From Neisseria arctica (GTDB lineage: Bacteria > Pseudomonadota > Gammaproteobacteria > Burkholderiales > Neisseriaceae), in NCBI RefSeq assembly GCF_022870905.1, contig NZ_CP091510.1:2314220-2378219 (forward strand): 64,000 nt of DNA. Reading direction: 5' to 3'. Shown here piece after piece: positions 1-64,000 of this stretch. How positions within the stretch are numbered: the first letter of the stretch is position 1; each line of letters starts with the position of its first letter. The notes beneath the pieces were generated by a model, which made no database searches, was not told where the DNA came from, and saw only the letters and a program-made list of their open reading frames with translations. The position numbers and the translations under genes were made by a program.

Positions 1-841
1 TTTGACGTTTGTAGTCTTTACGGCTGTTGGCATGGCTGAAATCCACCATCAGTTTGGGCGTCACACCTGCCTTGGACAGCTGCTCGGCAGAAGCCTTAAC
101 GTGCTCGCTACTGTAATTCGGTTCTTTACCACCTCGCAGAATAACATGGCAGTCGGGATTACCGGCCGTATGAACAATAGCGGAATGGCCGGATTTGGTT
201 ACCGACAGAAAATGATGTGAATGGGATGCGGCGCCGATGGCGTCAATGGCAATTTTCAAATTACCGTCGGTGCCGTTTTTAAAGCCGACAGGACAAGACA
301 GGCCGCTGGCTAATTCACGGTGTACCTGGCTTTCGGTTGTACGCGCGCCGATAGCACCCCACGAAATCAAGTCGGCATAATATTGCGGCGTAATCATATC
401 GAGAAACTCGGTAGAAGCCGGCATACCCATATTGTTAAGTGTCAGCAGCAGCTGGCGTGCTTGGCGCAGGCCGAAATTGATGTCGAAACTGCCATCTAGA
501 TGAGGGTCGTTGATCAACCCTTTCCAACCTACGGTGGTACGCGGTTTTTCAAAGTACACACGCATCACAATCAGTAATTCTTTTTCATATTTTTTGCGCA
601 AGGGCAACAGCCTACCGGCATATTCAAGCGCAGCTTTGGGATCATGGATGGAACAAGGGCCGATAATCACCAAAAGACGGTTGTCCCCACCGTGTACCAA
701 ACGGGCGATTTCCTGACGGGTGCGGTATACCAGTTCAGAAGCCTCATTGCTGATCGGCAATTCATACAGATGGGCGATCGGCGGCAACAATTCTTTTACT
801 TCTTTGATTTTTATATCATCGGTTTTATGCGGAATGCTCAT
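1..841 (-). CDS. aroG: 3-deoxy-7-phosphoheptulonate synthase, 3' end cut by window edge
   Basis: This enzyme condenses phosphoenolpyruvate with erythrose-4-phosphate, the first step of the shikimate pathway to aromatic amino acids. The reverse strand reads open from an ATG at 841 to the window edge, about 280 codons of a family usually near 350. The protein begins MSIPHKTDDIKIKEVKELL and contains IIGPCSIHDP, the conserved phosphate/metal-binding segment of type I DAHP synthases. Near the edge it reads MVDFSHANSRKDYKRQ, another family signature. The C-terminal part lies outside the window. Feedback specificity (Phe, Tyr or Trp) cannot be decided from this part. The 842-1136 upstream region is very AT-rich. 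Confidence 0.93.
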   Translation of the reverse strand, partial: MSIPHKTDDIKIKEVKELLPPIAHLYELPISNEASELVYRTRQEIARLVHGGDNRLLVIIGPCSIHDPKAALEYAGRLLPLRKKYEKELLIVMRVYFEKPRTTVGWKGLINDPHLDGSFDINFGLRQARQLLLTLNNMGMPASTEFLDMITPQYYADLISWGAIGARTTESQVHRELASGLSCPVGFKNGTDGNLKIAIDAIGAASHSHHFLSVTKSGHSAIVHTAGNPDCHVILRGGKEPNYSSEHVKASAEQLSKAGVTPKLMVDFSHANSRKDYKRQ

Positions 842-1136
842 AGGATTTTTCTTTAAAATCGTATCAAATGAGGTTCAGCTTAACCCCTTTTATGGCTATT
901 GACAAGCTCGTTTTGATTGATCGAGAAATTTAATTGCGTATATTTCATATTATTTTTTAAAATTGGATTTTTATTTCATTTTTTTTAAATTTAAAAAATT
1001 AAATTTTATTTATTTTGTATGGATATTTTATTAAAAGCATAATCGGAAAAGCATTTTTACTTTGCTCCGGCATTAATGCTGTATGGAATGTCATGTCACA
1101 CTATATAATATGACTTTTACGACTCAGGCTATTTTC

Positions 1137-1688
1137 ATGACTCAAAATGCAAACAACCTTTGCTGGCTCGATATGGAAATGACGGGCTTAGATCCTGATC
1201 GCGACAAAATCATCGAAGTGGCAATGATTATTACCGATCAGGATTTAAATGTTTTGGCACAATCGGAAGTGTATGCTATCCACCAAAGCGATGACGTTTT
1301 AAACGCTATGGACGAATGGAATACCGCTACCCACGGCCGCACCGGCCTAACCGAACGTGTCCGCCGGTCCGCTTACACTGAAGCCCAAGTAGAACAAGAA
1401 TTACTGGACTTCATGGCCCGGCGGATTCCTGAGAAAGCCAGCCCGATGTGCGGCAATACCATTCATCAAGACCGCCGTTTTATGGTGCGCCATATGCCGC
1501 GCTTGGAGGCTTATTTCCATTACCGCAATCTAGACGTTTCCACCCTTAAAGAGCTCGCCCGCCGCTGGCATCCGGCGCTGGCCAAAAACGTAGTGAAGCG
1601 CGGGGCACATCAAGCTTTGGACGATATTCTCGAGAGTATCGAAGAAATGCGTTACTACCGCGAACATTTCCTCCGCCTGCCCGACTAA
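1137..1688 (+). CDS. orn: oligoribonuclease
   Basis: Orn is a 3'-5' exoribonuclease that degrades the shortest RNA fragments, including pGpG, to mononucleotides in the cytoplasm. The 183-aa product from ATG 1137 fits the usual length of about 180. The DEDDh exonuclease residues are visible: D12 and E14 in LDMEMTGLD, and the C-terminal H-x4-D block in HQALDD. The frame is open upstream to 1083 with earlier ATGs at 1083 and 1110. The family normally starts just before the [12 protein letters not shown] block, so 1137 was chosen. An inverted uptake-sequence pair follows the stop and likely terminates the transcript. Confidence 0.95.
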
Positions 1689-1700
1689 GTATTTAAGCAA

Positions 1701-1726
1701 GGCCGTCTGAAAAATTTCAGACGGCC
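1701..1726 (+). terminator. inverted DUS terminator after orn
   Basis: Two copies of the uptake sequence GGCCGTCTGAA in inverted orientation form a hairpin 13 nt after the orn stop codon. This is the standard neisserial arrangement in which uptake sequences double as transcription terminators. Confidence 0.75.
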
Positions 1727-1853
1727 TATCAAGTAAGTTCACAAAAAAATTAAACCCATATGACATAAATCTAAAATAGTTTGGCCGGCCCAATCTTCAT
1801 AACAACTTTAAATTTAAAGCCGGACAATTATTCAAGGATTTCGGAGCGACTGA

Positions 1854-3491
1854 ATGGATATTACCGCCACTTCGGCATGGCAATTACTGCAGGAAAAATG
1901 GCAACAGACAGCCGCCATGCATATGCGCCAGCAATTTGAAAGCGAACCGCAACGTTTTGCCGACATGCACATCGCACTGCCGGGCATGATGCTGGATTTC
2001 AGCAAGAACCGGATAGACGGCGAAACAATTGATTTATTGTGCCGCTTAGCCGCAGAAGCCGGCCTGCCCGAAAAAACCCGAACCATGCGTAGCGGCGAAA
2101 AAATTAATGTTAGCGAAAACCGTGCCGTATTACATACCGCTTTGCGGCTGCCCACCGACGCCGCACCGGTGTATGTGGACGGAGAAAACGTCGTCCCCCT
2201 GCTGCATCGCGAGCTAGAGCGGGCATTGGCATTCGCCGACAGCTTACTGGATGGCCGCTTTACCGGCGCGACCGGCAAGCGCATTACAGATTTTGTCCAC
2301 ATCGGCATCGGCGGCTCCGATTTAGGGCCGCAAGTTGCGGTTCAGGCACTGCACCCCTACTGCCGCAATATCCGGGTACATTTTGTTTCCAATTCGGATG
2401 ATGCCAACATTGCCCAAGTTTTAGGCCGTCTGAATGCGGAAACCACTGTTTTTTGTATCGCCAGCAAATCATTCGGCACACCCGAAACCCTATTGAACGC
2501 TCATGCCGCACGCGACTGGTTCCGTACCCAAGGACACTCCGAAGCAGATGTCGCCCGCCATTTCGTCGCCATTTCGAGCGAAGTGGCCGCCGCACACCAA
2601 TTCGGCATTGAGGCAGACAAAGTGTTTGCCATGTTCGACTGGGTAGGCGGGCGTTATTCGGTATGGTCGGCCATCGGCTTGCCTTTGATGGTCGCTATCG
2701 GTAGCGAAGCATTCCGCAGTTTCTTAAGCGGAGGACATGCTATGGACGAACACTTCTTCAACACCCCTTACCGCCGTAATATGCCTGTAATAATGGCTAT
2801 GCTGGGTGTTTGGTACAACAATTTTTATCATGCCGGCGGACATACCGTTGTCCCTTATAGCCATAATTTGCGCCGCTTTCCCGCCTACCTGCAACAACTG
2901 GATATGGAAAGCAACGGCAAAAGCCGCAAAATTAACGGCGAACCCGTAGACTGCGATACCGGCCCGCTGATTTTCGGCGAAGAAGGCGTCAACTGCCAAC
3001 ATGCCTATTTCCAACTATTGCACCAAGGCACGCGCTTGGTACCGGCCGACTTTATCGTTCCGATGAGCAGCCCTTACCGTATCGGCAGACAGCACCGTTT
3101 TACCGTTGCCAATGCCTTTGCCCAAGCCGAAGCCCTGATGCGCGGTAAAACCTTAGACGAAGCCCTGCTTGAATTGGCCTCATTACCGGCTGCCGAACGC
3201 GAAATGTTGGCACCGCAAAAAGTGTTTCCCGGCAACCGCCCGAGCAACATGATTCTGGTTGACGATTTGAACCCTTACACCCTCGGTATGCTGATTGCCC
3301 TTTACGAACATAAGGTCTTTGTGCAGGGCGTTATATGGGGCATCAACTCATTTGACCAATGGGGCGTGGAGTACGGCAAAGTCTTAGCCAAAGCGATTGA
3401 GCCGGAATTGTCAGGCGAGCCGTGCGGCAAACATGACAGTTCTACTAACGGTCTGATCGATTATTACCGCCGCTGTCATCAGAGCGACTGA
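1854..3491 (+). CDS. pgi: glucose-6-phosphate isomerase
   Basis: This enzyme interconverts glucose-6-phosphate and fructose-6-phosphate at the head of glycolysis and gluconeogenesis. The 545-aa protein matches the long bacterial form. Family blocks visible in order are HIGIGGSDLGPQVAVQAL (sugar-phosphate binding), FDWVGGRYSVWSAIGLP, the GEEGVNCQHAYFQLLHQGTR segment with the catalytic Glu/His region, and the C-terminal QGVIWGINSFDQWGVEYGK with the conserved Lys. It is a single gene ended by a very strong hairpin at 3526-3574. The upstream gap to orn holds only the orn terminator and AT-rich promoter sequence. Confidence 0.96.
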   Translation: MDITATSAWQLLQEKWQQTAAMHMRQQFESEPQRFADMHIALPGMMLDFSKNRIDGETIDLLCRLAAEAGLPEKTRTMRSGEKINVSENRAVLHTALRLPTDAAPVYVDGENVVPLLHRELERALAFADSLLDGRFTGATGKRITDFVHIGIGGSDLGPQVAVQALHPYCRNIRVHFVSNSDDANIAQVLGRLNAETTVFCIASKSFGTPETLLNAHAARDWFRTQGHSEADVARHFVAISSEVAAAHQFGIEADKVFAMFDWVGGRYSVWSAIGLPLMVAIGSEAFRSFLSGGHAMDEHFFNTPYRRNMPVIMAMLGVWYNNFYHAGGHTVVPYSHNLRRFPAYLQQLDMESNGKSRKINGEPVDCDTGPLIFGEEGVNCQHAYFQLLHQGTRLVPADFIVPMSSPYRIGRQHRFTVANAFAQAEALMRGKTLDEALLELASLPAAEREMLAPQKVFPGNRPSNMILVDDLNPYTLGMLIALYEHKVFVQGVIWGINSFDQWGVEYGKVLAKAIEPELSGEPCGKHDSSTNGLIDYYRRCHQSD

Positions 3492-3525
3492 TTTTGCCGT
3501 ACCATCAATATTTGTTCTGACACTA

Positions 3526-3574
3526 AAAACCAAAACCGCTGTTTCCGATTAAGTGAAACAGCGGTTTTGGTTTT
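3526..3574. terminator. bidirectional terminator after pgi
   Basis: A perfect 20-bp stem (3526-3545 with 3555-3574) with a 9-nt loop lies 34 nt after the pgi stop. Its A-rich and T-rich arms allow termination in both directions, so it could also end cyaY on the minus strand. A single uptake sequence follows at about 3593-3604. Confidence 0.8.
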
Positions 3575-3625
3575 CAAAATTAAAGCGTTTCGAGGCCGTC
3601 TGAAAACAACGGCAAACGGCAGCAG

Positions 3626-3949
3626 CTACATAGCGGCAATTTCTACCGCCTCGCCGCAAGCCGTACTCAAAACCTGATTCAATACGGCAAAAAATTCGCT
3701 ACCGTCTCGCATAGCCAGCCATTGGCCGTTTTGGTTTGAAAAATGATAGCCGCCGCTTTTGGCTGCAATCCATAACTCTTGGTTGGGCGTGTGGCGGTTG
3801 ATAATGATTTGGGTACCGTCTTCGGCTTCTATCGTCAGCACATTACCCGACAATTGGCAGTCGAACGCCCAGCCGCCGGCATCGATTTCGTCTTCAATGT
3901 GGTTAAACAACGCATCGGAATGCTGTAAAAATTCACTTTCGGTCATCAT
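3626..3949 (-). CDS. cyaY: iron donor protein CyaY (bacterial frataxin)
   Basis: CyaY binds iron and modulates cysteine desulfurase IscS during Fe-S cluster assembly. The 107-aa product starts [20 protein letters not shown], the acidic first helix that binds iron in frataxins. It continues through [16 protein letters not shown] and [17 protein letters not shown], the conserved beta-sheet core. The frame stays open upstream to 4318 but those extra codons run through lptM on the opposite strand, so the ATG at 3949 (or 3946) is taken. The divergent cyaY/lptM arrangement is also seen in Enterobacteria. Confidence 0.95.
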
Positions 3950-4039
3950 GGCTTTGTGTATCGCTGCATTTTTGTTTAAGATACTCAATCTTGCCATATT
4001 ACGCGCGCCCGGGCAAACCCCGGCCGTCTGAAAGAAAAG

Positions 4040-4204
4040 ATGATGAAAACCCTTACCCCAATCTTGGCTGCCGCGCTGCTGTTGAGCGGCTGTGGCTACA
4101 AAGGTGATTTGTATCTGCCTAAAGAAGACGATAAAGCACGTTTTGGCGTCGTACAAACCGGCCTTCAGTTTCAAGCTAAAGAGCCCACCACCCAACCGGA
4201 ATAA
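4040..4204 (+). CDS. lptM: small LPS-assembly lipoprotein LptM (YifL-like)
   Basis: This 54-aa lipoprotein is preceded by an uptake sequence. The signal peptide [18 protein letters not shown] ends in a clear lipobox (LSGC), so the mature protein starts at Cys18. Next comes GYKGDLYLP, the invariant block of YifL/LptM, which helps oxidative maturation of the LptD barrel at the outer membrane. The position between cyaY and a diaminopimelate-pathway gene matches the E. coli order cyaY-yifL-dapF, here with lysA. The start could also be the second ATG at 4043. Only 6 nt separate it from lysA, so the two are cotranscribed. Confidence 0.88.
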
Positions 4205-4210
4205 ACCATA

Positions 4211-5443
4211 ATGTCTGAAGTACTTTCCTGCGAACAACGCTCTCTTGCCGAATTGGCCGACACCTTCGGCACCCCACTCTATGTTTACAGCCAAGCAGCC
4301 TTGGATACCGCTTATCAAAGCTACGCCAGCGCATTTTCAAAATTAAAACCACTGGTGTGCTATGCGGTAAAGGCTAACGGCAATCTGAGTATTCTGAAAC
4401 ATTTGGCAGCAATGGGCAGCGGTTTTGATATTGTTTCCGGTGGTGAACTAGCAAGAGTGCTGGCTGCCGGCGGTAGTGCCGGGAAAACTATTTTTTCAGG
4501 GGTAGGCAAAAGCGAAGCCGAAATCGAGTTTGCCCTGAACGAAGGTATTTTATGCTTTAACGTGGAATCGCTGCCCGAACTTGACCGCATCAATACGGTG
4601 GCGTCCCGCTTGGGTAAAACCGCTCCGATCTCCCTGCGTATCAACCCCGATGTAGATGCAAAAACCCATCCCTATATTTCTACCGGCCTGAAAGCGAACA
4701 AATTCGGCATTGCCTATGCCGACGCCCTGGCAGCCTACCGCCATGCCGCTTCGTTAAGCCACCTGAAAATTGTCGGAATCGACTGCCACATCGGTTCCCA
4801 GCTGACGGATTTAAGCCCTTTGGTAGAAGCCTGCGAGCGCATTATGCTGCTGGTAGATAAATTGGCGGCAGAAGGCATCGAGCTGGAACATATCGATTTG
4901 GGCGGCGGTGTCGGTATTACCTATCTTGATGAAAAAACACCCGACCTGAACGCATATGCCGATGCAGTTGCCAAATTATGGGCAGGCAGGCCGCAAAAGC
5001 TGGTATTGGAACCCGGCCGCAGCTTGGTCGGAAATGCCGGTACGCTGCTTACCCGCGTAGAATTTATCAAGCACGGCGAAGAGAAAAATTTCATTATTGT
5101 CGATGCGGCAATGAACGATTTGATGCGTCCCGCACTCTACAATGCCTATCACCATATCGAAGTCGTTGCATCAGATAATACCGCCCCGATCGTTGCCGAT
5201 GTGGTCGGCCCCATTTGCGAAACGGGCGACTTTATTGCGAAAGAGCGCACGCTTGCCTGCAATCCCGGTGATGTTTTGGCCATTCGTAGTGCAGGTGCTT
5301 ATGCCTCAAGCATGGCCAGCAACTACAACTCGCGCAACCGTGCCGCCGAAGTACTGGTAAACGGCCAAGAAGCTGTTTTGGTGCGTCGCCGCGAAACATA
5401 CGAACAACAGCTTGAAAACGAGCTTGCCTGTTTAAACCGTTAA
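4211..5443 (+). CDS. lysA: diaminopimelate decarboxylase
   Basis: LysA is a PLP enzyme that decarboxylates meso-diaminopimelate to lysine, the last step of lysine synthesis. The 410-aa protein carries the PLP-lysine motif YAVKANGN near residue 55, HIGSQ, the glycine-rich phosphate clamp [20 protein letters not shown], and the substrate-binding [11 protein letters not shown]. The length and motifs are complete. It is the second gene of a two-gene unit with lptM and ends at an inverted uptake-sequence pair. Confidence 0.96.
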
Positions 5444-5477
5444 AACCTACCTATATCGTCTTCAGGTTAAATGTAAA

Positions 5478-5506
5478 GGCCGTCTGAAAATAATATTCAG
5501 ACGGCC
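5478..5506. terminator. shared inverted DUS terminator, lysA/mnmG
   Basis: GGCCGTCTGAA and its inverted copy, separated by a few bases, lie between the convergent lysA and mnmG genes and can terminate both. Confidence 0.75.
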
Positions 5507-5549
5507 TTATTTTGAATACGGCAATGATAATATTTATCTGCCGATTTTT

Positions 5550-7436
5550 TTATTTGGCATCTTTAAAACCGCGCTTCAAATGCACCATCAACAAAGCGAT
5601 GGCCGCCGGCGTAATACCGGAAATACGCCCCGCCTGCCCGATGGTTTCAGGACGGTGAAGGTTGAGTTTTTGCTGTACTTCGGCGGAAAGTCCCTGCACT
5701 TTACCATAATCGATATCGGCCGGCAGCTTGAGGGTTTCAAGGTCTTTTCTGCTATCGATTTCTTCATTTTGACGATCAATATAACCTTGATATTTCACTT
5801 GGATTTCCACCTGCTCGGCAACCTCTGCCGGCAACTCTTGCTCGGGAGCGGCCCCTTGCAAAGTCATCAATTCGGTATAGCTGATGTTCGGACGACGCAA
5901 TAAATCGTGCAAATTAGCCTCGCGCGACAGCTTTTGGCCGAACACACGCTGCTGCTCGCTTTCGGGCAGTTTGGCCGGTGTATACCAACTGGTTTTCAAA
6001 CGCTGGATTTCACGCTCGATTTGCTCTCGTTTTTGTTCGAAAGCCTGCCATTGGGTGGGAGTAACCAGACCGATTTTATAACCGTCTTCGGTTAGGCGCA
6101 TATCGGCATTGTCTTCGCGCAACTGCAAACGATACTCTGCACGGCTGGTAAACATACGGTAAGGTTCGTTTACACCTTTGGTAATCAGATCGTCCACCAA
6201 TACGCCAAGGTAAGCTTGTTCGCGGCGCAAAATCAGCGGCTCCTGCCCGCGCACAAACTGCACGGCATTGGCTCCGGCCAGCAACCCCTGTGCGGCAGCT
6301 TCTTCGTAACCCGTAGTACCGTTGATTTGTCCGGCGAAGAAAAGTCCCTCAATGGTTTTGGTTTCCAAGCTGGCCTTAAGGTTGCGCGGATCGAAATAGT
6401 CGTACTCGATGGCATAACCGGGGCGTAGGATATGGGCGTTTTCCAAGCCTTTCATGGAGCGCACCAGCGCAAGCTGGATATCGAAAGGCAAACTGGTCGA
6501 AATACCGTTGGGATAATATTCGTGGGTGCTCAATCCCTCCGGCTCAAGGAAAATCTGGTGGCTTTCCTTATCTGCGAACCGGTTGATTTTATCTTCGATA
6601 GAAGGGCAATAACGCGGGCCGACCCCTTCGATTTTGCCGGTGAACATAGGGCTGCGGTCGAAGCCGGAACGGATGATATCGTGTGTCTGCGCGTTGGTGT
6701 GGGTAATCCAGCAGGATACTTGCTGCGGGTGCATGGCGGCATTGCCGCGAACGGAAAAAACAGGTACGGGCGTATCGCCGGGCTGCTCGGTCAGTTGGGA
6801 AAAATCAATGGTACGCCCGTCGATACGCGGCGGCGTACCGGTTTTCAAACGGCTTTGCGGCAGCTTCAATTCTTTCAGACGGCCCGACAAACCTACCGCG
6901 GCAGGGTCACCCGCACGCCCTCCGGCATAGTTTTCCAAACCGATGTGGATTTTCCCGGCTAAGAAAGTACCCGCGGTCAACACAACGGCGCGGGCTTTGA
7001 ATTCGACACCCATAGCGGTAACAACACCGCTGATACGGTCGCCTTCGAGGGTAATATCGTCTACCTGCTGTTGGAACAATTCGAGATTTTCTTGATTTTC
7101 AAGCATGTGGCGGATAGCCGCCTTGTAAAGTATACGGTCGGCCTGCGCACGGGTGGCGCGCACGGCAGCTCCTTTACTGGCATTGAGACGGCGAAACTGA
7201 ATACCGCTCATATCGGTAGCCAACGCCATCGCTCCGCCCAAAGCATCCAATTCGCGTACCAAATGTCCTTTACCGATACCGCCGATAGACGGATTGCACG
7301 ACATTTGACCCAGAGTTTCGATATTGTGTGTGAGCAGCAGCGTTTGCGCACCCATACGGGCGGCGGCAAGTGCCGCTTCGGTACCGGCGTGCCCGCCGCC
7401 GACTACGATTACATCGTATTGTTTGGGGTAAATCAT
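5550..7436 (-). CDS. mnmG: tRNA uridine-5-carboxymethylaminomethyl modification enzyme MnmG
   Basis: MnmG (GidA) acts with MnmE, encoded at 60,560-61,924 in this window, to modify U34 of tRNAs reading split codon boxes. It uses FAD, methylene-THF and NADH. Starting at [14 protein letters not shown] gives 628 aa. The FAD-binding [17 protein letters not shown], the [13 protein letters not shown] catalytic loop with its Cys, and the C-terminal helical MnmE-binding region ending KRGFKDAK are all present. The frame runs 8 codons further up to 7460. The family start MIYPK and lack of a ribosome site at 7460 favour 7436 (or the adjacent ATG at 7439). Confidence 0.96.
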
Positions 7437-7592
7437 CATTTTTATATCATTAACCTGCATGTGTTGAGGATAGCGGTAAAAATACCTTTCAGCACCGCGC
7501 TCCGAAAAATAGCCTGAATTGTACGCTGATTCGTATATCGATACAACGTGCCTTCCGTATCAGAAGCTATTGAGTTATTTAAATAAAGTTTC

Positions 7593-7620
7593 AAGGCCGT
7601 CTGAAAATTCAGACGGCCTT
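7593..7620 (-). terminator. inverted DUS terminator after amgK
   Basis: An AAGGCCGTCTGAA inverted pair lies 47 nt beyond the amgK stop and upstream of mnmG, both on the minus strand. It probably insulates mnmG from amgK transcription. Confidence 0.7.
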
Positions 7621-7666
7621 GAAATCAAAAAAAGGGCTCGGAATCAGATTAAACCTTCATTTAATA

Positions 7667-8671
7667 CTAAAACGTATACCCCGTTTCCAATTCGTCATCC
7701 CCCACCAACTCAACCAACAACGCATACAGCGGTGCCAAATCATTGTAACGGCGCGAAGTGCGGCGCAGGTAGTTAAGGAAACGCGGAATTTCAGGACGGT
7801 ATTTTTCTTTGCCGTCACGGTAATACAAACGGGCAAAAATACCGGCTACTTTCAGATGGCGTTGCACGCCCATCCATTCGAACCAACGGTAAAACTCGTC
7901 AAAATCAGCAGGAACCGGCAAGCCGGCAGCACGGGCTTTTTCCCAATATCGGATAACCAAATCCAGCACAAACTCTTCTTCCCACTCAATGAAGGCATCC
8001 CGTAAAAGAGACACGAGGTCGTAAGTAATCGGGCCGTAAAGCGCATCTTGGAAATCAAGCACACCGGGGCGTCCGTTGGTCAGCATCAGATTACGGACGA
8101 TATAGTCGCGGTGTACGTAAACCTGAGGTTGGGCCAACAAAGGCGGCAATAAGGTATTCTCCACCTGCTGCCATAATTGGCGTTGTTTGAAATTCAACGG
8201 CTTACCCAGCTCTTTGGCAACAAACCATTCGGGAAAGAGATTGATTTCACGCAACATGACTTCCCGATCATATTCAGGCAACACACCCGGCCGGCTGGCT
8301 TTTTGCAAAACCACCAATTCTTCGATCGCTTCCAACAACAAAGCCTTGTGGGCGATTTCCCGGCTGTCGTGTTGCATAGCGGCAAGAAAAGTCGTATTGC
8401 CCAAATCATTGAGCGCCATAAAGCCTTGCTCTTCATCCACCGCCAGAACTTGCGGCACATTTACCATGTCGAACAATTTTTGTACTTTTAAATAAGGGGC
8501 AACGCTCATTTTATCGGGCGGAGCATCCATACAGATAATGCTGCGGCCGTCTGAAAAAACAGCGCGGAAATAGCGGCGGAAGTCGGCATCGGCGGCGGCA
8601 AAGCTTAATTCGAACGGTTGCGCCGGGAAAATGCTTTCCAGCCATTTTTTTAATTCGGTTTGTCGTTGCAT
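7667..8671 (-). CDS. amgK: aminoglycoside-phosphotransferase-fold sugar kinase, probable MurNAc/GlcNAc kinase AmgK
   Basis: AmgK phosphorylates the anomeric hydroxyl of MurNAc/GlcNAc in the peptidoglycan recycling bypass that ends at UDP-MurNAc. The 334-aa protein has the phosphotransferase catalytic loop VYVHRDYIVRNLML and the metal-binding LDFQDALYGPITYDL segment of the APH fold. An N-terminal kinase lobe includes FRRYFRAVFSDGRSIICMD. In Pseudomonas amgK sits with murU next to lptD, and here it is divergent from lptD, which supports the call. No murU is adjacent. The APH-like fold is certain; the exact substrate is inferred from context. Confidence 0.85.
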   Translation of the reverse strand: MQRQTELKKWLESIFPAQPFELSFAAADADFRRYFRAVFSDGRSIICMDAPPDKMSVAPYLKVQKLFDMVNVPQVLAVDEEQGFMALNDLGNTTFLAAMQHDSREIAHKALLLEAIEELVVLQKASRPGVLPEYDREVMLREINLFPEWFVAKELGKPLNFKQRQLWQQVENTLLPPLLAQPQVYVHRDYIVRNLMLTNGRPGVLDFQDALYGPITYDLVSLLRDAFIEWEEEFVLDLVIRYWEKARAAGLPVPADFDEFYRWFEWMGVQRHLKVAGIFARLYYRDGKEKYRPEIPRFLNYLRRTSRRYNDLAPLYALLVELVGDDELETGYTF

Positions 8672-8683
8672 GATGGTTTTCAG

Positions 8684-8706
8684 GTTAAAATAAATGCTAT
8701 TTTAAC
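8684..8706. promoter_or_regulatory. dyad with divergent -10-like boxes between amgK and lptD
   Basis: GTTAAAATA (8684-8692) and TATTTTAAC (8698-8706) form a 9-bp inverted repeat with a 5-nt centre. Each arm contains TAAAAT on one strand, a plausible -10 box facing lptD (+) or amgK (-). The resulting leaders would be short, roughly 20 nt for amgK and 35 nt for lptD. No strong -35 is visible, so the promoter reading is inference. Confidence 0.35.
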
Positions 8707-8732
8707 TGGCAAAACCGATTTAAGGTGATACT

Positions 8733-11063
8733 TTGGCTCGTTTATTTTCATTAAAACCTTTGGTACTGGCTTTAGGCGTGGCCTTTTCTGCAACTGCGTA
8801 CGGCCAAAATACAGAGGAACTGTCACTGGGCAACACTTGCTTGAGCTGTACGCCCGAAAAAGCCGCCTCAACAGCTGCCGCCGCTGCGGAACCTGCGGTC
8901 AAAACCAGTGGTGCAGAGCCCCTGGCGGCCGACTATACCCGTATCACCGCCGATGAAGTACAAGGTCAAACGCAGGTATCCGTTCGGGCGCAAGGCGATG
9001 TGATTATCGAGCGCAACAACCAAATCTTAAATGCCCCGTGGGTAGAGTACGACCAGCAACGTGAAATCATTCGGGCCGGCGATACTTTTACACTGCAACA
9101 AAACGGCTCGGTAGTGAGTGGCCGGCAAATCGAATACAACTTGGCAGAAGGCACAGGCAAAGCTGATCATGCCCGCCTGTCAAGCGAACACGAAGGCCGA
9201 CGCCTGCAAAGTGTTAGTGAGAGTGCCGAATTATTAGGCAACGGTCGTTACAAATTAACCAATACCAAATTCAACACCTGCGAACCCGGCGATGCAAGCT
9301 GGTATATCCGCGCCAACAGCATTGAAGCCGATACCGCATCGGGTATCGGGGTTGCCAAACACGCTTCTTTGGTTTTCGGCGGCGTTCCCGTACTTTATAC
9401 GCCTTGGGCGGATTTCCCGCTCAATGGCAACCGCAAAAGCGGCCTACTCGTACCTACCTTAAAAATCGGTTCGGACGGCGTAGAGCTGGAAACACCCTAT
9501 TACCTCAACCTCGCGCCGAATTATGATGCGACGGTTACCCCCGGCATCATATCCAACCGCGGCGTGCAGCTGGGCGGCCAGTTCCGCTACCTGCAACCTA
9601 CTTACTCAGGCGTGGCAGAAGGCAAATGGATGCCCGCCGACAAACGGAGCGAATACAACAACCGCTACCATGTCCGCTGGAACCACCAACAGCAGTTTGG
9701 CAGCGCACTTTCAGGCGGCATCAGCTACAATCAAGTTTCCGATGACGACTATTACCGTGATTTTTACGGCCGTGCCGATATCGCCAATAACGTCAATCTC
9801 AACCGCCAAGCTTGGTTAAACCTCAACACTAAAGTTTTGGGGGGCAACCTCAGCAGCTACGCCACCGTACAAAAATACCAAACATTAGCCAATGCCAACG
9901 GCTATAAAGACGAACCGTATGCCATCATGCCGCGCCTTTCCACCCGCTGGCAACGCAATTTCGATCATGCCCAAGCTAATATTTTCGGACAATTTACCCG
10001 CTTCGACCACGACAGCAAGCAAGCGGGCAGCCGTATTGTTGCCTATCCGGGCGTAAAATGGGATTTCCACAACCAATGGGGCTACATTCGCCCCAAAGTC
10101 GGGCTGCACGCCACCTACTACAATTTGGACAGCTTCGAAAACAAAACCGGACGTACCACCAGCCGTGTTTTACCAATCATGAATGTTGATGCCGGCATGA
10201 CGTTTGAACGCAAGGCCAACCTCTTTGGCAACAACTACCTTCAAACACTCGAACCGCGCGTGTTCTACAACTACATTCCGACCAAAGCCCAAAACGACCT
10301 GCCTAATTTCGACAGCTCGGAAAACAGCTTCAATTACGAACAACTTTTCCGTGAAAACCTCTATTCCGGCAACGACCGTATCAACGCCGCCAATAGCATT
10401 TCCACGGCCGTACAAACCCGGATTTTAAATCCCCAAAACGGAGCAGAGCTTTTCAGAGCGGGTGTCGGTCAAAAATTCTACATTACCAATGACAACGTAT
10501 TGCTCGACGGCAGTATCAGCAACTACCGGCGCAACCGCTCAGACTGGGTAGCCTTCGCCCACGGCAACCTAACCGACAGCATACGTCTGGATACCGATAT
10601 CCACTATAACCAAAACCAAGACAAAGTCGACAACTTTGCTGCAGGCATCCGCTACAATCCCGAACCAGGCAAAGTATTAAGCGCCCGCTACAAATACGGC
10701 CGCAACGAAAAAATCTATCTGCAAGACGACGGCCAATATTTCTACGACAAACTGCAACAAGTCGACTTAGCCGCACAATGGCCGCTACGTTCAAACCTAT
10801 ATGCCGTTGCCCGCTTCAATTACGCCTTAAAAGTCAACAAGCCTTTGGAACAACTGATCGGCTTGGAGTACAAAAGTAATTGCGGCTGCTGGAGTGCCAG
10901 TGTCGTAGCACAACACTATGTAACCGGCCTCAACAGCAGCAAAAATGCCGTATTCTTCAACCTTCAATTAAAAGATTTAAGCAATATCGGCAATAATCCC
11001 TTCGAACAACTGCGTCTGGCGATTCCCGGATACAGCAAAACCAACGAGGTAAACACAAAATGA
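8733..11063 (+). CDS. lptD: LPS-assembly outer-membrane protein LptD
   Basis: LptD with LptE forms the translocon that inserts lipooligosaccharide into the outer leaflet. The 776-aa protein starts MARLFSLKPL from a TTG codon at 8733, preceded by AAGGTG. The signal peptide ends near ATAYG. The periplasmic OstA/jellyroll domain spans about residues 65-200 and the large beta-barrel fills the rest. Cysteines available for the disulfides that gate the barrel occur in the N-terminal CLSC and C-terminal NCGC segments. The TTG start agrees with the neisserial LptD N-terminus as I recall it. The stop overlaps the surA start by 4 nt (ATGA), implying translational coupling. Confidence 0.95.
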   Translation: MARLFSLKPLVLALGVAFSATAYGQNTEELSLGNTCLSCTPEKAASTAAAAAEPAVKTSGAEPLAADYTRITADEVQGQTQVSVRAQGDVIIERNNQILNAPWVEYDQQREIIRAGDTFTLQQNGSVVSGRQIEYNLAEGTGKADHARLSSEHEGRRLQSVSESAELLGNGRYKLTNTKFNTCEPGDASWYIRANSIEADTASGIGVAKHASLVFGGVPVLYTPWADFPLNGNRKSGLLVPTLKIGSDGVELETPYYLNLAPNYDATVTPGIISNRGVQLGGQFRYLQPTYSGVAEGKWMPADKRSEYNNRYHVRWNHQQQFGSALSGGISYNQVSDDDYYRDFYGRADIANNVNLNRQAWLNLNTKVLGGNLSSYATVQKYQTLANANGYKDEPYAIMPRLSTRWQRNFDHAQANIFGQFTRFDHDSKQAGSRIVAYPGVKWDFHNQWGYIRPKVGLHATYYNLDSFENKTGRTTSRVLPIMNVDAGMTFERKANLFGNNYLQTLEPRVFYNYIPTKAQNDLPNFDSSENSFNYEQLFRENLYSGNDRINAANSISTAVQTRILNPQNGAELFRAGVGQKFYITNDNVLLDGSISNYRRNRSDWVAFAHGNLTDSIRLDTDIHYNQNQDKVDNFAAGIRYNPEPGKVLSARYKYGRNEKIYLQDDGQYFYDKLQQVDLAAQWPLRSNLYAVARFNYALKVNKPLEQLIGLEYKSNCGCWSASVVAQHYVTGLNSSKNAVFFNLQLKDLSNIGNNPFEQLRLAIPGYSKTNEVNTK

Positions 11064-12028
11064 AATTCAAATCCCTGATTATCGCCGCCGCACTCGGCCT
11101 ATCCCTCGGCACCGTTCATGCAGCCGATATCAAAATGGTTGACGGCATCGCCGCCGTAGTCGACAACAGCGTCATCACCTACCGAGACCTCAACCAAGCC
11201 CTAGCCACCGCCCGCACAGCCATGCCCAAAGGCAACAGCATCACCGAAGAAGAGCTCCGCCGCCAAGTATTAGGGCAGCTAATTAACCAATCCTTAATCG
11301 TACAAGCAGGTAAACGCCGCAATATCAACGCAACAGAAACTGAAATCGACGAAGCGCTGGCCCAAACCGCCCAAGCACGCAAAACCACCGTCGACCAACT
11401 CTATACCCAGGCCGCACGCGACGGCCTCAGCCGTAGCGCCCTGCGCCGCAACGTGGCAGACAGCCTGATTACCCAAAAAGTGCAGCAGCAAGCCATTATG
11501 CAGAACGCACGGGTAAGCGAAGCCGAAATCGATGCCTTTCTCAACCATGCCCGCGAACAAAACATCACGCTACCCGAAGGCGAACCGGTACGCCAATACC
11601 ACGCCCGCCATATTCTGATTAAAGCTGACGGCACTAATCAGGCCGCCAATGCCGCCGCCGAAGCAGAGATCCGCAAAATTGCCGCACAAGCCCGCAGCGG
11701 CAGCGACTTTTCCGCACTGGCACGCGCCCACTCGCAAGACGGCAGTGCGCCTAACGGCGGCGATTTAGGCTGGTTTACCGACGGCGTGATGGTTCCCGAG
11801 TTTGAGCACGCCGTACAACGCCTGCGCCGCGGCCAAGTAAGCCAACCGGTACGCAGCCAATTCGGCTGGCACGTTATCAAACTGGAAGATGTGCGTGACG
11901 CAGGTACTCCCGAAGAACGCCGCCGCAATGCCGTACGCCAATACCTTTCCGACCAAAAAGCCCAACGTGCAACAACTGATCTGCTACAACAACTTCATTC
12001 GAGTGCATTTATCGACATCCGTAATTGA
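11060..12028 (+). CDS. surA: SurA-type periplasmic peptidyl-prolyl isomerase/chaperone
   Basis: SurA escorts unfolded outer-membrane proteins such as LptD through the periplasm. The 322-aa protein has a signal peptide ending at VHAADIKMVDGIAAVV, the usual SurA N-terminal chaperone start. A helical N-domain with VDNSVITYRDLNQAL follows. A single parvulin (PpiC) domain spans about residues 180-285, with HILI, GGDLGWF and FGWHVIKL. E. coli SurA has two parvulin domains; this one has one. Coupling to lptD through an ATGA overlap links the chaperone to its client. Confidence 0.93.
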   Translation: MKFKSLIIAAALGLSLGTVHAADIKMVDGIAAVVDNSVITYRDLNQALATARTAMPKGNSITEEELRRQVLGQLINQSLIVQAGKRRNINATETEIDEALAQTAQARKTTVDQLYTQAARDGLSRSALRRNVADSLITQKVQQQAIMQNARVSEAEIDAFLNHAREQNITLPEGEPVRQYHARHILIKADGTNQAANAAAEAEIRKIAAQARSGSDFSALARAHSQDGSAPNGGDLGWFTDGVMVPEFEHAVQRLRRGQVSQPVRSQFGWHVIKLEDVRDAGTPEERRRNAVRQYLSDQKAQRATTDLLQQLHSSAFIDIRN

Positions 12029-12079
12029 TATAGCTAAAAGCAATAGTAATTGCCATATACTGATTTAAATAACAAAAAA

Positions 12080-12108
12080 GGCCGTCTGAAAATATTTTCA
12101 GACGGCCT
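12080..12108 (+). terminator. inverted DUS terminator after surA
   Basis: A GGCCGTCTGAA inverted pair lies 51 nt past the surA stop. It also separates core genes from the type I-C CRISPR locus that begins about 70 bp further on. Confidence 0.75.
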
Positions 12109-12179
12109 GAATGTTTACAGTTCTGAGCAAGGTACACAGCCCTGAGAATGAGTACAGAACAGGGGCATACACCCAAGAA

Positions 12180-12413
12180 GTTTCAACACACAGCCACCCG
12201 AAGGTGGCTGATTGCAGGCTTGGGCGACGTAGTTGCCCTGAAAGCGGTTTCAACACACAGCCACCCGAAGGTGGCTGATTAGCACTTGTGCTAATAACGA
12301 TAGTTTATCCCGATGTTTCAACACACAGCCACCCGAAGGTGGCTGACTAAGGCGGGCGATAATCACGAAGACGACACACATGTTTCAACACACAGCCACC
12401 CGAAGGTGGCTGA
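12180..12413 (-). CRISPR. type I-C CRISPR array 1 (4 repeats, 3 spacers)
   Basis: Four identical 32-nt repeats start at 12180, 12247, 12315 and 12382, with spacers of 35, 36 and 35 nt. On the minus strand the repeat reads TCAGCCACC-TTCG-GGTGGCTG followed by TGTGTTGAAAC. This is an 8-bp stem with a tetraloop and the GAAAC tail typical of type I-C repeats. The array lies directly downstream of the cas operon on the same strand, so the leader is the 12414-12603 interval beyond cas2. The spacer at 12279-12314 begins with the near-palindrome TTAGCACTTGTGCTAA. Confidence 0.97.
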
Positions 12414-12556
12414 AGCCTGTCTGGAAAAGCTGAACTACTAAGGCTCAACAAATCTTACTTCGCTAATCATCATCCATAAAGGCCTAGGCGGTGATCCGCC
12501 CGAAGAAATTCTAACACAAAATGAAAATAATCTTTTGATTGTTAAAGAACTCTTTA

Positions 12557-12605
12557 AAATCGCTAACCTAACGGCTTTTTTATGAGAACTAATAGTTAGC
12601 GATTT
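12557..12605. repeat. 11-bp inverted repeat between cas2 and array 1
   Basis: AAATCGCTAAC (12557-12567) is perfectly inverted at 12595-12605 as GTTAGCGATTT, touching the cas2 stop codon. It lies inside the AT-rich leader that feeds array 1. It could be a terminator hairpin for the cas mRNA or a protein-binding site in the leader. No clear T-run follows the stem. Confidence 0.5.
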
Positions 12606-12897
12606 AAATAATCAAAGTATCTTGGAAAATATCCACTGCAGCCTTTGCACCATGATGTTCGACTTTTCGACGCCATTTACTGCCCAAATGATAAAACCGC
12701 AAACTGTCGGTATCGGGGTTATAAGTAGAGAGAAGCTTGGCTTTCAATTTCACCCATTGGTCGGGTGTAATATCGCATTCAAATACCGAATATTGCACCC
12801 GCACACCATAATCCAAACAATGTTTGGCAATTCGCCGCAAGCGGGCGGCGCCATCCGCGTCAGCGAGCGATACATCATAAGTAATCAGCATTAACAC
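12604..12897 (-). CDS. cas2: type I-C CRISPR-associated endonuclease Cas2
   Basis: Cas2 forms the Cas1-Cas2 integrase that inserts new spacers. The 97-aa protein has the ferredoxin-like fold start MLMLITYDVSLADADG with the conserved Asp8, then RLRRIAKHCLDYGVRVQYSVFEC, typical of type I-C Cas2. It is the last gene of the minus-strand cas operon, 33 nt after cas1, and is followed by the array leader. Confidence 0.96.
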   Translation of the reverse strand: MLMLITYDVSLADADGAARLRRIAKHCLDYGVRVQYSVFECDITPDQWVKLKAKLLSTYNPDTDSLRFYHLGSKWRRKVEHHGAKAAVDIFQDTLII

Positions 12898-12930
12898 AAC
12901 ACGTTGTCTCCCCCTACATTATATGAACGT

Positions 12931-13944
12931 TCACCGCATTAAAAACGGCGGATATTGAGCCAAATCACCGCGCAAATGCCGCGCTAGCAACATGGACTGA
13001 ATATGCGGTAGTAAGCCGATTGCCACTTCTTCCTGCAAAAACGGATGCACAATCTTTTCTTGCTTTTTCGCCTGCAAAGTTTGAAACAGCAGCTTGCGGG
13101 CTTCGGGTTTGATATTCACCGCACCACCGGCTTCGGTCACAAAATCCTGCGGCTTAATCTGTCCGCGGTTAATCAGGCTTAAAACCAATCTATCTGCCCA
13201 CCATGCGCGAAACTCCTCCAAAATATCCTGCGCCAAACTGTCTCGACCCGGGCGATCGGCGTGCAGAAAGCCCACTTGCGGATCCAACCCCACACCTTGC
13301 AGCGCGCCGCTGATATCCTTGCCCAAAATACTGTACACAAACGACAGTAGCGCATTCACCCCGTCACGCGGTGGGCGACGGTTGCGTCCATCGAAGGCAA
13401 AACCACTCTTCTCCTTAAGCAAATGCCCGAACACGCCGAAATAACGCGCCGCCGCATCGCCCTCTATCCCGCGGATTAGTTCCAAACTTTCCGCCCGTTT
13501 CAACTGCTGCAAACTAAAATTCAGCGCCGACACTGCTGCTTGCACCTCAGTCTGTTCACCATGATTGCGCAAGCGCCGCTGCAACACCCGTTTACTGGCT
13601 TGGATTTTCACCGCAATAATGTGCCGTGCAATCGGCACCGGATTGCACTCCGACAGCCGATATTGCGCCCTCCGCAGCAACACATTACCACTCTGCCGCC
13701 CCTGCAACCGCCCCAAAAAACGTCCGTTTTCGGTAAAAAACGCCATATTGACATTATTTTCACCGCAAAACCCCATCAAAAACGGGGACACCAGCACATT
13801 ACCGAAACAGAAAATATGCCCGATGGAATGCACCGGCAACTGCGCCACCTTTTTGCGCTCCTGCTCCACCACCAGCGTTTCCCGCTCCTTATGCAGATAA
13901 CTACCCTGCGTGGTGATATACAGCGTGTTTTGCAGCTTACGCAT
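12931..13944 (-). CDS. cas1: type I-C CRISPR-associated integrase Cas1
   Basis: Cas1 is the metal-dependent integrase that inserts protospacers at the leader end. From ATG 13944 the protein is 337 aa, starting MRKLQNTLYITTQGSYL. The frame is open 10 codons further, but AAGGAG ten bases upstream of 13944 decides the start. Active-site blocks are visible: the Glu in RGIEGDAAARYFGVFG, the His in VGFLHADRPGRDSLAQDILE, and following acidic residues. In ordinary type I-C operons cas1 directly follows cas4; here a restriction-modification pair intervenes. Confidence 0.96.
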   Translation of the reverse strand: MRKLQNTLYITTQGSYLHKERETLVVEQERKKVAQLPVHSIGHIFCFGNVLVSPFLMGFCGENNVNMAFFTENGRFLGRLQGRQSGNVLLRRAQYRLSECNPVPIARHIIAVKIQASKRVLQRRLRNHGEQTEVQAAVSALNFSLQQLKRAESLELIRGIEGDAAARYFGVFGHLLKEKSGFAFDGRNRRPPRDGVNALLSFVYSILGKDISGALQGVGLDPQVGFLHADRPGRDSLAQDILEEFRAWWADRLVLSLINRGQIKPQDFVTEAGGAVNIKPEARKLLFQTLQAKKQEKIVHPFLQEEVAIGLLPHIQSMLLARHLRGDLAQYPPFLMR

Positions 13945-14027
13945 GGTTGAAATTCTCCTTTGAACCAACCGCACTTTGGATGCTGCCTGAAAAATGTGAT
14001 TTGGCTTTCAAATAGTATTTATATATT

Positions 14028-15713
14028 CTAAATCCATTGTAAAATACTGGCTTGAAGATGCTTAAACCAAATATCCTCATCTTCTGCTTCTTGATTGTAT
14101 AACCATTGTTGATTCAACCAATTCTCTAAAATAGAAACTCTTGAAAAATTTTTCATAATTCCAACCTGAATAAATTTGATGAAATCATTTAAATTCATTG
14201 GAATAATTTTAGTTTTACCACCGTATCGCTTCGTGTTCATTCTATTTAAATTGAAAAAGAATGCTTTTGTAGAATCTGATATTTTGGGTGCAATAAAAAA
14301 ACAATATGCTTTATTATGCTGTAATTTTTTAACTAAATCACCATAATGTCTAGCAACGGATGAACCTTCCATATTAAACTGTGTCTCGCCACGAGACATC
14401 GTTACTTCAACAATGCATGAAAAATCTCCATAATTAATTTCAATATCCGGTTTGTTTCCCGGGGCCGTATTAAGCGGCATACCATCTAAGTCAAAAATAA
14501 AATTCCCATGAATTTCTTTAGTATGATTTAAAGCTGCAAAAGCACGCCAAACATTCCACTCTAGAAATAAAGGTGCATCCGGAACTTCTTTGGCAGTAAT
14601 TTTATCGAACATCTGATAAATATCGATTAAATCATCCGATTCATGTTTCTTTAATTTAATAATATTATCTTTTACAAGATGATTTTTTTGTTCAATTTGT
14701 AATAAAGATAACATTTCCTTTAATTCGTTTGTATCTTTGTCTTCCAAATTTGTCTGCTTAACCGATAAGTTTTTTATCTTATTGATCAATTGCTCTTTAT
14801 TATCTGAAAGCAAATACAATGAATCAGGATCAAATAAATAATTTTGGAATAATTCCACGCTATCAAAATGAATTGAATTTCTATCAACATTTTCCAAAAT
14901 AAATTTCACATCATTTATCTTAGATGGAGAAATTTTAATCCTCATTGTCTTAGAATCAATTGTGACCAATTCGGTAGCTCGAATATATCTAAAAAAAGCA
15001 TCTGCATAATCTCGCATATTACTTTCTTTTGTCTTTATGAACTTTTCAAAAGTAGAATCACTACTTTCTCGTGTATAGAATTGATTATTGATAATCTCAT
15101 GATGAAAAACTTCTTTTATTTCCATAGAAAATGTTTCCGAAACAAAAGATCGCCAACTTGTCTCTTTAGTTTTCCTACGCTCTCTGAAAGAAATAATTTT
15201 ATTTTTAACAATATCAAATTTATTAAAGCTTGTTAGTTGCAAGAAAAATAAGGCTATTTCCAACTTAGAGATAGAACCTAGTTCATCAATAAGACGCAAT
15301 AACTCTAAATAAGGTTTAACATTAAATTCAATAATATTAGATTGAGTATGATAAGGTGATGGCAATTGGAATTTTAATAACTGTTTAGTGAAAACTTCAT
15401 CCAACCTTTTTTTCGATATAAGCTGCTCACCAGCTTTAGTCAAATGAATACTTGGCTCTAACTGAATGAAACCTAATGCTTTAGGTGCACGAGTAATCCT
15501 ATCTCTAGCAGCTAAAGCAGGATCAGACGGTTTCTTCTCCCCTTCATAAAAATCAGATGAAAACAAAGCATCGAAGAATTCGATCTGCGTTTGAGTATTC
15601 CATTTTTTTCCGCTAAATTTTTTGCTTAATAAGATTAATTCTGGGATAATTTTTTCCAATGTCCTCGGTGAGGTAAAACCAAAAAGATGTTTACTTTTAG
15701 ATAGCGAAGCCAT
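14028..15713 (-). CDS. AlwI/N.BspD6I-family type IIS restriction (or nicking) endonuclease
   Basis: The 561-aa protein resembles the nicking endonuclease N.BspD6I and the AlwI family, which cut a few bases outside short asymmetric sites. Shared blocks recalled from that family are the N-terminal ARDRITRAPKALGF region (DNA recognition) and the C-terminal cleavage domain. The four catalytic acids of N.BspD6I have counterparts: Glu in FLEWNVWRAF, Asp in GNKPDIEI, Glu in IVEVTMSRGETQF, and Glu in NMEGSSVARHY. The start overlaps the upstream methyltransferase by 17 nt, so the two are coupled. The gene is strongly AT-rich with no uptake sequence, unlike the flanking cas genes. The site is unknown; GGATC or GAGTC are family precedents. 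Confidence 0.85.
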   Translation of the reverse strand: MASLSKSKHLFGFTSPRTLEKIIPELILLSKKFSGKKWNTQTQIEFFDALFSSDFYEGEKKPSDPALAARDRITRAPKALGFIQLEPSIHLTKAGEQLISKKRLDEVFTKQLLKFQLPSPYHTQSNIIEFNVKPYLELLRLIDELGSISKLEIALFFLQLTSFNKFDIVKNKIISFRERRKTKETSWRSFVSETFSMEIKEVFHHEIINNQFYTRESSDSTFEKFIKTKESNMRDYADAFFRYIRATELVTIDSKTMRIKISPSKINDVKFILENVDRNSIHFDSVELFQNYLFDPDSLYLLSDNKEQLINKIKNLSVKQTNLEDKDTNELKEMLSLLQIEQKNHLVKDNIIKLKKHESDDLIDIYQMFDKITAKEVPDAPLFLEWNVWRAFAALNHTKEIHGNFIFDLDGMPLNTAPGNKPDIEINYGDFSCIVEVTMSRGETQFNMEGSSVARHYGDLVKKLQHNKAYCFFIAPKISDSTKAFFFNLNRMNTKRYGGKTKIIPMNLNDFIKFIQVGIMKNFSRVSILENWLNQQWLYNQEAEDEDIWFKHLQASILQWI

Positions 15714-16563
15714 TCCAATTTCTCACTAAAATATGTTTAGATTCTGATTTAAATCGATTTCTTATATTTACAGCATAAGATTTTTCGTATTCGTGAATGA
15801 TATGCGAGGCATATAACTTCTCTGTTAATGATGTCTTACCAATAACCATTAATGCAGGAGTATGCAAATTTTTAAAATCTTCTGCCAATTTCCGATGCAT
15901 TTTTTCCGAAAATCCATCATTCATTTCTATATTTCCATAATCATTAAAAACACAGTCATATGGTGGATCTAAAAATATAAAATCATTAGAATTAGCCTTA
16001 TTGAAAATTTCATAATAATCTAAATTATAAATTTCTGTATTTTTTAATAGCTCGATATGATTGTCCGTGATTAATCGGGTATTAAAATTTTTATACCTTC
16101 CATAAGGCACATTGAATTTCCCTTGCGCATTGTAGCGTATCATTCCCGAATAAGATGTTTTATTAATAAAATAATAAATAGTTGCTGGATTATATTCCAA
16201 TAATAAATCTCCATTGAACATTTCTCTTATTCTATAATAGAGAGCTTCATTGTCATCATTTACTCTTAATTCAGGTGTTATTTTCTTTAAACTATCAAAC
16301 TTAGCTCTATTATTCTCATAAACATGCTGTAGTTCCTCTAATTCTTTTCGTACTTGCCGAGGATATAACTGAAGATTTTTATAAAAAGAAATTAGATTTT
16401 CATTAATATCATTAATGATAGAACCTTCTTTTTCCAGTTCAAAGAACATTGCTCCACCTCCCAAAAAAGGCTCAATATATCTACCTGTAAAATTAGGAAT
16501 AAATGGCAAAATTTCGGATAATTCTTTTGATTTTCCACCACGGTATTTTAAAATTGGCTTCAT
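15697..16563 (-). CDS. Dam-like (D12 class) adenine-N6 DNA methyltransferase
   Basis: This 288-aa protein transfers a methyl group from S-adenosylmethionine to adenine and should protect the host from the endonuclease encoded just downstream. The order of motifs is that of D12-class enzymes: N-terminal LKYRGGKSKELSEILPF, the AdoMet-binding YIEPFLGGGAMFFELE, and the catalytic FIFLDPPYDC (DPPY) near residue 198. Dam relatives usually recognise GATC-containing sites, which fits an AlwI-like GGATC partner. AT-rich and free of uptake sequences. It has its own -10-like TATAAT at 16603-16608 and lies between cas4 and cas1. Confidence 0.92.
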   Translation of the reverse strand: MKPILKYRGGKSKELSEILPFIPNFTGRYIEPFLGGGAMFFELEKEGSIINDINENLISFYKNLQLYPRQVRKELEELQHVYENNRAKFDSLKKITPELRVNDDNEALYYRIREMFNGDLLLEYNPATIYYFINKTSYSGMIRYNAQGKFNVPYGRYKNFNTRLITDNHIELLKNTEIYNLDYYEIFNKANSNDFIFLDPPYDCVFNDYGNIEMNDGFSEKMHRKLAEDFKNLHTPALMVIGKTSLTEKLYASHIIHEYEKSYAVNIRNRFKSESKHILVRNWNGFAI

Positions 16564-16602
16564 ATAAACTATAATCTGTTCGCAAAGGATAAACTGTAAT
16601 TA

Positions 16603-16608
16603 ATTATA
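16603..16608 (-). promoter_or_regulatory. candidate promoter -10 for the restriction-modification pair
   Basis: On the minus strand a perfect TATAAT lies 40 nt upstream of the methyltransferase ATG, preceded by an A/T-tract at -35 spacing instead of a good TTGACA. It suggests the inserted pair can be transcribed independently of the cas operon. No typical ribosome site precedes the methyltransferase start. Confidence 0.45.
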
Positions 16609-16649
16609 GCCTTTTTGATTTTGAAAAAAAACATCAAAGGAAAACTCCC

Positions 16650-17324
16650 TCACTCCCCAAACAATCCAGCCACATACTCCACTGACCTATCCCGCTCCAA
16701 CAACTTCGGCTGGCAAACATCCACCAACGAACAGGCTTTGCAGTGTTTGCCGTACACCGGCGGAGGGGTTTGCCCGCTTACCAAGAGTTCACGCACTTGG
16801 GCGATAACGGCCAGCGTTTGCGCTCTAAGGCCGTCTGAAAACACCACCGGCACACGATGGCGGGTTTGCATATACCACAGCGCGCCCTCGGCGACGGTTT
16901 GCCCAGTCATATCTTCCAAACACAGCGCTTGGGCGCAAAGCTGGATTTCGTCCATGGGTTCAGGTTTGGGCTTGCCGCGTTTGTATTCGACAGGTTTCAG
17001 GCAACCTGTATGTAGGTCGTGCTCGACCATATCGATAATGCCGCTAATACCTAAGTTTTCTGCTGCTACATGCACGCTGCGTTCAAAACGAACGCCTTTG
17101 CGGGTTTCCGGTTCACCACTATCTACCCGCTCATGCAAAGCCTGACCTTGGGCAGTGAGATAGTTTTCTGCCCACACCTGCTCGTTGTGAATTAACGCGC
17201 ATTGTCGCGGGCAGAAAGCGTAGTGTTGCAGGGCGGAGAGGGAAACGGTGGGGAACATCCATTCCCCTGCACCTGTAAGCGGTCGGTTTACTACAAAATT
17301 TTGCAAATCGGGCATTACAGCCAT
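16650..17324 (-). CDS. cas4: type I-C CRISPR-associated exonuclease Cas4
   Basis: Cas4 trims and selects prespacers by their PAM before integration. The 224-aa protein shows the RecB-family nuclease core GIIDMVEHD...KPVEYKRGK. An Fe-S cluster set of cysteines is present: the FCPRQC segment near residue 40 and the C-terminal [11 protein letters not shown]. Its start overlaps the cas7 end by 10 nt, implying coupled translation. An AG-type uptake sequence lies inside the gene near 16,828. The next cas gene, cas1, is displaced by about 2.7 kb of inserted restriction-modification genes. Confidence 0.95.
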
Positions 17325-18178
17325 TCTTCCACGCTCACGCCGCTCAGTCCGTCTGAATCGATGCGGATTTGATAGTCGGCAAAACCCGATGCCGGCGTGC
17401 CGCTTTCACCGTTGACGCGCTCAACTTTGACGGCATCAAACAGTTTGTGTGCGGGCAAGCTGCCCAGTGCGGTATCGTGTTTGAATACAATGAGTTTACG
17501 CGCCGCCATTTCGCCGCGGGCGGCGGAGCGGTCGTGCTCGAACATCAGTTGCAGGGCTTGCCAGAGTTTGGTTAAATCATCATCGGAAAAGCCGGTTTTG
17601 GCGGCAAGATTGGCAGAGATAAAGCCGTGAACACGGTAAAGAGCATAGGGAACAATGTATTTACGCCCCATGGTGCGCTCTTTTTCAAGGTCTTTTTCGT
17701 TGGTTACCGCCATACGGGTGATGGACACTTCCAGCGGAATAATTGGGTCAATTGATTGGGCAAACGCCAGTTGCACGGGGCCGCGTACTTGGCCGCTGTT
17801 GACTTCAGTGGTCATCACGGCGCCGAAGGTGCGGATATCGAAGAAATTTTTGCACATCCATGCGGTGATGTCGCGGGCTTTGGCTTCGTCTTTGGGTAAT
17901 TTTTTGGCTTCGGATTCGATACCCAAGGCTTCATAGGCGCGTTTGTTTTGCAGATTCAACACGCCTTTGTCTTTCACATAGATTTCATATCCCGGCTGGT
18001 TTTCATTAGCGAGTTCGACAAAATTGCGGATTTTGCGCTTCAGGCACACGTCGGTAACCAAGCCCTTGCTGGATTCGGGATCTAAGCGCGGCATATTGCC
18101 GGCGTCGGGGTCGCCGTTGGGGTTGCCGTTGGTTACATCAAAAAAGTAAACGAATTCATAGCGGTTTTGGATGAACAT
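17315..18178 (-). CDS. cas7: type I-C Cascade backbone protein Cas7 (Csd2)
   Basis: Cas7 polymerises along the crRNA to form the Cascade backbone. The 287-aa protein begins with the hallmark [15 protein letters not shown] segment of Csd2/Csh2 proteins. It continues with [18 protein letters not shown] and a [12 protein letters not shown] block. It lies 2 nt downstream of cas8c and overlaps cas4. The length is typical for type I-C. Confidence 0.95.
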
Positions 18179-18180
18179 GT

Positions 18181-19971
18181 TTATTCTCCTTCATGTGTTT
18201 GGGTAACTGCGGGGTCTTTTTTGGCGAAGTAGCTTTGCTTTTGCTGGTAATAGCCGATGGCAAAACGACCTTGTTCGTCGATACTCAAATGGCGCGGGAA
18301 AGTTTCAGGCAACATGGCGATAATCTCGCCCAAATCTTTGTCGAGATTGACCGCCATACCGGCTTTGTCTTTACGTAGGCGCGATAAGTGGTGTTTGGCG
18401 CCCGACAACAGACGCGGAAAAACGGAAAACGGCACGGCGGATGCGGAGCCGTAATAGCGGTCGGCAATGCCCGCATTCAATTCACCCAACGCCTGATACT
18501 GGATCCGCTCAAGCACGGCAAACAGCCGCCCGAGCAAATAAGCCTGATTTCGGCTTTCGGTGTTCAAACTCATGGGAACCTCCTCGTGAATAAAACCTTT
18601 TCTGAAACGCCGTTGCAACACGGCTTTAATCATGGCAACACGCAAACCGTTGGCATCACCGTCGGCGCGGATACGGGCAATCAACTGCGCCAGCAGACTC
18701 ATCGGATACAGCGTGCCGCCGATTACAGCACGCATCATCTCGCCTGCCAAAACGGGGGAAATATTTTCGCTTTTGCCCAACACGGCCGTCTGAAGCAGCA
18801 AACGCCACACCGACGGGGCGGTTTTCCATGGTTGCGGTTCCATCGCCAAATCCTGCCAATGCCGCGCTAGGTTCACTGCCAATTGCCCGAACGTGGTATC
18901 CAACCAAAAGCGGATGGAAATACGCGCCGCATTCGGCGCCAACCCCAAAATATAAAAGCGGGTATCGGGCGACAGATCGGGCGCGATTTCCTGCGAAGGG
19001 CGGCCTTTGGCGATTTGCTCTAAAATATCGAATACTTTTTGGCTTTGCTGCTCGTCATCGGGCGGGGTCATGATGTCGGCAAAGAAATCTTCGGCCGCGG
19101 CGGCGGTTTCGCTGTCGGCGGCTTCTGCCCAAAACACCGTGCTGGCATCGCCGATGGTGAGGCAATGGCCGTTTTCGCGGCGCAGCAGATAGTTCAGTGC
19201 GGTGGTATAGGCAAAGGCGGATACTTCCGACACTGGCGCATTCGCCCCCTGCTCTTTGCCAAACGAAGCAAAGGATTCTTTATTGAACGAAATAATCGAA
19301 CCGCCCGAACTCTGCCCGCCGAACACGCCCTTAATCGCCGGATGCAGCCGCGCAATCGGCGCTTCTTCGCCGCTGATCAGGCATAAACCCTGCTCGGCTT
19401 CGTCGCTTTTCAGACGGCCCGCCCATAGCGTTTGCGCCGCTTCACGCTTGTGAATCAAGGCGGAAGGTTTATCCAAAGCAAACACCACATTGGCATCCAA
19501 AGTTGCAGACAGACATGGATAATCGACAAATTGCGCGGGCTGCCAGTGTTGCAAAAAGCGGCGGACTGCCTGCAAACCTTCATCTTGTTCGTGTTGCAAC
19601 ACATCCAAATGATATTGCCGGAAGGCTTCAAAGGTTTTTTCAGACGGCACCACAGGTTCGGCTTTCGCCTGCACCTTGTCTTTATTGGCTTCCACACCCA
19701 AGGCATAAGCCGTTTTGTCCCATAGGAAAAATGGTTTAGGCGTTGTTCCGGGGCGCTTGAAAGATTGCGGTACGCTCATCAGTTTCGGCTGCTGTTTTTT
19801 ATCCGCCGTGAAATTCGGCACCGCATCTTGTAGACGGCCTTCTTTATCCAACACCAAAATCCAGCCGATTTTTTCCTCGCTAAAGCCGTAAGGCGGTACT
19901 TTTGGATTGCCAACATCATCGTTTTGCGTTGCCAAGCGGCGGTAATAACGCGCCAGTGAGGCCAAAATCAT
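18181..19971 (-). CDS. cas8c: type I-C Cascade large subunit Cas8c (Csd1)
   Basis: Cas8c recognises the PAM and, in type I-C, also yields an internally initiated small subunit (Cas11c) from its 3' part. The 596-aa protein starts [16 protein letters not shown] and contains family blocks KPPYGF-like [24 protein letters not shown]-type [19 protein letters not shown] and [15 protein letters not shown] toward the C-terminus. Its start overlaps the cas5c stop by 4 nt and its stop is 2 nt from cas7. Uptake sequences occur inside it near 18,784, 19,411 and 19,640. Confidence 0.94.
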
Positions 19972-20645
19972 GCTTTCACCTCCTCGGCGTAAAACGGCGG
20001 CACTTCGATTACCCCGTTTTTCATTTCCGCGCGGAAAAATTTCGGCAGATTGCCGTGGTCAAAATCAATATCGTGCAGCATCCAACCCAAATCGCGGTTG
20101 GCATCACTTTCAGACAGGCTGGTTTCGGGGAAAACACCGTCATTGTCCACCCAAGCAAAATGTGCCGGAAACTCACGCACGCCCATGCACGGCTGCTGAA
20201 AACACTGCCCTTTTGATGCCCGCCGCTTAAACATTTCAATATGCTTGGTGATCGTATCGTCCGCGCCTGCTTTGGCCGTGAGTACCGCATGGGCTTCAAT
20301 CACATAGCCCACATCTTTCAACACCGTTGCCGCACGCTGCTGGCGGTCGTCGTCAATCAACGTGTACAACCCCTCCACGCTCTTGCGCCGCATCGCCCCA
20401 CTGACCTTACTCTCCGAAATCTTGCCGCCCAACTCATTGCGACGCACCGATTCAAAACGGATCGGCTTTAACACATAAATGCGGTCAATCACCCAGCGGA
20501 TCGCCGGCTTCCAATGCACCGCCGCCAAAATCCCCCTCGCGGCAGAAGGTGTGATGACATCATAAGACACCCGTTCCACCTTCATTTCCGGACGGGTAAA
20601 GCAGGCGTAATCGCCCCAAATGTGTAGGCGGATTTTGTTTGGCAT
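19968..20645 (-). CDS. cas5c: type I-C Cas5c (Csd5), pre-crRNA endonuclease and Cascade subunit
   Basis: In type I-C systems, which lack Cas6, Cas5c cuts the pre-crRNA at the repeat hairpin and caps the 5' handle. The 225-aa protein starts MPNKIRLHIWGDYACFTRPE, and GDYACFTRPEMKVERVSYDV is a Cas5 signature. The frame extends upstream to 20783, but GGAG five bases before the ATG at 20645 marks the true start. Its target hairpin is present in both I-C arrays of this window. About 130 bp of AT-rich sequence with an uptake site separate it from the preceding DUF262 gene, so Cascade genes may have their own promoter. Confidence 0.95.
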   Translation of the reverse strand: MPNKIRLHIWGDYACFTRPEMKVERVSYDVITPSAARGILAAVHWKPAIRWVIDRIYVLKPIRFESVRRNELGGKISESKVSGAMRRKSVEGLYTLIDDDRQQRAATVLKDVGYVIEAHAVLTAKAGADDTITKHIEMFKRRASKGQCFQQPCMGVREFPAHFAWVDNDGVFPETSLSESDANRDLGWMLHDIDFDHGNLPKFFRAEMKNGVIEVPPFYAEEVKA

Positions 20646-20773
20646 AGATTCTCCGTTTTTTAATTTTTCTGCTGATTTTTGGTTTTCAGACGGCATACAA
20701 GCGGTCAGATTTTCCTGAAAATTTGTAAAATTGTCGGGGAATTGACTACACTTTTGTATATTACAAGATATTT

Positions 20774-22602
20774 TTAAGCCCAAATCATTTTGGCAATTTT
20801 AAATAACAGTACATGGCGTTCTTCCAATGCTTTTGCATCAAACTCATTAATTGCCTTTAATTCGTCTAATTTATATTCTTTCTTAAAATGCCCAACATCA
20901 AGATTGGATTTGTAAAAATCTTCTCTTAATGTCTCATTCCAAAGCAACGTACCAGAATAAGTTTTTAATTTTTGTTGATAGATTTCATTACTACTGGAAA
21001 TATTGTCTTTTCCTTTTAATAGCAAAACTCCACCTAATCTATTCCGTTCCACAAGGAACGTATCTTCATCTTCAAAATATCTTTGACTTTCTTCATTTCT
21101 GGATAGTATATGTTCGATATGAAAACCATTCTTCGCCCCTGTTTTTGTAACTAGATCTTCATAAGTATGTCTCATTTCGACACCAAATTGTTCTGCAAGA
21201 AAGCCTTCTACTCGAGCGAAGAAATAACGTTTAAAACGAGTATTTAAATTATCTCCTGTTGACTTAAACAAAGAGTAGTTCATTGGTTCATCCGATGTTG
21301 TTTTGTCTTTTAATACATCTTTTAATTCTTTATCAAATGCAGAACGGATAATTTCATCGTTATCCGCATTGCGAATACTGACTGCAATTCGATGCAATGC
21401 TTCTTGGAAGTTGTTACTTTCGTAAACACTCTGAAGCTGCATTAAAGAAAATAATCTGTCAGTTTCTAATGCAATCTTCTTAATTTTTTTATCTTCTTTC
21501 TCATCATTAATCTTGCAAACCGATAGACCTAACAAAAGTACACCGTCAATATCATTTAAACGGTTAAACGCAAATCCACCTACATCGTCTTTTTTGAGGT
21601 GAGTTGATAATTTCACATATAAATCAGAATAATAAGTAAAATCTTTCTCCAAAAAACACATAACACCTTGCGGATTATGGTCTAGTTTCAAATTCTGCTG
21701 GAACTCTGTTGAAAACATTAATCGATGATAATCACCATCATAACGTTTGGCATCGCTACGGCTTTGACTAAAACGAGCTTTTAAATAAAAGCGGAAGAAA
21801 CGATCAGTTTCATCATTAGATAATTGATTAATTGCACGCGTTTTATCCTCCCAAAGCTGATTATATTGGTTTTTATCCAATATAATTTTATCAATCTGAC
21901 CAAGCAGTTTACCTTTTAGAATTTCGTAAGGTTTTAAACGAACGCCACGATCATTAATAACCTCAAATACCATAGGGACATCTGTCTGCTCTACGGACAA
22001 ATTAATTAATACTAAACGACGTAAAAAGTAAAATATAAACGTTTCTAATTGGTTTTCTCCTTTTATATTCTGTTCTAACCAATATTTAATAACCTTATAA
22101 TTTTTCACCATATTTTCAGCAGTTAAGCCACTATTCACTGGAGCTTCATCAATCTGTTCTTGAAACAGTGCCTCTAATGTTGCTAAATGAGCCTCGTGCC
22201 TCATCCAAAAAGTTTTTTTATAACCTGATTGGCCAAATATTTTACTTTTTACCCAATCAGATAGATCACTTCTATTAGCAATAGCCTTATGGTATAAGTT
22301 CAATAAAATTAAAGTTAAAGTTGTTAATCGTTGCTGCCCATCTACAACATAAACCTTTCCGTCTATGGTATTAGTTACATAAGTATTTAAGTAATACCAT
22401 GGATATTTACTATCAATAACCTGTTCATCAGGAGGTAAGCTACTATTTTGCTGATATACCTCGTTAAATTTGTAAAAAATATCATCTAACAACCGTTTTA
22501 CAGGTTCTTGCATCCATTTATATTCACGTTGGTAAAAGTCAATGTAATATTGAGTATTACTAAAACTTTATCTATATTTTGTTTATCTGGAGAAATGTCC
22601 AT
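20774..22602 (-). pseudogene. GmrSD-like DUF262/HNH restriction protein, frameshifted near its 5' end
   Basis: GmrSD-type enzymes are type IV, modification-dependent restriction factors with an N-terminal DUF262 (ParB-like NTPase) domain and a C-terminal DUF1524 HNH nuclease. The long frame (to 22513, 579 aa) shows VVDGQQRLTTL and, near the end, the HNH block FHIEHILSRNEE with NRLGGVLLL. The conserved opening IDFYQREYKW lies just upstream in the same frame but has no start codon. An ATG at 22602 with a good AAAGGA site begins MDISPDKQNIDK in another frame and stops after 34 codons. One extra base near 22561-22570 would join the two. Either the gene is broken, or translation restarts at Met 22513 without the YQREY motif. 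AT-rich, no uptake sequence, inserted between cas3 and cas5c. Confidence 0.85.
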
Positions 22603-22683
22603 AATTTTTTCCTTTAAGTTTGGTTTAAGCTAAACGAATAATTCTAATATTTACTCTATTTATAAAGTTTTTGAATAACTAAT

Positions 22684-24963
22684 TCAATTCATAATACTAC
22701 CCATCCCCCCCACATCCTCCCAACTAAACCCCGCCACTTCATCATACAAATCCAACCCGATCAGGCTGTAGAACTGTTTACCAAAAGTATGTTCATTGAT
22801 GACTTCTACCCGCCCCGCTTTCAGCAAATCATCTAATGCACTTTCGGGGATTTGCACGGTATACGGCTGGAGCTTGCGTAACAAACCGCCGATTTGGTCG
22901 GCATAGCGCAGACTGTCGATCAGGCGTTCGGCCTCATCGTCGAACGGGATAATCAGCGGCTGCATATAGGTTTCGATCATGCGGAACTTTGCCGCGATGG
23001 TTTGGAAGGGGAAATCAAGACAGCTTCCTGCGTTGTGATGCATGGCGAGGATTCGGTGCCGGTCTAGCTCGGCGCTTTTGAGTTGGTAAACTTCGCTAAA
23101 GTAATCAGTGATAGCTTCCACCGACAGTAAATCATCGGCATGCTGCCGCACTACGGCACGCATCACGCCGGAGAGCAGTCCGAGTTCGGCGGGGGCTTTC
23201 CATTGTGCCTCGGGCTGGAATATCCAGACAAAGCTCTCTTCAGCCAGTCTTTTGCCTTCGCGGTTGCAGCGTCCGGCGGCTTGGGCGACAGAATCCAGCC
23301 CGGCTTCGGCGCGCATCACCAGTGGGAAATCAACGTCAACGCCCGCTTCGATCAAGGATGTGGCAACCACGCGGCAGGGCTCACCCTTTTTCAGACGGCC
23401 TCTAATGATTTCCAACATTTGGGTGCGGTGTTTCGCGCACATCAGGGTGGTCAGGTGGAACACGCCGTCAAGCGGTTTGGCGCTGTCATACAGGCTGCGG
23501 GCATGGCGGCGGTTATTGACAATGATGAGCATTTGCCGGTGTTGCCTGAGCTTTTCCAACAGGTCGGCATCGGTTTGTGTGCCGATATGTTGCACGGTGG
23601 TTCGGCGCAACTGTTCGAAGAGTGCGGGCGGATTCGGGGCAATTTCGCGCACGTTTTCAAATCCACGGTAAAAGCCGTGTTTGGCCTGCATGGCAGGCTG
23701 GGTAGCGGTGCACATCACTACGCTGCAACGGTAATTTCGCGCCAGCTCTTTGATGGCCTGCATTACGGGCAGCAACAGGTTGAGCGGCAACATTTGCGCT
23801 TCGTCAAGAATAATCACGCTGCCGGCGATATTGTGCAGCTTGCGACAGCGTGATGGCCGGTCGGCAAACAGTGATTCGAAAAACTGCACGGCTGTAGTTA
23901 CCACCACAGGCATATCCCAGTTTTCGGAGGCTTGGCGCAATTTGTCTTTGCTATGCTGGTCTTTGAGCTTGCCATCGTCGAAGGTACTGTGGTGTTCCAA
24001 TACGGCGGCTTCGCCCAAATCGCCGAAGGCTTTACGGAACTCGGCGGCATTTTGCTCGATGATGCTGGTAAAGGGGATGACGTAAATTACGCGCCGCATG
24101 CCGTGGCGCTTGGCGTGTTCTAACGCAAACGCCATCGAGGTGAAGGTTTTGCCACCGCCAGTAGGCACGGTAAGGGTAAACAGACCGGGCGCCTCGCCAG
24201 CTTGGGCGACGGCATGGTCAAGAATATCGCAGCGCATGCGGTTAAGCGCGGTGCGGCGTTGTTCGGCTTCGGCTGCCGGAACCTGATCGTCAGGCCGTCT
24301 GAAAGATTCAATAAAGGTGTTGAAACACTGCTGCAAGGTGTTTAAATCGGGATAGCCGCTGCGTTGTATAGCTTTGTTTTCAACGGAAGCATAAAAAGCT
24401 TCGGTATCGAGAAAATCGGCATCCACCAAGCAGGAATACAGCATGCGGGTGAAGAAGGCATAGGAAAACCATTTGTGATGGGCATCGGCCTTCAAGGGTG
24501 GGGCAGAAAGCTTTTGGGGCAGTATGATTTCCTGCTGCCAAACAGGATCAAGTTGATGCAATGCTTTCCCGTCAAACGGCAGTGCTAAGCGCTGTTTTAA
24601 AGTACGGCGGTTATCGCCTTCGCCATCACCATTAGCCAACCCGGCATGGTGCCCAGCAACGCAGAACGCCATCAGCTTGCCTGCTTGGTCACCAAACCGT
24701 TCTACCGCAATTTTGGCTCCCGCAGTAGCGTGATCCACCCTCTTTCCACCGTGTAAACGATCATTAAATTCAGGCGTATATTTTCCTACATCATGTAGCT
24801 GTCCTGTATATCGGGCAATCTCTTGCGCACCGAAAAAGGCAGCAAATGCAGCCGCCATGTCACCAACATTCATTGCATGACTTTGCAACGTTTGCCAAGT
24901 GGCATAATCACCGGGTAAGCCGGAATGGGCGTAGTAAGTGCGCGCAGGCAGATTTGTCATCAT
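22684..24963 (-). CDS. cas3: type I-C CRISPR nuclease-helicase Cas3
   Basis: Cas3 is recruited by Cascade to nick, unwind and degrade target DNA. The 759-aa protein has an N-terminal HD nuclease domain (H29 in LQSHAMNVGD, H57-D58 in GQLHDVGKYTPEF). A superfamily-2 helicase follows with Walker A TVPTGGGKTF, the DEAQ box VIILDEAQML, ATQPAM, and the late QAAGRCNREGK motif VI. AGGGGACG precedes the ATG. It is the first gene of the cas operon; in plain type I-C operons cas5c follows directly, but here a GmrSD-like gene intervenes. Uptake sequences lie inside near 23,388 and 24,294. Confidence 0.96.
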   Translation of the reverse strand: MMTNLPARTYYAHSGLPGDYATWQTLQSHAMNVGDMAAAFAAFFGAQEIARYTGQLHDVGKYTPEFNDRLHGGKRVDHATAGAKIAVERFGDQAGKLMAFCVAGHHAGLANGDGEGDNRRTLKQRLALPFDGKALHQLDPVWQQEIILPQKLSAPPLKADAHHKWFSYAFFTRMLYSCLVDADFLDTEAFYASVENKAIQRSGYPDLNTLQQCFNTFIESFRRPDDQVPAAEAEQRRTALNRMRCDILDHAVAQAGEAPGLFTLTVPTGGGKTFTSMAFALEHAKRHGMRRVIYVIPFTSIIEQNAAEFRKAFGDLGEAAVLEHHSTFDDGKLKDQHSKDKLRQASENWDMPVVVTTAVQFFESLFADRPSRCRKLHNIAGSVIILDEAQMLPLNLLLPVMQAIKELARNYRCSVVMCTATQPAMQAKHGFYRGFENVREIAPNPPALFEQLRRTTVQHIGTQTDADLLEKLRQHRQMLIIVNNRRHARSLYDSAKPLDGVFHLTTLMCAKHRTQMLEIIRGRLKKGEPCRVVATSLIEAGVDVDFPLVMRAEAGLDSVAQAAGRCNREGKRLAEESFVWIFQPEAQWKAPAELGLLSGVMRAVVRQHADDLLSVEAITDYFSEVYQLKSAELDRHRILAMHHNAGSCLDFPFQTIAAKFRMIETYMQPLIIPFDDEAERLIDSLRYADQIGGLLRKLQPYTVQIPESALDDLLKAGRVEVINEHTFGKQFYSLIGLDLYDEVAGFSWEDVGGMGSIMN

Positions 24964-25265
24964 CGTCCCCTTATGACGTAAACCATTAGATGATTGGTGT
25001 TTGCGCGCGTGTTGAAGTCTCTGAATCGGGCGGGCGTTTTTTATGAATTTATTAGTAAGTGAGTGATATGTTTACAGCGGGCCCGGCGCCGTGCATGTCT
25101 GCTTTATTGAGAGGCCGTCTGAAAGATTCTTTTCAGGATTTGCGATAAGCGGATAAACCGCTTTTGTTATGCGTGTTTTTCAGACGGCCTTTTATTTTGA
25201 AAAGTCCGTATTAATCTATCATAATCAAATTAGGGTTTCACCTCTAATTATATGTATTTGGACTA
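24964..25265. other. intergenic region upstream of cas3
   Basis: About 300 bp between cas3 and the M16-family gene, both on the minus strand. It must contain the promoter of the cas operon. An AT-rich TAATAAAT stretch about 80 nt upstream of cas3 is a weak candidate. The half away from cas3 is occupied by the large uptake-sequence hairpin at 25113-25189. No ORF is supported. Confidence 0.6.
25113..25189 (-). terminator. long DUS-flanked hairpin after the M16 partner gene
   Basis: GGCCGTCTGAAA at the left and TTTCAGACGGCC at the right are inverted across about 50 nt. The interior contains a smaller hairpin AAGCGG-ATAAA-CCGCTT. It lies downstream of the minus-strand gene ending at 25266 and upstream of cas3, so it likely insulates the cas operon. 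Confidence 0.6.
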
Positions 25266-26591
25266 TTATTTTTCTGCTCCCACTACCACCACATTAAAAT
25301 CTTCCGGCTTCACTCTGCGTTGCCATACCGAGCGGATATCTGCGGCGGTAAGGGAGGCGACTTCTTTGGGGTAGTTGTCGAGCCAATTTTCAGGCAGATC
25401 GTACACACCGATCACGCTGAGATAGCCCAACAATTTGGCATTGGTATCGAAGCGCAAAGGAAAACCGCCGATTAAGTTATCTTTTGCCTGCTGCAATTCC
25501 TCTTCGGTTGGGCCTTGTTTGATAAATTCAGCCACGACTTTACGGGCAGCGGCCAATGCTTCGTTTGTACTGGCTTTTTTGGTAGAAAAGCCGATTGTGA
25601 GCGGGCCGGCTTGGGCGGCAGGAGAAAGGCTGCTGGATGCACCGTAGGTGTAGCCGTGTTGGTCGCGCAATACTTTCATCAAACGGCTGTCGAATCCGCC
25701 GCCGCCGAGAATATAGTTGCCGACTATCAGGGCGTAGTAATCAGGATCGTCGCGGGTAATCAGCGGCAGGCTTAAGGCGATTTGCGCCTGTTCGCCGGCA
25801 AACGGGATATTTTGCTGCCATGCCTGATGCGGGGGAACAGCCGGCACGGCGGTGGTTGCGGCGGCTTTATCAGGTAAGCCGTTTAAAACTTTTTTTACCA
25901 ATATTTCGGCTTGATGGCGGTTAAGGTCACCGACAACTGCAACGACGGCATTATTTTTGCCGTAACGGCTGCGGTGGAAGTTGCGGATATCACCCAGGCC
26001 GACTTTGGCAATACCGGCTTCATTGGTTTTGGCGCTCGCACCGTAGGGATGGTCGGGATAATTCAGCAGGGTAACGGCTCTACCGGCAATAAATCCGGCA
26101 TCGGTTTCGTTTTGTTTTAGGGCGGTAATGCTTTGCCGCTGGCGCCGCTTGAACACTTCGGGAGCGAAACGGGGCTGGGTAAGTGCCTGATTAACCAATT
26201 GCACGGCAGGTTGCAGGTTTTGGCGGTTGCTCAGGCTGCGCAAGCGTATATATGCGCTTTCACCGCCTGTGCCGCTGGCTACCTCCACGGCCAATTCATT
26301 GATGCGGGCGTTGAAAGCCTCCTCATCCAATTTGTGTGTACCGTCTGTCAGCAGGGCGGCGGTAAATTCGGCCACTTCGCTGCCGTCTTTACCACTAACC
26401 GCCGAACCTGCGCCTTTAAAGTCGATTTGGATATCGACAATCGGATTTTCATGGCGGCTAACCAGTAAAACTTGCGTGCCTTCGGGAGTGTGCCAGCGTT
26501 GTATGTCGACGGCTTGCGCGGTCGGCAAAAATAAAGCGGATAAGGTGAATCCGAGGATTCGGCGGAAAGTAGCGGGGATGTGGTTTCTCAT
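25266..26591 (-). CDS. M16-family protein lacking the zinc-binding motif (inactive partner)
   Basis: The 441-aa protein has a signal peptide (MRNHIPATFRRILGFTLSAL, cleavage near AQA) and two M16 (pitrilysin/insulinase-like) domains. Where active members carry HxxEH this one reads GSEVAEFTAALLTDG, so metal binding is lost. It keeps the C-terminal RY-type segment HGYTYGASSSLSPAAQAGP that helps form the active site of heterodimeric M16 enzymes. It follows the catalytic M16 gene at 26702-28012 on the same strand. The two probably form a periplasmic or envelope heterodimer, as in mitochondrial processing peptidase. Substrate unknown. Confidence 0.88.
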   Translation of the reverse strand: MRNHIPATFRRILGFTLSALFLPTAQAVDIQRWHTPEGTQVLLVSRHENPIVDIQIDFKGAGSAVSGKDGSEVAEFTAALLTDGTHKLDEEAFNARINELAVEVASGTGGESAYIRLRSLSNRQNLQPAVQLVNQALTQPRFAPEVFKRRQRQSITALKQNETDAGFIAGRAVTLLNYPDHPYGASAKTNEAGIAKVGLGDIRNFHRSRYGKNNAVVAVVGDLNRHQAEILVKKVLNGLPDKAAATTAVPAVPPHQAWQQNIPFAGEQAQIALSLPLITRDDPDYYALIVGNYILGGGGFDSRLMKVLRDQHGYTYGASSSLSPAAQAGPLTIGFSTKKASTNEALAAARKVVAEFIKQGPTEEELQQAKDNLIGGFPLRFDTNAKLLGYLSVIGVYDLPENWLDNYPKEVASLTAADIRSVWQRRVKPEDFNVVVVGAEK

Positions 26592-26667
26592 AATCGGTCA
26601 GCCCGTAGTGTGAATGAGGTAGAAAAGAAAGCCTATCGGCGGCCTAATCGGGGTATTTGACGGCAAT

Positions 26668-26695
26668 ATGCCGTCTGAAATTTTTCAGACGGCAT
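26668..26695 (-). terminator. inverted AT-type DUS between the two M16 genes
   Basis: ATGCCGTCTGAA and its inverted copy form a hairpin just after the catalytic M16 gene. It may attenuate transcription into the partner gene or only serve uptake. Confidence 0.55.
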
Positions 26696-26701
26696 CAAAG
26701 T

Positions 26702-28012
26702 TTATTCGGATACTTGGGGATTCACGACAACGACGCTGCGCCGTTCCGGAACCAATAACTTGGCTGCCGCTTGGATATCGGCGCTATCCACTGCTTGCAA
26801 ACGGCGGCGCAATTCGGCTTCGTCGCGATGGCTGAAACCGCGCGTCTCCAGCTTACCGATAACCGATGCTTGGCTGCTCATCGAATCTTTGGCATAAATT
26901 TCGGATGCCGCCGCTAAATTACGAACCCTCTTCAGCTCATCCGCTTTAATACCGTTTGCGGCAATATCGGCGATCTCGGCCTCAATCAGGGCTTGCAGGG
27001 CGCGGGTATCGGTGCCCTCGGCCGGCATGGCGATAATATTGAATAAAGGCATTTCGCGGCTGAGCATATCGTAATTGGCACCGATATCCAATGCTGCCTG
27101 TTTGCCGCGTACCAGATTTTTATCCAAACGGCTGGCACTGTTACCGGAAAGAATATTGGAAAGCATATCAAGGGCATAGGGCATTTTGTCGCCGAGTTTT
27201 TCCAAGCCCGGCACGCGGTAGCTGAGCGCCAATAGAGGTTGGCGGGTGAGCGCCGTGGTTTCGGCTTCTGCGGGCGTACGTTTGGCGGTTTCCTGCAAAT
27301 TATTGCGCCCAGCCAGCTCTCGGGCCGGAATGTGGCCGAACAGATTCTCGGCTGTTTGCAAAACCGATGCGGCATCCACGTCGCCCACCACCACAAGTAC
27401 GGCATTATTGGGGGCATACCATTGGCGGTACCATCGGCGCAAATCTTCGCCCTTGAGCCGGAAAAGGTCGTCCATATAACCGATAACGGGGGCGCGGTTG
27501 GCTGGTGTTTGGAAACTGCTTTGGTATATCTGCTCCCACATTTTGCCGCCGGGGGTATCTTCCGTTCGCTGGCGGCGTTCTTCGCGGATAACGCTCATTT
27601 CATTGTCGAACTCGCTGTCGCTGAAATTGAGGTTGACCATGCGGTCGGCCTCCATCTCCAACACTTCGGGCAAACGTTTGGCGGCAACGGTTTGGAAATA
27701 AACGGTTTCATTACGGTTGGTATAGGCATTGAGGCTGCCGCCCATAGCGGAGATACGGCGGGAAAATTCACCCGAAGGAACAGCCGGCGTGCCTTTAAAC
27801 ATCATGTGTTCCAAAGCATGGCTAAGGCCGGTTTTACCGGGCTGCTCGTCTACGCTGCCGACCTTATACCAAAGCTGGGTAACGGCAACGGGAGCGCGGC
27901 GGTCTTCTTTCACGATTACCTTCATACCGTTGGCAAGGGTTTGCGAAAGCGTTTGCGCCCACGAGGGCAGTGTGGTTGACAACAGTAAAATCAAAGCGGC
28001 AGATCGGTACAT
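26702..28012 (-). CDS. M16-family zinc metallopeptidase (catalytic subunit)
   Basis: From ATG 28012 the protein is 436 aa with a signal peptide MYRSAALILLLSTTLPSWAQ, so it acts in the cell envelope. The inverted zinc motif HALEHMMFKGT (HxxEH) and the downstream metal-ligand Glu region EVLEMEADRM are intact. Two M16 domains are visible. The open frame extends 23 codons upstream, but the signal peptide fixes the start. It precedes the inactive partner, and an active plus inactive pair of this kind is common in Proteobacteria. The physiological substrate is not evident. Confidence 0.92.
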   Translation of the reverse strand: MYRSAALILLLSTTLPSWAQTLSQTLANGMKVIVKEDRRAPVAVTQLWYKVGSVDEQPGKTGLSHALEHMMFKGTPAVPSGEFSRRISAMGGSLNAYTNRNETVYFQTVAAKRLPEVLEMEADRMVNLNFSDSEFDNEMSVIREERRQRTEDTPGGKMWEQIYQSSFQTPANRAPVIGYMDDLFRLKGEDLRRWYRQWYAPNNAVLVVVGDVDAASVLQTAENLFGHIPARELAGRNNLQETAKRTPAEAETTALTRQPLLALSYRVPGLEKLGDKMPYALDMLSNILSGNSASRLDKNLVRGKQAALDIGANYDMLSREMPLFNIIAMPAEGTDTRALQALIEAEIADIAANGIKADELKRVRNLAAASEIYAKDSMSSQASVIGKLETRGFSHRDEAELRRRLQAVDSADIQAAAKLLVPERRSVVVVNPQVSE

Positions 28013-28140
28013 GAATTTTTCCAAAATCAAAAGCGTATCGAAGAAAATACTATCCCAACAGGCACGGGCGGGATTGACCATTCAAGATAATAAACGTCTT
28101 TAGTACCATATACCACGAAATAACCATGCCGTCTGAAAAA

Positions 28141-28172
28141 AAAAACGGCAGACATTACTGTCTGCCGTTTTT
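28141..28172. terminator. bidirectional terminator after dksA
   Basis: A near-perfect hairpin AAAACGGCAGACA / TGTCTGCCGTTTT with A- and T-tracts lies 14 nt beyond the dksA stop on the minus strand. Confidence 0.8.
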
Positions 28173-28185
28173 TGATGCCTGATAT

Positions 28186-28602
28186 TTAATCGGCGAATTG
28201 TTTCTTCATTTGCTCGCGGCGCTCTTGCGCTTCCACCGACAAAGTTGCGGTAGGACGTGCCAACAGGCGTTTCAAACCGATAGGTTCGCCCGTATCTTGG
28301 CAGAAGCCGTAATCGCCTTCATCGATCTTGCGGATAGAAGATTGTACTTTGGCCAGCAGCTTGCGCTCACGGTCGCGGGTACGGAGCTCCAGTGCGTATT
28401 CCTCTTCCTGGGTGGCGCGGTCGGCCGGATCGGGAGCAGATTCATGCTCTTGCAAATGGCCGGTAGTAGCATTGGCATTTTCAATCAGTTCGTCTTGCAG
28501 CTTGACCAGCAAATCCCTGAAAAAAGCCAAATGATCGGCATTCATGTAATCTTCTTCGGGGCCATCCCAATTGAGGATGTCTTGTTCTGTCAGCTTTGCC
28601 AT
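28186..28602 (-). CDS. dksA: RNA polymerase-binding transcription factor DksA, zinc-site deficient
   Basis: DksA enters the RNA polymerase secondary channel and, with ppGpp, tunes rRNA and amino-acid promoters. The 138-aa protein has the N-terminal helix, a coiled coil (about residues 35-110) with the tip acidic residues in APDPADRATQEEE, and the globular end. The usual four-cysteine zinc knuckle is reduced: GFCQDTGEPIG keeps one Cys, and RPTATLSVEAQERRE has Ser and Ala where E. coli has two Cys. It is therefore a zinc-independent type, like the Cys-poor DksA2 proteins. It is a single gene with its own terminator. Confidence 0.94.
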   Translation of the reverse strand: MAKLTEQDILNWDGPEEDYMNADHLAFFRDLLVKLQDELIENANATTGHLQEHESAPDPADRATQEEEYALELRTRDRERKLLAKVQSSIRKIDEGDYGFCQDTGEPIGLKRLLARPTATLSVEAQERREQMKKQFAD

Positions 28603-28804
28603 GGCGTTTCTTTCTCAACTATAAAGTTTTCAATAACTTCCGTTTAATAATTAAACGAAGCGGCTTATTATTGTTTTTTCAATACTTTTAACTACCAAAA
28701 AGCATCATAACATGATTTTCGCCGCAATCTACAATAGTATGCCGGCGTCGGCCGATTTTGTGGTATGAAATAGACAAACTGCCTGCCGGCAGTTTTTTAT
28801 ATAA

Positions 28805-29365
28805 TCACTGGTGCAATAACCACAAATTCAGACGGGTAGTTAAGCTGGGCAACACTTCGACCAGCCAAAACCACAACACCAATGCCAACAAGCTGCCGGA
28901 AAAATCCCAACGGCCGATTCTTAAAAAGACAAACGGGCGCAGCAAAGGTTCGAATATCCGGTGTAAAACGGGCAGCAAAGGCGAAAACGGTTGTCTAAAG
29001 CCGAGCAGCATTCGCAACAGCAAACCCAACAACAAAACGTATACGGCCGCCTTCACCAAATGCAGCACGGCAAAAAAGAGGTTGGCGGCCAACAAGCGCA
29101 TACCGAAGCCCTGCGGCTGAACCGAAAAAGTAATCACGGTAAAAGCCAGATAATAAAGCAGCAGGGCAGCCAAAATACACGCGCCGTCCCATTTGCCCAA
29201 CGGCGGGGCGGCACCACGCAATGGCCGCACCAGCCAATCGGTGGTTTTACAACAAAATTGCGCCAGCGGATGGGCAAAAGGCAACTTGGCCCATTGCAAC
29301 AAACAACGTGCCAAACAAATGATGGCGGCAACATCTGCCAATACCAGTAATTTATTTATCCACAT
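28805..29365 (-). CDS. yggT: YggT family integral membrane protein
   Basis: The 186-aa protein has about four membrane segments arranged as two YGGT repeats. The diagnostic RPLRGAAPPLGKWD and EPLLRPFVFLRIGRWDFSG blocks (P-hR...P-hG--D-S) occur once per repeat. YggT proteins lie next to proC/yggS in many Proteobacteria and have been linked to osmotic stress and membrane functions; their biochemical role is not settled. It follows proC by 24 nt, with an uptake sequence in the gap, in the conserved pilT-yggS-proC-yggT neighbourhood. Confidence 0.92.
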   Translation of the reverse strand: MWINKLLVLADVAAIICLARCLLQWAKLPFAHPLAQFCCKTTDWLVRPLRGAAPPLGKWDGACILAALLLYYLAFTVITFSVQPQGFGMRLLAANLFFAVLHLVKAAVYVLLLGLLLRMLLGFRQPFSPLLPVLHRIFEPLLRPFVFLRIGRWDFSGSLLALVLWFWLVEVLPSLTTRLNLWLLHQ

Positions 29366-29389
29366 GGTTTCAGACGGCCTTTATTTACA

Positions 29390-30193
29390 CTAAAGATTAT
29401 TTTGCTCAAATTGGGCGGCGATTTCCCGAGAGCGCGCAACACAAGCTGCCACGCCCGCCTGTATCGCTTCGGCTACGCCGTGTTTGCCGAATGTTTCGAG
29501 CGCGGCAAAAGTCGTGCCGCCTTTGGAAGTAACGTTTTGCCGCAATACCGAAAATTCTTCTCCGCTTGCTTCGGCCAAGGCCACGGCTCCTTTGAACGTA
29601 GCCAAACTGAGCATACGCGCCTGTTCGTTATCAAAACCCTGCTCCAGCGCGGCCTGCTGCAAAGCTTCCAGCAAATAAAAAACATAAGCGGGACCGCTGC
29701 CGCTGATGCCGGTAATGCTGTGCATCTGTTCTTCGCTATCGAGCCAAAGCACTTCGCCGGTGGCCGCCATAATCGTTTCGGCGGTACGCTTGTCGGTATG
29801 GCTCACACCGTCTGCCGCAAACATGCCCGATACACCCAGGCCGATACTGCCAGGAGTGTTGGGCATAATGCGGATCAGGCGTTTGGCACCACCAAGATAG
29901 CTGCTCAAAGTATTCAGACTCAAGCCTGCCGCTACCGAAAGTACCAATGCGCCGTTGGTTTGCAACCCCGCACAGGCCGCCTGCATATCCTGCGGTTTGA
30001 CCGCTAATACCAAAACATCTTCGGCTTGCAACGGCGGTAAAACAGCGGATACGCCAACTCCGTAACGCTCTTGCAAGCGCAAGCGTTTTTCCTCACCCCT
30101 GTTGGCAACATGAATAGGGGTATCACTGTGTTTTACCAATCCCGAAATAATGGCCTCGGCCATATTACCGCCGCCCAAAAAGTAAATCGTCAT
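29390..30193 (-). CDS. proC: pyrroline-5-carboxylate reductase
   Basis: ProC reduces 1-pyrroline-5-carboxylate to proline with NAD(P)H. From ATG 30193 (GGGAG eight bases upstream) the protein is 267 aa. The Rossmann motif FLGGGNMAEAIISGL is at the N-terminus. LIRIMPNTPGSIGLGVSG and SGSGPAYVFYLLEAL are the substrate and dimer signatures, followed by VTSKGGTTFAALE. The frame extends to 30319 but without a ribosome site and across an uptake-sequence hairpin. Confidence 0.96.
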   Translation of the reverse strand: MTIYFLGGGNMAEAIISGLVKHSDTPIHVANRGEEKRLRLQERYGVGVSAVLPPLQAEDVLVLAVKPQDMQAACAGLQTNGALVLSVAAGLSLNTLSSYLGGAKRLIRIMPNTPGSIGLGVSGMFAADGVSHTDKRTAETIMAATGEVLWLDSEEQMHSITGISGSGPAYVFYLLEALQQAALEQGFDNEQARMLSLATFKGAVALAEASGEEFSVLRQNVTSKGGTTFAALETFGKHGVAEAIQAGVAACVARSREIAAQFEQNNL

Positions 30194-30230
30194 AATGTTT
30201 GCTCCCGCTTGATGATTTGAGATGGCAAAA

Positions 30231-30264
30231 GGCCGTCTGAAACTATTTAGCTCTTTCAGACGGC
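30231..30264 (-). terminator. DUS inverted pair overlapping the yggS stop
   Basis: GGCCGTCTGAAA and TTTCAGACGGC are inverted across about 11 nt. The hairpin reaches into the last codons of yggS on the minus strand, between yggS and proC. It may act as an attenuator inside this operon. Confidence 0.55.
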
Positions 30265-30951
30265 ATAGTCGCGCTTGCCGAAAATCGCACTGCCGATACG
30301 CACATGCGTTGCGCCGCACTCAACCGCCAACGCCATATCTGCCGACATCCCCATCGACAATACGTCTGCCGCAATGCCCGCGGCCTGCAAATCGGCCAGC
30401 AGTTGCCGCATGGTTTCGAACTGGCGGCGCAAGGCATCTTCTCCGGCATCGGCTTCTGCCACGCACATCAAACCGCGCACCTGCAACTTGGGCAATTTAG
30501 CCACTTCGCAAGCCAAGGCAACGGCCTCGTCAGGAGGTACGCCGTGCTTGTTGGCTTCGGCGGCAATGTTCACTTCGATACACACTTGCAACGGCGGCAT
30601 GGTATCGGGGCGTTGGCTGCTTAAGCGTTGGGCGGTTTTCAGGCGGTCAATGGTATGAACCCAGTGCGCCGATTCGGCAACAAGGCGGGTTTTATTCGAC
30701 TGAACCTGCCCGATAATATGCCAAACGATTTCTCTGCAATCGGCCAACTCTTTTGCTTTGGCCGACCACTCCTGAATATAGTTTTCACCGAAATCACGCT
30801 GTCCCTCGGCATACAACGCGCGGATATCGGCGGCTGGAAACGTTTTGCCCACCGCCACCAAATGCACGCTCCGCGGCTCTCTTGCCGCCGCCTGCACGGC
30901 ATCCGCAATTTTTGCACATACCTCGTGATAATTCTGTTGTAAATTATTCAT
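30256..30951 (-). CDS. yggS: YggS-family pyridoxal-phosphate homeostasis protein
   Basis: The 231-aa protein is a single-domain alanine-racemase-fold PLP carrier that keeps vitamin B6 and amino-acid pools balanced. Visible blocks are LVAVGKTFPAADIRALY (the PLP lysine), FGENYIQEW, WHIIGQVQSNK, VCIEVNIAAEANKHG and the phosphate-binding LSMGMSADMALAVECGATHVR. It is the first gene of the yggS-proC-yggT run and is divergent from pilT, the arrangement found in Pseudomonas. Confidence 0.95.
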   Translation of the reverse strand: MNNLQQNYHEVCAKIADAVQAAAREPRSVHLVAVGKTFPAADIRALYAEGQRDFGENYIQEWSAKAKELADCREIVWHIIGQVQSNKTRLVAESAHWVHTIDRLKTAQRLSSQRPDTMPPLQVCIEVNIAAEANKHGVPPDEAVALACEVAKLPKLQVRGLMCVAEADAGEDALRRQFETMRQLLADLQAAGIAADVLSMGMSADMALAVECGATHVRIGSAIFGKRDYAV

Positions 30952-30969
30952 GCTTTACCCGACGATGCA

Positions 30970-31027
30970 GGCCGTCTGAAAAATAATTAACATAAATAAC
31001 GGTATCAACATGGTTTCAGACGGCATG
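30970..31027. repeat. DUS inverted pair in the yggS/pilT divergent promoter region
   Basis: GCCGTCTGAAAAA near 30970 and TTTCAGACGGCAT ending at 31027 are inverted uptake sequences (one AG type, one AT type) separated by about 33 nt. They lie in the shared upstream region of yggS and pilT, an unusual place for a pair that normally follows genes. TTTAAAATACACG about 50 nt before pilT could hold its -10. Confidence 0.55.
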
Positions 31028-31086
31028 CTGGTTTAAAATACACGCCATTCAGATAAAAATTGTAACGCAAAATACAAAGGCACATT

Positions 31087-32124
31087 ATGCAAATTACAGA
31101 CTTACTCGCTTTCGGCGTAAAAAACAAAGCTTCCGACTTACACCTCAGCGCGGGGCTGCCGCCGATGATCCGCGTACATGGCGACATACGCCGCATCAAC
31201 CTGCCGGAAATGACCAGCGACGAAGTCGGCCAAATGATTACCTCGGTGATGAACGACCATCAACGCAAACTTTACCAACAAGATTTTGAAACCGACTTTT
31301 CATTCGAACTACCCAACGTATCCCGTTTCCGTGTTAACGCATTCATGACCAAACGCGGCCCGGCCGCCGTATTCCGTACCGTACCGAGCGCCGTACCTAC
31401 ATTAGAAGAGCTAAAAGCCCCGCGTATTTTCCAAAATATCGCCGAACAACCTCGCGGCTTGGTATTGGTAACAGGCCCCACCGGTTCGGGTAAATCCACC
31501 ACGCTGGCGGCCATGATCAACTATATCAACGATACCCAGCCCAGCCACATCCTCACCATCGAAGACCCGATCGAGTTTGTACACCAAAGCAAAAAAGCCC
31601 TGATCAACCAACGCGAACTTCACGAACACACCCACAGCTTCGCCAACGCCCTGCGTTCCGCCCTGCGTGAAGACCCCGACGTTATCCTGATCGGTGAGAT
31701 GCGTGATCCCGAAACCATCAGCTTGGCCTTGACCGCCGCCGAAACCGGCCACTTGGTATTCGGCACCCTGCACACCACCGGCGCGGCCAAAACAGTCGAC
31801 CGTATCGTCGACGTTTTCCCTGCCGGCGAAAAAGACATGGTTCGCTCGATGCTTTCCGAGAGCTTGCGCGCCGTTATATCGCAAACCCTGCTTAAAACAC
31901 GCAACGGCGACAGCCGCGTAGCCGCCCACGAGATTCTGATCTCCACCCCGGCCGTACGCAACCTGATTCGCGAAAACAAAATCGCCCAAATCGGTTCGGT
32001 ATTGCAAACCGGCCAGGCTCACGGCATGCAAACGCTCGACCAAGCATTGCAGGCTCTGGTACGCCAAGGCATCATCAGCCCCGAAACCGCCCGCAGCAAA
32101 GCGCAAAACTCAGAGATGCTCTAA
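31087..32124 (+). CDS. pilT: type IV pilus retraction ATPase PilT
   Basis: PilT disassembles the pilus fibre at the inner membrane and powers twitching motility and DNA uptake. The 345-aa GspE-family hexameric ATPase has Walker A TGPTGSGKSTTLA, the Asp box TIEDPIEFVH, Walker B DVILIGEMRDPET, the His box ETGHLVFGTLHT, and the retraction-specific C-terminal VRNLIREN segment (AIRNLIRE motif). It lies 22 nt upstream of pilU on the same strand. Together with the dense uptake sequences it indicates a naturally competent host. Confidence 0.97.
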   Translation: MQITDLLAFGVKNKASDLHLSAGLPPMIRVHGDIRRINLPEMTSDEVGQMITSVMNDHQRKLYQQDFETDFSFELPNVSRFRVNAFMTKRGPAAVFRTVPSAVPTLEELKAPRIFQNIAEQPRGLVLVTGPTGSGKSTTLAAMINYINDTQPSHILTIEDPIEFVHQSKKALINQRELHEHTHSFANALRSALREDPDVILIGEMRDPETISLALTAAETGHLVFGTLHTTGAAKTVDRIVDVFPAGEKDMVRSMLSESLRAVISQTLLKTRNGDSRVAAHEILISTPAVRNLIRENKIAQIGSVLQTGQAHGMQTLDQALQALVRQGIISPETARSKAQNSEML

Positions 32125-32146
32125 CAATTCAATAAGGACAAAAAAA

Positions 32147-33376
32147 ATGAGCAATGCACAACAATTAAACGACTTACTAAGCGAAATGGTGGCTGCCTAT
32201 TCGGAAAAACAGCGTCCGCCGCATATCCCCACCCCGGCAGAAATCGGCGTACAACTTCACCCCCTGTTGGCGCGCATGTGCCAAGAAGCAGAAGCACAAG
32301 GCGCATCCGATATTTTCATCAGCTCAGGTTTCCCGCCCTCTTTAAAAGTAGACGGCGTACTCACCCCCATGCCGCACAAAGCGCTTACCTCCGAAGAAAC
32401 CGCCCTGATTGCCGAATCCACCATGAACGACGACCAGCTCGAAACGTTCAACCGCGAATCAGACCTCAACTATTCCGTACAATCCAGCAGCAACACCCGC
32501 TACCGTGTGAACGCCTACCGCGAACAAGGGCGCGTCGGCCTGGTATTGCGCCGCATCAACCAAGAAATTCCCGAAATGAGCGTATTGGGGCTGCCCGAAG
32601 TGTTGCAAACCCTCGCCCTCAAACCACGGGGCCTGCTGATTTTGGCCGGCCCCACCGGCTCGGGTAAATCCACCACCATGGCTTCGATGCTAAACTACCG
32701 TAACCACAAACTGCCCGGCCATATCGTTACCATTGAAGATCCCATCGAATACCTCTACAAACCGCGCCGCTGCATCATCACCCAACGCGAAATCGGTATT
32801 GATACCCCCGATTGGAAAACCGCCGTACAAAACGCCATGCGCCAAGCTCCCGACGTAGTCTGTATCGGTGAGGTACGCAGCGAAAGCAGTATGGAATACG
32901 CCCTGCAACTGGCACAAACCGGCCACCTGTGCATCTGCACCCTGCACGCCAGCACCGCCTACCAAGCCATCGAGCGCGTAATCAACTTCTATCAGGAAGA
33001 CCGCCGCCAACAAGTATTGATGGATTTGGCGCTCAACCTGGTCGGCATCATCGGCCAACGCCTTGCCGTGAAAAAAGGCCGTACAGGGCGCACCGCCGTA
33101 ATCGACCTGCTGATCAACAGCCCCTCCGTACAAGATTTGATTTTCAAAGGCGAGCTGTTGGAAATCAAAGATGTGATGACCAACTCGATAGACGAAGGCA
33201 TGCAAACCTTCGACCAACACTTGTTCAATCTCTATACTTCAGGCCAAATCGAATACGACGAAGCATTGCGCCAAGCCGATTCCGCCAACGACTTGCGCCT
33301 GCGTATCCAATTACACGAAGAGGGCGGCCAGCCCGAGCGGCTGTTTGACCGTATCAGCGACTTGAACCTGATGTAA
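32147..33376 (+). CDS. pilU: PilT-dependent pilus retraction ATPase PilU
   Basis: PilU is the PilT paralogue that adds retraction force and modulates pilus number. The 409-aa protein carries Walker A AGPTGSGKSTTMASM, TIEDPIEYLYKPRR, Walker B DVVCIGEVRSESS and TGHLCICTLHAS. It ends ERLFDRISDLNLM, a C-terminus typical of neisserial PilU as I recall it. It is cotranscribed with pilT and ended by an inverted AT-type uptake pair. Confidence 0.96.
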   Translation: MSNAQQLNDLLSEMVAAYSEKQRPPHIPTPAEIGVQLHPLLARMCQEAEAQGASDIFISSGFPPSLKVDGVLTPMPHKALTSEETALIAESTMNDDQLETFNRESDLNYSVQSSSNTRYRVNAYREQGRVGLVLRRINQEIPEMSVLGLPEVLQTLALKPRGLLILAGPTGSGKSTTMASMLNYRNHKLPGHIVTIEDPIEYLYKPRRCIITQREIGIDTPDWKTAVQNAMRQAPDVVCIGEVRSESSMEYALQLAQTGHLCICTLHASTAYQAIERVINFYQEDRRQQVLMDLALNLVGIIGQRLAVKKGRTGRTAVIDLLINSPSVQDLIFKGELLEIKDVMTNSIDEGMQTFDQHLFNLYTSGQIEYDEALRQADSANDLRLRIQLHEEGGQPERLFDRISDLNLM

Positions 33377-33743
33377 GCAAGGTTGCGCCGCAATATGTGC
33401 GGTATCCGTTATGATTAAATGCCGTCTGAAAAATTTTTCAGACGGCATTTGAAATAAACGGCTCAAACAAACGAAAAAACGCAAACTCTGCACCGGTTTT
33501 ATAGTTAGTCGTTCTACAACCAACCTTTTGAATCCCTACAATACGGTAAACCCATATCGCCAACCCCAAGTACACATCCCAACCACAGCAGATCAGCGAT
33601 AAATAAAACTTCCGCATAATCAATATACTGCACACGATAGCGTGATAAAATCCGCATAAGGGCAGTCTGCCCGGCCTCCGAACACAGACATTAGCGAATT
33701 TACCCGCTCCAAACCTTTGGTTATATGCTTTGCGAAAGAGGCT
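33377..33743. other. intergenic region and putative leader of CRISPR array 2
   Basis: About 370 bp between pilU and the first repeat of array 2. The first 70 nt hold the pilU terminator. The remainder should contain the leader of the array. The last 18 nt before the first repeat resemble the last 18 nt before array 1 (12 identical by eye), both ending AGGCT. A 65-codon minus-strand frame at 33438-33635 has no recognisable family and was not accepted as a gene. Confidence 0.5.
33419..33448 (+). terminator. inverted AT-type DUS terminator after pilU
   Basis: ATGCCGTCTGAA and its inverted copy form a perfect stem 42 nt downstream of the pilU stop. Confidence 0.75.
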
Positions 33744-34064
33744 TCAGCTACCTTCAGGTAGCTGTGTGTTGAAACCGATTAACACTTCAGTAATGCAAGG
33801 TGATCTGTATCAGCTACCTTCAGGTAGCTGTGTGTTGAAACCTCGGACCTCCGCGTGAAGATACAAGAGTAATGCTCAGCTACCTTCAGGTAGCTGTGTG
33901 TTGAAACGGTTACGCCCGGCTGATTCAGACAGCTGCTGATGTCAGCTACCTTCAGGTAGCTGTGTGTTGAAACATCACAGTATTTGGCTACTTGATATAA
34001 CGCCCATTTCAGCTACCTTCAGGTAGCTGTGTGTTGAAACTGCATATGGTTTGTAAAAAAGTTT

Positions 34065-34777
34065 GGGGCTGTATTAGATTGGCAGTTATGTTACCCTTTA
34101 AAAATGAAGATAACATACTGTAAACTATCTAAAAAAGTACAAAAAAAGTTGCTTGAATTTTTTGTACTTGAGGTAACCGCCCGTTCTGCTGCCAATTTAT
34201 TGGATATTAACCCCAATTCAGCAGCTCTGTTTTACCGTAAAATTCGCCAAGTCATTGCCTATCATTTAGAGCTTCAAGCTGATGAAATCTTTGATGGTTC
34301 AATCGAGCTTGATGAGAGTTATTTTGGTGGACAACGAAAAGGCAAACGCGGTCGCGGAGCGGCTGGGAAAGTAGCGGTATTTGGTATTTTGAAACGTCAA
34401 GGCAAGGTTTATACTGTTGTCGTTAAAAATACCAAACAAGATACTTTACTACCTGTTATTAAACGAAAAATAATGCCTGATAGCATTGTTTATACGGACT
34501 ATTACAAAAGCTATGATGTGCTAGATGTGAGTGAATTTACGCATCACAGAATCAATCATTCAGAGCTTTTTGTCGACCGTCAAAACCATATCAACGGTAT
34601 TGAAAACTTCTGGAATCAGGCAAAGCGCGTTCTACGAAAGTACAATGGAATTGACCGAAAATCTTTCCCTTTATTCTTGAAAGAATGCGAATTTCGTTTT
34701 AACTTTGGTACACCAAAAGAGCAACTTAAAATCTTGCGAATTTGGTGTGATATTTAAGGCTAATCTAATACAGCCCC
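34065..34777 (+). mobile_element. IS1016-like insertion sequence (IS1595 family) inside a CRISPR spacer
   Basis: The 713-bp element is bounded by perfect 16-bp terminal inverted repeats GGGGCTGTATTAGATT (34065-34080) and AATCTAATACAGCCCC (34762-34777). Both flanks read AAAAGTTT (34057-34064 and 34778-34785), an 8-bp target duplication as expected for this family. Removing the element and one duplicate leaves a 34-nt spacer, equal to its neighbours. The perfect ends and intact transposase indicate a recent insertion. Confidence 0.95.
34104..34757 (+). CDS. IS1016-like transposase
   Basis: The 217-aa DDE-type transposase fills the element between its inverted repeats. The catalytic blocks of the IS1595/IS1016 group are present: the first Asp in IELDESYFGGQRKGKRGRG, the second in IVYTDYYKSYDV, and the distal HINGIENFWNQAKRVLRKYN segment. 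An N-terminal helix-turn-helix-like region (TARSAANLLDINPNSAALF) should bind the ends. The frame is uninterrupted, so the element could be mobile. Confidence 0.95.
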   Translation: MKITYCKLSKKVQKKLLEFFVLEVTARSAANLLDINPNSAALFYRKIRQVIAYHLELQADEIFDGSIELDESYFGGQRKGKRGRGAAGKVAVFGILKRQGKVYTVVVKNTKQDTLLPVIKRKIMPDSIVYTDYYKSYDVLDVSEFTHHRINHSELFVDRQNHINGIENFWNQAKRVLRKYNGIDRKSFPLFLKECEFRFNFGTPKEQLKILRIWCDI

Positions 34778-35567
34778 AAAAGTTTTGTTGCAACGTCAGC
34801 TACCTTCAGGTAGCTGTGTGTTGAAACAAATATGGTGCAGCCGTTGTCGTAACTACCGCCCTTCAGCTACCTTCAGGTAGCTGTGTGTTGAAACATAACC
34901 GCTAAATAATCGCAATCGGGAAAAGTCGGCTCAGCTACCTTCAGGTAGCTGTGTGTTGAAACTTGCGAGTGAACAGTTACCACGAGATACAGGCGGCTCA
35001 GCTACCTTCAGGTAGCTGTGTGTTGAAACAAATAATAATTGCCTGTTGATTCGCAACAGGCATTCAGCTACCTTCAGGTAGCTGTGTGTTGAAACGGTTA
35101 AGCTTGAGCGGGGTGGTGTGGCAACGGACTCAGCTACCTTCAGGTAGCTGTGTGTTGAAACCTAAAGGGGCAGATGGAGCAGCCGGTGCTGCTGGATCAG
35201 CTACCTTCAGGTAGCTGTGTGTTGAAACAACATAGCCAAAATCTGCTCAGCGGTCTTTTCAGTCAGCTACCTTCAGGTAGCTGTGTGTTGAAACGGCAAA
35301 CAGACGGAAGACGTAGGCAACAGGTGCTTCAGCTACCTTCAGGTAGCTGTGTGTTGAAACCAAAGCCGGTTAAAGATATGGGAGAGTAACATGGAATCAG
35401 CTACCTTCAGGTAGCTGTGTGTTGAAACTTTTTTGCCGTTAATCAGGCTGCCGAAAAACTCGTATCAGCTACCTTCAGGTAGCTGTGTGTTGAAACCAAT
35501 TTTCAATGTAGGGGTGTTACCCGGGTCGCCTTTCAGCTACCTTCAGGTAGCTGTGTGTTGAAATTTT

Positions 35568-35596
35568 GGCCGTCTGAAAATATTTTTCAGACGGCC
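35568..35596. terminator. inverted DUS pair between CRISPR array 2 and the MFS gene
   Basis: A GGCCGTCTGAA inverted pair starts 4 nt after the last repeat. It can end the array transcript on the plus strand and the MFS gene on the minus strand. Confidence 0.75.
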
Positions 35597-35614
35597 TTAT
35601 TTTACTGCGTAAAA

Positions 35615-36964
35615 TTAATGTGGGTTGCTGCTATCCTTATCCGCAATAGTGCTTTGCTGCTCTTTTTCCGCATAACTTTCCCGGTTTAGAGAGTCGGCAT
35701 ATTCCTGCGCAGCGGCATCATCAAACGGGCGCATCACGCCGGTATCGTTACGCGGGTCCAAATCCGCCACTACCGGTCCGGCGGCGGCAGGCATGTTCAC
35801 ATACATACTGCGTTGGTCTTCCGGCACTGCTTTTTGACGCCATGCGAATACTGCCAACAGCCCCGCACAAATCACAAAATAACCGTAAAAGCCATAGCGT
35901 TCGGCTTGGTCCATCACCACACCCAACACCAGCGGGGCGGTAAGCGAACCCATACCGTAGCTAAACAGCAGGCTGCGGCTGACTTCAACCGTATTCATGC
36001 CCTTAGGCAATTGGTCGTTGGCACGGGCAACCGACAGCGCGTAGAGGGTAAACAGCCCGATGCCGAAAAATGCCGCCACCATATATTGCACCCACATATC
36101 GTTAATACCTGCCAGCATAAGTGCCAATCCCAAAAGTGCGCCCACTGCGGCCACTGACGAACAGGTTAAAATCGCGGCGCGACGGCCGAAACGGTCGGAA
36201 AGTTTGGCTACCGGCAGTTGGACGGCGAAGCCCATCACCATCGACACCATCAGGTAAAACGAAATCTGCCGTACATCAAAGCCCTGTTTCAACAAAAATA
36301 CCGAAGCCATGGTGAAAAAACCGTTCATCAGCAAACCGCCGACAAAGCTGCCCACCAATGCCAACGGGGCGACGGCAAACAAACGCGGCAGGCTGATGCG
36401 CTGGCGGGGAGGCAACCGCGGGGCTTTCAAGCGGGTAAGCGCAACCGGTAGCATCGCCGCCATTACCATAATCGCCGCCATCGTAAAAATATCGTTGCTC
36501 GATAATTTCAGGCTCAATAAGGCGATACCTGCGGTAAAGGCGACGTAATAAACGACATTATAAAAAGCCAGCACTTTTGCCCTCGCCCCCGCACTACTGC
36601 GCTCAACAAACCAGCTTTCCACAATCATCAGCAGGCTGTAATAACAGAAGCCGAGAATCACCCTTAGCACGCCCCAAGCCCACAGATTGGCGGTCATCAT
36701 ATGTCCTAATGCCGCAATCGCAAACACCGCACCGAACACGCTAAAGGCACGGATATGCCCCACGCCCGAAATCACCCGGTGTGCGGCTACCGCGCTTAAA
36801 GCCGCACCCACGAAAAATGCCGCATTCAATGCACCGATGGCGGTATTGTTCGCCCCCATTTGTGCCAATTCGACACCGGCAGAGTTCAGAAACAGGCCGA
36901 AGCCCGCAAATAAGAAAAATACCGAGAAAAAGAGAGAGTAAAATTTATTCGGCTTATCCGTCAT
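35615..36964 (-). CDS. major facilitator superfamily transporter
   Basis: This 449-aa inner-membrane protein has about 12 hydrophobic segments and the MFS loop motif KLSDRFGRRAAIL between segments 8 and 9. The N-terminus is FYSLFFSVFFLFAGFGLFL and a polar 50-residue tail follows the last segment. It resembles the YcaD-type MFS group (AFYNVVYYVAFTAG, SRSLLFSYGMGS). The frame extends 31 codons upstream of ATG 36964, but that part is not membrane-like. The substrate cannot be inferred; its neighbour is a divergently unrelated LysR gene. Confidence 0.88.
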   Translation of the reverse strand: MTDKPNKFYSLFFSVFFLFAGFGLFLNSAGVELAQMGANNTAIGALNAAFFVGAALSAVAAHRVISGVGHIRAFSVFGAVFAIAALGHMMTANLWAWGVLRVILGFCYYSLLMIVESWFVERSSAGARAKVLAFYNVVYYVAFTAGIALLSLKLSSNDIFTMAAIMVMAAMLPVALTRLKAPRLPPRQRISLPRLFAVAPLALVGSFVGGLLMNGFFTMASVFLLKQGFDVRQISFYLMVSMVMGFAVQLPVAKLSDRFGRRAAILTCSSVAAVGALLGLALMLAGINDMWVQYMVAAFFGIGLFTLYALSVARANDQLPKGMNTVEVSRSLLFSYGMGSLTAPLVLGVVMDQAERYGFYGYFVICAGLLAVFAWRQKAVPEDQRSMYVNMPAAAGPVVADLDPRNDTGVMRPFDDAAAQEYADSLNRESYAEKEQQSTIADKDSSNPH

Positions 36965-37156
36965 CCGTATCGTCCCGTCATTTGTCTGCATAAAACGTGC
37001 GACAGGCAACGACCGCAGCCCCCGCCCGCACTCCCATAACGAAGCCTGACAGAACATACCGCCGCTGTAAAGGTCGGCAACAGTCTGAAACAGGCGGAAA
37101 TATCTATCTCGAATACCGGCAAACGCCCTATGTGATGCGCTACGCCGTCTGAAACA

Positions 37157-38017
37157 TTATGCTCCAACTACCGCTGAGTGCATCTGTTCTTTCAGCCACG
37201 ATAAAAACTTTTGGCGGCGGCAGTCGGCCTCAAACGGTATATCCGAAAGCAGATAATAGGCCGAACCGTCGTCTTGAAAACCATGCGGCGCAGCCAATAT
37301 CCCGCGCCGTATTTCCTCGTCCACCATCAATTCCGAAGCCACCGCCACGCCCAATCCAGCCACAGCGGCTTGGATAGACAAATAAAAATGTTCGAAAAAC
37401 ATATCGCCTTCGTACGGCAACTCTGCGCCGGCATGCTGTTTCTCCCAACGGCTCCACGCATCGGGGCGTGTATGGGTATGCAGTTTTTTCAGATATAAAG
37501 GCTCGGGAATATGCACCGGCCCTGTTTTTTCAGCACACAAATACTCGGCAAATACCGTTTCCGGCCATGCGAAATCGTTACGCCTGATGGCTACATCTAC
37601 CGCCTGCCGCTGAAAATCTACCTGACCGCCCGCCGCCAATATCACCACGTGAAAACCGTATTCTTTCGGAAAATGCGTTATCCGCGGAATCAGCCATTTC
37701 ATCGCCAGCGTCGGCTCGCAGGAAACCACCAAATCACGCTCTTGGCTGTGTTTGAGCTTTGCCAGCGTATTGTCCAGCTCCGCAAACATATACTGACAGG
37801 ATTCATACAGTTTTAAGCCTGCCGGAGAAAGCCGCAATGCGCGTCCTTGCTTAAAAAACAAAGCCTCCCCGATATGCTCTTCCAATATCTTCAGCTGTTT
37901 GCTGACCGCACCGTGCGTCACACACAACTGCTCTGCCGCCGCGGCCAAACCGCCGTATTTGCCGACGCAAAAAAAGAACTTCAACGCATTTAGAGGGAAA
38001 CGCCTGATACTTTCCAT
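37157..38017 (-). CDS. LysR-family transcriptional regulator
   Basis: The 286-aa protein has an N-terminal winged helix-turn-helix (LNALKFFFCVGKYGGLAAAAEQLCVTHGAVSKQLKILEE region, residues about 8-50) and a periplasmic-binding-like effector domain (VSCEPTLAMKWLIPRI). It belongs to the GcvA-like branch. It is divergent from a LysE-type exporter gene at 38324, an arrangement in which the regulator commonly senses the exported amino acid and activates the exporter. An uptake sequence lies just beyond its stop. Confidence 0.9.
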   Translation of the reverse strand: MESIRRFPLNALKFFFCVGKYGGLAAAAEQLCVTHGAVSKQLKILEEHIGEALFFKQGRALRLSPAGLKLYESCQYMFAELDNTLAKLKHSQERDLVVSCEPTLAMKWLIPRITHFPKEYGFHVVILAAGGQVDFQRQAVDVAIRRNDFAWPETVFAEYLCAEKTGPVHIPEPLYLKKLHTHTRPDAWSRWEKQHAGAELPYEGDMFFEHFYLSIQAAVAGLGVAVASELMVDEEIRRGILAAPHGFQDDGSAYYLLSDIPFEADCRRQKFLSWLKEQMHSAVVGA

Positions 38018-38323
38018 AAACTCACATTTTTCAAAAAAATAATTCGATTTTTTTCAACCTGTTTTTACCGCACAATTCATCCAAAGCCTGACGGGAAGTC
38101 ATTATAAGCATATAAATCAACATAATAAATTCATTATTTTGATATTTATGCCGTCTGAAAATACCGTACTTCCAAACAGCTTTACCGAAAACAGATAATT
38201 TTTTCGGACGTTTTTTCATATTTAGCCCGCCCGCCGTATAGAAACCGGTAACCAGTTGGCAACCGATTTACGCCGCATATATCACAGCAGATTTAACAAC
38301 TGTTTAAGAAAGGAAATACGATT
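38018..38323. other. lysR/lysE divergent intergenic region
   Basis: About 306 bp, AT-rich near the LysR start. It holds a dyad at 38112-38149, an AT-type uptake sequence at about 38148-38159, and the ribosome site AAGGAAA before the exporter ATG. A 62-codon minus-strand frame here was not accepted. Confidence 0.5.
38112..38149. promoter_or_regulatory. candidate LysR-type operator dyad
   Basis: ATAAATCAA at the left and TTGATATTTAT at the right are inverted around the core AATAA-ATTCA-TTATT. The nested symmetry in the divergent regulator/exporter gap is what a LysR-type activator would bind, but no binding evidence exists in the sequence. Confidence 0.35.
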
Positions 38324-38944
38324 ATGCAAGAACTATTGGCCGTGGCCGCCATCACTATTCTCGCCGTTATCAGCCCGGGCGGCGATTTTGCCATGGTAAC
38401 GCGCAACAGCTATCTGTATGGCCGCCGTGCAGGCATCTTGACTTCATTCGGCATTGCCTCTGCCGTATGGATTCATGTCGGCTATACATTATTGGGAGTA
38501 AGCATTCTGCTGTTGAAATTCCCCATGCTGTTTCACGCCGTTAAATTTTTTGGGGCAGTCTATTTGGTTTACATCGGCTTTACTACTTGCCGATACCGGC
38601 TCGTTTCAAGCGGGCTGAACACGACAAGCGATACGCTGTCCGATTCTGCCGCTTTTAAAAGCGGTTTCATTACCAATGCCTTCAATCCCAAAACCACGCT
38701 GTTCGTGTTAAGCACATTTACCCAAATCGTGCGCCCCGATACGCCGATAGCGGTTCAGGCCGGATACGGTTTGTTTGTGTCGGCAGCACATCTGGTTTGG
38801 TTTGTATTTGTGACATTCGTTCTTTCCAGCCCGAACATACGCCATGCCTTGCTGCAACGCCAAAAATATGTCAACCGCGTTATCGGCTGCATATTAATCC
38901 TGCTGGGTCTCTTATTGCTGTTTTCATCCGCAGGCCAGGTATAA
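38324..38944 (+). CDS. LysE/RhtB-family amino-acid exporter
   Basis: The 206-aa membrane protein has five to six hydrophobic segments and the family N-terminus SPGGDFAMVTRNSYLYGRR, equivalent to the SPGP-type motif of LysE/RhtB exporters. NPKTTLFVLSTFTQIV is the second conserved block. It exports amino acids or their derivatives through the inner membrane. AAGGAAA precedes the start. It is divergent from a LysR regulator that likely controls it. Confidence 0.92.
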   Translation: MQELLAVAAITILAVISPGGDFAMVTRNSYLYGRRAGILTSFGIASAVWIHVGYTLLGVSILLLKFPMLFHAVKFFGAVYLVYIGFTTCRYRLVSSGLNTTSDTLSDSAAFKSGFITNAFNPKTTLFVLSTFTQIVRPDTPIAVQAGYGLFVSAAHLVWFVFVTFVLSSPNIRHALLQRQKYVNRVIGCILILLGLLLLFSSAGQV

Positions 38945-39004
38945 ACCATCGGCAGCAGCGATTGGTTTATAATTGCGTTTTTATTATCAAGACAAGGAAA
39001 CATT

Positions 39005-39331
39005 ATGAGCCTGCCGGCCTGCCCGCAATGCCATTCAGAATTCACCTACCACGACGGCATACAACTGGTTTGCCCCGAATGCGCCCACGAATGGACGGAG
39101 GGTGAAACCGTTGAAGAAACCGTGGTTGTCAAAGATGCCAACGGCACACCTCTGGCCGACGGCGATACGGTAGTATTAATCAAAGATTTGAAAGTCAAAG
39201 GCTCTTCGCAAGTGATTAAACAAGGTACCAAAGTAAAAGGCATCCGTTTGCAAGAAGGCGATCATGATATCGCCTGCAAAATCGATGGCAGTGCGATGAA
39301 TTTGAAATCGGAATTTGTGAAAAAAGCCTAA
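39005..39331 (+). CDS. yjdM: zinc-ribbon protein YjdM (PhnA family)
   Basis: The 108-aa cytoplasmic protein starts with a zinc ribbon, CPQCHSEF...[10 protein letters not shown], followed by a KOW/SH3-like beta domain with [17 protein letters not shown] and [16 protein letters not shown]. These are the hallmarks of YjdM/PhnA-like proteins. The old name links it to alkylphosphonate use, but no phn genes are nearby and its function is not established. AAGGAAAC precedes the ATG. Confidence 0.93.
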
Positions 39332-39369
39332 GCCCGATACTTAAACCGTATCCCCTTGGAAAAATGAAA

Positions 39370-39400
39370 GATGCCGTCTGAAAACTTTTCAGACGGCATC
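39370..39400. terminator. inverted AT-type DUS terminator, yjdM/hydroxyacid dehydrogenase
   Basis: GATGCCGTCTGAAA and its inverted copy lie between the convergent genes ending at 39331 and 39438 and can end both. Confidence 0.75.
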
Positions 39401-39437
39401 TTTCATTACGGCTATTTCCGTTACCCAGCCTGACTAC

Positions 39438-40388
39438 TTATACCACAACATTCTGCGGCTCACCGCGCATAAAGCCGTTGATATTTTCAACCAGAATATC
39501 AAACAAGCGGTTCACGGCTTCATCGCTTGCCCAAGCCATATGCGGAGTAACAATCAAATTGGGTAGGCGCGCTTTCAATAGCGGGTTGCCTTGGCGCGGC
39601 GGTTCTTCGGTCAGCACGTCAAAACCCGCCCCGCCTAATTGGCCGTATTTCAAAGCGGCCACCAAAGCGTTTTCATCCACCAAACCGCCGCGCCCGCAAT
39701 TGATGATAATGGCACCGGGTTTCATTTGTTGCAGCTCGGCTTCGCCTATCATATTGGCGGTATTTTCAGTGAGCGGGCAATGCAGCGAAATGACATCGGC
39801 ACTGCGGATGGCGGTGTCGAAAGATACATAACCTTCGCGCACTGCGGCGGCGTGTTTGTGTTCGCCGAACACCACATTCATATTGAAAGCACGCGCATAA
39901 CCCGCCAGCGTATTACCAATATTGCCGCGCCCGAAAATGGCCAGGGTTTTGCCGTTCAAATCGCGCATAGGTGCGCCGAAATGACAGAAAAACGGTGATT
40001 TTTCCCACAAGCCTGCCGCTACATCTCTCTGGTAAGCGGGTAGATTACGCATCAACGCAATCATCAGCATAAAAGCATGTTCGGCCACCGATTCGTTGCC
40101 GTAAGCGCGGATATTGCATACAGTAACACCGGCCGCCTTGGCGGCTTGGATATCAACATTGTTGTAGCCGGTAGCTGAAACGGCAATCAGTTTCAACTGG
40201 GGGTTGGCGGTGATATGTTCGGCACCGATAAAAACTTTATTGCTTACTACTATATCCGCCCCCTCGATACGTTCTGCCGTTTGCTCGGGCAGGGTATTGC
40301 CATACTCTTCAAGGATGTGGTCGAAATGAAAATCAAAAGGACGCTGCACCAGCGTATCGCGGTCGAGTACCACTACTTTTATAGCCAT
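39438..40388 (-). CDS. D-2-hydroxyacid dehydrogenase (hydroxypyruvate/glycerate dehydrogenase type)
   Basis: The 316-aa NAD(P)-dependent enzyme has the Rossmann motif FGRGNIGNTLAGYARAF at about residue 150. The catalytic set of the family is present: Arg in INCGRGGLVDE, Glu in LTEEPPRQGNP and His in VTPHMAWASDEA. Length and order fit the glycerate dehydrogenase/hydroxypyruvate reductase group, which interconverts hydroxypyruvate and D-glycerate. Lactate or other 2-oxoacids cannot be excluded as substrates. Monocistronic. Confidence 0.88.
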   Translation of the reverse strand: MAIKVVVLDRDTLVQRPFDFHFDHILEEYGNTLPEQTAERIEGADIVVSNKVFIGAEHITANPQLKLIAVSATGYNNVDIQAAKAAGVTVCNIRAYGNESVAEHAFMLMIALMRNLPAYQRDVAAGLWEKSPFFCHFGAPMRDLNGKTLAIFGRGNIGNTLAGYARAFNMNVVFGEHKHAAAVREGYVSFDTAIRSADVISLHCPLTENTANMIGEAELQQMKPGAIIINCGRGGLVDENALVAALKYGQLGGAGFDVLTEEPPRQGNPLLKARLPNLIVTPHMAWASDEAVNRLFDILVENINGFMRGEPQNVVV

Positions 40389-40541
40389 TTTTTAATCCTA
40401 TCTGTTTTTTAATTTCAATAAATTTTCACTAAATGCAAATTTAAATAATCAACTATTTTTTATATTTGATAATAGTTATTATTTAACCATGCAAACACAA
40501 GGCGGTTTCAGACGGCCTCTTCCATCAGCAAAGGAACCATT

Positions 40542-40775
40542 ATGTTGAAAACCATTACTTTTGCCGTTTTACACTTCGGAGTCGCATTCGGCGTGGCTTA
40601 TCTGCTGACCGGCAGCATCGGTATTTCGAGCGCGGTTGCCTTAATCGAGCCCATCGCCAATACCGTGGTATTTTATTTCCACGAAAAAGCATGGAATCGC
40701 TACGAGCGCAAACAAGGCATTAAAGGCCGCCGTGCCAAAAACAAATTTCCGTTACACCAATGCGTGGGCAACTGA
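40542..40775 (+). CDS. DUF2061 small membrane protein
   Basis: The 77-aa protein has two hydrophobic helices (TITFAVLHFGVAFGVAYLLT and ISSAVALIEPIANTVVFYFH) and then a basic tail HEKAWNRYERKQG. The EPIANTVVFYFHEKAW block is the DUF2061 signature. Function unknown; such proteins are common in gamma- and betaproteobacteria. An uptake sequence and a ribosome site (AAAGGAACC) precede it. Confidence 0.9.
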   Translation: MLKTITFAVLHFGVAFGVAYLLTGSIGISSAVALIEPIANTVVFYFHEKAWNRYERKQGIKGRRAKNKFPLHQCVGN

Positions 40776-40850
40776 AACAGCCTTGGTTTTAAAACCGCCG
40801 AGGCTGTGTTAATCTTGCCGCATTTCCCATCCGATTGCAAAGGAATAAGC

Positions 40851-41177
40851 ATGAGTCTGATTATCGAAGACATCGAAACCGGCCACGGCAAGGAAGCCGT
40901 GAAAGGCAAAGAAATCACCGTACACTACACCGGCTGGCTGGAAGACGGCACCAAATTTGACTCCAGTCTCGACCGCCGCCAACCGCTTACCATCGTTCTG
41001 GGCGTCGGTCAGGTTATTCAAGGCTGGGACGAAGGCTTCGGCGGCATGAAAGAAGGCGGCAAACGCAAGCTCACCATTCCGCCTGAAATGGGCTACGGCG
41101 CACACGGCGCCGGCGGCGTGATTCCGCCCAATGCTACTTTGATTTTCGAAGTAGAGCTGCTCAAAGTATACGAATAA
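40851..41177 (+). CDS. FKBP-type peptidyl-prolyl cis-trans isomerase
   Basis: The 108-aa cytoplasmic protein is a minimal FKBP domain with [39 protein letters not shown] and [20 protein letters not shown]. The residues that line the rotamase pocket (Y, D, W, I) are conserved. ATG 40851 follows AAGGAATAAGC; the frame extends to a GTG at 40806 that has no ribosome site. It has no signal peptide, unlike the Mip-like lipoproteins. Confidence 0.95.
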
Positions 41178-41195
41178 AACGTATCAGCCAAAAAA

Positions 41196-41222
41196 GGCCG
41201 TCTGAAAATGTTTCAGACGGCC
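41196..41222. terminator. inverted DUS terminator, FKBP/BolA
   Basis: A GGCCGTCTGAAA inverted pair flanked by A5 and T5 tracts lies between the convergent FKBP and BolA genes, fit for termination in both directions. Confidence 0.8.
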
Positions 41223-41242
41223 TTTTTGCAAGCCTATAAAAA

Positions 41243-41494
41243 TTACTGCCCTTGTTTGGCCGCCCATTCCGCAGGCGTAGCGGCAGTGGTGATGGAAAGC
41301 GCGTGCAGCTCATTGCTGGCCAGTTTTTCCTTCAGCCCGTCTTTAATCAAACGGTGGCGCGCCAAGCGGGCCTTGCCCTCAAATGCGCTAGAAACGATAT
41401 GGGCAAAAAAATGATGGCCGTCGCCTTCCACTTCGATATGTTCGCACGGCACAACCGCGGCAATCATGGCTTTCACTTCTTCAGGCGTAAGCAT
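41243..41494 (-). CDS. BolA/IbaG-family iron-sulfur cluster regulator
   Basis: The 83-aa protein from ATG 41494 (AAGGA six bases upstream) has the BolA-like fold with the DGHHFFAHIVSSAFEGKARL segment, in which the conserved His binds a shared Fe-S cluster with monothiol glutaredoxin. KLASNELHALSITTAATP is the conserved end (the H-A-L-S-I block). The acidic, short form is closer to IbaG/YrbA than BolA. The frame extends 15 codons upstream without a ribosome site. Confidence 0.9.
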   Translation of the reverse strand: MLTPEEVKAMIAAVVPCEHIEVEGDGHHFFAHIVSSAFEGKARLARHRLIKDGLKEKLASNELHALSITTAATPAEWAAKQGQ

Positions 41495-41711
41495 AAGTAT
41501 TCCTTTATCAATAATTTTCAGACGGCATCGGCCGCACAAGCCCAGCCATTATAAAGACAAAGGTTTCAGACGGCCAACTGAATCTTACGGCGATATTCTG
41601 TATAATCGGATTCATTCTTTCAGGCAAACCTTCACACTGCCGCCGCATACCATATCAAGTATAAGCGACGGTAGGAAAAGTTGGCCCAAGCCCATTTATC
41701 CGAGCAAAACC

Positions 41712-42365
41712 ATGATCCGTTTCGAACAAGTTTCCAAAACCTATCCCGGCGGTTTTCAAGCATTGAAAAACGTCAGCTTCAACATCGACAAAGGCGAGAT
41801 GATTTTCGTCGCCGGACACTCGGGAGCCGGCAAATCCACCATTTTGAAACTGATTGCCGGCATTACCAAACCCAGCAGCGGCAAAGTGTGGATGAATAAT
41901 CAAGACATCGGCAGCCTCAACGACAACCAAATCGGCTTTTTGCGCCAGCACATCGGCATCGTGTTCCAAGACCACAAAATCCTGTTTGACCGCAACGTGC
42001 TGCAAAATGTACTGCTGCCGCTGCGCATTATCGGCTACGACCCGAAACAGGCCGAGAAGCGCGCCCGCGTCGCCATTGAGAAAGTCGGCTTGGGCGGACG
42101 CGAAAACGCCGACCCGATTACCCTTTCCGGCGGCGAACAGCAACGCCTGTGTATCGCCCGCGCAGTCGTACACCAGCCCAGCCTACTGATTGCGGACGAA
42201 CCCTCCGCCAACCTCGACCGTGCCTACGCACTCGACATTATGGAGCTCTTCAAAACCTTTCACGAAGTCGGCACTACCGTTATCGTAGCCGCCCACGACG
42301 AAACCCTGATGGCTGATTACGGCCACCGTATCTTACGTTTACAGGAAGGCAGGTTTGCCTCATGA
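41712..42365 (+). CDS. ftsE: cell-division ABC-type ATPase FtsE
   Basis: FtsE drives the FtsEX complex that activates peptidoglycan hydrolases at the septum. The 217-aa ATPase has Walker A AGHSGAGKSTILK, the Q-loop IVFQDHKILFD, the signature LSGGEQQRLCIARAV, Walker B LLIADEPSANLD and the H-loop AAHDETLM. An in-frame extension to 41466 exists but the family start is MIRFEQVSKTYPGG. The stop overlaps the ftsX start by 4 nt (ATGA). Confidence 0.96.
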   Translation: MIRFEQVSKTYPGGFQALKNVSFNIDKGEMIFVAGHSGAGKSTILKLIAGITKPSSGKVWMNNQDIGSLNDNQIGFLRQHIGIVFQDHKILFDRNVLQNVLLPLRIIGYDPKQAEKRARVAIEKVGLGGRENADPITLSGGEQQRLCIARAVVHQPSLLIADEPSANLDRAYALDIMELFKTFHEVGTTVIVAAHDETLMADYGHRILRLQEGRFAS

Positions 42366-43276
42366 ACCATTATCTGTCGCTCCACCTCGAATCAGCCCGC
42401 AACGCCCTGCATCACTTTATCCGCCAACCGCTGGCCACGCTGCTGATTCTCTTGATGCTGGCCATCGCCATGACCCTACCGCTGGCGCTCTACCTAGGCG
42501 TACAAAGCAGCCAAGCCGTATTGGGCAAACTCAACGAAGCCCCGCAAATCACCCTTTACATGGAAATGGGCGCCGACGAAGTCGACAGCTCAGCCGTTAA
42601 AAACCTGCTCAACGAAGACAAGCGTATCCAAAAAAGCGAATTCGTAAGCAAACAAAAAGGCCTCGAAGAATTGCAGCAAAGCATGGGCGGGCAGGATCTG
42701 GTTTCCATGCTCGACGAAAACCCGCTGCCCGATGTTTTCATCGTTACTCCCGACACCGGCAGCACACCCGAAGAAATGCAGGCACTGCAACAAGATTTGG
42801 GCAAACTGCCTATGGTGGAGAGTGCCAAGCTCGATACCGAATGGATGCAAACGCTGTACCAAATCAACAATTTCGTTCACAAAATCTTTTGGTTCTTAGC
42901 CGTTACCCTTAGCGTAGCCTTCGTATTGGTAGCGCATAACACCATCCGCCTGCAAATTTTAAGCCGCAAAGAGGAAATCGAAATCACCAAACTCTTGGGC
43001 GCGCCCGCATCATTTATCCGCCGCCCCTTCCTCTATCAGGCCGCCTGGCAGAGCGTGCTTTCCGCCGCCATCAGCCTCGGCCTGTGCGCTTGGCTGATGC
43101 GCGCCAGCCAGCCCTTGGTCAACCAAATATTCAAGCCTTATGGCTTAAATATCGAATGGCGTTTCTTCTATACCTGGGAAATCCTGCTGGTATTGGCCGT
43201 CGTAACCGCCTTAGGCATTGCCGGTGCATGGTTGGCAACGCAGCAGCATCTGCTCAGCTTTAAAGCCAAACGGTAA
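42362..43276 (+). CDS. ftsX: cell-division permease-like protein FtsX
   Basis: FtsX is the membrane partner of FtsE. The 304-aa protein has one membrane segment near residue 25 (LATLLILLMLAIAMTLPLAL), a periplasmic domain that contacts murein-hydrolase activators, and three C-terminal segments. SRKEEIEITKLLGAPASFI is the conserved FtsX block that couples to FtsE. Translation is coupled to ftsE by the ATGA overlap. Confidence 0.95.
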   Translation: MNHYLSLHLESARNALHHFIRQPLATLLILLMLAIAMTLPLALYLGVQSSQAVLGKLNEAPQITLYMEMGADEVDSSAVKNLLNEDKRIQKSEFVSKQKGLEELQQSMGGQDLVSMLDENPLPDVFIVTPDTGSTPEEMQALQQDLGKLPMVESAKLDTEWMQTLYQINNFVHKIFWFLAVTLSVAFVLVAHNTIRLQILSRKEEIEITKLLGAPASFIRRPFLYQAAWQSVLSAAISLGLCAWLMRASQPLVNQIFKPYGLNIEWRFFYTWEILLVLAVVTALGIAGAWLATQQHLLSFKAKR

Positions 43277-43311
43277 AGCCGCTAACTAAATATCTAGAAG
43301 ATAAGGATAAA

Positions 43312-43935
43312 ATGCCTATGAAAAAGATTTGTTTGGCTTCATATTTTGCAGGAACCGCTCATTTACTTGAACCATTCTTCAAAAAGCATATTAAAAATTC
43401 ACCTGTTCTATTCATTCCCACTGCTTCAAATATTGAAGATTACAAAAACTATGTGTACGAAGCAGAACAAAAATGGCAAGAGATGGGTTATCAAATTGAA
43501 ATTTTAGATATTGCCAATACGGATAAAGAAACCGCAGTTAATAAGCTTGAGCAAACTGATCTAGTATATATATCGGGTGGAAATACATTTTATTTATTAC
43601 AAGAATTACAAAACAAAAATCTAATTGATATATTAAAGCGCCGTATTGAAGAGGGGATGGTTTACATTGGTGAATCGGCGGGAGCAATCTTGGCTGCCAA
43701 AAGCATCACTTATTCGGAATTAATGGATAATCGTGAACACGCTTCCCACTTACAATCAGACAACGGCTTGGATATTGTAGATTTTTATATTGTCCCACAT
43801 TATCAAAATTATCCATTTGTCCAAACCAGCGAACAAATTATCCAACACTATGCCCACTTAAATTTATTACCGCTGAGCAATCAAGAAACAGTAATAATAG
43901 AAGGCAATGAAGTCAGAAAATTAACAAGCATATAA
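43312..43935 (+). CDS. S51 (peptidase E-like) serine peptidase
   Basis: The 207-aa cytoplasmic protein belongs to the class I glutamine-amidotransferase-like S51 family. The nucleophile Ser is in YIGESAGAILAAKS, with the upstream YISGGNTFYLLQEL block and a later VPHYQNYPF His segment. Peptidase E cleaves Asp-X dipeptides, but this short, divergent member may have another substrate. The gene is clearly more AT-rich than ftsX, uses AAA/TTA/ATT codons heavily, and lacks uptake sequences, suggesting transfer from an AT-rich donor. It starts 35 nt after ftsX. Confidence 0.85.
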   Translation: MPMKKICLASYFAGTAHLLEPFFKKHIKNSPVLFIPTASNIEDYKNYVYEAEQKWQEMGYQIEILDIANTDKETAVNKLEQTDLVYISGGNTFYLLQELQNKNLIDILKRRIEEGMVYIGESAGAILAAKSITYSELMDNREHASHLQSDNGLDIVDFYIVPHYQNYPFVQTSEQIIQHYAHLNLLPLSNQETVIIEGNEVRKLTSI

Positions 43936-43991
43936 ATTATCCTTGGATGAATGGTTGCATAAATCTTCCCAATATTCTGCTATCTCAAAAT

Positions 43992-44037
43992 GAAAACCTC
44001 TAATTGTGCTTATTTCTATACAAAATTAGAGGTTTTC
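43992..44037 (+). terminator. terminator after the S51 peptidase gene
   Basis: GAAAACCTCTAATT and AATTAGAGGTTTTC form a 14-bp perfect stem around an 18-nt loop, 56 nt past the stop codon. Confidence 0.7.
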
Positions 44038-44111
44038 AGCTTATTTTCATACATCTGTTTATACTGGCTCGCTTTCACCCATAATTATTGCCGTCTGAAA
44101 TTCATACCCTC

Positions 44112-46280
44112 TCAAACCTCTACAACAGCATTATCGGCTTCAGCCTGCCGTTCACGGTATAAAGCGGCAAAGCACGGGGGCAGTTGGCGGGTAATCATCA
44201 CCAATTGCTGCCACAGTACAATCTGCTGGCGGTCTCCGGCGGCGGAATCCGGCTGCAAGGCCTGCAATTCGGTTTCCAACTCATGATAGGCCGTCTGAAA
44301 GCTGTCTTCGTCCAACTCTCGGATATGGTCGAGTAAATCCGCTATGCGGTAGGCAGTGCGGTAAAAATCGCGGATAAAGCCATCGCCGCTTTGGTTCTGC
44401 ATCTGATTGCGGTAAGCACCCAGCGCGGAGATATAGCCGACCAGCGTGTAGTTCAGCCGCAATAATTCGAAGCCGTCTTGCACTTTGCTACCGTATTTTT
44501 TCGGTTCGCTGCTCATATCGGAAAGGGTACTGCTGAGGGCGGCGGCGCGTTCGTGGGTTTGACGGCGTACGCTGCGGTAGGAAACATCGTCGATACCGCC
44601 GTTTTGCAATTGGTCGAGAATCACTCGGAGATAGGCTCCGTTGTAGGCAATCGCACGGCCTGCAGTACGCTCTAATGTGAGATAACGCCAATCGGGCCAC
44701 AGGTGGGAAACGGCCACCCATGCAATCACAGCACCTATCACGGTATCTATCAAACGGAACGGCAAAACTGCATAAACGTCGAATCCGGCCAACGAAAAAC
44801 TGGTGAGCGCCTGTATGGTGATGAAAAATGTGGAAAAGCTGTATTTATTGGTACGGAAAAAGAAAAACAGGGTGGTGGAAACAACGATTATCCACAGTTT
44901 GGTTTCCATAGAGGGCGTGAAATACGGAACGATGGATCCGACTAATACGCCCAGTAGGGTTCCGACAATCCGCTGGTTAACGCGGCTTTTGGTGGCAGAA
45001 TAGTTGGGCTGGCAGACAAACAGCGCGGTCAACAGTATCCAATAGCCCAAGTTGAAATCGAAGGCTTCTATAATGGCGCAAATCAGCAAAACCACCAACG
45101 ACAGGCGGACGGCGTGGCGAAAAACGGCGGATTCGAAGTTTAACTGCCCGCGCAAAGTGACCAATGCGTTTTTCAAACCGCCTTTTTCAAGGGCGGCAAT
45201 ACGGGTGGCATCGCTGTCGGCATCGGCATCCGCGCCTTCTTCGCTTTCTAAATGGGAAAGCTGATAATCAATACTGTATAAATTATCAAGCAGACGACGC
45301 AAAGTATGCACATCTGCGCCTTCGTGGGTATCGGCATACAGTTTCAGCGACTGTTTGCAACCGGTAATGGCGCGGGCAAGACGTTCGCTGTATTCGTAAT
45401 GGGTGCCGCTACGCAGGCTTTCGGCTACATCCCGACAAGCGCGCGCCTGAAGTTCGAGCAGACGTTGGATACGGAAAATCAGGTCGGTATTTTTCAACTT
45501 TTCCGCCAATTCGCGGTAATCGACGTGTGCCGAACTGATACGTTCGTGAATATCTTGGGCGGTGAAATAGTAGCGCAACATACGGCTGGTACGCGGATGG
45601 CGGTGCTGCCCGCGCATCCGGTAAAACAAAGAGCTCCGGCATTGGTTGAATGCACCGATAACACCGGTGTTTTTCATCGCCAGACCGATCTGGTGTTTAT
45701 CAAGTTGGTCGCTTTCGTCGGGATCGAAAAAGGCGGCTTTGGCATCGAAATAGCCCCCCAATGCAGCATAGGCGGCGGCTACGTTTTCCTGCACTGGGCG
45801 GTGCGGAAACAACATGTGCATCAGCAGGGTAAGGCTGCTGTACAGCACTGTGCCAAACAATATCATCAGCGGATTAACATACCACAGGGAATCGGGGGAA
45901 TAAGTGAGCGTGGTATAAATCGCCACCGCCAGCGTACCAAATGCAATGGTCCGGTAGCGCAGGCCGACTGCGCCCAACAAAGTAAAGCCGAAAGTGAGTA
46001 CGGTCATAGCCAACGTATAGCGGTAATGGTGCGCCATAGTCAGCTGGGCCGTGAGCGAGGAAATGGAAAAAGCGATAACGGTAAACAGAATATTTTTCAG
46101 ACGGCCTGTCAGGCGGTTGTCCAAATCCACCAAACCGCCCGCAATAATGCCGAGGATTAAGGGCGGCGCCAGCTTGGGCAGGTTGAAATACCAAACAAGC
46201 ACCGCGGCAATCGCTACACTGAAGAAAATCGGCATAGTCGCCATGATTCTGGGATTGACGGCAGGTGTTCGGAGTTTCAT
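44112..46280 (-). CDS. YccS/FUSC-family inner-membrane protein
   Basis: The 722-aa protein has two blocks of five to six hydrophobic segments (about residues 15-145 and 395-515), each followed by a soluble helical region. This is the YccS/YhfK layout. The second block contains the FUSC signature around FDFNLGYWILLTALFVCQPN and RVNQRIVGTLLGVLVGSIVP. These proteins are viewed as putative aromatic-acid or fusaric-acid-type exporters, but for YccS no substrate is proven. Monocistronic; an uptake sequence lies beyond the stop at about 44091. Confidence 0.88.
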   Translation of the reverse strand: MKLRTPAVNPRIMATMPIFFSVAIAAVLVWYFNLPKLAPPLILGIIAGGLVDLDNRLTGRLKNILFTVIAFSISSLTAQLTMAHHYRYTLAMTVLTFGFTLLGAVGLRYRTIAFGTLAVAIYTTLTYSPDSLWYVNPLMILFGTVLYSSLTLLMHMLFPHRPVQENVAAAYAALGGYFDAKAAFFDPDESDQLDKHQIGLAMKNTGVIGAFNQCRSSLFYRMRGQHRHPRTSRMLRYYFTAQDIHERISSAHVDYRELAEKLKNTDLIFRIQRLLELQARACRDVAESLRSGTHYEYSERLARAITGCKQSLKLYADTHEGADVHTLRRLLDNLYSIDYQLSHLESEEGADADADSDATRIAALEKGGLKNALVTLRGQLNFESAVFRHAVRLSLVVLLICAIIEAFDFNLGYWILLTALFVCQPNYSATKSRVNQRIVGTLLGVLVGSIVPYFTPSMETKLWIIVVSTTLFFFFRTNKYSFSTFFITIQALTSFSLAGFDVYAVLPFRLIDTVIGAVIAWVAVSHLWPDWRYLTLERTAGRAIAYNGAYLRVILDQLQNGGIDDVSYRSVRRQTHERAAALSSTLSDMSSEPKKYGSKVQDGFELLRLNYTLVGYISALGAYRNQMQNQSGDGFIRDFYRTAYRIADLLDHIRELDEDSFQTAYHELETELQALQPDSAAGDRQQIVLWQQLVMITRQLPPCFAALYRERQAEADNAVVEV

Positions 46281-46747
46281 ATTGGCTGCAAAACTGGATA
46301 ATTTGTAAACAAAGTAAATAAATTGTAGCAGGAATCAGCACTTGCCTGTGCTTTTACAAGCTGGGTTCGGGCTTGATTGGAATGTTTGTTGCAATGGATA
46401 AACAAAACCGTGTAAACGGCCTCTTCCATGAAACAATGCCTGCTGAAATTTTCAGACGGCATAACGATGTATTTTATCTGCTGTTGCCTAAGTCCGAGGA
46501 AAGCCGCTTTTGCAGATAACGGATAAAATACTTACAGCCCATCATCATAGCTACCGGTAAAGTTGGCATATAAAATGCCGTAGAATTTTGACTATTGAAA
46601 TAAAAGTTATTTTTCAAACCATATTCATCCGTATATTAATTTTTCCCATTTGGCCAAAATCGGCAGTATCCGACTTAAGGCGTATTGTTAAACTATTCAT
46701 AATTGGCGTAGAGTATGATTTGGCGTGATTCTGCCGCTTCTACCGCT
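46281..46747. other. intergenic region between yccS-like gene and DUF3079 gene
   Basis: About 470 bp of AT-rich sequence with one isolated inverted uptake sequence (TTTTCAGACGGCAT near 46449-46462). The divergent promoters of both neighbours should lie here. I see no ORF, RNA gene or repeat that can be supported. Confidence 0.5.
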
Positions 46748-47032
46748 ATGGCTAAAAAGTTTCCTATCCATCCGAAAAATCCCGAACGTATCTGCTGGGG
46801 ATGCGATAAATATTGCGCTGCTACCGATCTGCAATGCGGCAACGGCTGCGAGCGTATCCAACATCCGATTGAATTAGACGGTAGCGATTGGTACCGGCAC
46901 GGAGATTGGAGTAATCTTCTGAGCCCTAAGCAATATGAGGAACTCGGCTTAAATACGGTTCCTGCACCGGTAAGCATACCGAAGAAAATCAAACCGCATA
47001 TTAAACTGCCCCGTAGAAAAACCGACGGTTGA
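46748..47032 (+). CDS. DUF3079 cysteine-rich protein
   Basis: The 94-aa protein has a Cys-rich core, CWGCDKYCAATDLQCGNGCE, followed by RIQHPIELDGSDWYRHGDW. This arrangement is the DUF3079 signature and would suit a zinc or Fe-S site. The start MAKKFPIHPKNPERICWGC is the family start; the frame extends 11 codons upstream. Function unknown. A small acidic Cys-ending ORF lies 132 nt downstream on the same strand. Confidence 0.88.
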   Translation: MAKKFPIHPKNPERICWGCDKYCAATDLQCGNGCERIQHPIELDGSDWYRHGDWSNLLSPKQYEELGLNTVPAPVSIPKKIKPHIKLPRRKTDG

Positions 47033-47163
47033 ATCCGCCTCTTTACGCCCCAAGATAAGGTGTCCTGTAACTGCAATTACGACATAACGGCCAAACACAG
47101 CTTCGCTATGGCAAACCGTACGTACGACTGCTACAACCTCAATGACCAAATGAAAGATTTCAC

Positions 47164-47295
47164 ATGAACGAACAAGAATTTGAGCTGGACGATCTAGATT
47201 CCCTATTGGAAGATTTTGACGATGTTACCGTAGAGGGCGGTGTAGATGCCGCAGAAGAGGATGATAACTGTGCTGGGGGTGCCTGCAAGATTTAA
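47164..47295 (+). CDS. 43-aa acidic peptide with C-terminal CAGGACKI
   Basis: This short ORF encodes an acidic leader-like stretch (MNEQEFELDDLDSLLEDFDD) and ends in the small Cys/Gly core NCAGGACKI. I do not recognise the family with certainty. Acidic N-terminus plus a compact C-terminal Cys pair resembles peptide precursors of modified natural products or small metal-binding proteins. No modification enzyme is visible nearby. The ribosome site is weak (GAAAG). Conserved codon structure (a long run of Asp/Glu codons without stops) favours a real gene. Confidence 0.6.
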   Translation: MNEQEFELDDLDSLLEDFDDVTVEGGVDAAEEDDNCAGGACKI

Positions 47296-47364
47296 TAAAC
47301 TGTGGAAATCATGCCGGCAAACGAAAGGGGGTTGCATCTCCTTTGTGCCGTTTGCCGCCATATT

Positions 47365-47712
47365 TCAGACGGCATCTTTTTGCATGGCTTTTATCCTGAC
47401 ACATTCTTCGGCATAAGTTTGCCCCCATTCATACATAGCTTGAACCACCGGCACAAGCGTCCGGCCAAACTCGGTTAGAGAATATTCTACTTTCGGCGGC
47501 ACTACCGGATAAACCTTACGCCGGATAATCCCCGATTCTTCCAATTCGCGCAGCTGCAAAGTCAGCATCCTCTGACTGGCCTCAGGCACTAGCCGCCGCA
47601 ATTCATTAAAACGCTGTGTATCCTGCATCAGATGATAAACAATCGCAGGTTTCCATTTACCGCCGATAACTTCAAGCGTCGTATTCACTGGCGAGCATGC
47701 ATTTATTGCCAT
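47365..47712 (-). CDS. HxlR-family winged-helix transcriptional regulator
   Basis: The 115-aa protein has the HxlR fold: [59 protein letters not shown] (recognition helix and wing) and [15 protein letters not shown]. The Cys near the N-terminus is where redox- or quinone-sensing members carry their reactive residue. AGGA seven bases before ATG 47712 decides the start over an upstream GTG at 47733. No divergent target gene is obvious. Confidence 0.9.
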
Positions 47713-47848
47713 AACTTTATCCTGATCCGCCACAAAATCTCATCATAACGCAGACAAACTGATTTTCGCCATGACCTTGTCTTACAATTTGCTACGGGTA
47801 TGTTCTCCAAATTATCCATTCGATATCGGAAATCCACAAAACAATAAA

Positions 47849-47876
47849 GGCCGTCTGAAACTTTTTTCAGACGGCC
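47849..47876. terminator. inverted DUS hairpin
   Basis: A GGCCGTCTGAAA inverted pair lies between the starts/ends of the hxlR-type gene and the DUF4442 gene, consistent with termination of the DUF4442 gene (minus strand, ending 47981). Confidence 0.65.
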
Positions 47877-47980
47877 CATAAATGAGATGCAAATACCGTT
47901 AATTTAAATTCATCGAATGAAAAAACAAAATTTAAATCAATGAATTAATTATAAAATAAAGCCGACTTCACCACAACTTC

Positions 47981-48475
47981 TCAATCATGCTTCTTGGGTA
48001 CCCACGCCCATACCATTTCCACCAATACCGGCGGTTCCCCGCTCTCGTCACCCACCTCGCAAGGAACAACAAAATTACCGCGCTCCTCTGTCTGCAAACG
48101 TGCCGCCATTTCATCGCTAATGCGCGCTACTGCATGCATGTTACCGACCGATCGCTTAACATACTGAATATTCATTGATTTTAATAAAATCAGTTTGTCG
48201 TCAGGCACATTCATCTGCACTGCAAAACCCGTCGCCGTTTCTGCCAGCAAAGCCATCGCACAAGCATGCACGCCTTTGATGTGGTTTTGTACCGCACGGC
48301 GGTTCCGTATGCTTACCCTCACCGATTCCCGGCTCAATTGTTCGAAACGCAGACCTGCGGTTGATAAAAACGGTACAAAACGCCCCATCAGGCGCGTTTG
48401 CACCATTTCACGCCATGAAACAGGTAGTTTATCCAGCCTCCTCAAACTGCAGTACATCTTGTTTTCTATGCGCAT
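47981..48475 (-). CDS. DUF4442 hotdog-fold protein (putative thioesterase)
   Basis: The 164-aa protein shows the DUF4442/YiiD-C hotdog region: MGRFVPFLSTAGLRFEQLS, NRRAVQNHIKGVHACAMALLAE and MNIQYVKRSVGNMHAVARIS. Such proteins are likely acyl-CoA/acyl-ACP thioesterases; the substrate is unknown. AAGGAG seven bases before ATG 48475 marks the start; the open frame reaches 48493. Confidence 0.85.
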   Translation of the reverse strand: MRIENKMYCSLRRLDKLPVSWREMVQTRLMGRFVPFLSTAGLRFEQLSRESVRVSIRNRRAVQNHIKGVHACAMALLAETATGFAVQMNVPDDKLILLKSMNIQYVKRSVGNMHAVARISDEMAARLQTEERGNFVVPCEVGDESGEPPVLVEMVWAWVPKKHD

Positions 48476-48644
48476 ACCTCTACTCCTTGGCAACCTTGCA
48501 ACAATAGGGTACGGGAATAATCAATCCAACGATACCTACCGATAGGTTAGGCCTAAGTTTAAATTCGAAAAAGTTATCTTACCCTTATCTACTATCGAGC
48601 AAAAACTCCCAAAAATCGCCTACCTGATTTCAGCCATAAAAAAA

Positions 48645-48663
48645 CCGGCTCATTCAGAGCCGG
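48645..48663 (-). terminator. terminator after the small outer-membrane protein gene
   Basis: CCGGCTC-ATTCA-GAGCCGG is a 7-bp GC-rich stem. On the minus strand it is followed by a run of seven T, a classical intrinsic terminator about 47 nt past the stop of the gene at 48710. Confidence 0.8.
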
Positions 48664-48709
48664 CAAATATCAGAGAAGGTTACAGCATTGAGGGAATAAA
48701 AATTGTTTT

Positions 48710-49267
48710 TTAGAATCGGTAGCCGACAGTAGCCATATAGCTGTTGTTGGTTGCTTTGGCGTCGCCGTCTTTATAGCGAACCTGCTCCCATTCGGCACCC
48801 ACTTCCACATTCGGCGCCACTGCATATTTTGCACCTAAGCCGTAGCCCAAACCATTGATGCCGCCCTTGAAGTTCTTATCAGAAGAACTATCGAAGCGGC
48901 CGTAATGATAGCCTAGCTTACCATATACCAGCGCATCCGAAGCTACCCGATAACCTTGTACATAAGAAGCAGACAAATCATATTTTTGTTTCGCGGTAGC
49001 ATCACCATCACTCGCAATCGTGCGGCTCAAAGGCTTATAAGCCACTTCGCCACCACCGATCCAATTGCTACCATAATCAACTAAATAATTACCGCGCAGC
49101 GATATATCGGCTTTACTTTTCTCGTTCCAATCGCCATTTTTTAAATCAGTTTTGCTTACGCCCGCACCCAATTCGACAGCCGGGCCGGTAAAAGTCGTAG
49201 CAAGCGGCGCAGCAACAGCCGCTACCGAAGTACCCAAAGCAACAACTGCCAATAAAGCTTTCTTCAT
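48710..49267 (-). CDS. small outer-membrane beta-barrel protein
   Basis: The 185-aa protein has a signal peptide MKKALLAVVALGTSVAAVAA. It is followed by alternating amphipathic strands rich in Gly/Tyr (IGGGEVAYKPLSR, LVYGKLGYHYGRFD, VEVGAEWEQVRYKDG) and ends in MATVGYRF. The terminal Phe is the BAM-recognition signal of outer-membrane barrels. The size suggests eight strands, like OmpA-type/NspA-like barrels. GAAGGAG precedes the start. The exact family is not certain. Confidence 0.85.
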   Translation of the reverse strand: MKKALLAVVALGTSVAAVAAPLATTFTGPAVELGAGVSKTDLKNGDWNEKSKADISLRGNYLVDYGSNWIGGGEVAYKPLSRTIASDGDATAKQKYDLSASYVQGYRVASDALVYGKLGYHYGRFDSSSDKNFKGGINGLGYGLGAKYAVAPNVEVGAEWEQVRYKDGDAKATNNSYMATVGYRF

Positions 49268-49694
49268 TATGAAACTCCTTCAGAAAAATATTAAAGCGGT
49301 AAAGCAACGGCGGTAGTAATGCCGCCGATTTCGTAAATTAAGTATTACGGCAAGCCGCCATATACACAAGGGGAGAAAAACTGAATTACCTAATTTGGCA
49401 AGCCCTTAACCTTTGTAACTTCATTACTTTTTGAAATTATATAAATCCGTAATAATTTCCGGGCACAACCTTAACTTTTCCCAATAAAACAAGATATTGA
49501 TATTTAAAATAAATTTTAAAATTAGAAATTGTTACCGAATTTTGAACCAAGAAATTGCCCACGAACCGGCATAATCGGGAACGGTATCCGTCAAATAGCA
49601 CTTAACACAACAGTTACCCGAAAACCAAGCGCAGGCCGTCTGAAAAAGTTATAATTCACACCATTAAATACCATAATTTTCAGAACAGACCGAC
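49268..49694. other. intergenic region upstream of metG
   Basis: About 430 bp between two divergent genes. It is AT-rich, especially 49400-49560, and holds an AG-type uptake sequence at about 49634-49645 shortly before metG. Promoters of both genes must lie here. No ORF or RNA is supported. Confidence 0.5.
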
Positions 49695-51767
49695 ATGACA
49701 CAACGCAAAATACTCGTTACCTCCGCGCTGCCCTATGCCAACGGCAGCATTCATTTAGGCCACATGGTCGAACACATCCAAACCGATATTTGGGTACGCT
49801 TTCAGAAACTGCGCGGCCACGAATGCTATTACTGCTGCGCCGACGACACCCACGGCACTCCCGTCATGCTGGCCGCCCAAAAACAAGGCATCGCTCCAGA
49901 AGAAATGATTGCCCGCGTACGCGAAGAACACTTGGCAGACTTTAGCGGCTTCGGTATCGGCTACGATAATTATTACAGCACCCACTCGCCCGAAAACAAA
50001 ACCTATTCCGAAAAAATCTACCATGCCCTCAAGGCCAACGGCAAAATCGAAAGCCGTACTATCGAGCAGCTTTTCGACCCCGAAAAAAATATGTTCCTGC
50101 CCGACCGCTTTGTTAAAGGCGAATGCCCCAAATGCCACGCCAAAGACCAATACGGCGACAACTGCGAAGCCTGCGGCACCACCTATTCGCCCACCGAGCT
50201 GATCAACCCTTATTCGGCCATCTCAGGTGCCACGCCGGTATTGAAAGAAAGCGAACATTTCTTTTTCAAACTGGGCGAATGCGCCGATTTCCTGCAACAA
50301 TGGACTTCAGGCAGCACCACCCTGACAGACGGCCGCCAACAACCGCACCTACAACCCGAAGCCCTCAACAAAATGAAAGAGTGGCTTGCCAAAGACGAAA
50401 ACGGCGAAGGCGGCCTGAGCGACTGGGACATCTCTCGCGACGCACCCTATTTCGGCTTCGAAATTCCCGACGCACCGGGCAAATACTTCTATGTATGGCT
50501 CGACGCACCTGTAGGCTATATGGCCTCGTTTAAAAACCTGTGCGACCGCATCGGCATCGACTTTGACGAATTCTTCAAAGCCAACAGTAGCACCGAAATG
50601 TACCACTTCATCGGCAAAGACATCCTCTATTTCCACGCCCTGTTCTGGCCGGCCATGCTCCAATACAGCGGCCACCGCACGCCTACCGGCGTGTTTGCCC
50701 ACGGCTTTTTAACCGTAGACGGCCAAAAAATGTCGAAGTCGCGCGGCACCTTCATCACCGCCCGCTCCTACCTCGACCAAAAACTCAACCCCGAATGGAT
50801 GCGCTACTATATCGCCGCCAAACTCAACAGCCGTATTGAAGACATCGACCTCAACCTCAGCGACTTCATTGCCCGCGTCAATAGCGACTTGGTTGGCAAA
50901 TACATCAACATCGCCAGCCGCGCCGCCGGCTTTATCGCCAAACGCTTCGAAGGCCGTCTGAAAGACGTTTCAAACAGCACATTGCTTGCCGAATTAACCG
51001 CCCAAAGCGAAACCATCGCCGCCGATTACGAAGCACGCGAATACGCCAAAGCCCTGCGCGAAATCATGGCACTGGCCGACAAAGTCAATGAATACGTTGA
51101 TGCCAACAAACCATGGGAACTGGCCAAACAAGAAGGCCAAGACGAACGCCTGCACCACGTTTGCAGCGAACTGATCAACGCCTTCAAAACCCTCAGCGTT
51201 TACCTGGCACCGGTCTTGCCGCAAGTGGCCGAAAAAGCCGCCGCCTTCCTCAATATCGACAAACTTGACTGGGCACAAGCCACCGCCGTCCTGCCGCAAG
51301 GCCATACCATCCGCAAATACGAACATCTGATGCAACGCATCGAGGAAAAACAAGTGAACGATTTAGTCGAAGCCAACAAACAAAACATCCAAGCCACCAC
51401 TGAAAATACAGCCGCCCAATACATACCCGTAGCCGAACAATGCAGCTTCGACGACTTTATGAAAGTCGATATGCGCGTCGCCAAAGTCTTGAACTGCGAG
51501 GCGGTAGAAGGCAGCACCAAACTGTTGAAATTCGACCTTGATTTCGGCTTTGAAAAACGGGTGATTTTCTCCGGTATTGCCGCCAGCTATCCCAACCCCG
51601 CCGAACTCAATGGCCGCATGGTCATCGCCGTTGCCAACTTCGCCCCGCGTAAAATGGCCAAATTCGGCATCAGCGAAGGCATGATTTTGTCCGCGGCCAC
51701 CGCCGACGGCAAACTGAAACTGCTGGATGTGGACCAAGGCGCACAACCAGGCGACAAAGTGGGCTAA
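49695..51767 (+). CDS. metG: methionyl-tRNA synthetase
   Basis: MetG charges tRNA-Met and initiator tRNA. The 690-aa protein has the HIGH-type motif [10 protein letters not shown], a zinc knuckle with [18 protein letters not shown] near residue 145, the KMSKS loop [11 protein letters not shown], an anticodon-binding helical domain, and a C-terminal tRNA-binding OB-fold (about residues 585-690, [20 protein letters not shown]) that makes it a homodimer. It is followed by a terminator and then the II-C CRISPR array. Confidence 0.97.
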
Positions 51768-51806
51768 CCGAACCACTTCACGGGTTTTGACTATCCCTAT
51801 AATCAG

Positions 51807-51838
51807 AAAGCCTGAATCATTCACAGATTCAGGCTTTT
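51807..51838 (+). terminator. intrinsic terminator after metG
   Basis: AAAGCCTGAATC and GATTCAGGCTTT form a 12-bp stem around a 7-nt loop followed by TTAAAA, directly before the degenerate first repeat of the II-C array. Confidence 0.8.
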
Positions 51839-51850
51839 AAAATTAAAAAA

Positions 51851-52941
51851 CATCCAACTCCCTTTCTCATTTCGCAGTGCTACAATCCATCAAGTTTTAA
51901 ATCATCTACATTGGCAGTTGTAGCTCCCTTTCTCATTTCGCAGTGCTACAATTGTGAATGCTCTAATACCTCTAGTGAAGCCGTTGTAGCTCCCTTTCTC
52001 ATTTCGCAGTGCTACAATAGCGTAGTATTTAAACCGACATCAAAAGGTGTTGTAGCTCCCTTTCTCATTTCGCAGTGCTACAATCATGCAACGGCCATTA
52101 CCAGAACAAGAGACGTTGTAGCTCCCTTTCTCATTTCGCAGTGCTACAATCCGCGTCGCCGTGACGTTTTTTGCCGTCCTGTTGTAGCTCCCTTTCTCAT
52201 TTCGCAGTGCTACAATTTGAATTTCCTAACTGGCCTTTCGAGACGGTTGTAGCTCCCTTTCTCATTTCGCAGTGCTACAATTTACTGGGAGTGGTTGGTT
52301 AACTGGGTTGGGTTGTAGCTCCCTTTCTCATTTCGCAGTGCTACAATTCAAGTATCTTACGAACGCCCAAGTTCGTTGTTGTAGCTCCCTTTCTCATTTC
52401 GCAGTGCTACAATAGGTATTTAATGACATGCTCAACCGAGCGTGTTGTAGCTCCCTTTCTCATTTCGCAGTGCTACAATGCCGTTATCGTGATCTAGCAA
52501 TGCTTGATCGTTGTAGCTCCCTTTCTCATTTCGCAGTGCTACAATTTACGCTCGATTACATATGAATAATTTCCAGTTGTAGCTCCCTTTCTCATTTCGC
52601 AGTGCTACAATGCGACCGTGAAGCGGATCTGGCACAGGATAGTTGTAGCTCCCTTTCTCATTTCGCAGTGCTACAATTATAATTTCTGTTTAAATGATGA
52701 CAATTTCGTTGTAGCTCCCTTTCTCATTTCGCAGTGCTACAATCCAAGACCTTTTGCCAATGCATCCATAACCGTTGTAGCTCCCTTTCTCATTTCGCAG
52801 TGCTACAATTATTATTGATGGCGGGAATGATCACTACATGTTGTAGCTCCCTTTCTCATTTCGCAGTGCTACAATAACTATGACGTATTGCCTATTAATC
52901 GCAACGTTGTAGCTCCCTTTCTCATTTCGCAGTGCTACAAT
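51851..52941 (+). CRISPR. type II-C CRISPR array (17 repeats, 16 spacers)
   Basis: Seventeen 36-nt repeats (first at 51851, last at 52906-52941) have 30-nt spacers, one of 29 nt. The repeat begins GTTGTAGCTCCCTTTCTCAT and ends TTCGCAGTGCTACAAT, the same as N. meningitidis type II-C as I recall it. The 3' end TGCTACAAT acts as an extended -10, so each repeat starts transcription of the next spacer. The first repeat is degenerate in its first seven bases only. The reading direction is toward cas2, opposite to the cas genes, and an intrinsic terminator follows at 52948. Confidence 0.98.
51878..51886 (+). promoter_or_regulatory. repeat-borne extended -10 element, first array promoter
   Basis: TGCTACAAT closes the degenerate first repeat and recurs unchanged at the end of all 17 repeats. 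In the N. meningitidis II-C system this element drives an individual promoter for each crRNA. The same is inferred here. Confidence 0.6.
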
Positions 52942-52947
52942 AGTCCA

Positions 52948-52987
52948 ACAGGAAACCTTTATTTCATAATGGCTTCCTGTTTTTTTA
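52948..52987 (+). terminator. intrinsic terminator at the 3' end of the II-C array
   Basis: AACAGGAAACC and GGCTTCCTGTT form a stem with one mismatch, followed by seven T. It ends the rightward crRNA transcripts before they meet the convergent cas2 gene. Confidence 0.75.
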
Positions 52988-53004
52988 CCTTAAAAAAAAT
53001 CCAA

Positions 53005-53331
53005 TCAAAATAATAATAATTGATCGGCATTCACCTTTTTTTCCTGTGTTTTCAGACGGCCCAAAAGTAAATGCATTGAAGCAAACTGTTTCTCAGTTAC
53101 TTCCAAACATCGGATTGAACCCTCTTCAGGAAGATTGGCGCATAATCGAGTGTAGTGTTTTTGCAACGAATCTCTCCCTCTTACAATGCGGCTGTAAACG
53201 GATAATTGCAGCATCTGATAACCGTCTTTTTGTAAAAACAAGCGAAATTGATTCGCTGCTTTACGCTTGGCCGCCGTAGTAACAGGTAAGTCAAAAAATA
53301 CGATTAACCGCATAAATTTAGCCTCACTCAT
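53005..53331 (-). CDS. cas2: type II-C CRISPR-associated endonuclease Cas2
   Basis: The 108-aa protein has the Cas2 start [20 protein letters not shown] with the conserved Asp, then [19 protein letters not shown]. It resembles neisserial II-C Cas2. It pairs with Cas1 for spacer insertion. Its start overlaps the cas1 stop by 8 nt. It differs clearly from the 97-aa type I-C Cas2 elsewhere in the window. Confidence 0.96.
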
Positions 53332-54238
53332 AAAAATGCTCTTTCAAAGGCAAAATTTCAGGTAACTTTAATAATCTGGCTTGTTTGGTAACAATACTGT
53401 TTTGGAAAGAAGCTACTGTTCGGTCAATCGATGCCAATACGCTGAATGTTTGGCCATCCAAACTGATTTGATGATTCAGCAAGGCCACCAAATTTTGCTT
53501 TGCCACTCGGTCTAAGCTTTCTTTCAGCCGGCTTTGATCATACAAGTGCCACACCATTAAATCCGCCAGAGGGCGATAAGGCTCGATAAAATCATCCGCT
53601 AAATTAAAAGGATTTAATTCGCTCTTGTGAAACAACCCCAATGCCGGCAGCCAACCGTATTGGACTAAGGCTCGGGCAATAGCGGCGCGTAAAACCGCAT
53701 AACCGTAGTTCAAATGGATATTGATCGGACTTTCCTGCCAACGCTTGAAGCGGCTGCCGTAAATTGCTTGAAAATATAAGGCCGCTGCCTGTGCCTCCAT
53801 ATTGCCGCTATCTCCCGATTTCACAGATACTGCCATTGCACGAAGGCGCTTGGCTGCAAAATCGTTACCGGTTTCATCAGCTACTTTTGCTTGATTACAT
53901 ATTTTTTGTTTGATAATGGCCTGCCATAATTGTTTTTTCTGTGGCTCCGTCATATTCAACTGCAACTTCAAAGTTTTCAGCTGCCGGTGATATTGAGCAT
54001 AGGGCAGCCATTGGCCACAAGGTAAAAACTGTTCATCGCAAGTGAAAAGAGTGACACCCTCACAAGCTAAAGCAGACAACAACGGCACCGTTAACACAGT
54101 ATCCGGACTTTCAATCACAATCACCGCAATATCTTCCAAGGGAACGGTATAAGATTCGCCGTTTTGCTGTATCAGCAGCTGCTTATGCTTTAGTGATAAT
54201 TTCCCGCCTTCCCGTATCAATAAACTACGCCAGCTCAT
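53324..54238 (-). CDS. cas1: type II-C CRISPR-associated integrase Cas1
   Basis: The 304-aa integrase starts [20 protein letters not shown]. Catalytic blocks are visible: the Glu region [20 protein letters not shown], the His in [20 protein letters not shown], and the following Asp/Glu. It works with Cas2, and in II-C systems also with Cas9, to choose PAM-adjacent prespacers. An intrinsic terminator at 54270-54303 separates it from cas9, so its transcription depends on read-through or on its own promoter. Confidence 0.96.
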
Positions 54239-54269
54239 GATAATTTCCCCTCTTATCCTTTATCCGAAA

Positions 54270-54303
54270 AAATCCCTGCTTCCGGTTTAGGGAAGCAGGG
54301 ATG
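54270..54303 (-). terminator. intrinsic terminator between cas9 and cas1
   Basis: ATCCCTGCTTCC and GGAAGCAGGGAT form a perfect 12-bp stem with a 7-nt loop, followed on the minus strand by T6. It lies 3 nt beyond the cas9 stop and 32 nt before the cas1 start. Confidence 0.85.
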
Positions 54304-54306
54304 GTT

Positions 54307-57300
54307 TTAACGAACCGGTAAGCGCTTTTTCGGCCTGCATGGTACGACAACTTTGCCTAATTCGTCTGTTTGATATTTTTTGAAGGAAATGGCTGTTTTA
54401 ACACCAACACGATAAATACCGTTTTTACCTTTAAAATTATCTAAATCATGCTCTCGGATACTTATTGCCCCAGTTGCGCGATCTAAACCAATGTAATAAC
54501 CAAATAATCTTTGTTTACCTGTATTTATCTCTACCAAATCATTAGGGTACATTGAAAATTTGAAAGTATACGTTTCATCCATTTCATCCCAGTTTTTTTC
54601 ATCTTTACCTTGAATAACAGCTTTATTCGGCAGAATCCCTTGGGCTACCTGCCAACTGTAAATCGGCACCAAATAATACTTCCCGGATTTTTCAAATACA
54701 TCCACCCGAACCATAGTAGCATTATCCGCAACTCCGGTACCTTTATGCAGCAACACACCGGATTTCTGCGTATCCTCAACCCGTACCGCCTTAACCAACT
54801 GGCCGCCTTTTTTGCGAAACTCGGTGGCAAAAGCTTTTGCCGGATCATTACCGTATGCGGCCAAACGCTCTTTTAAAGCTTCATAGAGCTGCGGCTCTCT
54901 ATCACGATTTACCATCTTTTCCAACAAATTTGGCTTCAATTGGGTCAGGGGCACCCTCAACACGCTTTTACCCTCATGCAAAAGTTTGGCCGATTTAACG
55001 GTTTCCTTATGCCCTTGCCCGCTCATTTTTCGGGTCGGCGCACGCGAGACAAACAATGGAGTGACATATTCATGTACGGCTTGAGGGCGTGATGACAAGC
55101 GGGTTTCCAATAAAGTGCATAGGGTTTCTTTTGTATCCGCTTCAGGAAAGCTTGGATCACCATCGGGCTTGCCGAATACCCGCATCATGACCTCTTGCCT
55201 GAAAAAATCCCATGGCTGGGGAAAATATGGGCGGCTCACTTCACTGGTTTCTTTATCGATAAGCTCACCGTCAAAAATATTCATTTCTCTTTGCCGCACA
55301 AAGTAGGTAATACGCTGCTGGATAGCCACAGTCGAACAGGCTACCACCACGGCATCCAAAGCATGATGACGGTCATTTTCTTCACGCACCTTACGCAAAC
55401 CCCAACGGCTACGTAAAAAACTGGTAATTTGCCCGTTGGATGCGAAAACACGCCGTTTTCCCCTGCCTAACAACAACATATTTTCTTCAATAAATTTGCA
55501 TAGAAAACGTGCTACGTAACGGGTATCGTTTAAATTACGTTCTTTAAAGCCTTCTTCATCCAGCTGACGCAATAAAATGCGTTGCTTTTTACTGTGATGA
55601 AAACGGCTGCTTCCTACTCGGGCTACAAATTCTTGCCATCGTGGGCTATTAGAGGCGCCTCCCAACCATTCGTAAGGGGTTTGATTACCTTTATTTTGGT
55701 TTTCTCCGGCCAACACCAGCACTTTATTATTAAAACTATCGTCCCATGTTCTGGAAAAAGGTAGGGCATGATCAATCTCTGCATAACCTTTTTCGTTCAG
55801 ACGGCATATATCCAATGTTTTACCCGAATATAAGCATTGGCCGTGTTGGTGTTGGTATAAACGCAATTTCAAAATATCTTTGGCTTTAGGCTGCCCGACA
55901 AAATTCGGAAAATATTCGAGAAATTTTTCAGCGGCTTGTTTACGCTCTTTATGGTTGTCTTCCTGCCTCTTTTGAATTTCCTGACGGTCTTTGAATGACT
56001 TCCCTACCTCTCGGCCTGTTTCGATATGAATACGGGCGGGCGAGCCGTAACGACGCACAATCGCATTAATGACCTTGCGCGCCTGCGATAATGTACGCAG
56101 CACTACCGGGTTACAGATTTCATCTGCCGTAATCTGAGGCAACAACCTTTGCGGTTGCGGGGTAGAGCGAACGTAAAGCGCTGCATGTGCTTCATCATAG
56201 CGTTGGCCTTGCTCCATCAACGGTAAAATTTTGCTTAAAGCTTTAAGGGAGAGTTGGATAAATTTGTCAAAATTTAATCCGGCCAATAAAGCATTGATTA
56301 CATCTTCAGACAACTGCCCTTGCAGTCGGGTAGAAATGTCCTCATCGGTTTTATACAGTGAAAATACCGTACCGATCGCATCTAACAGCTCCGGCTTACA
56401 AGCCAACCCCTGCCATTCGGTTTTCAGCCCTGCTTTTTCCAGCGCTTTACGTATTGCATGGTAAGCCTTCATTTCCATTAAAGCTGCAGTTTCGGCATTT
56501 TCTTTGCCATAACGCAATCCTTTGAAAAAAGCATTTTCAGGCAAAGACAATTCCTTGCGAACTTGTGCATAAGTCAACTTAGCTTTTTTATAAGGCAAAT
56601 CGATAATCTGCCCGCGCTCTTGCGCCGTTAAGCATCGTTCATTACCGTTTTCTTGAATCCGTAAATTATTCAGCTTGGTCAGCCAAATAAAACGCTCGGC
56701 AGAATATGTATGTTTGGCAGCCTTAAATTCTTCTGTTTCAAAGGTACAGCGCCCCAGCATTTTTTGTACCGCATCGCCGGATAAAGCCGGCCGTTGCTGC
56801 ATTAACAGGGTTTCAATACCCTGCTTGAGGCCGTCTGAAACAAACGGATTACCGTATTTCTGCTGCGCCGCAAACAATTGGTGTAATTCTTGCTGTAAAT
56901 CTTTGCGGTCAAACGTATGCGTATAATCGCCACGCTGGTTACGTATATGCCCGCTTTGGGCTTGGAATTTTTTAACAGCCAATTCAGCAGGAGTACGGTA
57001 CTCGCTACTTTGTAAGGCTTGGTGGTTTTCGTGTACACCTGCCAATAATCTGCCTAATTCTTTATCCGCACCTTCGCTTTCATTTTTACGTTGGGAAAGA
57101 TAACCTCGATGTTTTACCAAATGTAGCAAAACAGCAGCCCATTCCTTCGGCATTAATTTTCGATCCAAACCATCAACACGCAATTGCCAAGGCGTATTCG
57201 GTAGCTCTTTAACCAAGCCCTCCGCATTAAGATCATCTGCATGCAAAATACCCTCACGCTTCAATAAACGGCGGGCACGCAACAAACGATGGGTGCGGCG

Positions 57301-57525
57301 GCGGATCAACCGGCGGGCACTTCGCGCTTGGCGGCGGGCGGCAGCTAAAGAATCGCCTGTTTTCGGCACTTCGGCGCGCTCAAAAGTACGTACGCCCACA
57401 TCAATCAAACGGGTAGGATTTTCTTCTGTATCGATTTCCACTACGGCCCAGCCAACCGAAGCAATACCTAAATCAAGACCAAGAATATAATTTAGCTGTT
57501 TTAATCGAAAATGAGATATAGACAT
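54307..57525 (-). CDS. cas9: type II-C CRISPR nuclease Cas9
   Basis: Cas9 cuts both strands of DNA matched by the crRNA:tracrRNA pair. The 1072-aa protein is a compact II-C enzyme very close to N. meningitidis Cas9 (1082 aa). RuvC-I Asp is D18 in [18 protein letters not shown]; the bridge helix is the Arg-rich stretch at 64-90; RuvC-II has E502 in [13 protein letters not shown] has H586 in [15 protein letters not shown]; RuvC-III has [14 protein letters not shown]. The PAM-interacting C-terminus differs: D1015 stands where Nme1Cas9 has H1024. GGGAG precedes the ATG. An uptake sequence lies inside at about 56828. It is divergent from tracrRNA. Confidence 0.98.
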
Positions 57526-57596
57526 GACAATTCTCCCATGTTGTTGTTATATGTAATAAATATATCTTAACTAATTATTTATATGCAATATAGTAC

Positions 57597-57624
57597 TTGA
57601 CAACATGAATCTTTTTGCTAAGAT
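57597..57624 (+). promoter_or_regulatory. tracrRNA promoter
   Basis: TTGACA (57597-57602) and TAAGAT (57619-57624) are spaced by 16 bp and point rightward, placing the start near 57631, just before the anti-repeat. The same short interval must hold the divergent cas9 promoter. Confidence 0.75.
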
Positions 57625-57633
57625 AAGCAACAT

Positions 57634-57748
57634 ATTGTTGCACTGCGAAATGAGAAACGTTGCTACAATAAGGCTTCTTATACTCGTATAAGATATGCCG
57701 CAACGCTCTGCCCCTTAAAGTTTAGGCTTTAAGGGGCATCGTTTTTTA
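57634..57748 (+). ncRNA. type II-C tracrRNA
   Basis: The anti-repeat ATTGTTGCACTGCGAAATGA and the following GCTACAA pair with the CRISPR repeat except for a four-base internal bulge. After it come GGC...GCC with an inserted hairpin TCTTATAC/GTATAAGA, then CCGCAACGCTCTG, and a final GC-rich hairpin CCCCTTAAAG/CTTTAAGGGG ending in T6 as terminator. The layout matches Nme tracrRNA, except that the middle stem is longer and carries no uptake sequence. Divergent from cas9. Confidence 0.92.
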
Positions 57749-57900
57749 TATTTTTGTTTTTAGCTGCAAAGCTTTTATTACCCAAAAATAATTATAATTT
57801 TTCAGACGGCCTTTTAATCACAGAAATCATTCCCCGCATTTCTTATAAATAATCAGAATTTTATTTAAAACTAACCGGTATTTTCACAAATAAAAAACAA

Positions 57901-57930
57901 GGCCGTCTGAAAAATGTATTTCAGACGGCC
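57901..57930 (-). terminator. inverted DUS terminator after ftsY
   Basis: A GGCCGTCTGAAA inverted pair flanked by an A-rich and a T-rich tract lies 22 nt past the ftsY stop on the minus strand. Confidence 0.8.
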
Positions 57931-57951
57931 TTGTTTTTAATATATCGCTAT

Positions 57952-59295
57952 TTAGTCAAACAAAGCATCTACAAACGCTCGGGCATTAAAAGGACGTAAA
58001 TCATCAATGCTTTCACCCACACCGATATAGCGCACCGGAATCGGGCGGCTGGATGCAAGGGCGGCGAGAACACCGCCTTTGGCAGTACCGTCGAGTTTGG
58101 TAACGATCAAACCAGTGAGACCTAAGGCATCGTCAAAGGCAACAACTTGGTTTACGGCATTTTGGCCGATATTGGCATCCAAAACGACAATGATTTCATG
58201 CGGCGCATCCGGCATGGATTTTTGCAGCACACGCTTCACTTTTTTGATTTCTTCCATCAAGTGCAGCTGGGTAGGCAAACGGCCTGCCGTATCAGCCAAC
58301 ACGATATCGATACCGCGGGCTTTGGCGGCTTCTACGGCATCAAAGCACACGGCAGCCGAATCTCCCGAGGCCTGCGAAATCACGGTAACGCCGTTACGCG
58401 CCCCCCATTCCTGCAATTGCTCGCGGGCGGCGGCCCGGAAGGTATCACCGGCAGCCAATAAAACCGTTTTGCCTTGGCTTTGGAAATATTTGGCCAGTTT
58501 GCCGATAGAAGTGGTTTTACCTGCCCCGTTGATACCGGCAAGCATAATAACAAAGGGTTGCTTGGTATCGGGAATTACCAAAGGTTGTTCAAGGGGTTTA
58601 ATCAAATCGTAAATAGCTTCTTTTAATGCGCCGCGTAGTTCTTGGCCGTCTTTCAACCCTTTTAAAGAAACACGTTTGCGCACATCTTGCATCAGATATT
58701 CGGTGGCTTCGATGCCCATGTCGCTGGTAATCAATACGGTTTCTAGTTCCTCATACAAATCTTCGTCGATTTGTCCGCCACCGAATACACCGGCCAATGA
58801 TTTGGCCATTTGGTCGCGCGATTTGGTCAAACCTTGTTTCAAACGTGCCGCCCAACTGAGTTTGGCAGGTTCTTCCTCTATGGTCTGGGCATGAGGTACA
58901 GCAGCAGCAACCGTAGCAATACTGTCAGCCTGTTTCAAAACATCAGCAGCTTCCGAAGCCGCCAACTCCAATGGTTCGGAAATTTCCTGAATAGCGGTTT
59001 CAGTGTGGATTTTGACAACCGGGGCATTAGGATCGAATTGCTCCGGCAATGAGTTATGACCGCCTACGACATCGGCTACCAAGCTGCTGATTGGATTGGT
59101 TTCGGCATCTGCGGCAACGGCGGCACGTTCGGATTCGGTCAGCGGAGCAACTTCCTCTTCGGCAGACTCAGGCTCTGCATCATCAAACGGTTCGACTGAA
59201 CCGGCTGTAAGGGTTTCCACTTCAGTTTGGGAATCTTCAAGCAGCTCGGCAGACTGCTCCTCTGTTTTTTTCTTACGTTTGAAGAAACTGAACAT
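57952..59295 (-). CDS. ftsY: signal recognition particle receptor FtsY
   Basis: FtsY is the SRP receptor that delivers ribosome-nascent chains to SecYEG. The 447-aa protein has a basic N-terminus (MFSFFKRKKK), a long acidic A-domain (to about residue 150), then the N and G GTPase domains. These contain LAGINGAGKTTSIGKLA (G1), LADTAGRLPTQ (G3), VTKLDGTAKGG (G4) and YIGVGESIDDLRPF. Complete and monocistronic. Confidence 0.96.
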   Translation of the reverse strand: MFSFFKRKKKTEEQSAELLEDSQTEVETLTAGSVEPFDDAEPESAEEEVAPLTESERAAVAADAETNPISSLVADVVGGHNSLPEQFDPNAPVVKIHTETAIQEISEPLELAASEAADVLKQADSIATVAAAVPHAQTIEEEPAKLSWAARLKQGLTKSRDQMAKSLAGVFGGGQIDEDLYEELETVLITSDMGIEATEYLMQDVRKRVSLKGLKDGQELRGALKEAIYDLIKPLEQPLVIPDTKQPFVIMLAGINGAGKTTSIGKLAKYFQSQGKTVLLAAGDTFRAAAREQLQEWGARNGVTVISQASGDSAAVCFDAVEAAKARGIDIVLADTAGRLPTQLHLMEEIKKVKRVLQKSMPDAPHEIIVVLDANIGQNAVNQVVAFDDALGLTGLIVTKLDGTAKGGVLAALASSRPIPVRYIGVGESIDDLRPFNARAFVDALFD

Positions 59296-59451
59296 GTGTT
59301 TTCTCTCAATAAATTAGTTGGCCGGGTAATCGGGCTATTGTAGCTTATTTTTAAGCAACTCTGAAAATCCTACTTCCGATTGAATCAGTTCTCTTTGCGA
59401 TCTGCCCGCCATGAAGCTGTTCAAATCTCTGCTCTTTTGGCATCGGCAGGG

Positions 59452-60381
59452 CTAAATGGTATTTTTGGTGCATATGCCGGCGCGATACTGCTGCCAAATG
59501 CCGAAAAGATAAACTGCCACACCGAACCAAACCCATATATAACCGATAAAACGGGAAACAGTGAAAGTTTCACGAAAAACAGTCAAACCGACAATAAGCT
59601 GGGAGGTAGGCGTAATGTATTGGATCATGCCGAAATGGCTTAAAGGAATACGCCGTGCACCTGCGGCGAAAAATATCAACGGTATGGTAGTGGCAATACC
59701 CGAACACACCAATAAAGCTAATGGTAAGGGCGGCAATTCGCTGAAAATCAGCCCGCCGTGCCACGCCGTCCACACCAGATATGCGGCAGCAAACGGCAGC
59801 ATCAATAGAGTTTCCAAAGCCAACCCGGGTAAAGCATCCATCGGAGTGGTTTTTCTCAATAAGCCGTAGATGCCGAAACTGGCCGCCAACAACAAAGCCA
59901 CCCAAGGTATCCGGCCAGCGGGTATTGCCAGCCACAAGATACCGGTAACCGCGAGCAAAATAGCAATGATTTGGGTGCGGTTGATGCATTCTTTCAGAAA
60001 AAAACAGCCTAGCATAATGCTAACCAGCGGTGAAATGAAATAGCCTAAACTGGAATCCAACACATGGTTGTGGGTAACTGCCCATAAAAACACCAGCCAG
60101 TTCACCGCCAAAGCCGCTGATGAAAAAATAAAAGCGGATAACAGCCGGCGGTTGGAAAATGCGTCCAAAAGGGTGCGGCCATAACCGCAAACGGCAACAA
60201 CGATGACGACAAATACCGAAGACCATACAACCCGCTGTGCCAATAATTGGTCGGCTCCGATCACGCTGTGGGTAAGGGGATACCAATACAGCGGAAACGT
60301 TCCCCAAATCAGGTAGCAGGAAAGCGCATAAATCAGGCCTTTTTGGGTTTCACTGAGGCCGTCTGAACGGGTAGCATTCAT
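59452..60381 (-). CDS. rarD: RarD-type EamA-family transporter
   Basis: The 309-aa inner-membrane protein has ten hydrophobic segments and the RarD signatures GLIYALSCYLIWGTFPLYW and LLAQRVVWSSVF at the start, with a late FHF-type SHFGMIQYITPTSQLIVG block. RarD in E. coli was linked to chloramphenicol sensitivity; the physiological substrate is unknown. The frame extends upstream of ATG 60381 to 60486 but that stretch is not membrane-like. An uptake sequence forms codons 4-8 region of the gene. Confidence 0.92.
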   Translation of the reverse strand: MNATRSDGLSETQKGLIYALSCYLIWGTFPLYWYPLTHSVIGADQLLAQRVVWSSVFVVIVVAVCGYGRTLLDAFSNRRLLSAFIFSSAALAVNWLVFLWAVTHNHVLDSSLGYFISPLVSIMLGCFFLKECINRTQIIAILLAVTGILWLAIPAGRIPWVALLLAASFGIYGLLRKTTPMDALPGLALETLLMLPFAAAYLVWTAWHGGLIFSELPPLPLALLVCSGIATTIPLIFFAAGARRIPLSHFGMIQYITPTSQLIVGLTVFRETFTVSRFIGYIWVWFGVAVYLFGIWQQYRAGICTKNTI

Positions 60382-60559
60382 TGTCGGGCATTCAAATATA
60401 AATGGCAGAAACCAAAATCTGCTGTTAGCACGGGAGAATAGGCAAGCCAAACAGGCAAGTACTATATTCGGCCTACCAAAAATCATTCAAAACCAATACT
60501 GCCGGCAAATCATTACCGTTTTATAACTCATTCACGGCTTTCAGACGGCAAGGCAAACA

Positions 60560-61924
60560 TTATTTGCCAATGCAGAAACGGGAAAAAATCACACCCAATA
60601 AATCATCGGCCGTAAACTCACCGGTAATCTCATTACAAGCTACTTGTGCCAGCCGCAAATGTTCGGCCAACAACTCGATCTGGTGATTACCGCACAATGC
60701 GGCGTTTTCCAACTCGGCGGCAGCAGTATGCAGGGCATTCAGATGACGGCTGCGAGCCAAAAACAGGCTCTCGCTTTCCCCTTGCCAACCAACTTGCTTC
60801 AACAAGGCTTGTTTGAGCAGATCCAACCCTTGTTTGTGTTTGGCGGAAATTTTGATGACGGTATCTGCACCGCTAAGAGTATCTATGCCGTCTGAAACAG
60901 ATGCGGAATCACCGCTTAAGTCGATTTTATTGTGGATTTCGATTTTTTTCAGTGAAGCAGGCAGGCTCTCGAGAATAGCGCGGGTAGTCGCATTAATACC
61001 TTCACGCGGATCAAGCAGAATCAGGGCAATATCGGCTTCTTGAACGGCCTTACGGCTGCGCTCGATACCGATTCTTTCCACAACATCATCCGTTTCGCGC
61101 AAACCTGCGGTATCAATGATATGTATAGGGACACCGTCGAGTGTGATTTGTTCGCGTACGGTATCGCGGGTGGTACCGGCAATATCGGTTACAATCGCAA
61201 CATCATCACCGGCCAAAGCATTCAGCAGGCTGGATTTACCCACATTGGGCGCTCCCACCAAAACCACATTCATACCTTCACGCAAAATCGCGCCTTGGGT
61301 AGCGCTAGCCAATACGGTTTGCAATTGGGCTTGTAAACCGGCCAATTTGCCTTTTGCATCGGCAGCCTCGAGAAAATCGATGTCTTCTTCGGGGAAATCC
61401 AACGTAGCCTCTACCAACATCCGCAAGGTAATCAAGCCGTCTACCAATTCATGGACATGCTCCGAAAACGCGCCTTTCAGCGAACGCAAAGCCATGCGCG
61501 CGGCAGATTGACTGGAGGCGTCAATCAAATCGGCAACGCTTTCGGCTTGTGCCAAATCAAGCTTGCCGTTTAAAAAAGCACGCTTGGTAAACTCGCCCGG
61601 TTCGGCCATTTTGGCGCCCAGTTCCAAACAACGCTGCAACAGCATATCCATCACTACCGGCCCGCCGTGGCCTTGCAATTCGATCACGTCTTCACCGGTA
61701 AAGCTGGCCGGAGCGGTAAAGTAGAGCAACAAACCGTTATCTAAAGGTTTGCCGTCGGCAGCCAAAAAATCGGTGTAAAGTGCCTGTCTCGGCTTAGGTG
61801 TTTTACCGCCACTGATGGTTTGTGCCAACGGCAGCAGGTTTTTTCCCGACAATCGGATCACGCCGACACCGCCCCGGCCCGGGGCGGTGGCAATGGCTGC
61901 AATAGTGGGTTGGACTGCGGACAT
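60560..61924 (-). CDS. mnmE: tRNA modification GTPase MnmE
   Basis: MnmE, with MnmG, installs the 5-carboxymethylaminomethyl group on wobble uridines. The 454-aa protein starts with the formyl-THF-binding domain (ATAPGRGGVGVIRLSG). A helical domain carries an inserted GTPase with VGAPNVGKSSLLNAL (G1), IIDTAGLRETDD (G3) and HNKIDL (G4). It ends in the catalytic C-x-G-K tetrapeptide CIGK. Complete. Its upstream region holds a 14-bp perfect hairpin at 61998-62029. Confidence 0.97.
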   Translation of the reverse strand: MSAVQPTIAAIATAPGRGGVGVIRLSGKNLLPLAQTISGGKTPKPRQALYTDFLAADGKPLDNGLLLYFTAPASFTGEDVIELQGHGGPVVMDMLLQRCLELGAKMAEPGEFTKRAFLNGKLDLAQAESVADLIDASSQSAARMALRSLKGAFSEHVHELVDGLITLRMLVEATLDFPEEDIDFLEAADAKGKLAGLQAQLQTVLASATQGAILREGMNVVLVGAPNVGKSSLLNALAGDDVAIVTDIAGTTRDTVREQITLDGVPIHIIDTAGLRETDDVVERIGIERSRKAVQEADIALILLDPREGINATTRAILESLPASLKKIEIHNKIDLSGDSASVSDGIDTLSGADTVIKISAKHKQGLDLLKQALLKQVGWQGESESLFLARSRHLNALHTAAAELENAALCGNHQIELLAEHLRLAQVACNEITGEFTADDLLGVIFSRFCIGK

Positions 61925-61997
61925 CTTGTGCTTTCAAAAAATGAATGTGGTTATTATATAAGGAAGCGAAAGCGAAGTCATAATGACGATAGCGCGG

Positions 61998-62029
61998 ATA
62001 CATTAATATTTGTTTAAATATTAATGTAT
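61998..62029. repeat. perfect 14-bp AT-rich inverted repeat upstream of mnmE
   Basis: ATACATTAATATTT (61998-62011) and AAATATTAATGTAT (62016-62029) are perfectly inverted around GTTT. It lies 74 nt upstream of mnmE and about 200 nt after the gnd terminator, so it is unlikely to be a terminator and may be an operator. Confidence 0.6.
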
Positions 62030-62230
62030 ATTTACGGTATTACCCGATTGCAAACAATTCTCCAAACCTGTGGATAATTTTGTGCATAATTTGTCGGTAA
62101 ATGATTATCTGGTATGAAACGAGCGGAAATCTTGGGCAAACTGTGCCAGATACCTATGTTTAAAAAATACTTGGCAGTATTTTTATTTTTATATTTTTAT
62201 TTTTTAAAACAATATATTGAAAAATAATCA

Positions 62231-62259
62231 AGGCCGTCTGAAAAGTTTTCAGACGGCCT
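62231..62259 (-). terminator. inverted DUS terminator after gnd
   Basis: AGGCCGTCTGAAAA and its inverted copy followed by a T5 tract lie 20 nt beyond the gnd stop codon on the minus strand. Confidence 0.75.
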
Positions 62260-62279
62260 TTTTATAAAGTTGCAACTAC

Positions 62280-63728
62280 TTAAACATCGTAAGTGGTAGA
62301 TGCGGTATTGCCGCCTTTACCTGTCCAATTAGTGTGGAAAAATATGCCACGCGGTTGGTCTGTACGTTCGTAAGTATGTGCACCGAAGTAATCGCGTTGG
62401 GCTTGCAACAAGTTGGCAGGAAGACGGGCTGATGTGTAACCGTCGAGAAAGGTAATCGCCGAAGCCATGCACGGCATGGGAATACCTGCTTCAATTGACT
62501 TGGCTACAACCTTGCGCCATGCGCCCATGCATTGTTCGAGAATATTTTTGAAATAATTGTCCGAGCCGAGGAATACCAAATCCGGATTAGCTTCGTACGC
62601 ATCGCGGATATTACCCAAAAATGCGCTGCGGATAATACAACCTTCACGCCAAAGCAAAGCGGTATTACCGTAGTTCAGATTCCAGTTTTTGGTTTCGCTG
62701 GCTTCACGAATCAGCATAAAACCTTGGGCATACGAAATAATTTTCGAAGCTAACAATGCTTGGCGCAAGGCTTCTACCCATTGGGCTTTATCACCCTCTA
62801 CCGGAGTAATGGTTTTGCCGAACAAAGCACCTGCTTTTTCACGCTGTTCTTTAAACGAAGAAACACAGCGGGCAAATACGGCTTCGGAAATCAGCGTGAG
62901 CGGAATGCCCATATCCAAGGCATTAATACCTGTCCATTTGCCGGTACCTTTTTGACCTGCAGTATCCAGAATTTTTTCAACCAGCGGCTCGCCGTTTTCA
63001 TCTTTAAAGCCGAGAATATCAGCGGTAATTTGAATCAGATAGCTGTCGAGTTCGGTATTATTCCATTCGCTGAAAATACGGTGCATTTCATCATAGCTCA
63101 AGCCCAAACCGTCTTTCATGAATTGGTAGGCTTCGCAAATCAGCTGCATATCGCCGTATTCGATACCGTTATGCACCATTTTCACAAAATGGCCGGCACC
63201 ATCACTGCCTACCCAGTCACAGCAGGGCTCTCCTGCCGGAGTTTTAGCAGAAATGGCTTGTAAAATCGGTTTCACATAAGGCCAAGCTTCTTCGTTACCG
63301 CCCGGCATAATAGAGGGGCCGTGGCGCGCGCCTTCTTCACCGCCGGATACACCCGCGCCGATGAAACGGATGCCTTTTTCTTTCAAATATTGTGTACGGC
63401 GGGTGGAATCGGGATAGTTGGCATTGCCGCCGTCGATAATAATATCGCCTTGATCCAAAAGCGGCAGCAATTGTGCGATAAAATCATCAACTACTTCGCC
63501 TGCACGAACCATCAGCATGATTTTGCGCGGGCTTTCCAATTTATCGACTAATTCCTGCAGTGAATATGCGCCGGTAATTTGGGTGTTTTTTGCTGGGCCG
63601 TTGAGAAAATCTTCGGTTTTGGAAGTGGTGCGGTTATAAGCCACCACTTTGAATCCTTTATCGTTCATGTTGAGAATCAGGTTTTGTCCCATTACGGCCA
63701 AACCGATTACACCGATATCACCTTTCAT
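62280..63728 (-). CDS. gnd: 6-phosphogluconate dehydrogenase (decarboxylating)
   Basis: Gnd oxidatively decarboxylates 6-phosphogluconate to ribulose-5-phosphate with NADP in the pentose phosphate pathway. The 482-aa protein is the long bacterial/eukaryotic form: GVIGLAVMGQNLILNMNDKG (NADP binding), IIDGGNANYPDSTRRT, the family signature GVSGGEEGARHGPSIMPGG, and the catalytic Lys in HFVKMVHNGIEYGDMQLI. The C-terminal RTDQPRGIFFHTNWTGKGG tail completes the neighbour's active site in the dimer. Confidence 0.97.
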   Translation of the reverse strand: MKGDIGVIGLAVMGQNLILNMNDKGFKVVAYNRTTSKTEDFLNGPAKNTQITGAYSLQELVDKLESPRKIMLMVRAGEVVDDFIAQLLPLLDQGDIIIDGGNANYPDSTRRTQYLKEKGIRFIGAGVSGGEEGARHGPSIMPGGNEEAWPYVKPILQAISAKTPAGEPCCDWVGSDGAGHFVKMVHNGIEYGDMQLICEAYQFMKDGLGLSYDEMHRIFSEWNNTELDSYLIQITADILGFKDENGEPLVEKILDTAGQKGTGKWTGINALDMGIPLTLISEAVFARCVSSFKEQREKAGALFGKTITPVEGDKAQWVEALRQALLASKIISYAQGFMLIREASETKNWNLNYGNTALLWREGCIIRSAFLGNIRDAYEANPDLVFLGSDNYFKNILEQCMGAWRKVVAKSIEAGIPMPCMASAITFLDGYTSARLPANLLQAQRDYFGAHTYERTDQPRGIFFHTNWTGKGGNTASTTYDV

Positions 63729-63947
63729 CGGAAGTATCCTTTTGTGAAGTATGTGAAATTTTTAATTTACCCGACACTTTAACCTATCAGGGCAAGGCAG
63801 ACAATCATAAAAAAATCTTATGCATTGATATTTATGCAATCTTTTTTATAAAAGTACGCAATATGCGATAAAAAAATAGCCAATTCATAAAAGTTTCAAA
63901 CATGATATTTTTACTTCGGAATATTCAAGCTTACCAACCGTTGAAAA

Positions 63948-63973
63948 GGCCGTCTGAAAGTTTTCAGACGGCC
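63948..63973. terminator. inverted DUS hairpin at the right edge
   Basis: A GGCCGTCTGAAA inverted pair lies about 220 nt upstream of gnd; it presumably terminates a gene beyond the window edge. The 63729-63947 interval is AT-rich and should hold the gnd promoter. Confidence 0.6.
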
Positions 63974-64000
63974 TAGCCGTTTCAAACAGCCTTTATTTTA

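Follow-up and report, generated by a model that had tools for sequence, protein, structure and literature searches.

The closest described systems are CreTA and CrePA, which are CRISPR-regulated or CRISPR-repressed toxin-antitoxin systems, and CreR, a cas-regulating RNA, whose functions are reported in PMC12737573, PMC9458426 and PMC13131331. In the available parts of these papers, CreR is named for types I-B, I-E and V-A, CreP is a KilA-N protein and CreT stands for RNA toxins. A second point of comparison is provided by defence islands and variable defence loci such as that of Streptococcus suis, in which, according to the available part of PMC5398294, different strains carry different defence systems at one place. 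The slots described here likewise vary in their defence systems from strain to strain, but they lie inside a cas operon and at two junctions only. Among titles and abstract openings, with few subscription papers included, no paper was found on defence systems inside type I-C cas operons or on CreR or CreA in type I-C, which is not proof of absence.

The type I-C operon of the window and its two inserts

The window is a 64,000-nt stretch of the Neisseria arctica genome containing a cas operon in the order cas3-cas5c-cas8c-cas7-cas4-cas1-cas2, with a Csd1-type Cas8 and no Cas6 in the operon's list of ORFs. A first, sequence-only reading had described seven cas genes in I-C order, and ORF and Pfam searches confirm that all of them are open and lie on the minus strand. 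From cas3 onwards, the features are as follows.

22684..24963, minus strand: cas3, 759 aa, whose C-terminus is unusual; ORF with DEAD, Cas3-like_C_2 and HD domains
22498..22602, minus strand: frame break, where the DUF262/GmrSD-like gene begins out of frame; apparent ATG at about 22602
20774..22513, minus strand: cas3|cas5 cargo, DUF262/GmrSD-like gene in its long frame of 579 aa (Pfam GmrSD_N 1.6e-17, GmrSD_C 2.4e-8)
19968..20645, minus strand: cas5c (Cas_Cas5d 7.7e-48), ATG at 20645
18181..19971, minus strand: cas8c (Csd1; Cas_Csd1 9.9e-192)
17315..18178, minus strand: cas7 (Csd2; Cas_Cas7 5.4e-108)
16650..17324, minus strand: cas4 (Cas_Cas4 8.9e-28)
15697..16563, minus strand: cas4|cas1 cargo, Dam-like D12 adenine methyltransferase (MethyltransfD12 1.3e-41, MTase_II 2.1e-72; PDB sequence DpnM 1.8e-27)
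14028..15713, minus strand: cas4|cas1 cargo, AlwI/N.BspD6I-type endonuclease (RE_AlwI 4.7e-60, REase_II 8.1e-55; PDB sequence N.BspD6I 2.6e-53)
13968..13976, minus strand: AAGTGCGGT in the leader before cas1
12931..13944, minus strand: cas1 (Cas_Cas1 1.9e-100), ATG at 13944
12604..12897, minus strand: cas2 (CRISPR_Cas2 1.7e-25)
12180..12413, minus strand: CRISPR array of 4 repeats and 3 spacers, after cas2

Gene order and families are those of type I-C, from which the window differs by two filled slots, with 2041 nt between cas3 and cas5 (slot A) and 2711 nt between cas4 and cas1 (slot C), whereas 46 more distant relatives are uninterrupted. The cargo has a GC content of about 29-35% and the cas genes one of about 48-56%. 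In its last residues, the Cas3 of the window differs from all nine relatives with which it was compared.

The assignment of the cas4|cas1 cargo to a Dam-like methyltransferase and an AlwI/N.BspD6I-type endonuclease holds, as the Pfam and PDB-sequence matches agree. The AlwI-family endonuclease adjoins the adenine methyltransferase, the two genes overlap by 17 nt, and both families match those of AlwI/N.BspD6I type IIS restriction-modification; the pair is likely an ordinary type II restriction-modification system.

The cas3|cas5 cargo requires a more complex description. As in GmrSD/DUF262 endonucleases, GmrSD_N and GmrSD_C are recognised in a single chain, but the frame is broken: the apparent start at about 22602 runs into a different frame, and the long frame, which opens at 22513, does not include about 30 N-terminal residues that are present in a 92% identical, 609-aa copy from Neisseria viridiae (L116). 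By this comparison the gene is not intact, and it probably gives no normal protein. Modification-dependent restriction, proposed for it as a possibility, is left unsupported because the intact relative is a closer PADLOC match to DUF262 proteins of the HEC-06/Orf5/SspE type than to models of type IV restriction. HEC-06 and Orf5 are the closest models in PADLOC, and among PDB sequences a DUF262 protein and SspE come closest.

Two slots across related type I-C operons

For comparison, 37 near-relative I-C loci and the 46 more distant relatives were scored, a slot being counted as filled if it held an ORF of at least 150 aa. Among the near relatives, cas3|cas5 is filled in 21 of 32 and cas4|cas1 in 28 of 36 scorable loci, while ORFs of this size are found in 0/36 at both cas5|cas8 and cas8|cas7. 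The more distant relatives have both slots empty (0/44 at cas3|cas5 and 0/45 at cas4|cas1). The earlier picture of an I-C operon that is ordinary apart from two unrelated restriction-type units at its module borders is therefore one that recurs, and relatives, to which that reading had pointed for further instances and for uninterrupted operons, supply both, in most near loci and in the 46 distant ones respectively.

The window is a single case of a general two-slot arrangement, in which most of the contents belong to other defence families or are genes without a name. In relatives they include Gabija, Thoeris, SIR2-HerA, Dsr2, PD-T4-4, type III restriction-modification, Shedu and AbiP2, and 27 of 50 slot proteins submitted to PADLOC match a defence model below 1e-20. 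Two insertions nested by chance in one strain would be in keeping with the low GC of both inserts and with the broken DUF262 frame; recurrence, which the sequence-only reading had named as the counter to this idea, is found at the same two junctions in dozens of genomes, and chance nesting can be set aside as refuted.

The suggestion that restriction systems are combined in one locus, with their DNA fragments feeding CRISPR spacer acquisition, has in its favour that the restriction-modification pair adjoins the adaptation genes cas4 and cas1. It is nevertheless very improbable, given that the same slot in relatives holds genes whose products do not cut DNA as restriction enzymes do, such as an AbiP2 reverse transcriptase, DarT-DarG or a cyclase with a 2TM effector, and that no more than 3 spacers are present in the array. 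In native I-C relatives, cargo ORFs of at least 150 aa share the direction of the cas genes at cas3|cas5 in 31 of 31 cases and at cas4|cas1 in 34 of 37, an orientation that permits co-expression.

A putative guide-target unit between cas3 and cas5

In 32 I-C loci (of 34 candidates), a unit resembling CreR or CreA is found at cas3|cas5. It consists of two degenerate repeats before cas5, around a pseudo-spacer, and a matching site just past cas3. A scan with the consensus repeat overlooked most of these degenerate repeats. Blind-search matches in L035, its duplicate L116 and L048 were not repeat-like and were taken as chance. The layout of two degenerate repeats around a short pseudo-spacer is common to 22 aligned units. 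The first hairpin is present in 22/22 of them, a raw count without a chance control, while pairing in the second reaches 97.6%, 6 of 8 pairs show compensatory changes and covariation exceeds that of shuffles and slides.

Pseudo-spacers match their targets at 12.71 of 16 positions, compared with 9.64 (sd 0.17) when the pseudo-spacers are shuffled. In the mismatch profile, for which L051 and L076 were dropped from the pair list, the 31 pairs being partly from related loci and initially selected by a score that omitted positions 6 and 12, mismatches reach 0.84 at position 6 and 0.77 at position 12, compared with 0.03-0.26 at the remaining positions as far as 14, which is a Cascade-type spacing. 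TTC adjoins 22 of 31 target sites, although no PAM was imposed in the search. When each locus is judged by its own pair, 12/22 combine TTC with a seed of at least 6 of 7, the others having a different PAM, a weaker seed or none.

The degenerate repeats, the short pseudo-spacer and the partly complementary, PAM-flanked site within the cas locus are features which these 32 relatives share with CreTA, CrePA and CreR. Unlike what the available parts of the papers describe, the unit lies in type I-C at cas3|cas5, and the place that it would guard holds small DUF2188-like or mostly hydrophobic proteins or, in 13 loci, whole defence systems. In these 13 loci the large cargo separates the target, which stays on the cas3 side, from the guide, with co-directional genes spanning 1.8 to 11.6 kb between the target and cas5. 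In most of the 19 unit-bearing loci without large cargo, target and guide enclose a small ORF.

The position of the cargo between the predicted target and the crRNA-like gene suggests that Cascade would repress the cas3|cas5 cargo in the 13 relatives. The unit might instead be a plain CreR that autorepresses cas5-cas8-cas7, with slot-A cargo tolerated and served by promoters of its own. This is a real possibility, but one that we doubt. It would suit the 19 loci that have the unit without large cargo, the target of L051, which adjoins cas5 outside the cargo, and the description of CreR in types I-B, I-E and V-A in the available part of PMC13131331; a repressor of cas5 alone, on the other hand, would have no need of a target kept on the cas3 side across the 13 cargo-filled loci, and in most of the other loci a small ORF still separates target and guide. 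We consider the overall picture likely: two fixed slots whose anti-phage genes are probably exchanged, and a cas3|cas5 cargo that Cascade would repress in the 13 relatives. No guide was found in the window.

Under Cascade repression of the cargo, Cascade with the crRNA-like RNA would shut a putative promoter where the slot begins, and release of the cargo would follow when phage-targeting crRNAs compete for Cascade or anti-CRISPRs inhibit it. At the target, the sigma-70-like promoter score is 9.2 compared with 8.9 in shuffles, which is no signal above shuffles. Cascade may in this way act as a repressor of swappable backup defences.

The window itself does not have such a unit, as its locus shows no degenerate repeats with a paired target. 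No repeat-end motif occurs in the interval that opens 900 nt upstream of cas3 and runs as far as cas5, GTTGAAACTAAAG, as a sign of a guide elsewhere in the window, is not above chance, and a search of the whole genome for the repeat with up to 3 mismatches returned two arrays and nothing else. The best candidate for a relic target in the window scored 10 of 13, a value equalled in 7 of 89 control windows, and was rejected as lying within the controls. The guide is also absent from six other cargo-filled loci. In the window, the cargo would be expressed free of Cascade control.

A broader proposal, made tentatively and at somewhat less than even weight, is that cas3|cas5 could be a CRISPR-guarded weapon rack, in which a crRNA-like RNA would hold Cascade on the slot promoter. 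What it guarded originally would have been a small toxin-like protein, for which whole systems (Gabija, SIR2-HerA, PD-T4-4, type III restriction-modification and others) would have been swapped in within Neisseria and Pasteurellaceae; a phage that disables or diverts Cascade would turn the backup on, and cas4|cas1 would be a second, unguarded rack. If true, a concrete and testable switch would join CRISPR-Cas to many defence systems beyond mere neighbourhood, and the entry of defence genes into these cas operons at certain junctions only would be accounted for. The guide-target pairs provide exact sequences for testing whether backup immunity is released upon Cascade inhibition, and the unannotated slot cargo is a candidate list for unknown defence genes.

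Probable exchange of slot contents, and the leader motif

Two pairs of loci bear on how cargo is exchanged. Between L117 and L118, identity is 100% throughout cas7, cas4 and the slot-C cargo and 93-94% in cas5 and cas1, while the slot-C cargo of L112 (Neisseria) and L045 (Bibersteinia) is 88.6% identical at the nucleotide level, compared with 76.4% for cas4 and 74.7% for cas1. Since these pairs provide one recombinant tract and one cargo that exceeds its flanks in similarity, slot contents are likely swapped through homologous recombination in the cas genes on either side, as far as these alignments indicate. Besides these two pairs, cargo shared between loci has mostly diverged about as much as its flanks.

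The repeated use of the same two junctions and the sharp left border of the cargo at the cas4 stop codon could also be expected if a mobile element or a site-specific recombinase brought in the cargo, with both junctions as attachment sites. This is unlikely, since right borders differ between loci, no transposase or integrase family was found above the Pfam cut-off among 56 cargo-region ORFs, and the recombinant tract spans cas7 and cas4 as well as the cargo. The idea of module swapping, with a drop in linkage at the cargo junctions, was rejected, as gene-to-gene linkage across the slots (cas3-cas5 0.75, cas4-cas1 0.49) is not lower than elsewhere (cas5-cas8 0.63, cas8-cas7 0.51, cas7-cas4 0.65, cas1-cas2 0.35).

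The leader motif AAGTGCGGT is what we take to be the core of the Pasteurellaceae uptake signal. Among the loci listed, 6 of 26 from Neisseria and 7 of 13 from Pasteurellaceae have the motif at most 130 nt upstream of cas1. The genome of the window has 20 copies compared with 19 of the reversed pattern, and none of the extended form of the uptake sequence, so that a part in uptake can be offered only as a lead.

Two filled junctions in the cas operon and their recurrence

A single contig of 2.378 Mb ends in the window, whose minus strand encodes a type I-C operon running from cas3 to cas2, with seven open cas genes and an array of 4 repeats. Non-cas genes (cargo) occupy two junctions:

Slot A, cas3-cas5, 2041 nt: a DUF262/GmrSD-like frame
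Slot C, cas4-cas1, 2711 nt: a D12 methyltransferase and an AlwI-family endonuclease

The GC content of both stretches is ~29-35% as opposed to ~48-56% around them. The sequence-only reading, which described a cas operon invaded by two unrelated restriction systems, had the gene layout right, apart from the state of the DUF262 gene. This gene is broken near its start, as the ATG at ~22602 leads into a different frame and the domain-bearing frame begins at 22513; an unbroken copy of 609 aa, 92% identical, is present in Neisseria viridiae. The arrangement itself is real and its extent was understated, with the same slots being filled in many relatives.

Relatives were collected in two ways: Cas7 had matches in 27 of the 46 genomes searched within the genus, and the best 80 of 288 relatives were retained from a scan of species genomes. 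Full loci were compared, leaving out 7 duplicates and loci of <7 kb, and all junctions were measured by tblastn. The native I-C effector set comprises 37 loci (17 Neisseria, 15 Pasteurellaceae, 2 Cardiobacterium and 3 others); another eleven Neisseria loci, whose effector is divergent, were counted separately.

Scorable native loci with ORFs of at least 150 aa at each junction
cas3-cas5 (slot A): 21/32
cas5-cas8: 0/36
cas8-cas7: 0/36
cas7-cas4: 2/36
cas4-cas1 (slot C): 28/36
cas1-cas2: 2/33

The two-slot arrangement is well supported. Slot C is filled in 17/17 native Neisseria loci versus 7/14 Pasteurellaceae loci, the cas3-to-cas5 distance reaches 10.2 to 11.6 kb in three Neisseria loci (scored by hand, then confirmed), and ORFs of at least 150 aa point in the same direction as the cas genes in 31/31 cases for slot A and 34/37 for slot C. 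Among 46 more distant relatives, with Cas7 69-81% identical, slot A is filled in 0/44 and slot C in 0/45.

In the divergent-effector loci (L126, L127, L129-L137) Cas7 is 34-53% and cas4 78-87% identical to the window, and cas1, where found, is 78-91% like that of the window, so that different effectors stand beside similar adaptation genes. Some relatives have frame breaks in cas genes, as tblastn hits occupy more than one frame in cas3 of L033, L038 and L057, cas4 of L112, cas1 and cas2 of L114, and cas1 of L120 and L123.

Contents of the slots

The cargo-like ORFs, counted from 95 aa upwards, form 63 clusters. Pfam was run on 55 slot ORFs and one cas1-cas2 ORF, and PADLOC on 48 slot ORFs and the two restriction-modification (RM) proteins of the window; 27 of these 50 proteins match at <1e-20 and 20 have no match at 1e-3.

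Named cargo families (L numbers are related cas loci in other genomes; L131 and L134 are divergent-effector loci)
Slot A, SIR2-HerA: L032, L050, L113
Slot A, Dsr2: L045, L051
Slot A, Thoeris: L038
Slot A, Gabija: L115
Slot A, PD-T4-4: L054
Slot A, PDC-M48B protein: L112
Slot A, type III restriction: L039, and L117, L119, L122 through 77% identity to L039
Slot A, OLD-like ATPases: L048, L120
Slot A, DUF262: window, L116
Slot C, AlwI-type RM: window
Slot C, BsuBI/PstI-type RM: L111
Slot C, AbiP2: L114, L116, L131, L051
Slot C, Shedu: L115
Slot C, cyclase and 2TM: L122
Slot C, SLATT: L033
Slot C, DUF262: L037
Slot C, DarT-DarG: L134
Slot C, OLD ATPase: L121
Slot C, PIN: L112, L045

Slot C holds further contents, many without a name. 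ORFs with no or weak Pfam and PADLOC matches form the groups L034, L041, L135; L047, L127; and L117, L118 in slot C, and occur in L033, L037 and L034 in slot A, with one NA37 match in L033. Across both slots these ORFs span 263-590 aa and several recur in distant species, which makes them candidate defence genes of unknown kind. Cargo can also be nested: in slot A of L117, L119 and L122 (with L139-L141) the ORFs inside a 10-11.6 kb type III restriction cassette vary by locus, with a 769-aa or 539-aa low-GC ORF ahead of the presumed Mod gene and differing ORFs between Mod and Res. At cas1-cas2, L043 and L051 carry a DUF1706 protein of 172-174 aa (Pfam 1.3e-49 in L043, the L051 copy being ~70% identical). 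A cas3-cas5 cluster with members in L129, L130 and L135 and two shorter members was rejected as cargo, since Pfam identifies it as a second cas3.

A crRNA-like unit before cas5 and its target

A repeat-end motif lies upstream of cas5 in 25 native I-C relatives (calls: 23 by regex, three set or corrected by eye). It belongs to a guide unit in which a pseudo-spacer of ~25-35 nt sits between two I-C-repeat-like hairpins, the first of which is followed by TTGAAAC. This first hairpin is possible, with differing stems, in 22/22 aligned sequences, a count without a chance control; in the second, 97.6% of cells are paired against 51-70% when slid, and 6/8 pairs show changes on both sides.

In 31 loci the pseudo-spacer matches a target 43-70 nt past the point where the tblastn match to cas3 ends; in L043 this distance is 272 nt. 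A blind search found a match in 33/52 loci (4 duplicates included, three matches not repeat-like) and in 11/15 of the distant loci whose gap is 200 nt or longer; with shuffled target windows the mean was 0.85 and the highest count 2. Of 34 guide-target candidates 32 were kept, L051 and L076 being dropped; the pairs come partly from related loci, and 11/12 distant candidates had been chosen for matching in the blind search. L040, L041 and L124 stood outside this test because the cas3 end is missing from the sequence compared.

In the Cascade R-loop every sixth base is unpaired, and the PAM of type I-C is TTC. Across 31 distinct pairs, with each position scored on sites chosen without it and no PAM required, the mismatch rate is 0.84 at position 6 and 0.77 at position 12, against a range of 0.03-0.26 for positions 1-5 and 7-11 and of 0.13-0.19 for 13-14. 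Positions 6 and 12 were left out of the score by which the pairs were initially listed; when all 16 positions count, the sites chosen are unchanged in 31/31 with a TTN PAM and 30/31 without. The trinucleotide beside the target is TTC in 22 pairs, TTT in 4, TTA in 2 and another in 3. Real pairs score 12.71 of 16 versus 9.64 (sd 0.17) for shuffled pseudo-spacers, and a seed of 6 of 7 beside TTC is found in 12/22 own pairs, 42/462 swapped pairs and, after shuffling, 0.3 on average with a maximum of 3/22. A promoter signal at the target does not rise above shuffles.

A crRNA-like RNA from the guide unit would bring Cascade to the target and thereby repress the genes of slot A. Such control in the relatives is strongly suggested by the sequences. 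The unit may instead, or in addition, serve plain autoregulation of the cas5 operon, which fits L051, where the target adjoins cas5, and the 19 loci with no large cargo between target and guide. In 13 loci (L032, L033, L037, L039, L049, L050, L054, L112, L113, L115, L117, L119, L122) large cargo does lie between them; that the target sits at the cas3 end, with as much as 11.6 kb of cargo separating it from the guide, favours control of the slot genes. A protein of 75-76 aa with a ribosome-binding site, which we take to be DUF2188-like, occupies the interval in L043, L114, L118 and L123, and L111 has a shortened homologous frame. Nine distant loci encode proteins of 49-62 aa there, eight of which contain a hydrophobic stretch (mean Kyte-Doolittle value over 19 residues 1.6 or higher); the 59-aa frame of L121 falls slightly under this cut-off, and L042, L047, L101 and L105 have no convincing ORF in the interval. 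Seven cargo-filled loci lack a guide (window, L034, L038, L045, L048, L116, L120). The window has no guide and no target that exceeds the controls, so Cascade control of its restriction genes is not predicted.

The guide unit shares degenerate repeats and the partial complementarity of a crRNA-like element with CreTA, CrePA and CreR, in which, according to PMC12737573 and PMC9458426, a crRNA-like RNA guides Cascade to a promoter by partial complementarity; for CreR, PMC13131331 names types I-B, I-E and V-A. Our literature search found no report of the slots or of a comparable unit in type I-C, and the variable defence locus described in PMC5398294 is of a different kind.

Movement of cargo and other arrays of the window

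Slot C begins on the left at or close to the stop codon of cas4 and is bounded on the right by a short leader of cas1 that is partly conserved. Across cas7, cas4 and slot C cargo, L117 and L118 do not differ at all, with cas5 at 93.6% and cas1 at 93.2%; judged by sequence, the identical stretch is a recombinant tract. Slot C cargo of L112 (Neisseria) and L045 (Bibersteinia) is 88.6% identical in nucleotides, with cas4 at 76.4% and cas1 at 74.7%. The DUF262 genes of the window and L116 are 86.0% identical, with cas3 at 75.0% and cas5 at 81.8%, but cas1 at 87.9%. In most remaining pairs with shared cargo, the cargo has diverged roughly as far as its flanks or further and may therefore be old. 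No transposase or integrase family exceeded the Pfam cut-off among the 56 ORFs scanned, and linkage among cas genes does not drop across the slots. Cargo likely moves by homologous recombination in the flanking cas genes.

The motif AAGTGCGGT, the Pasteurellaceae uptake-signal core, lies at 13968-13976 of the window in the leader before cas1 and is repeatedly found a short way upstream of this gene in loci of Neisseria and Pasteurellaceae; it is possibly a trace of exchange between the two families.

Away from the operon, the window contains the following repeats:

33743-35583: second I-C-like array, 17 copies of a slightly different repeat (CTACCTTCAGGTAGC stem)
51917-52941: array of Rfam family CRISPR-DR34, 16 repeats
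57634-57669: single CRISPR-DR34 repeat match, opposite strand, 4.7 kb from the 16-repeat array

The ORFs listed around the 17-repeat array, all 150 aa or longer, include no cas genes; a transposase-like ORF at 34104-34757 splits the array. The CRISPR-DR34 array probably belongs to a type II-C system.
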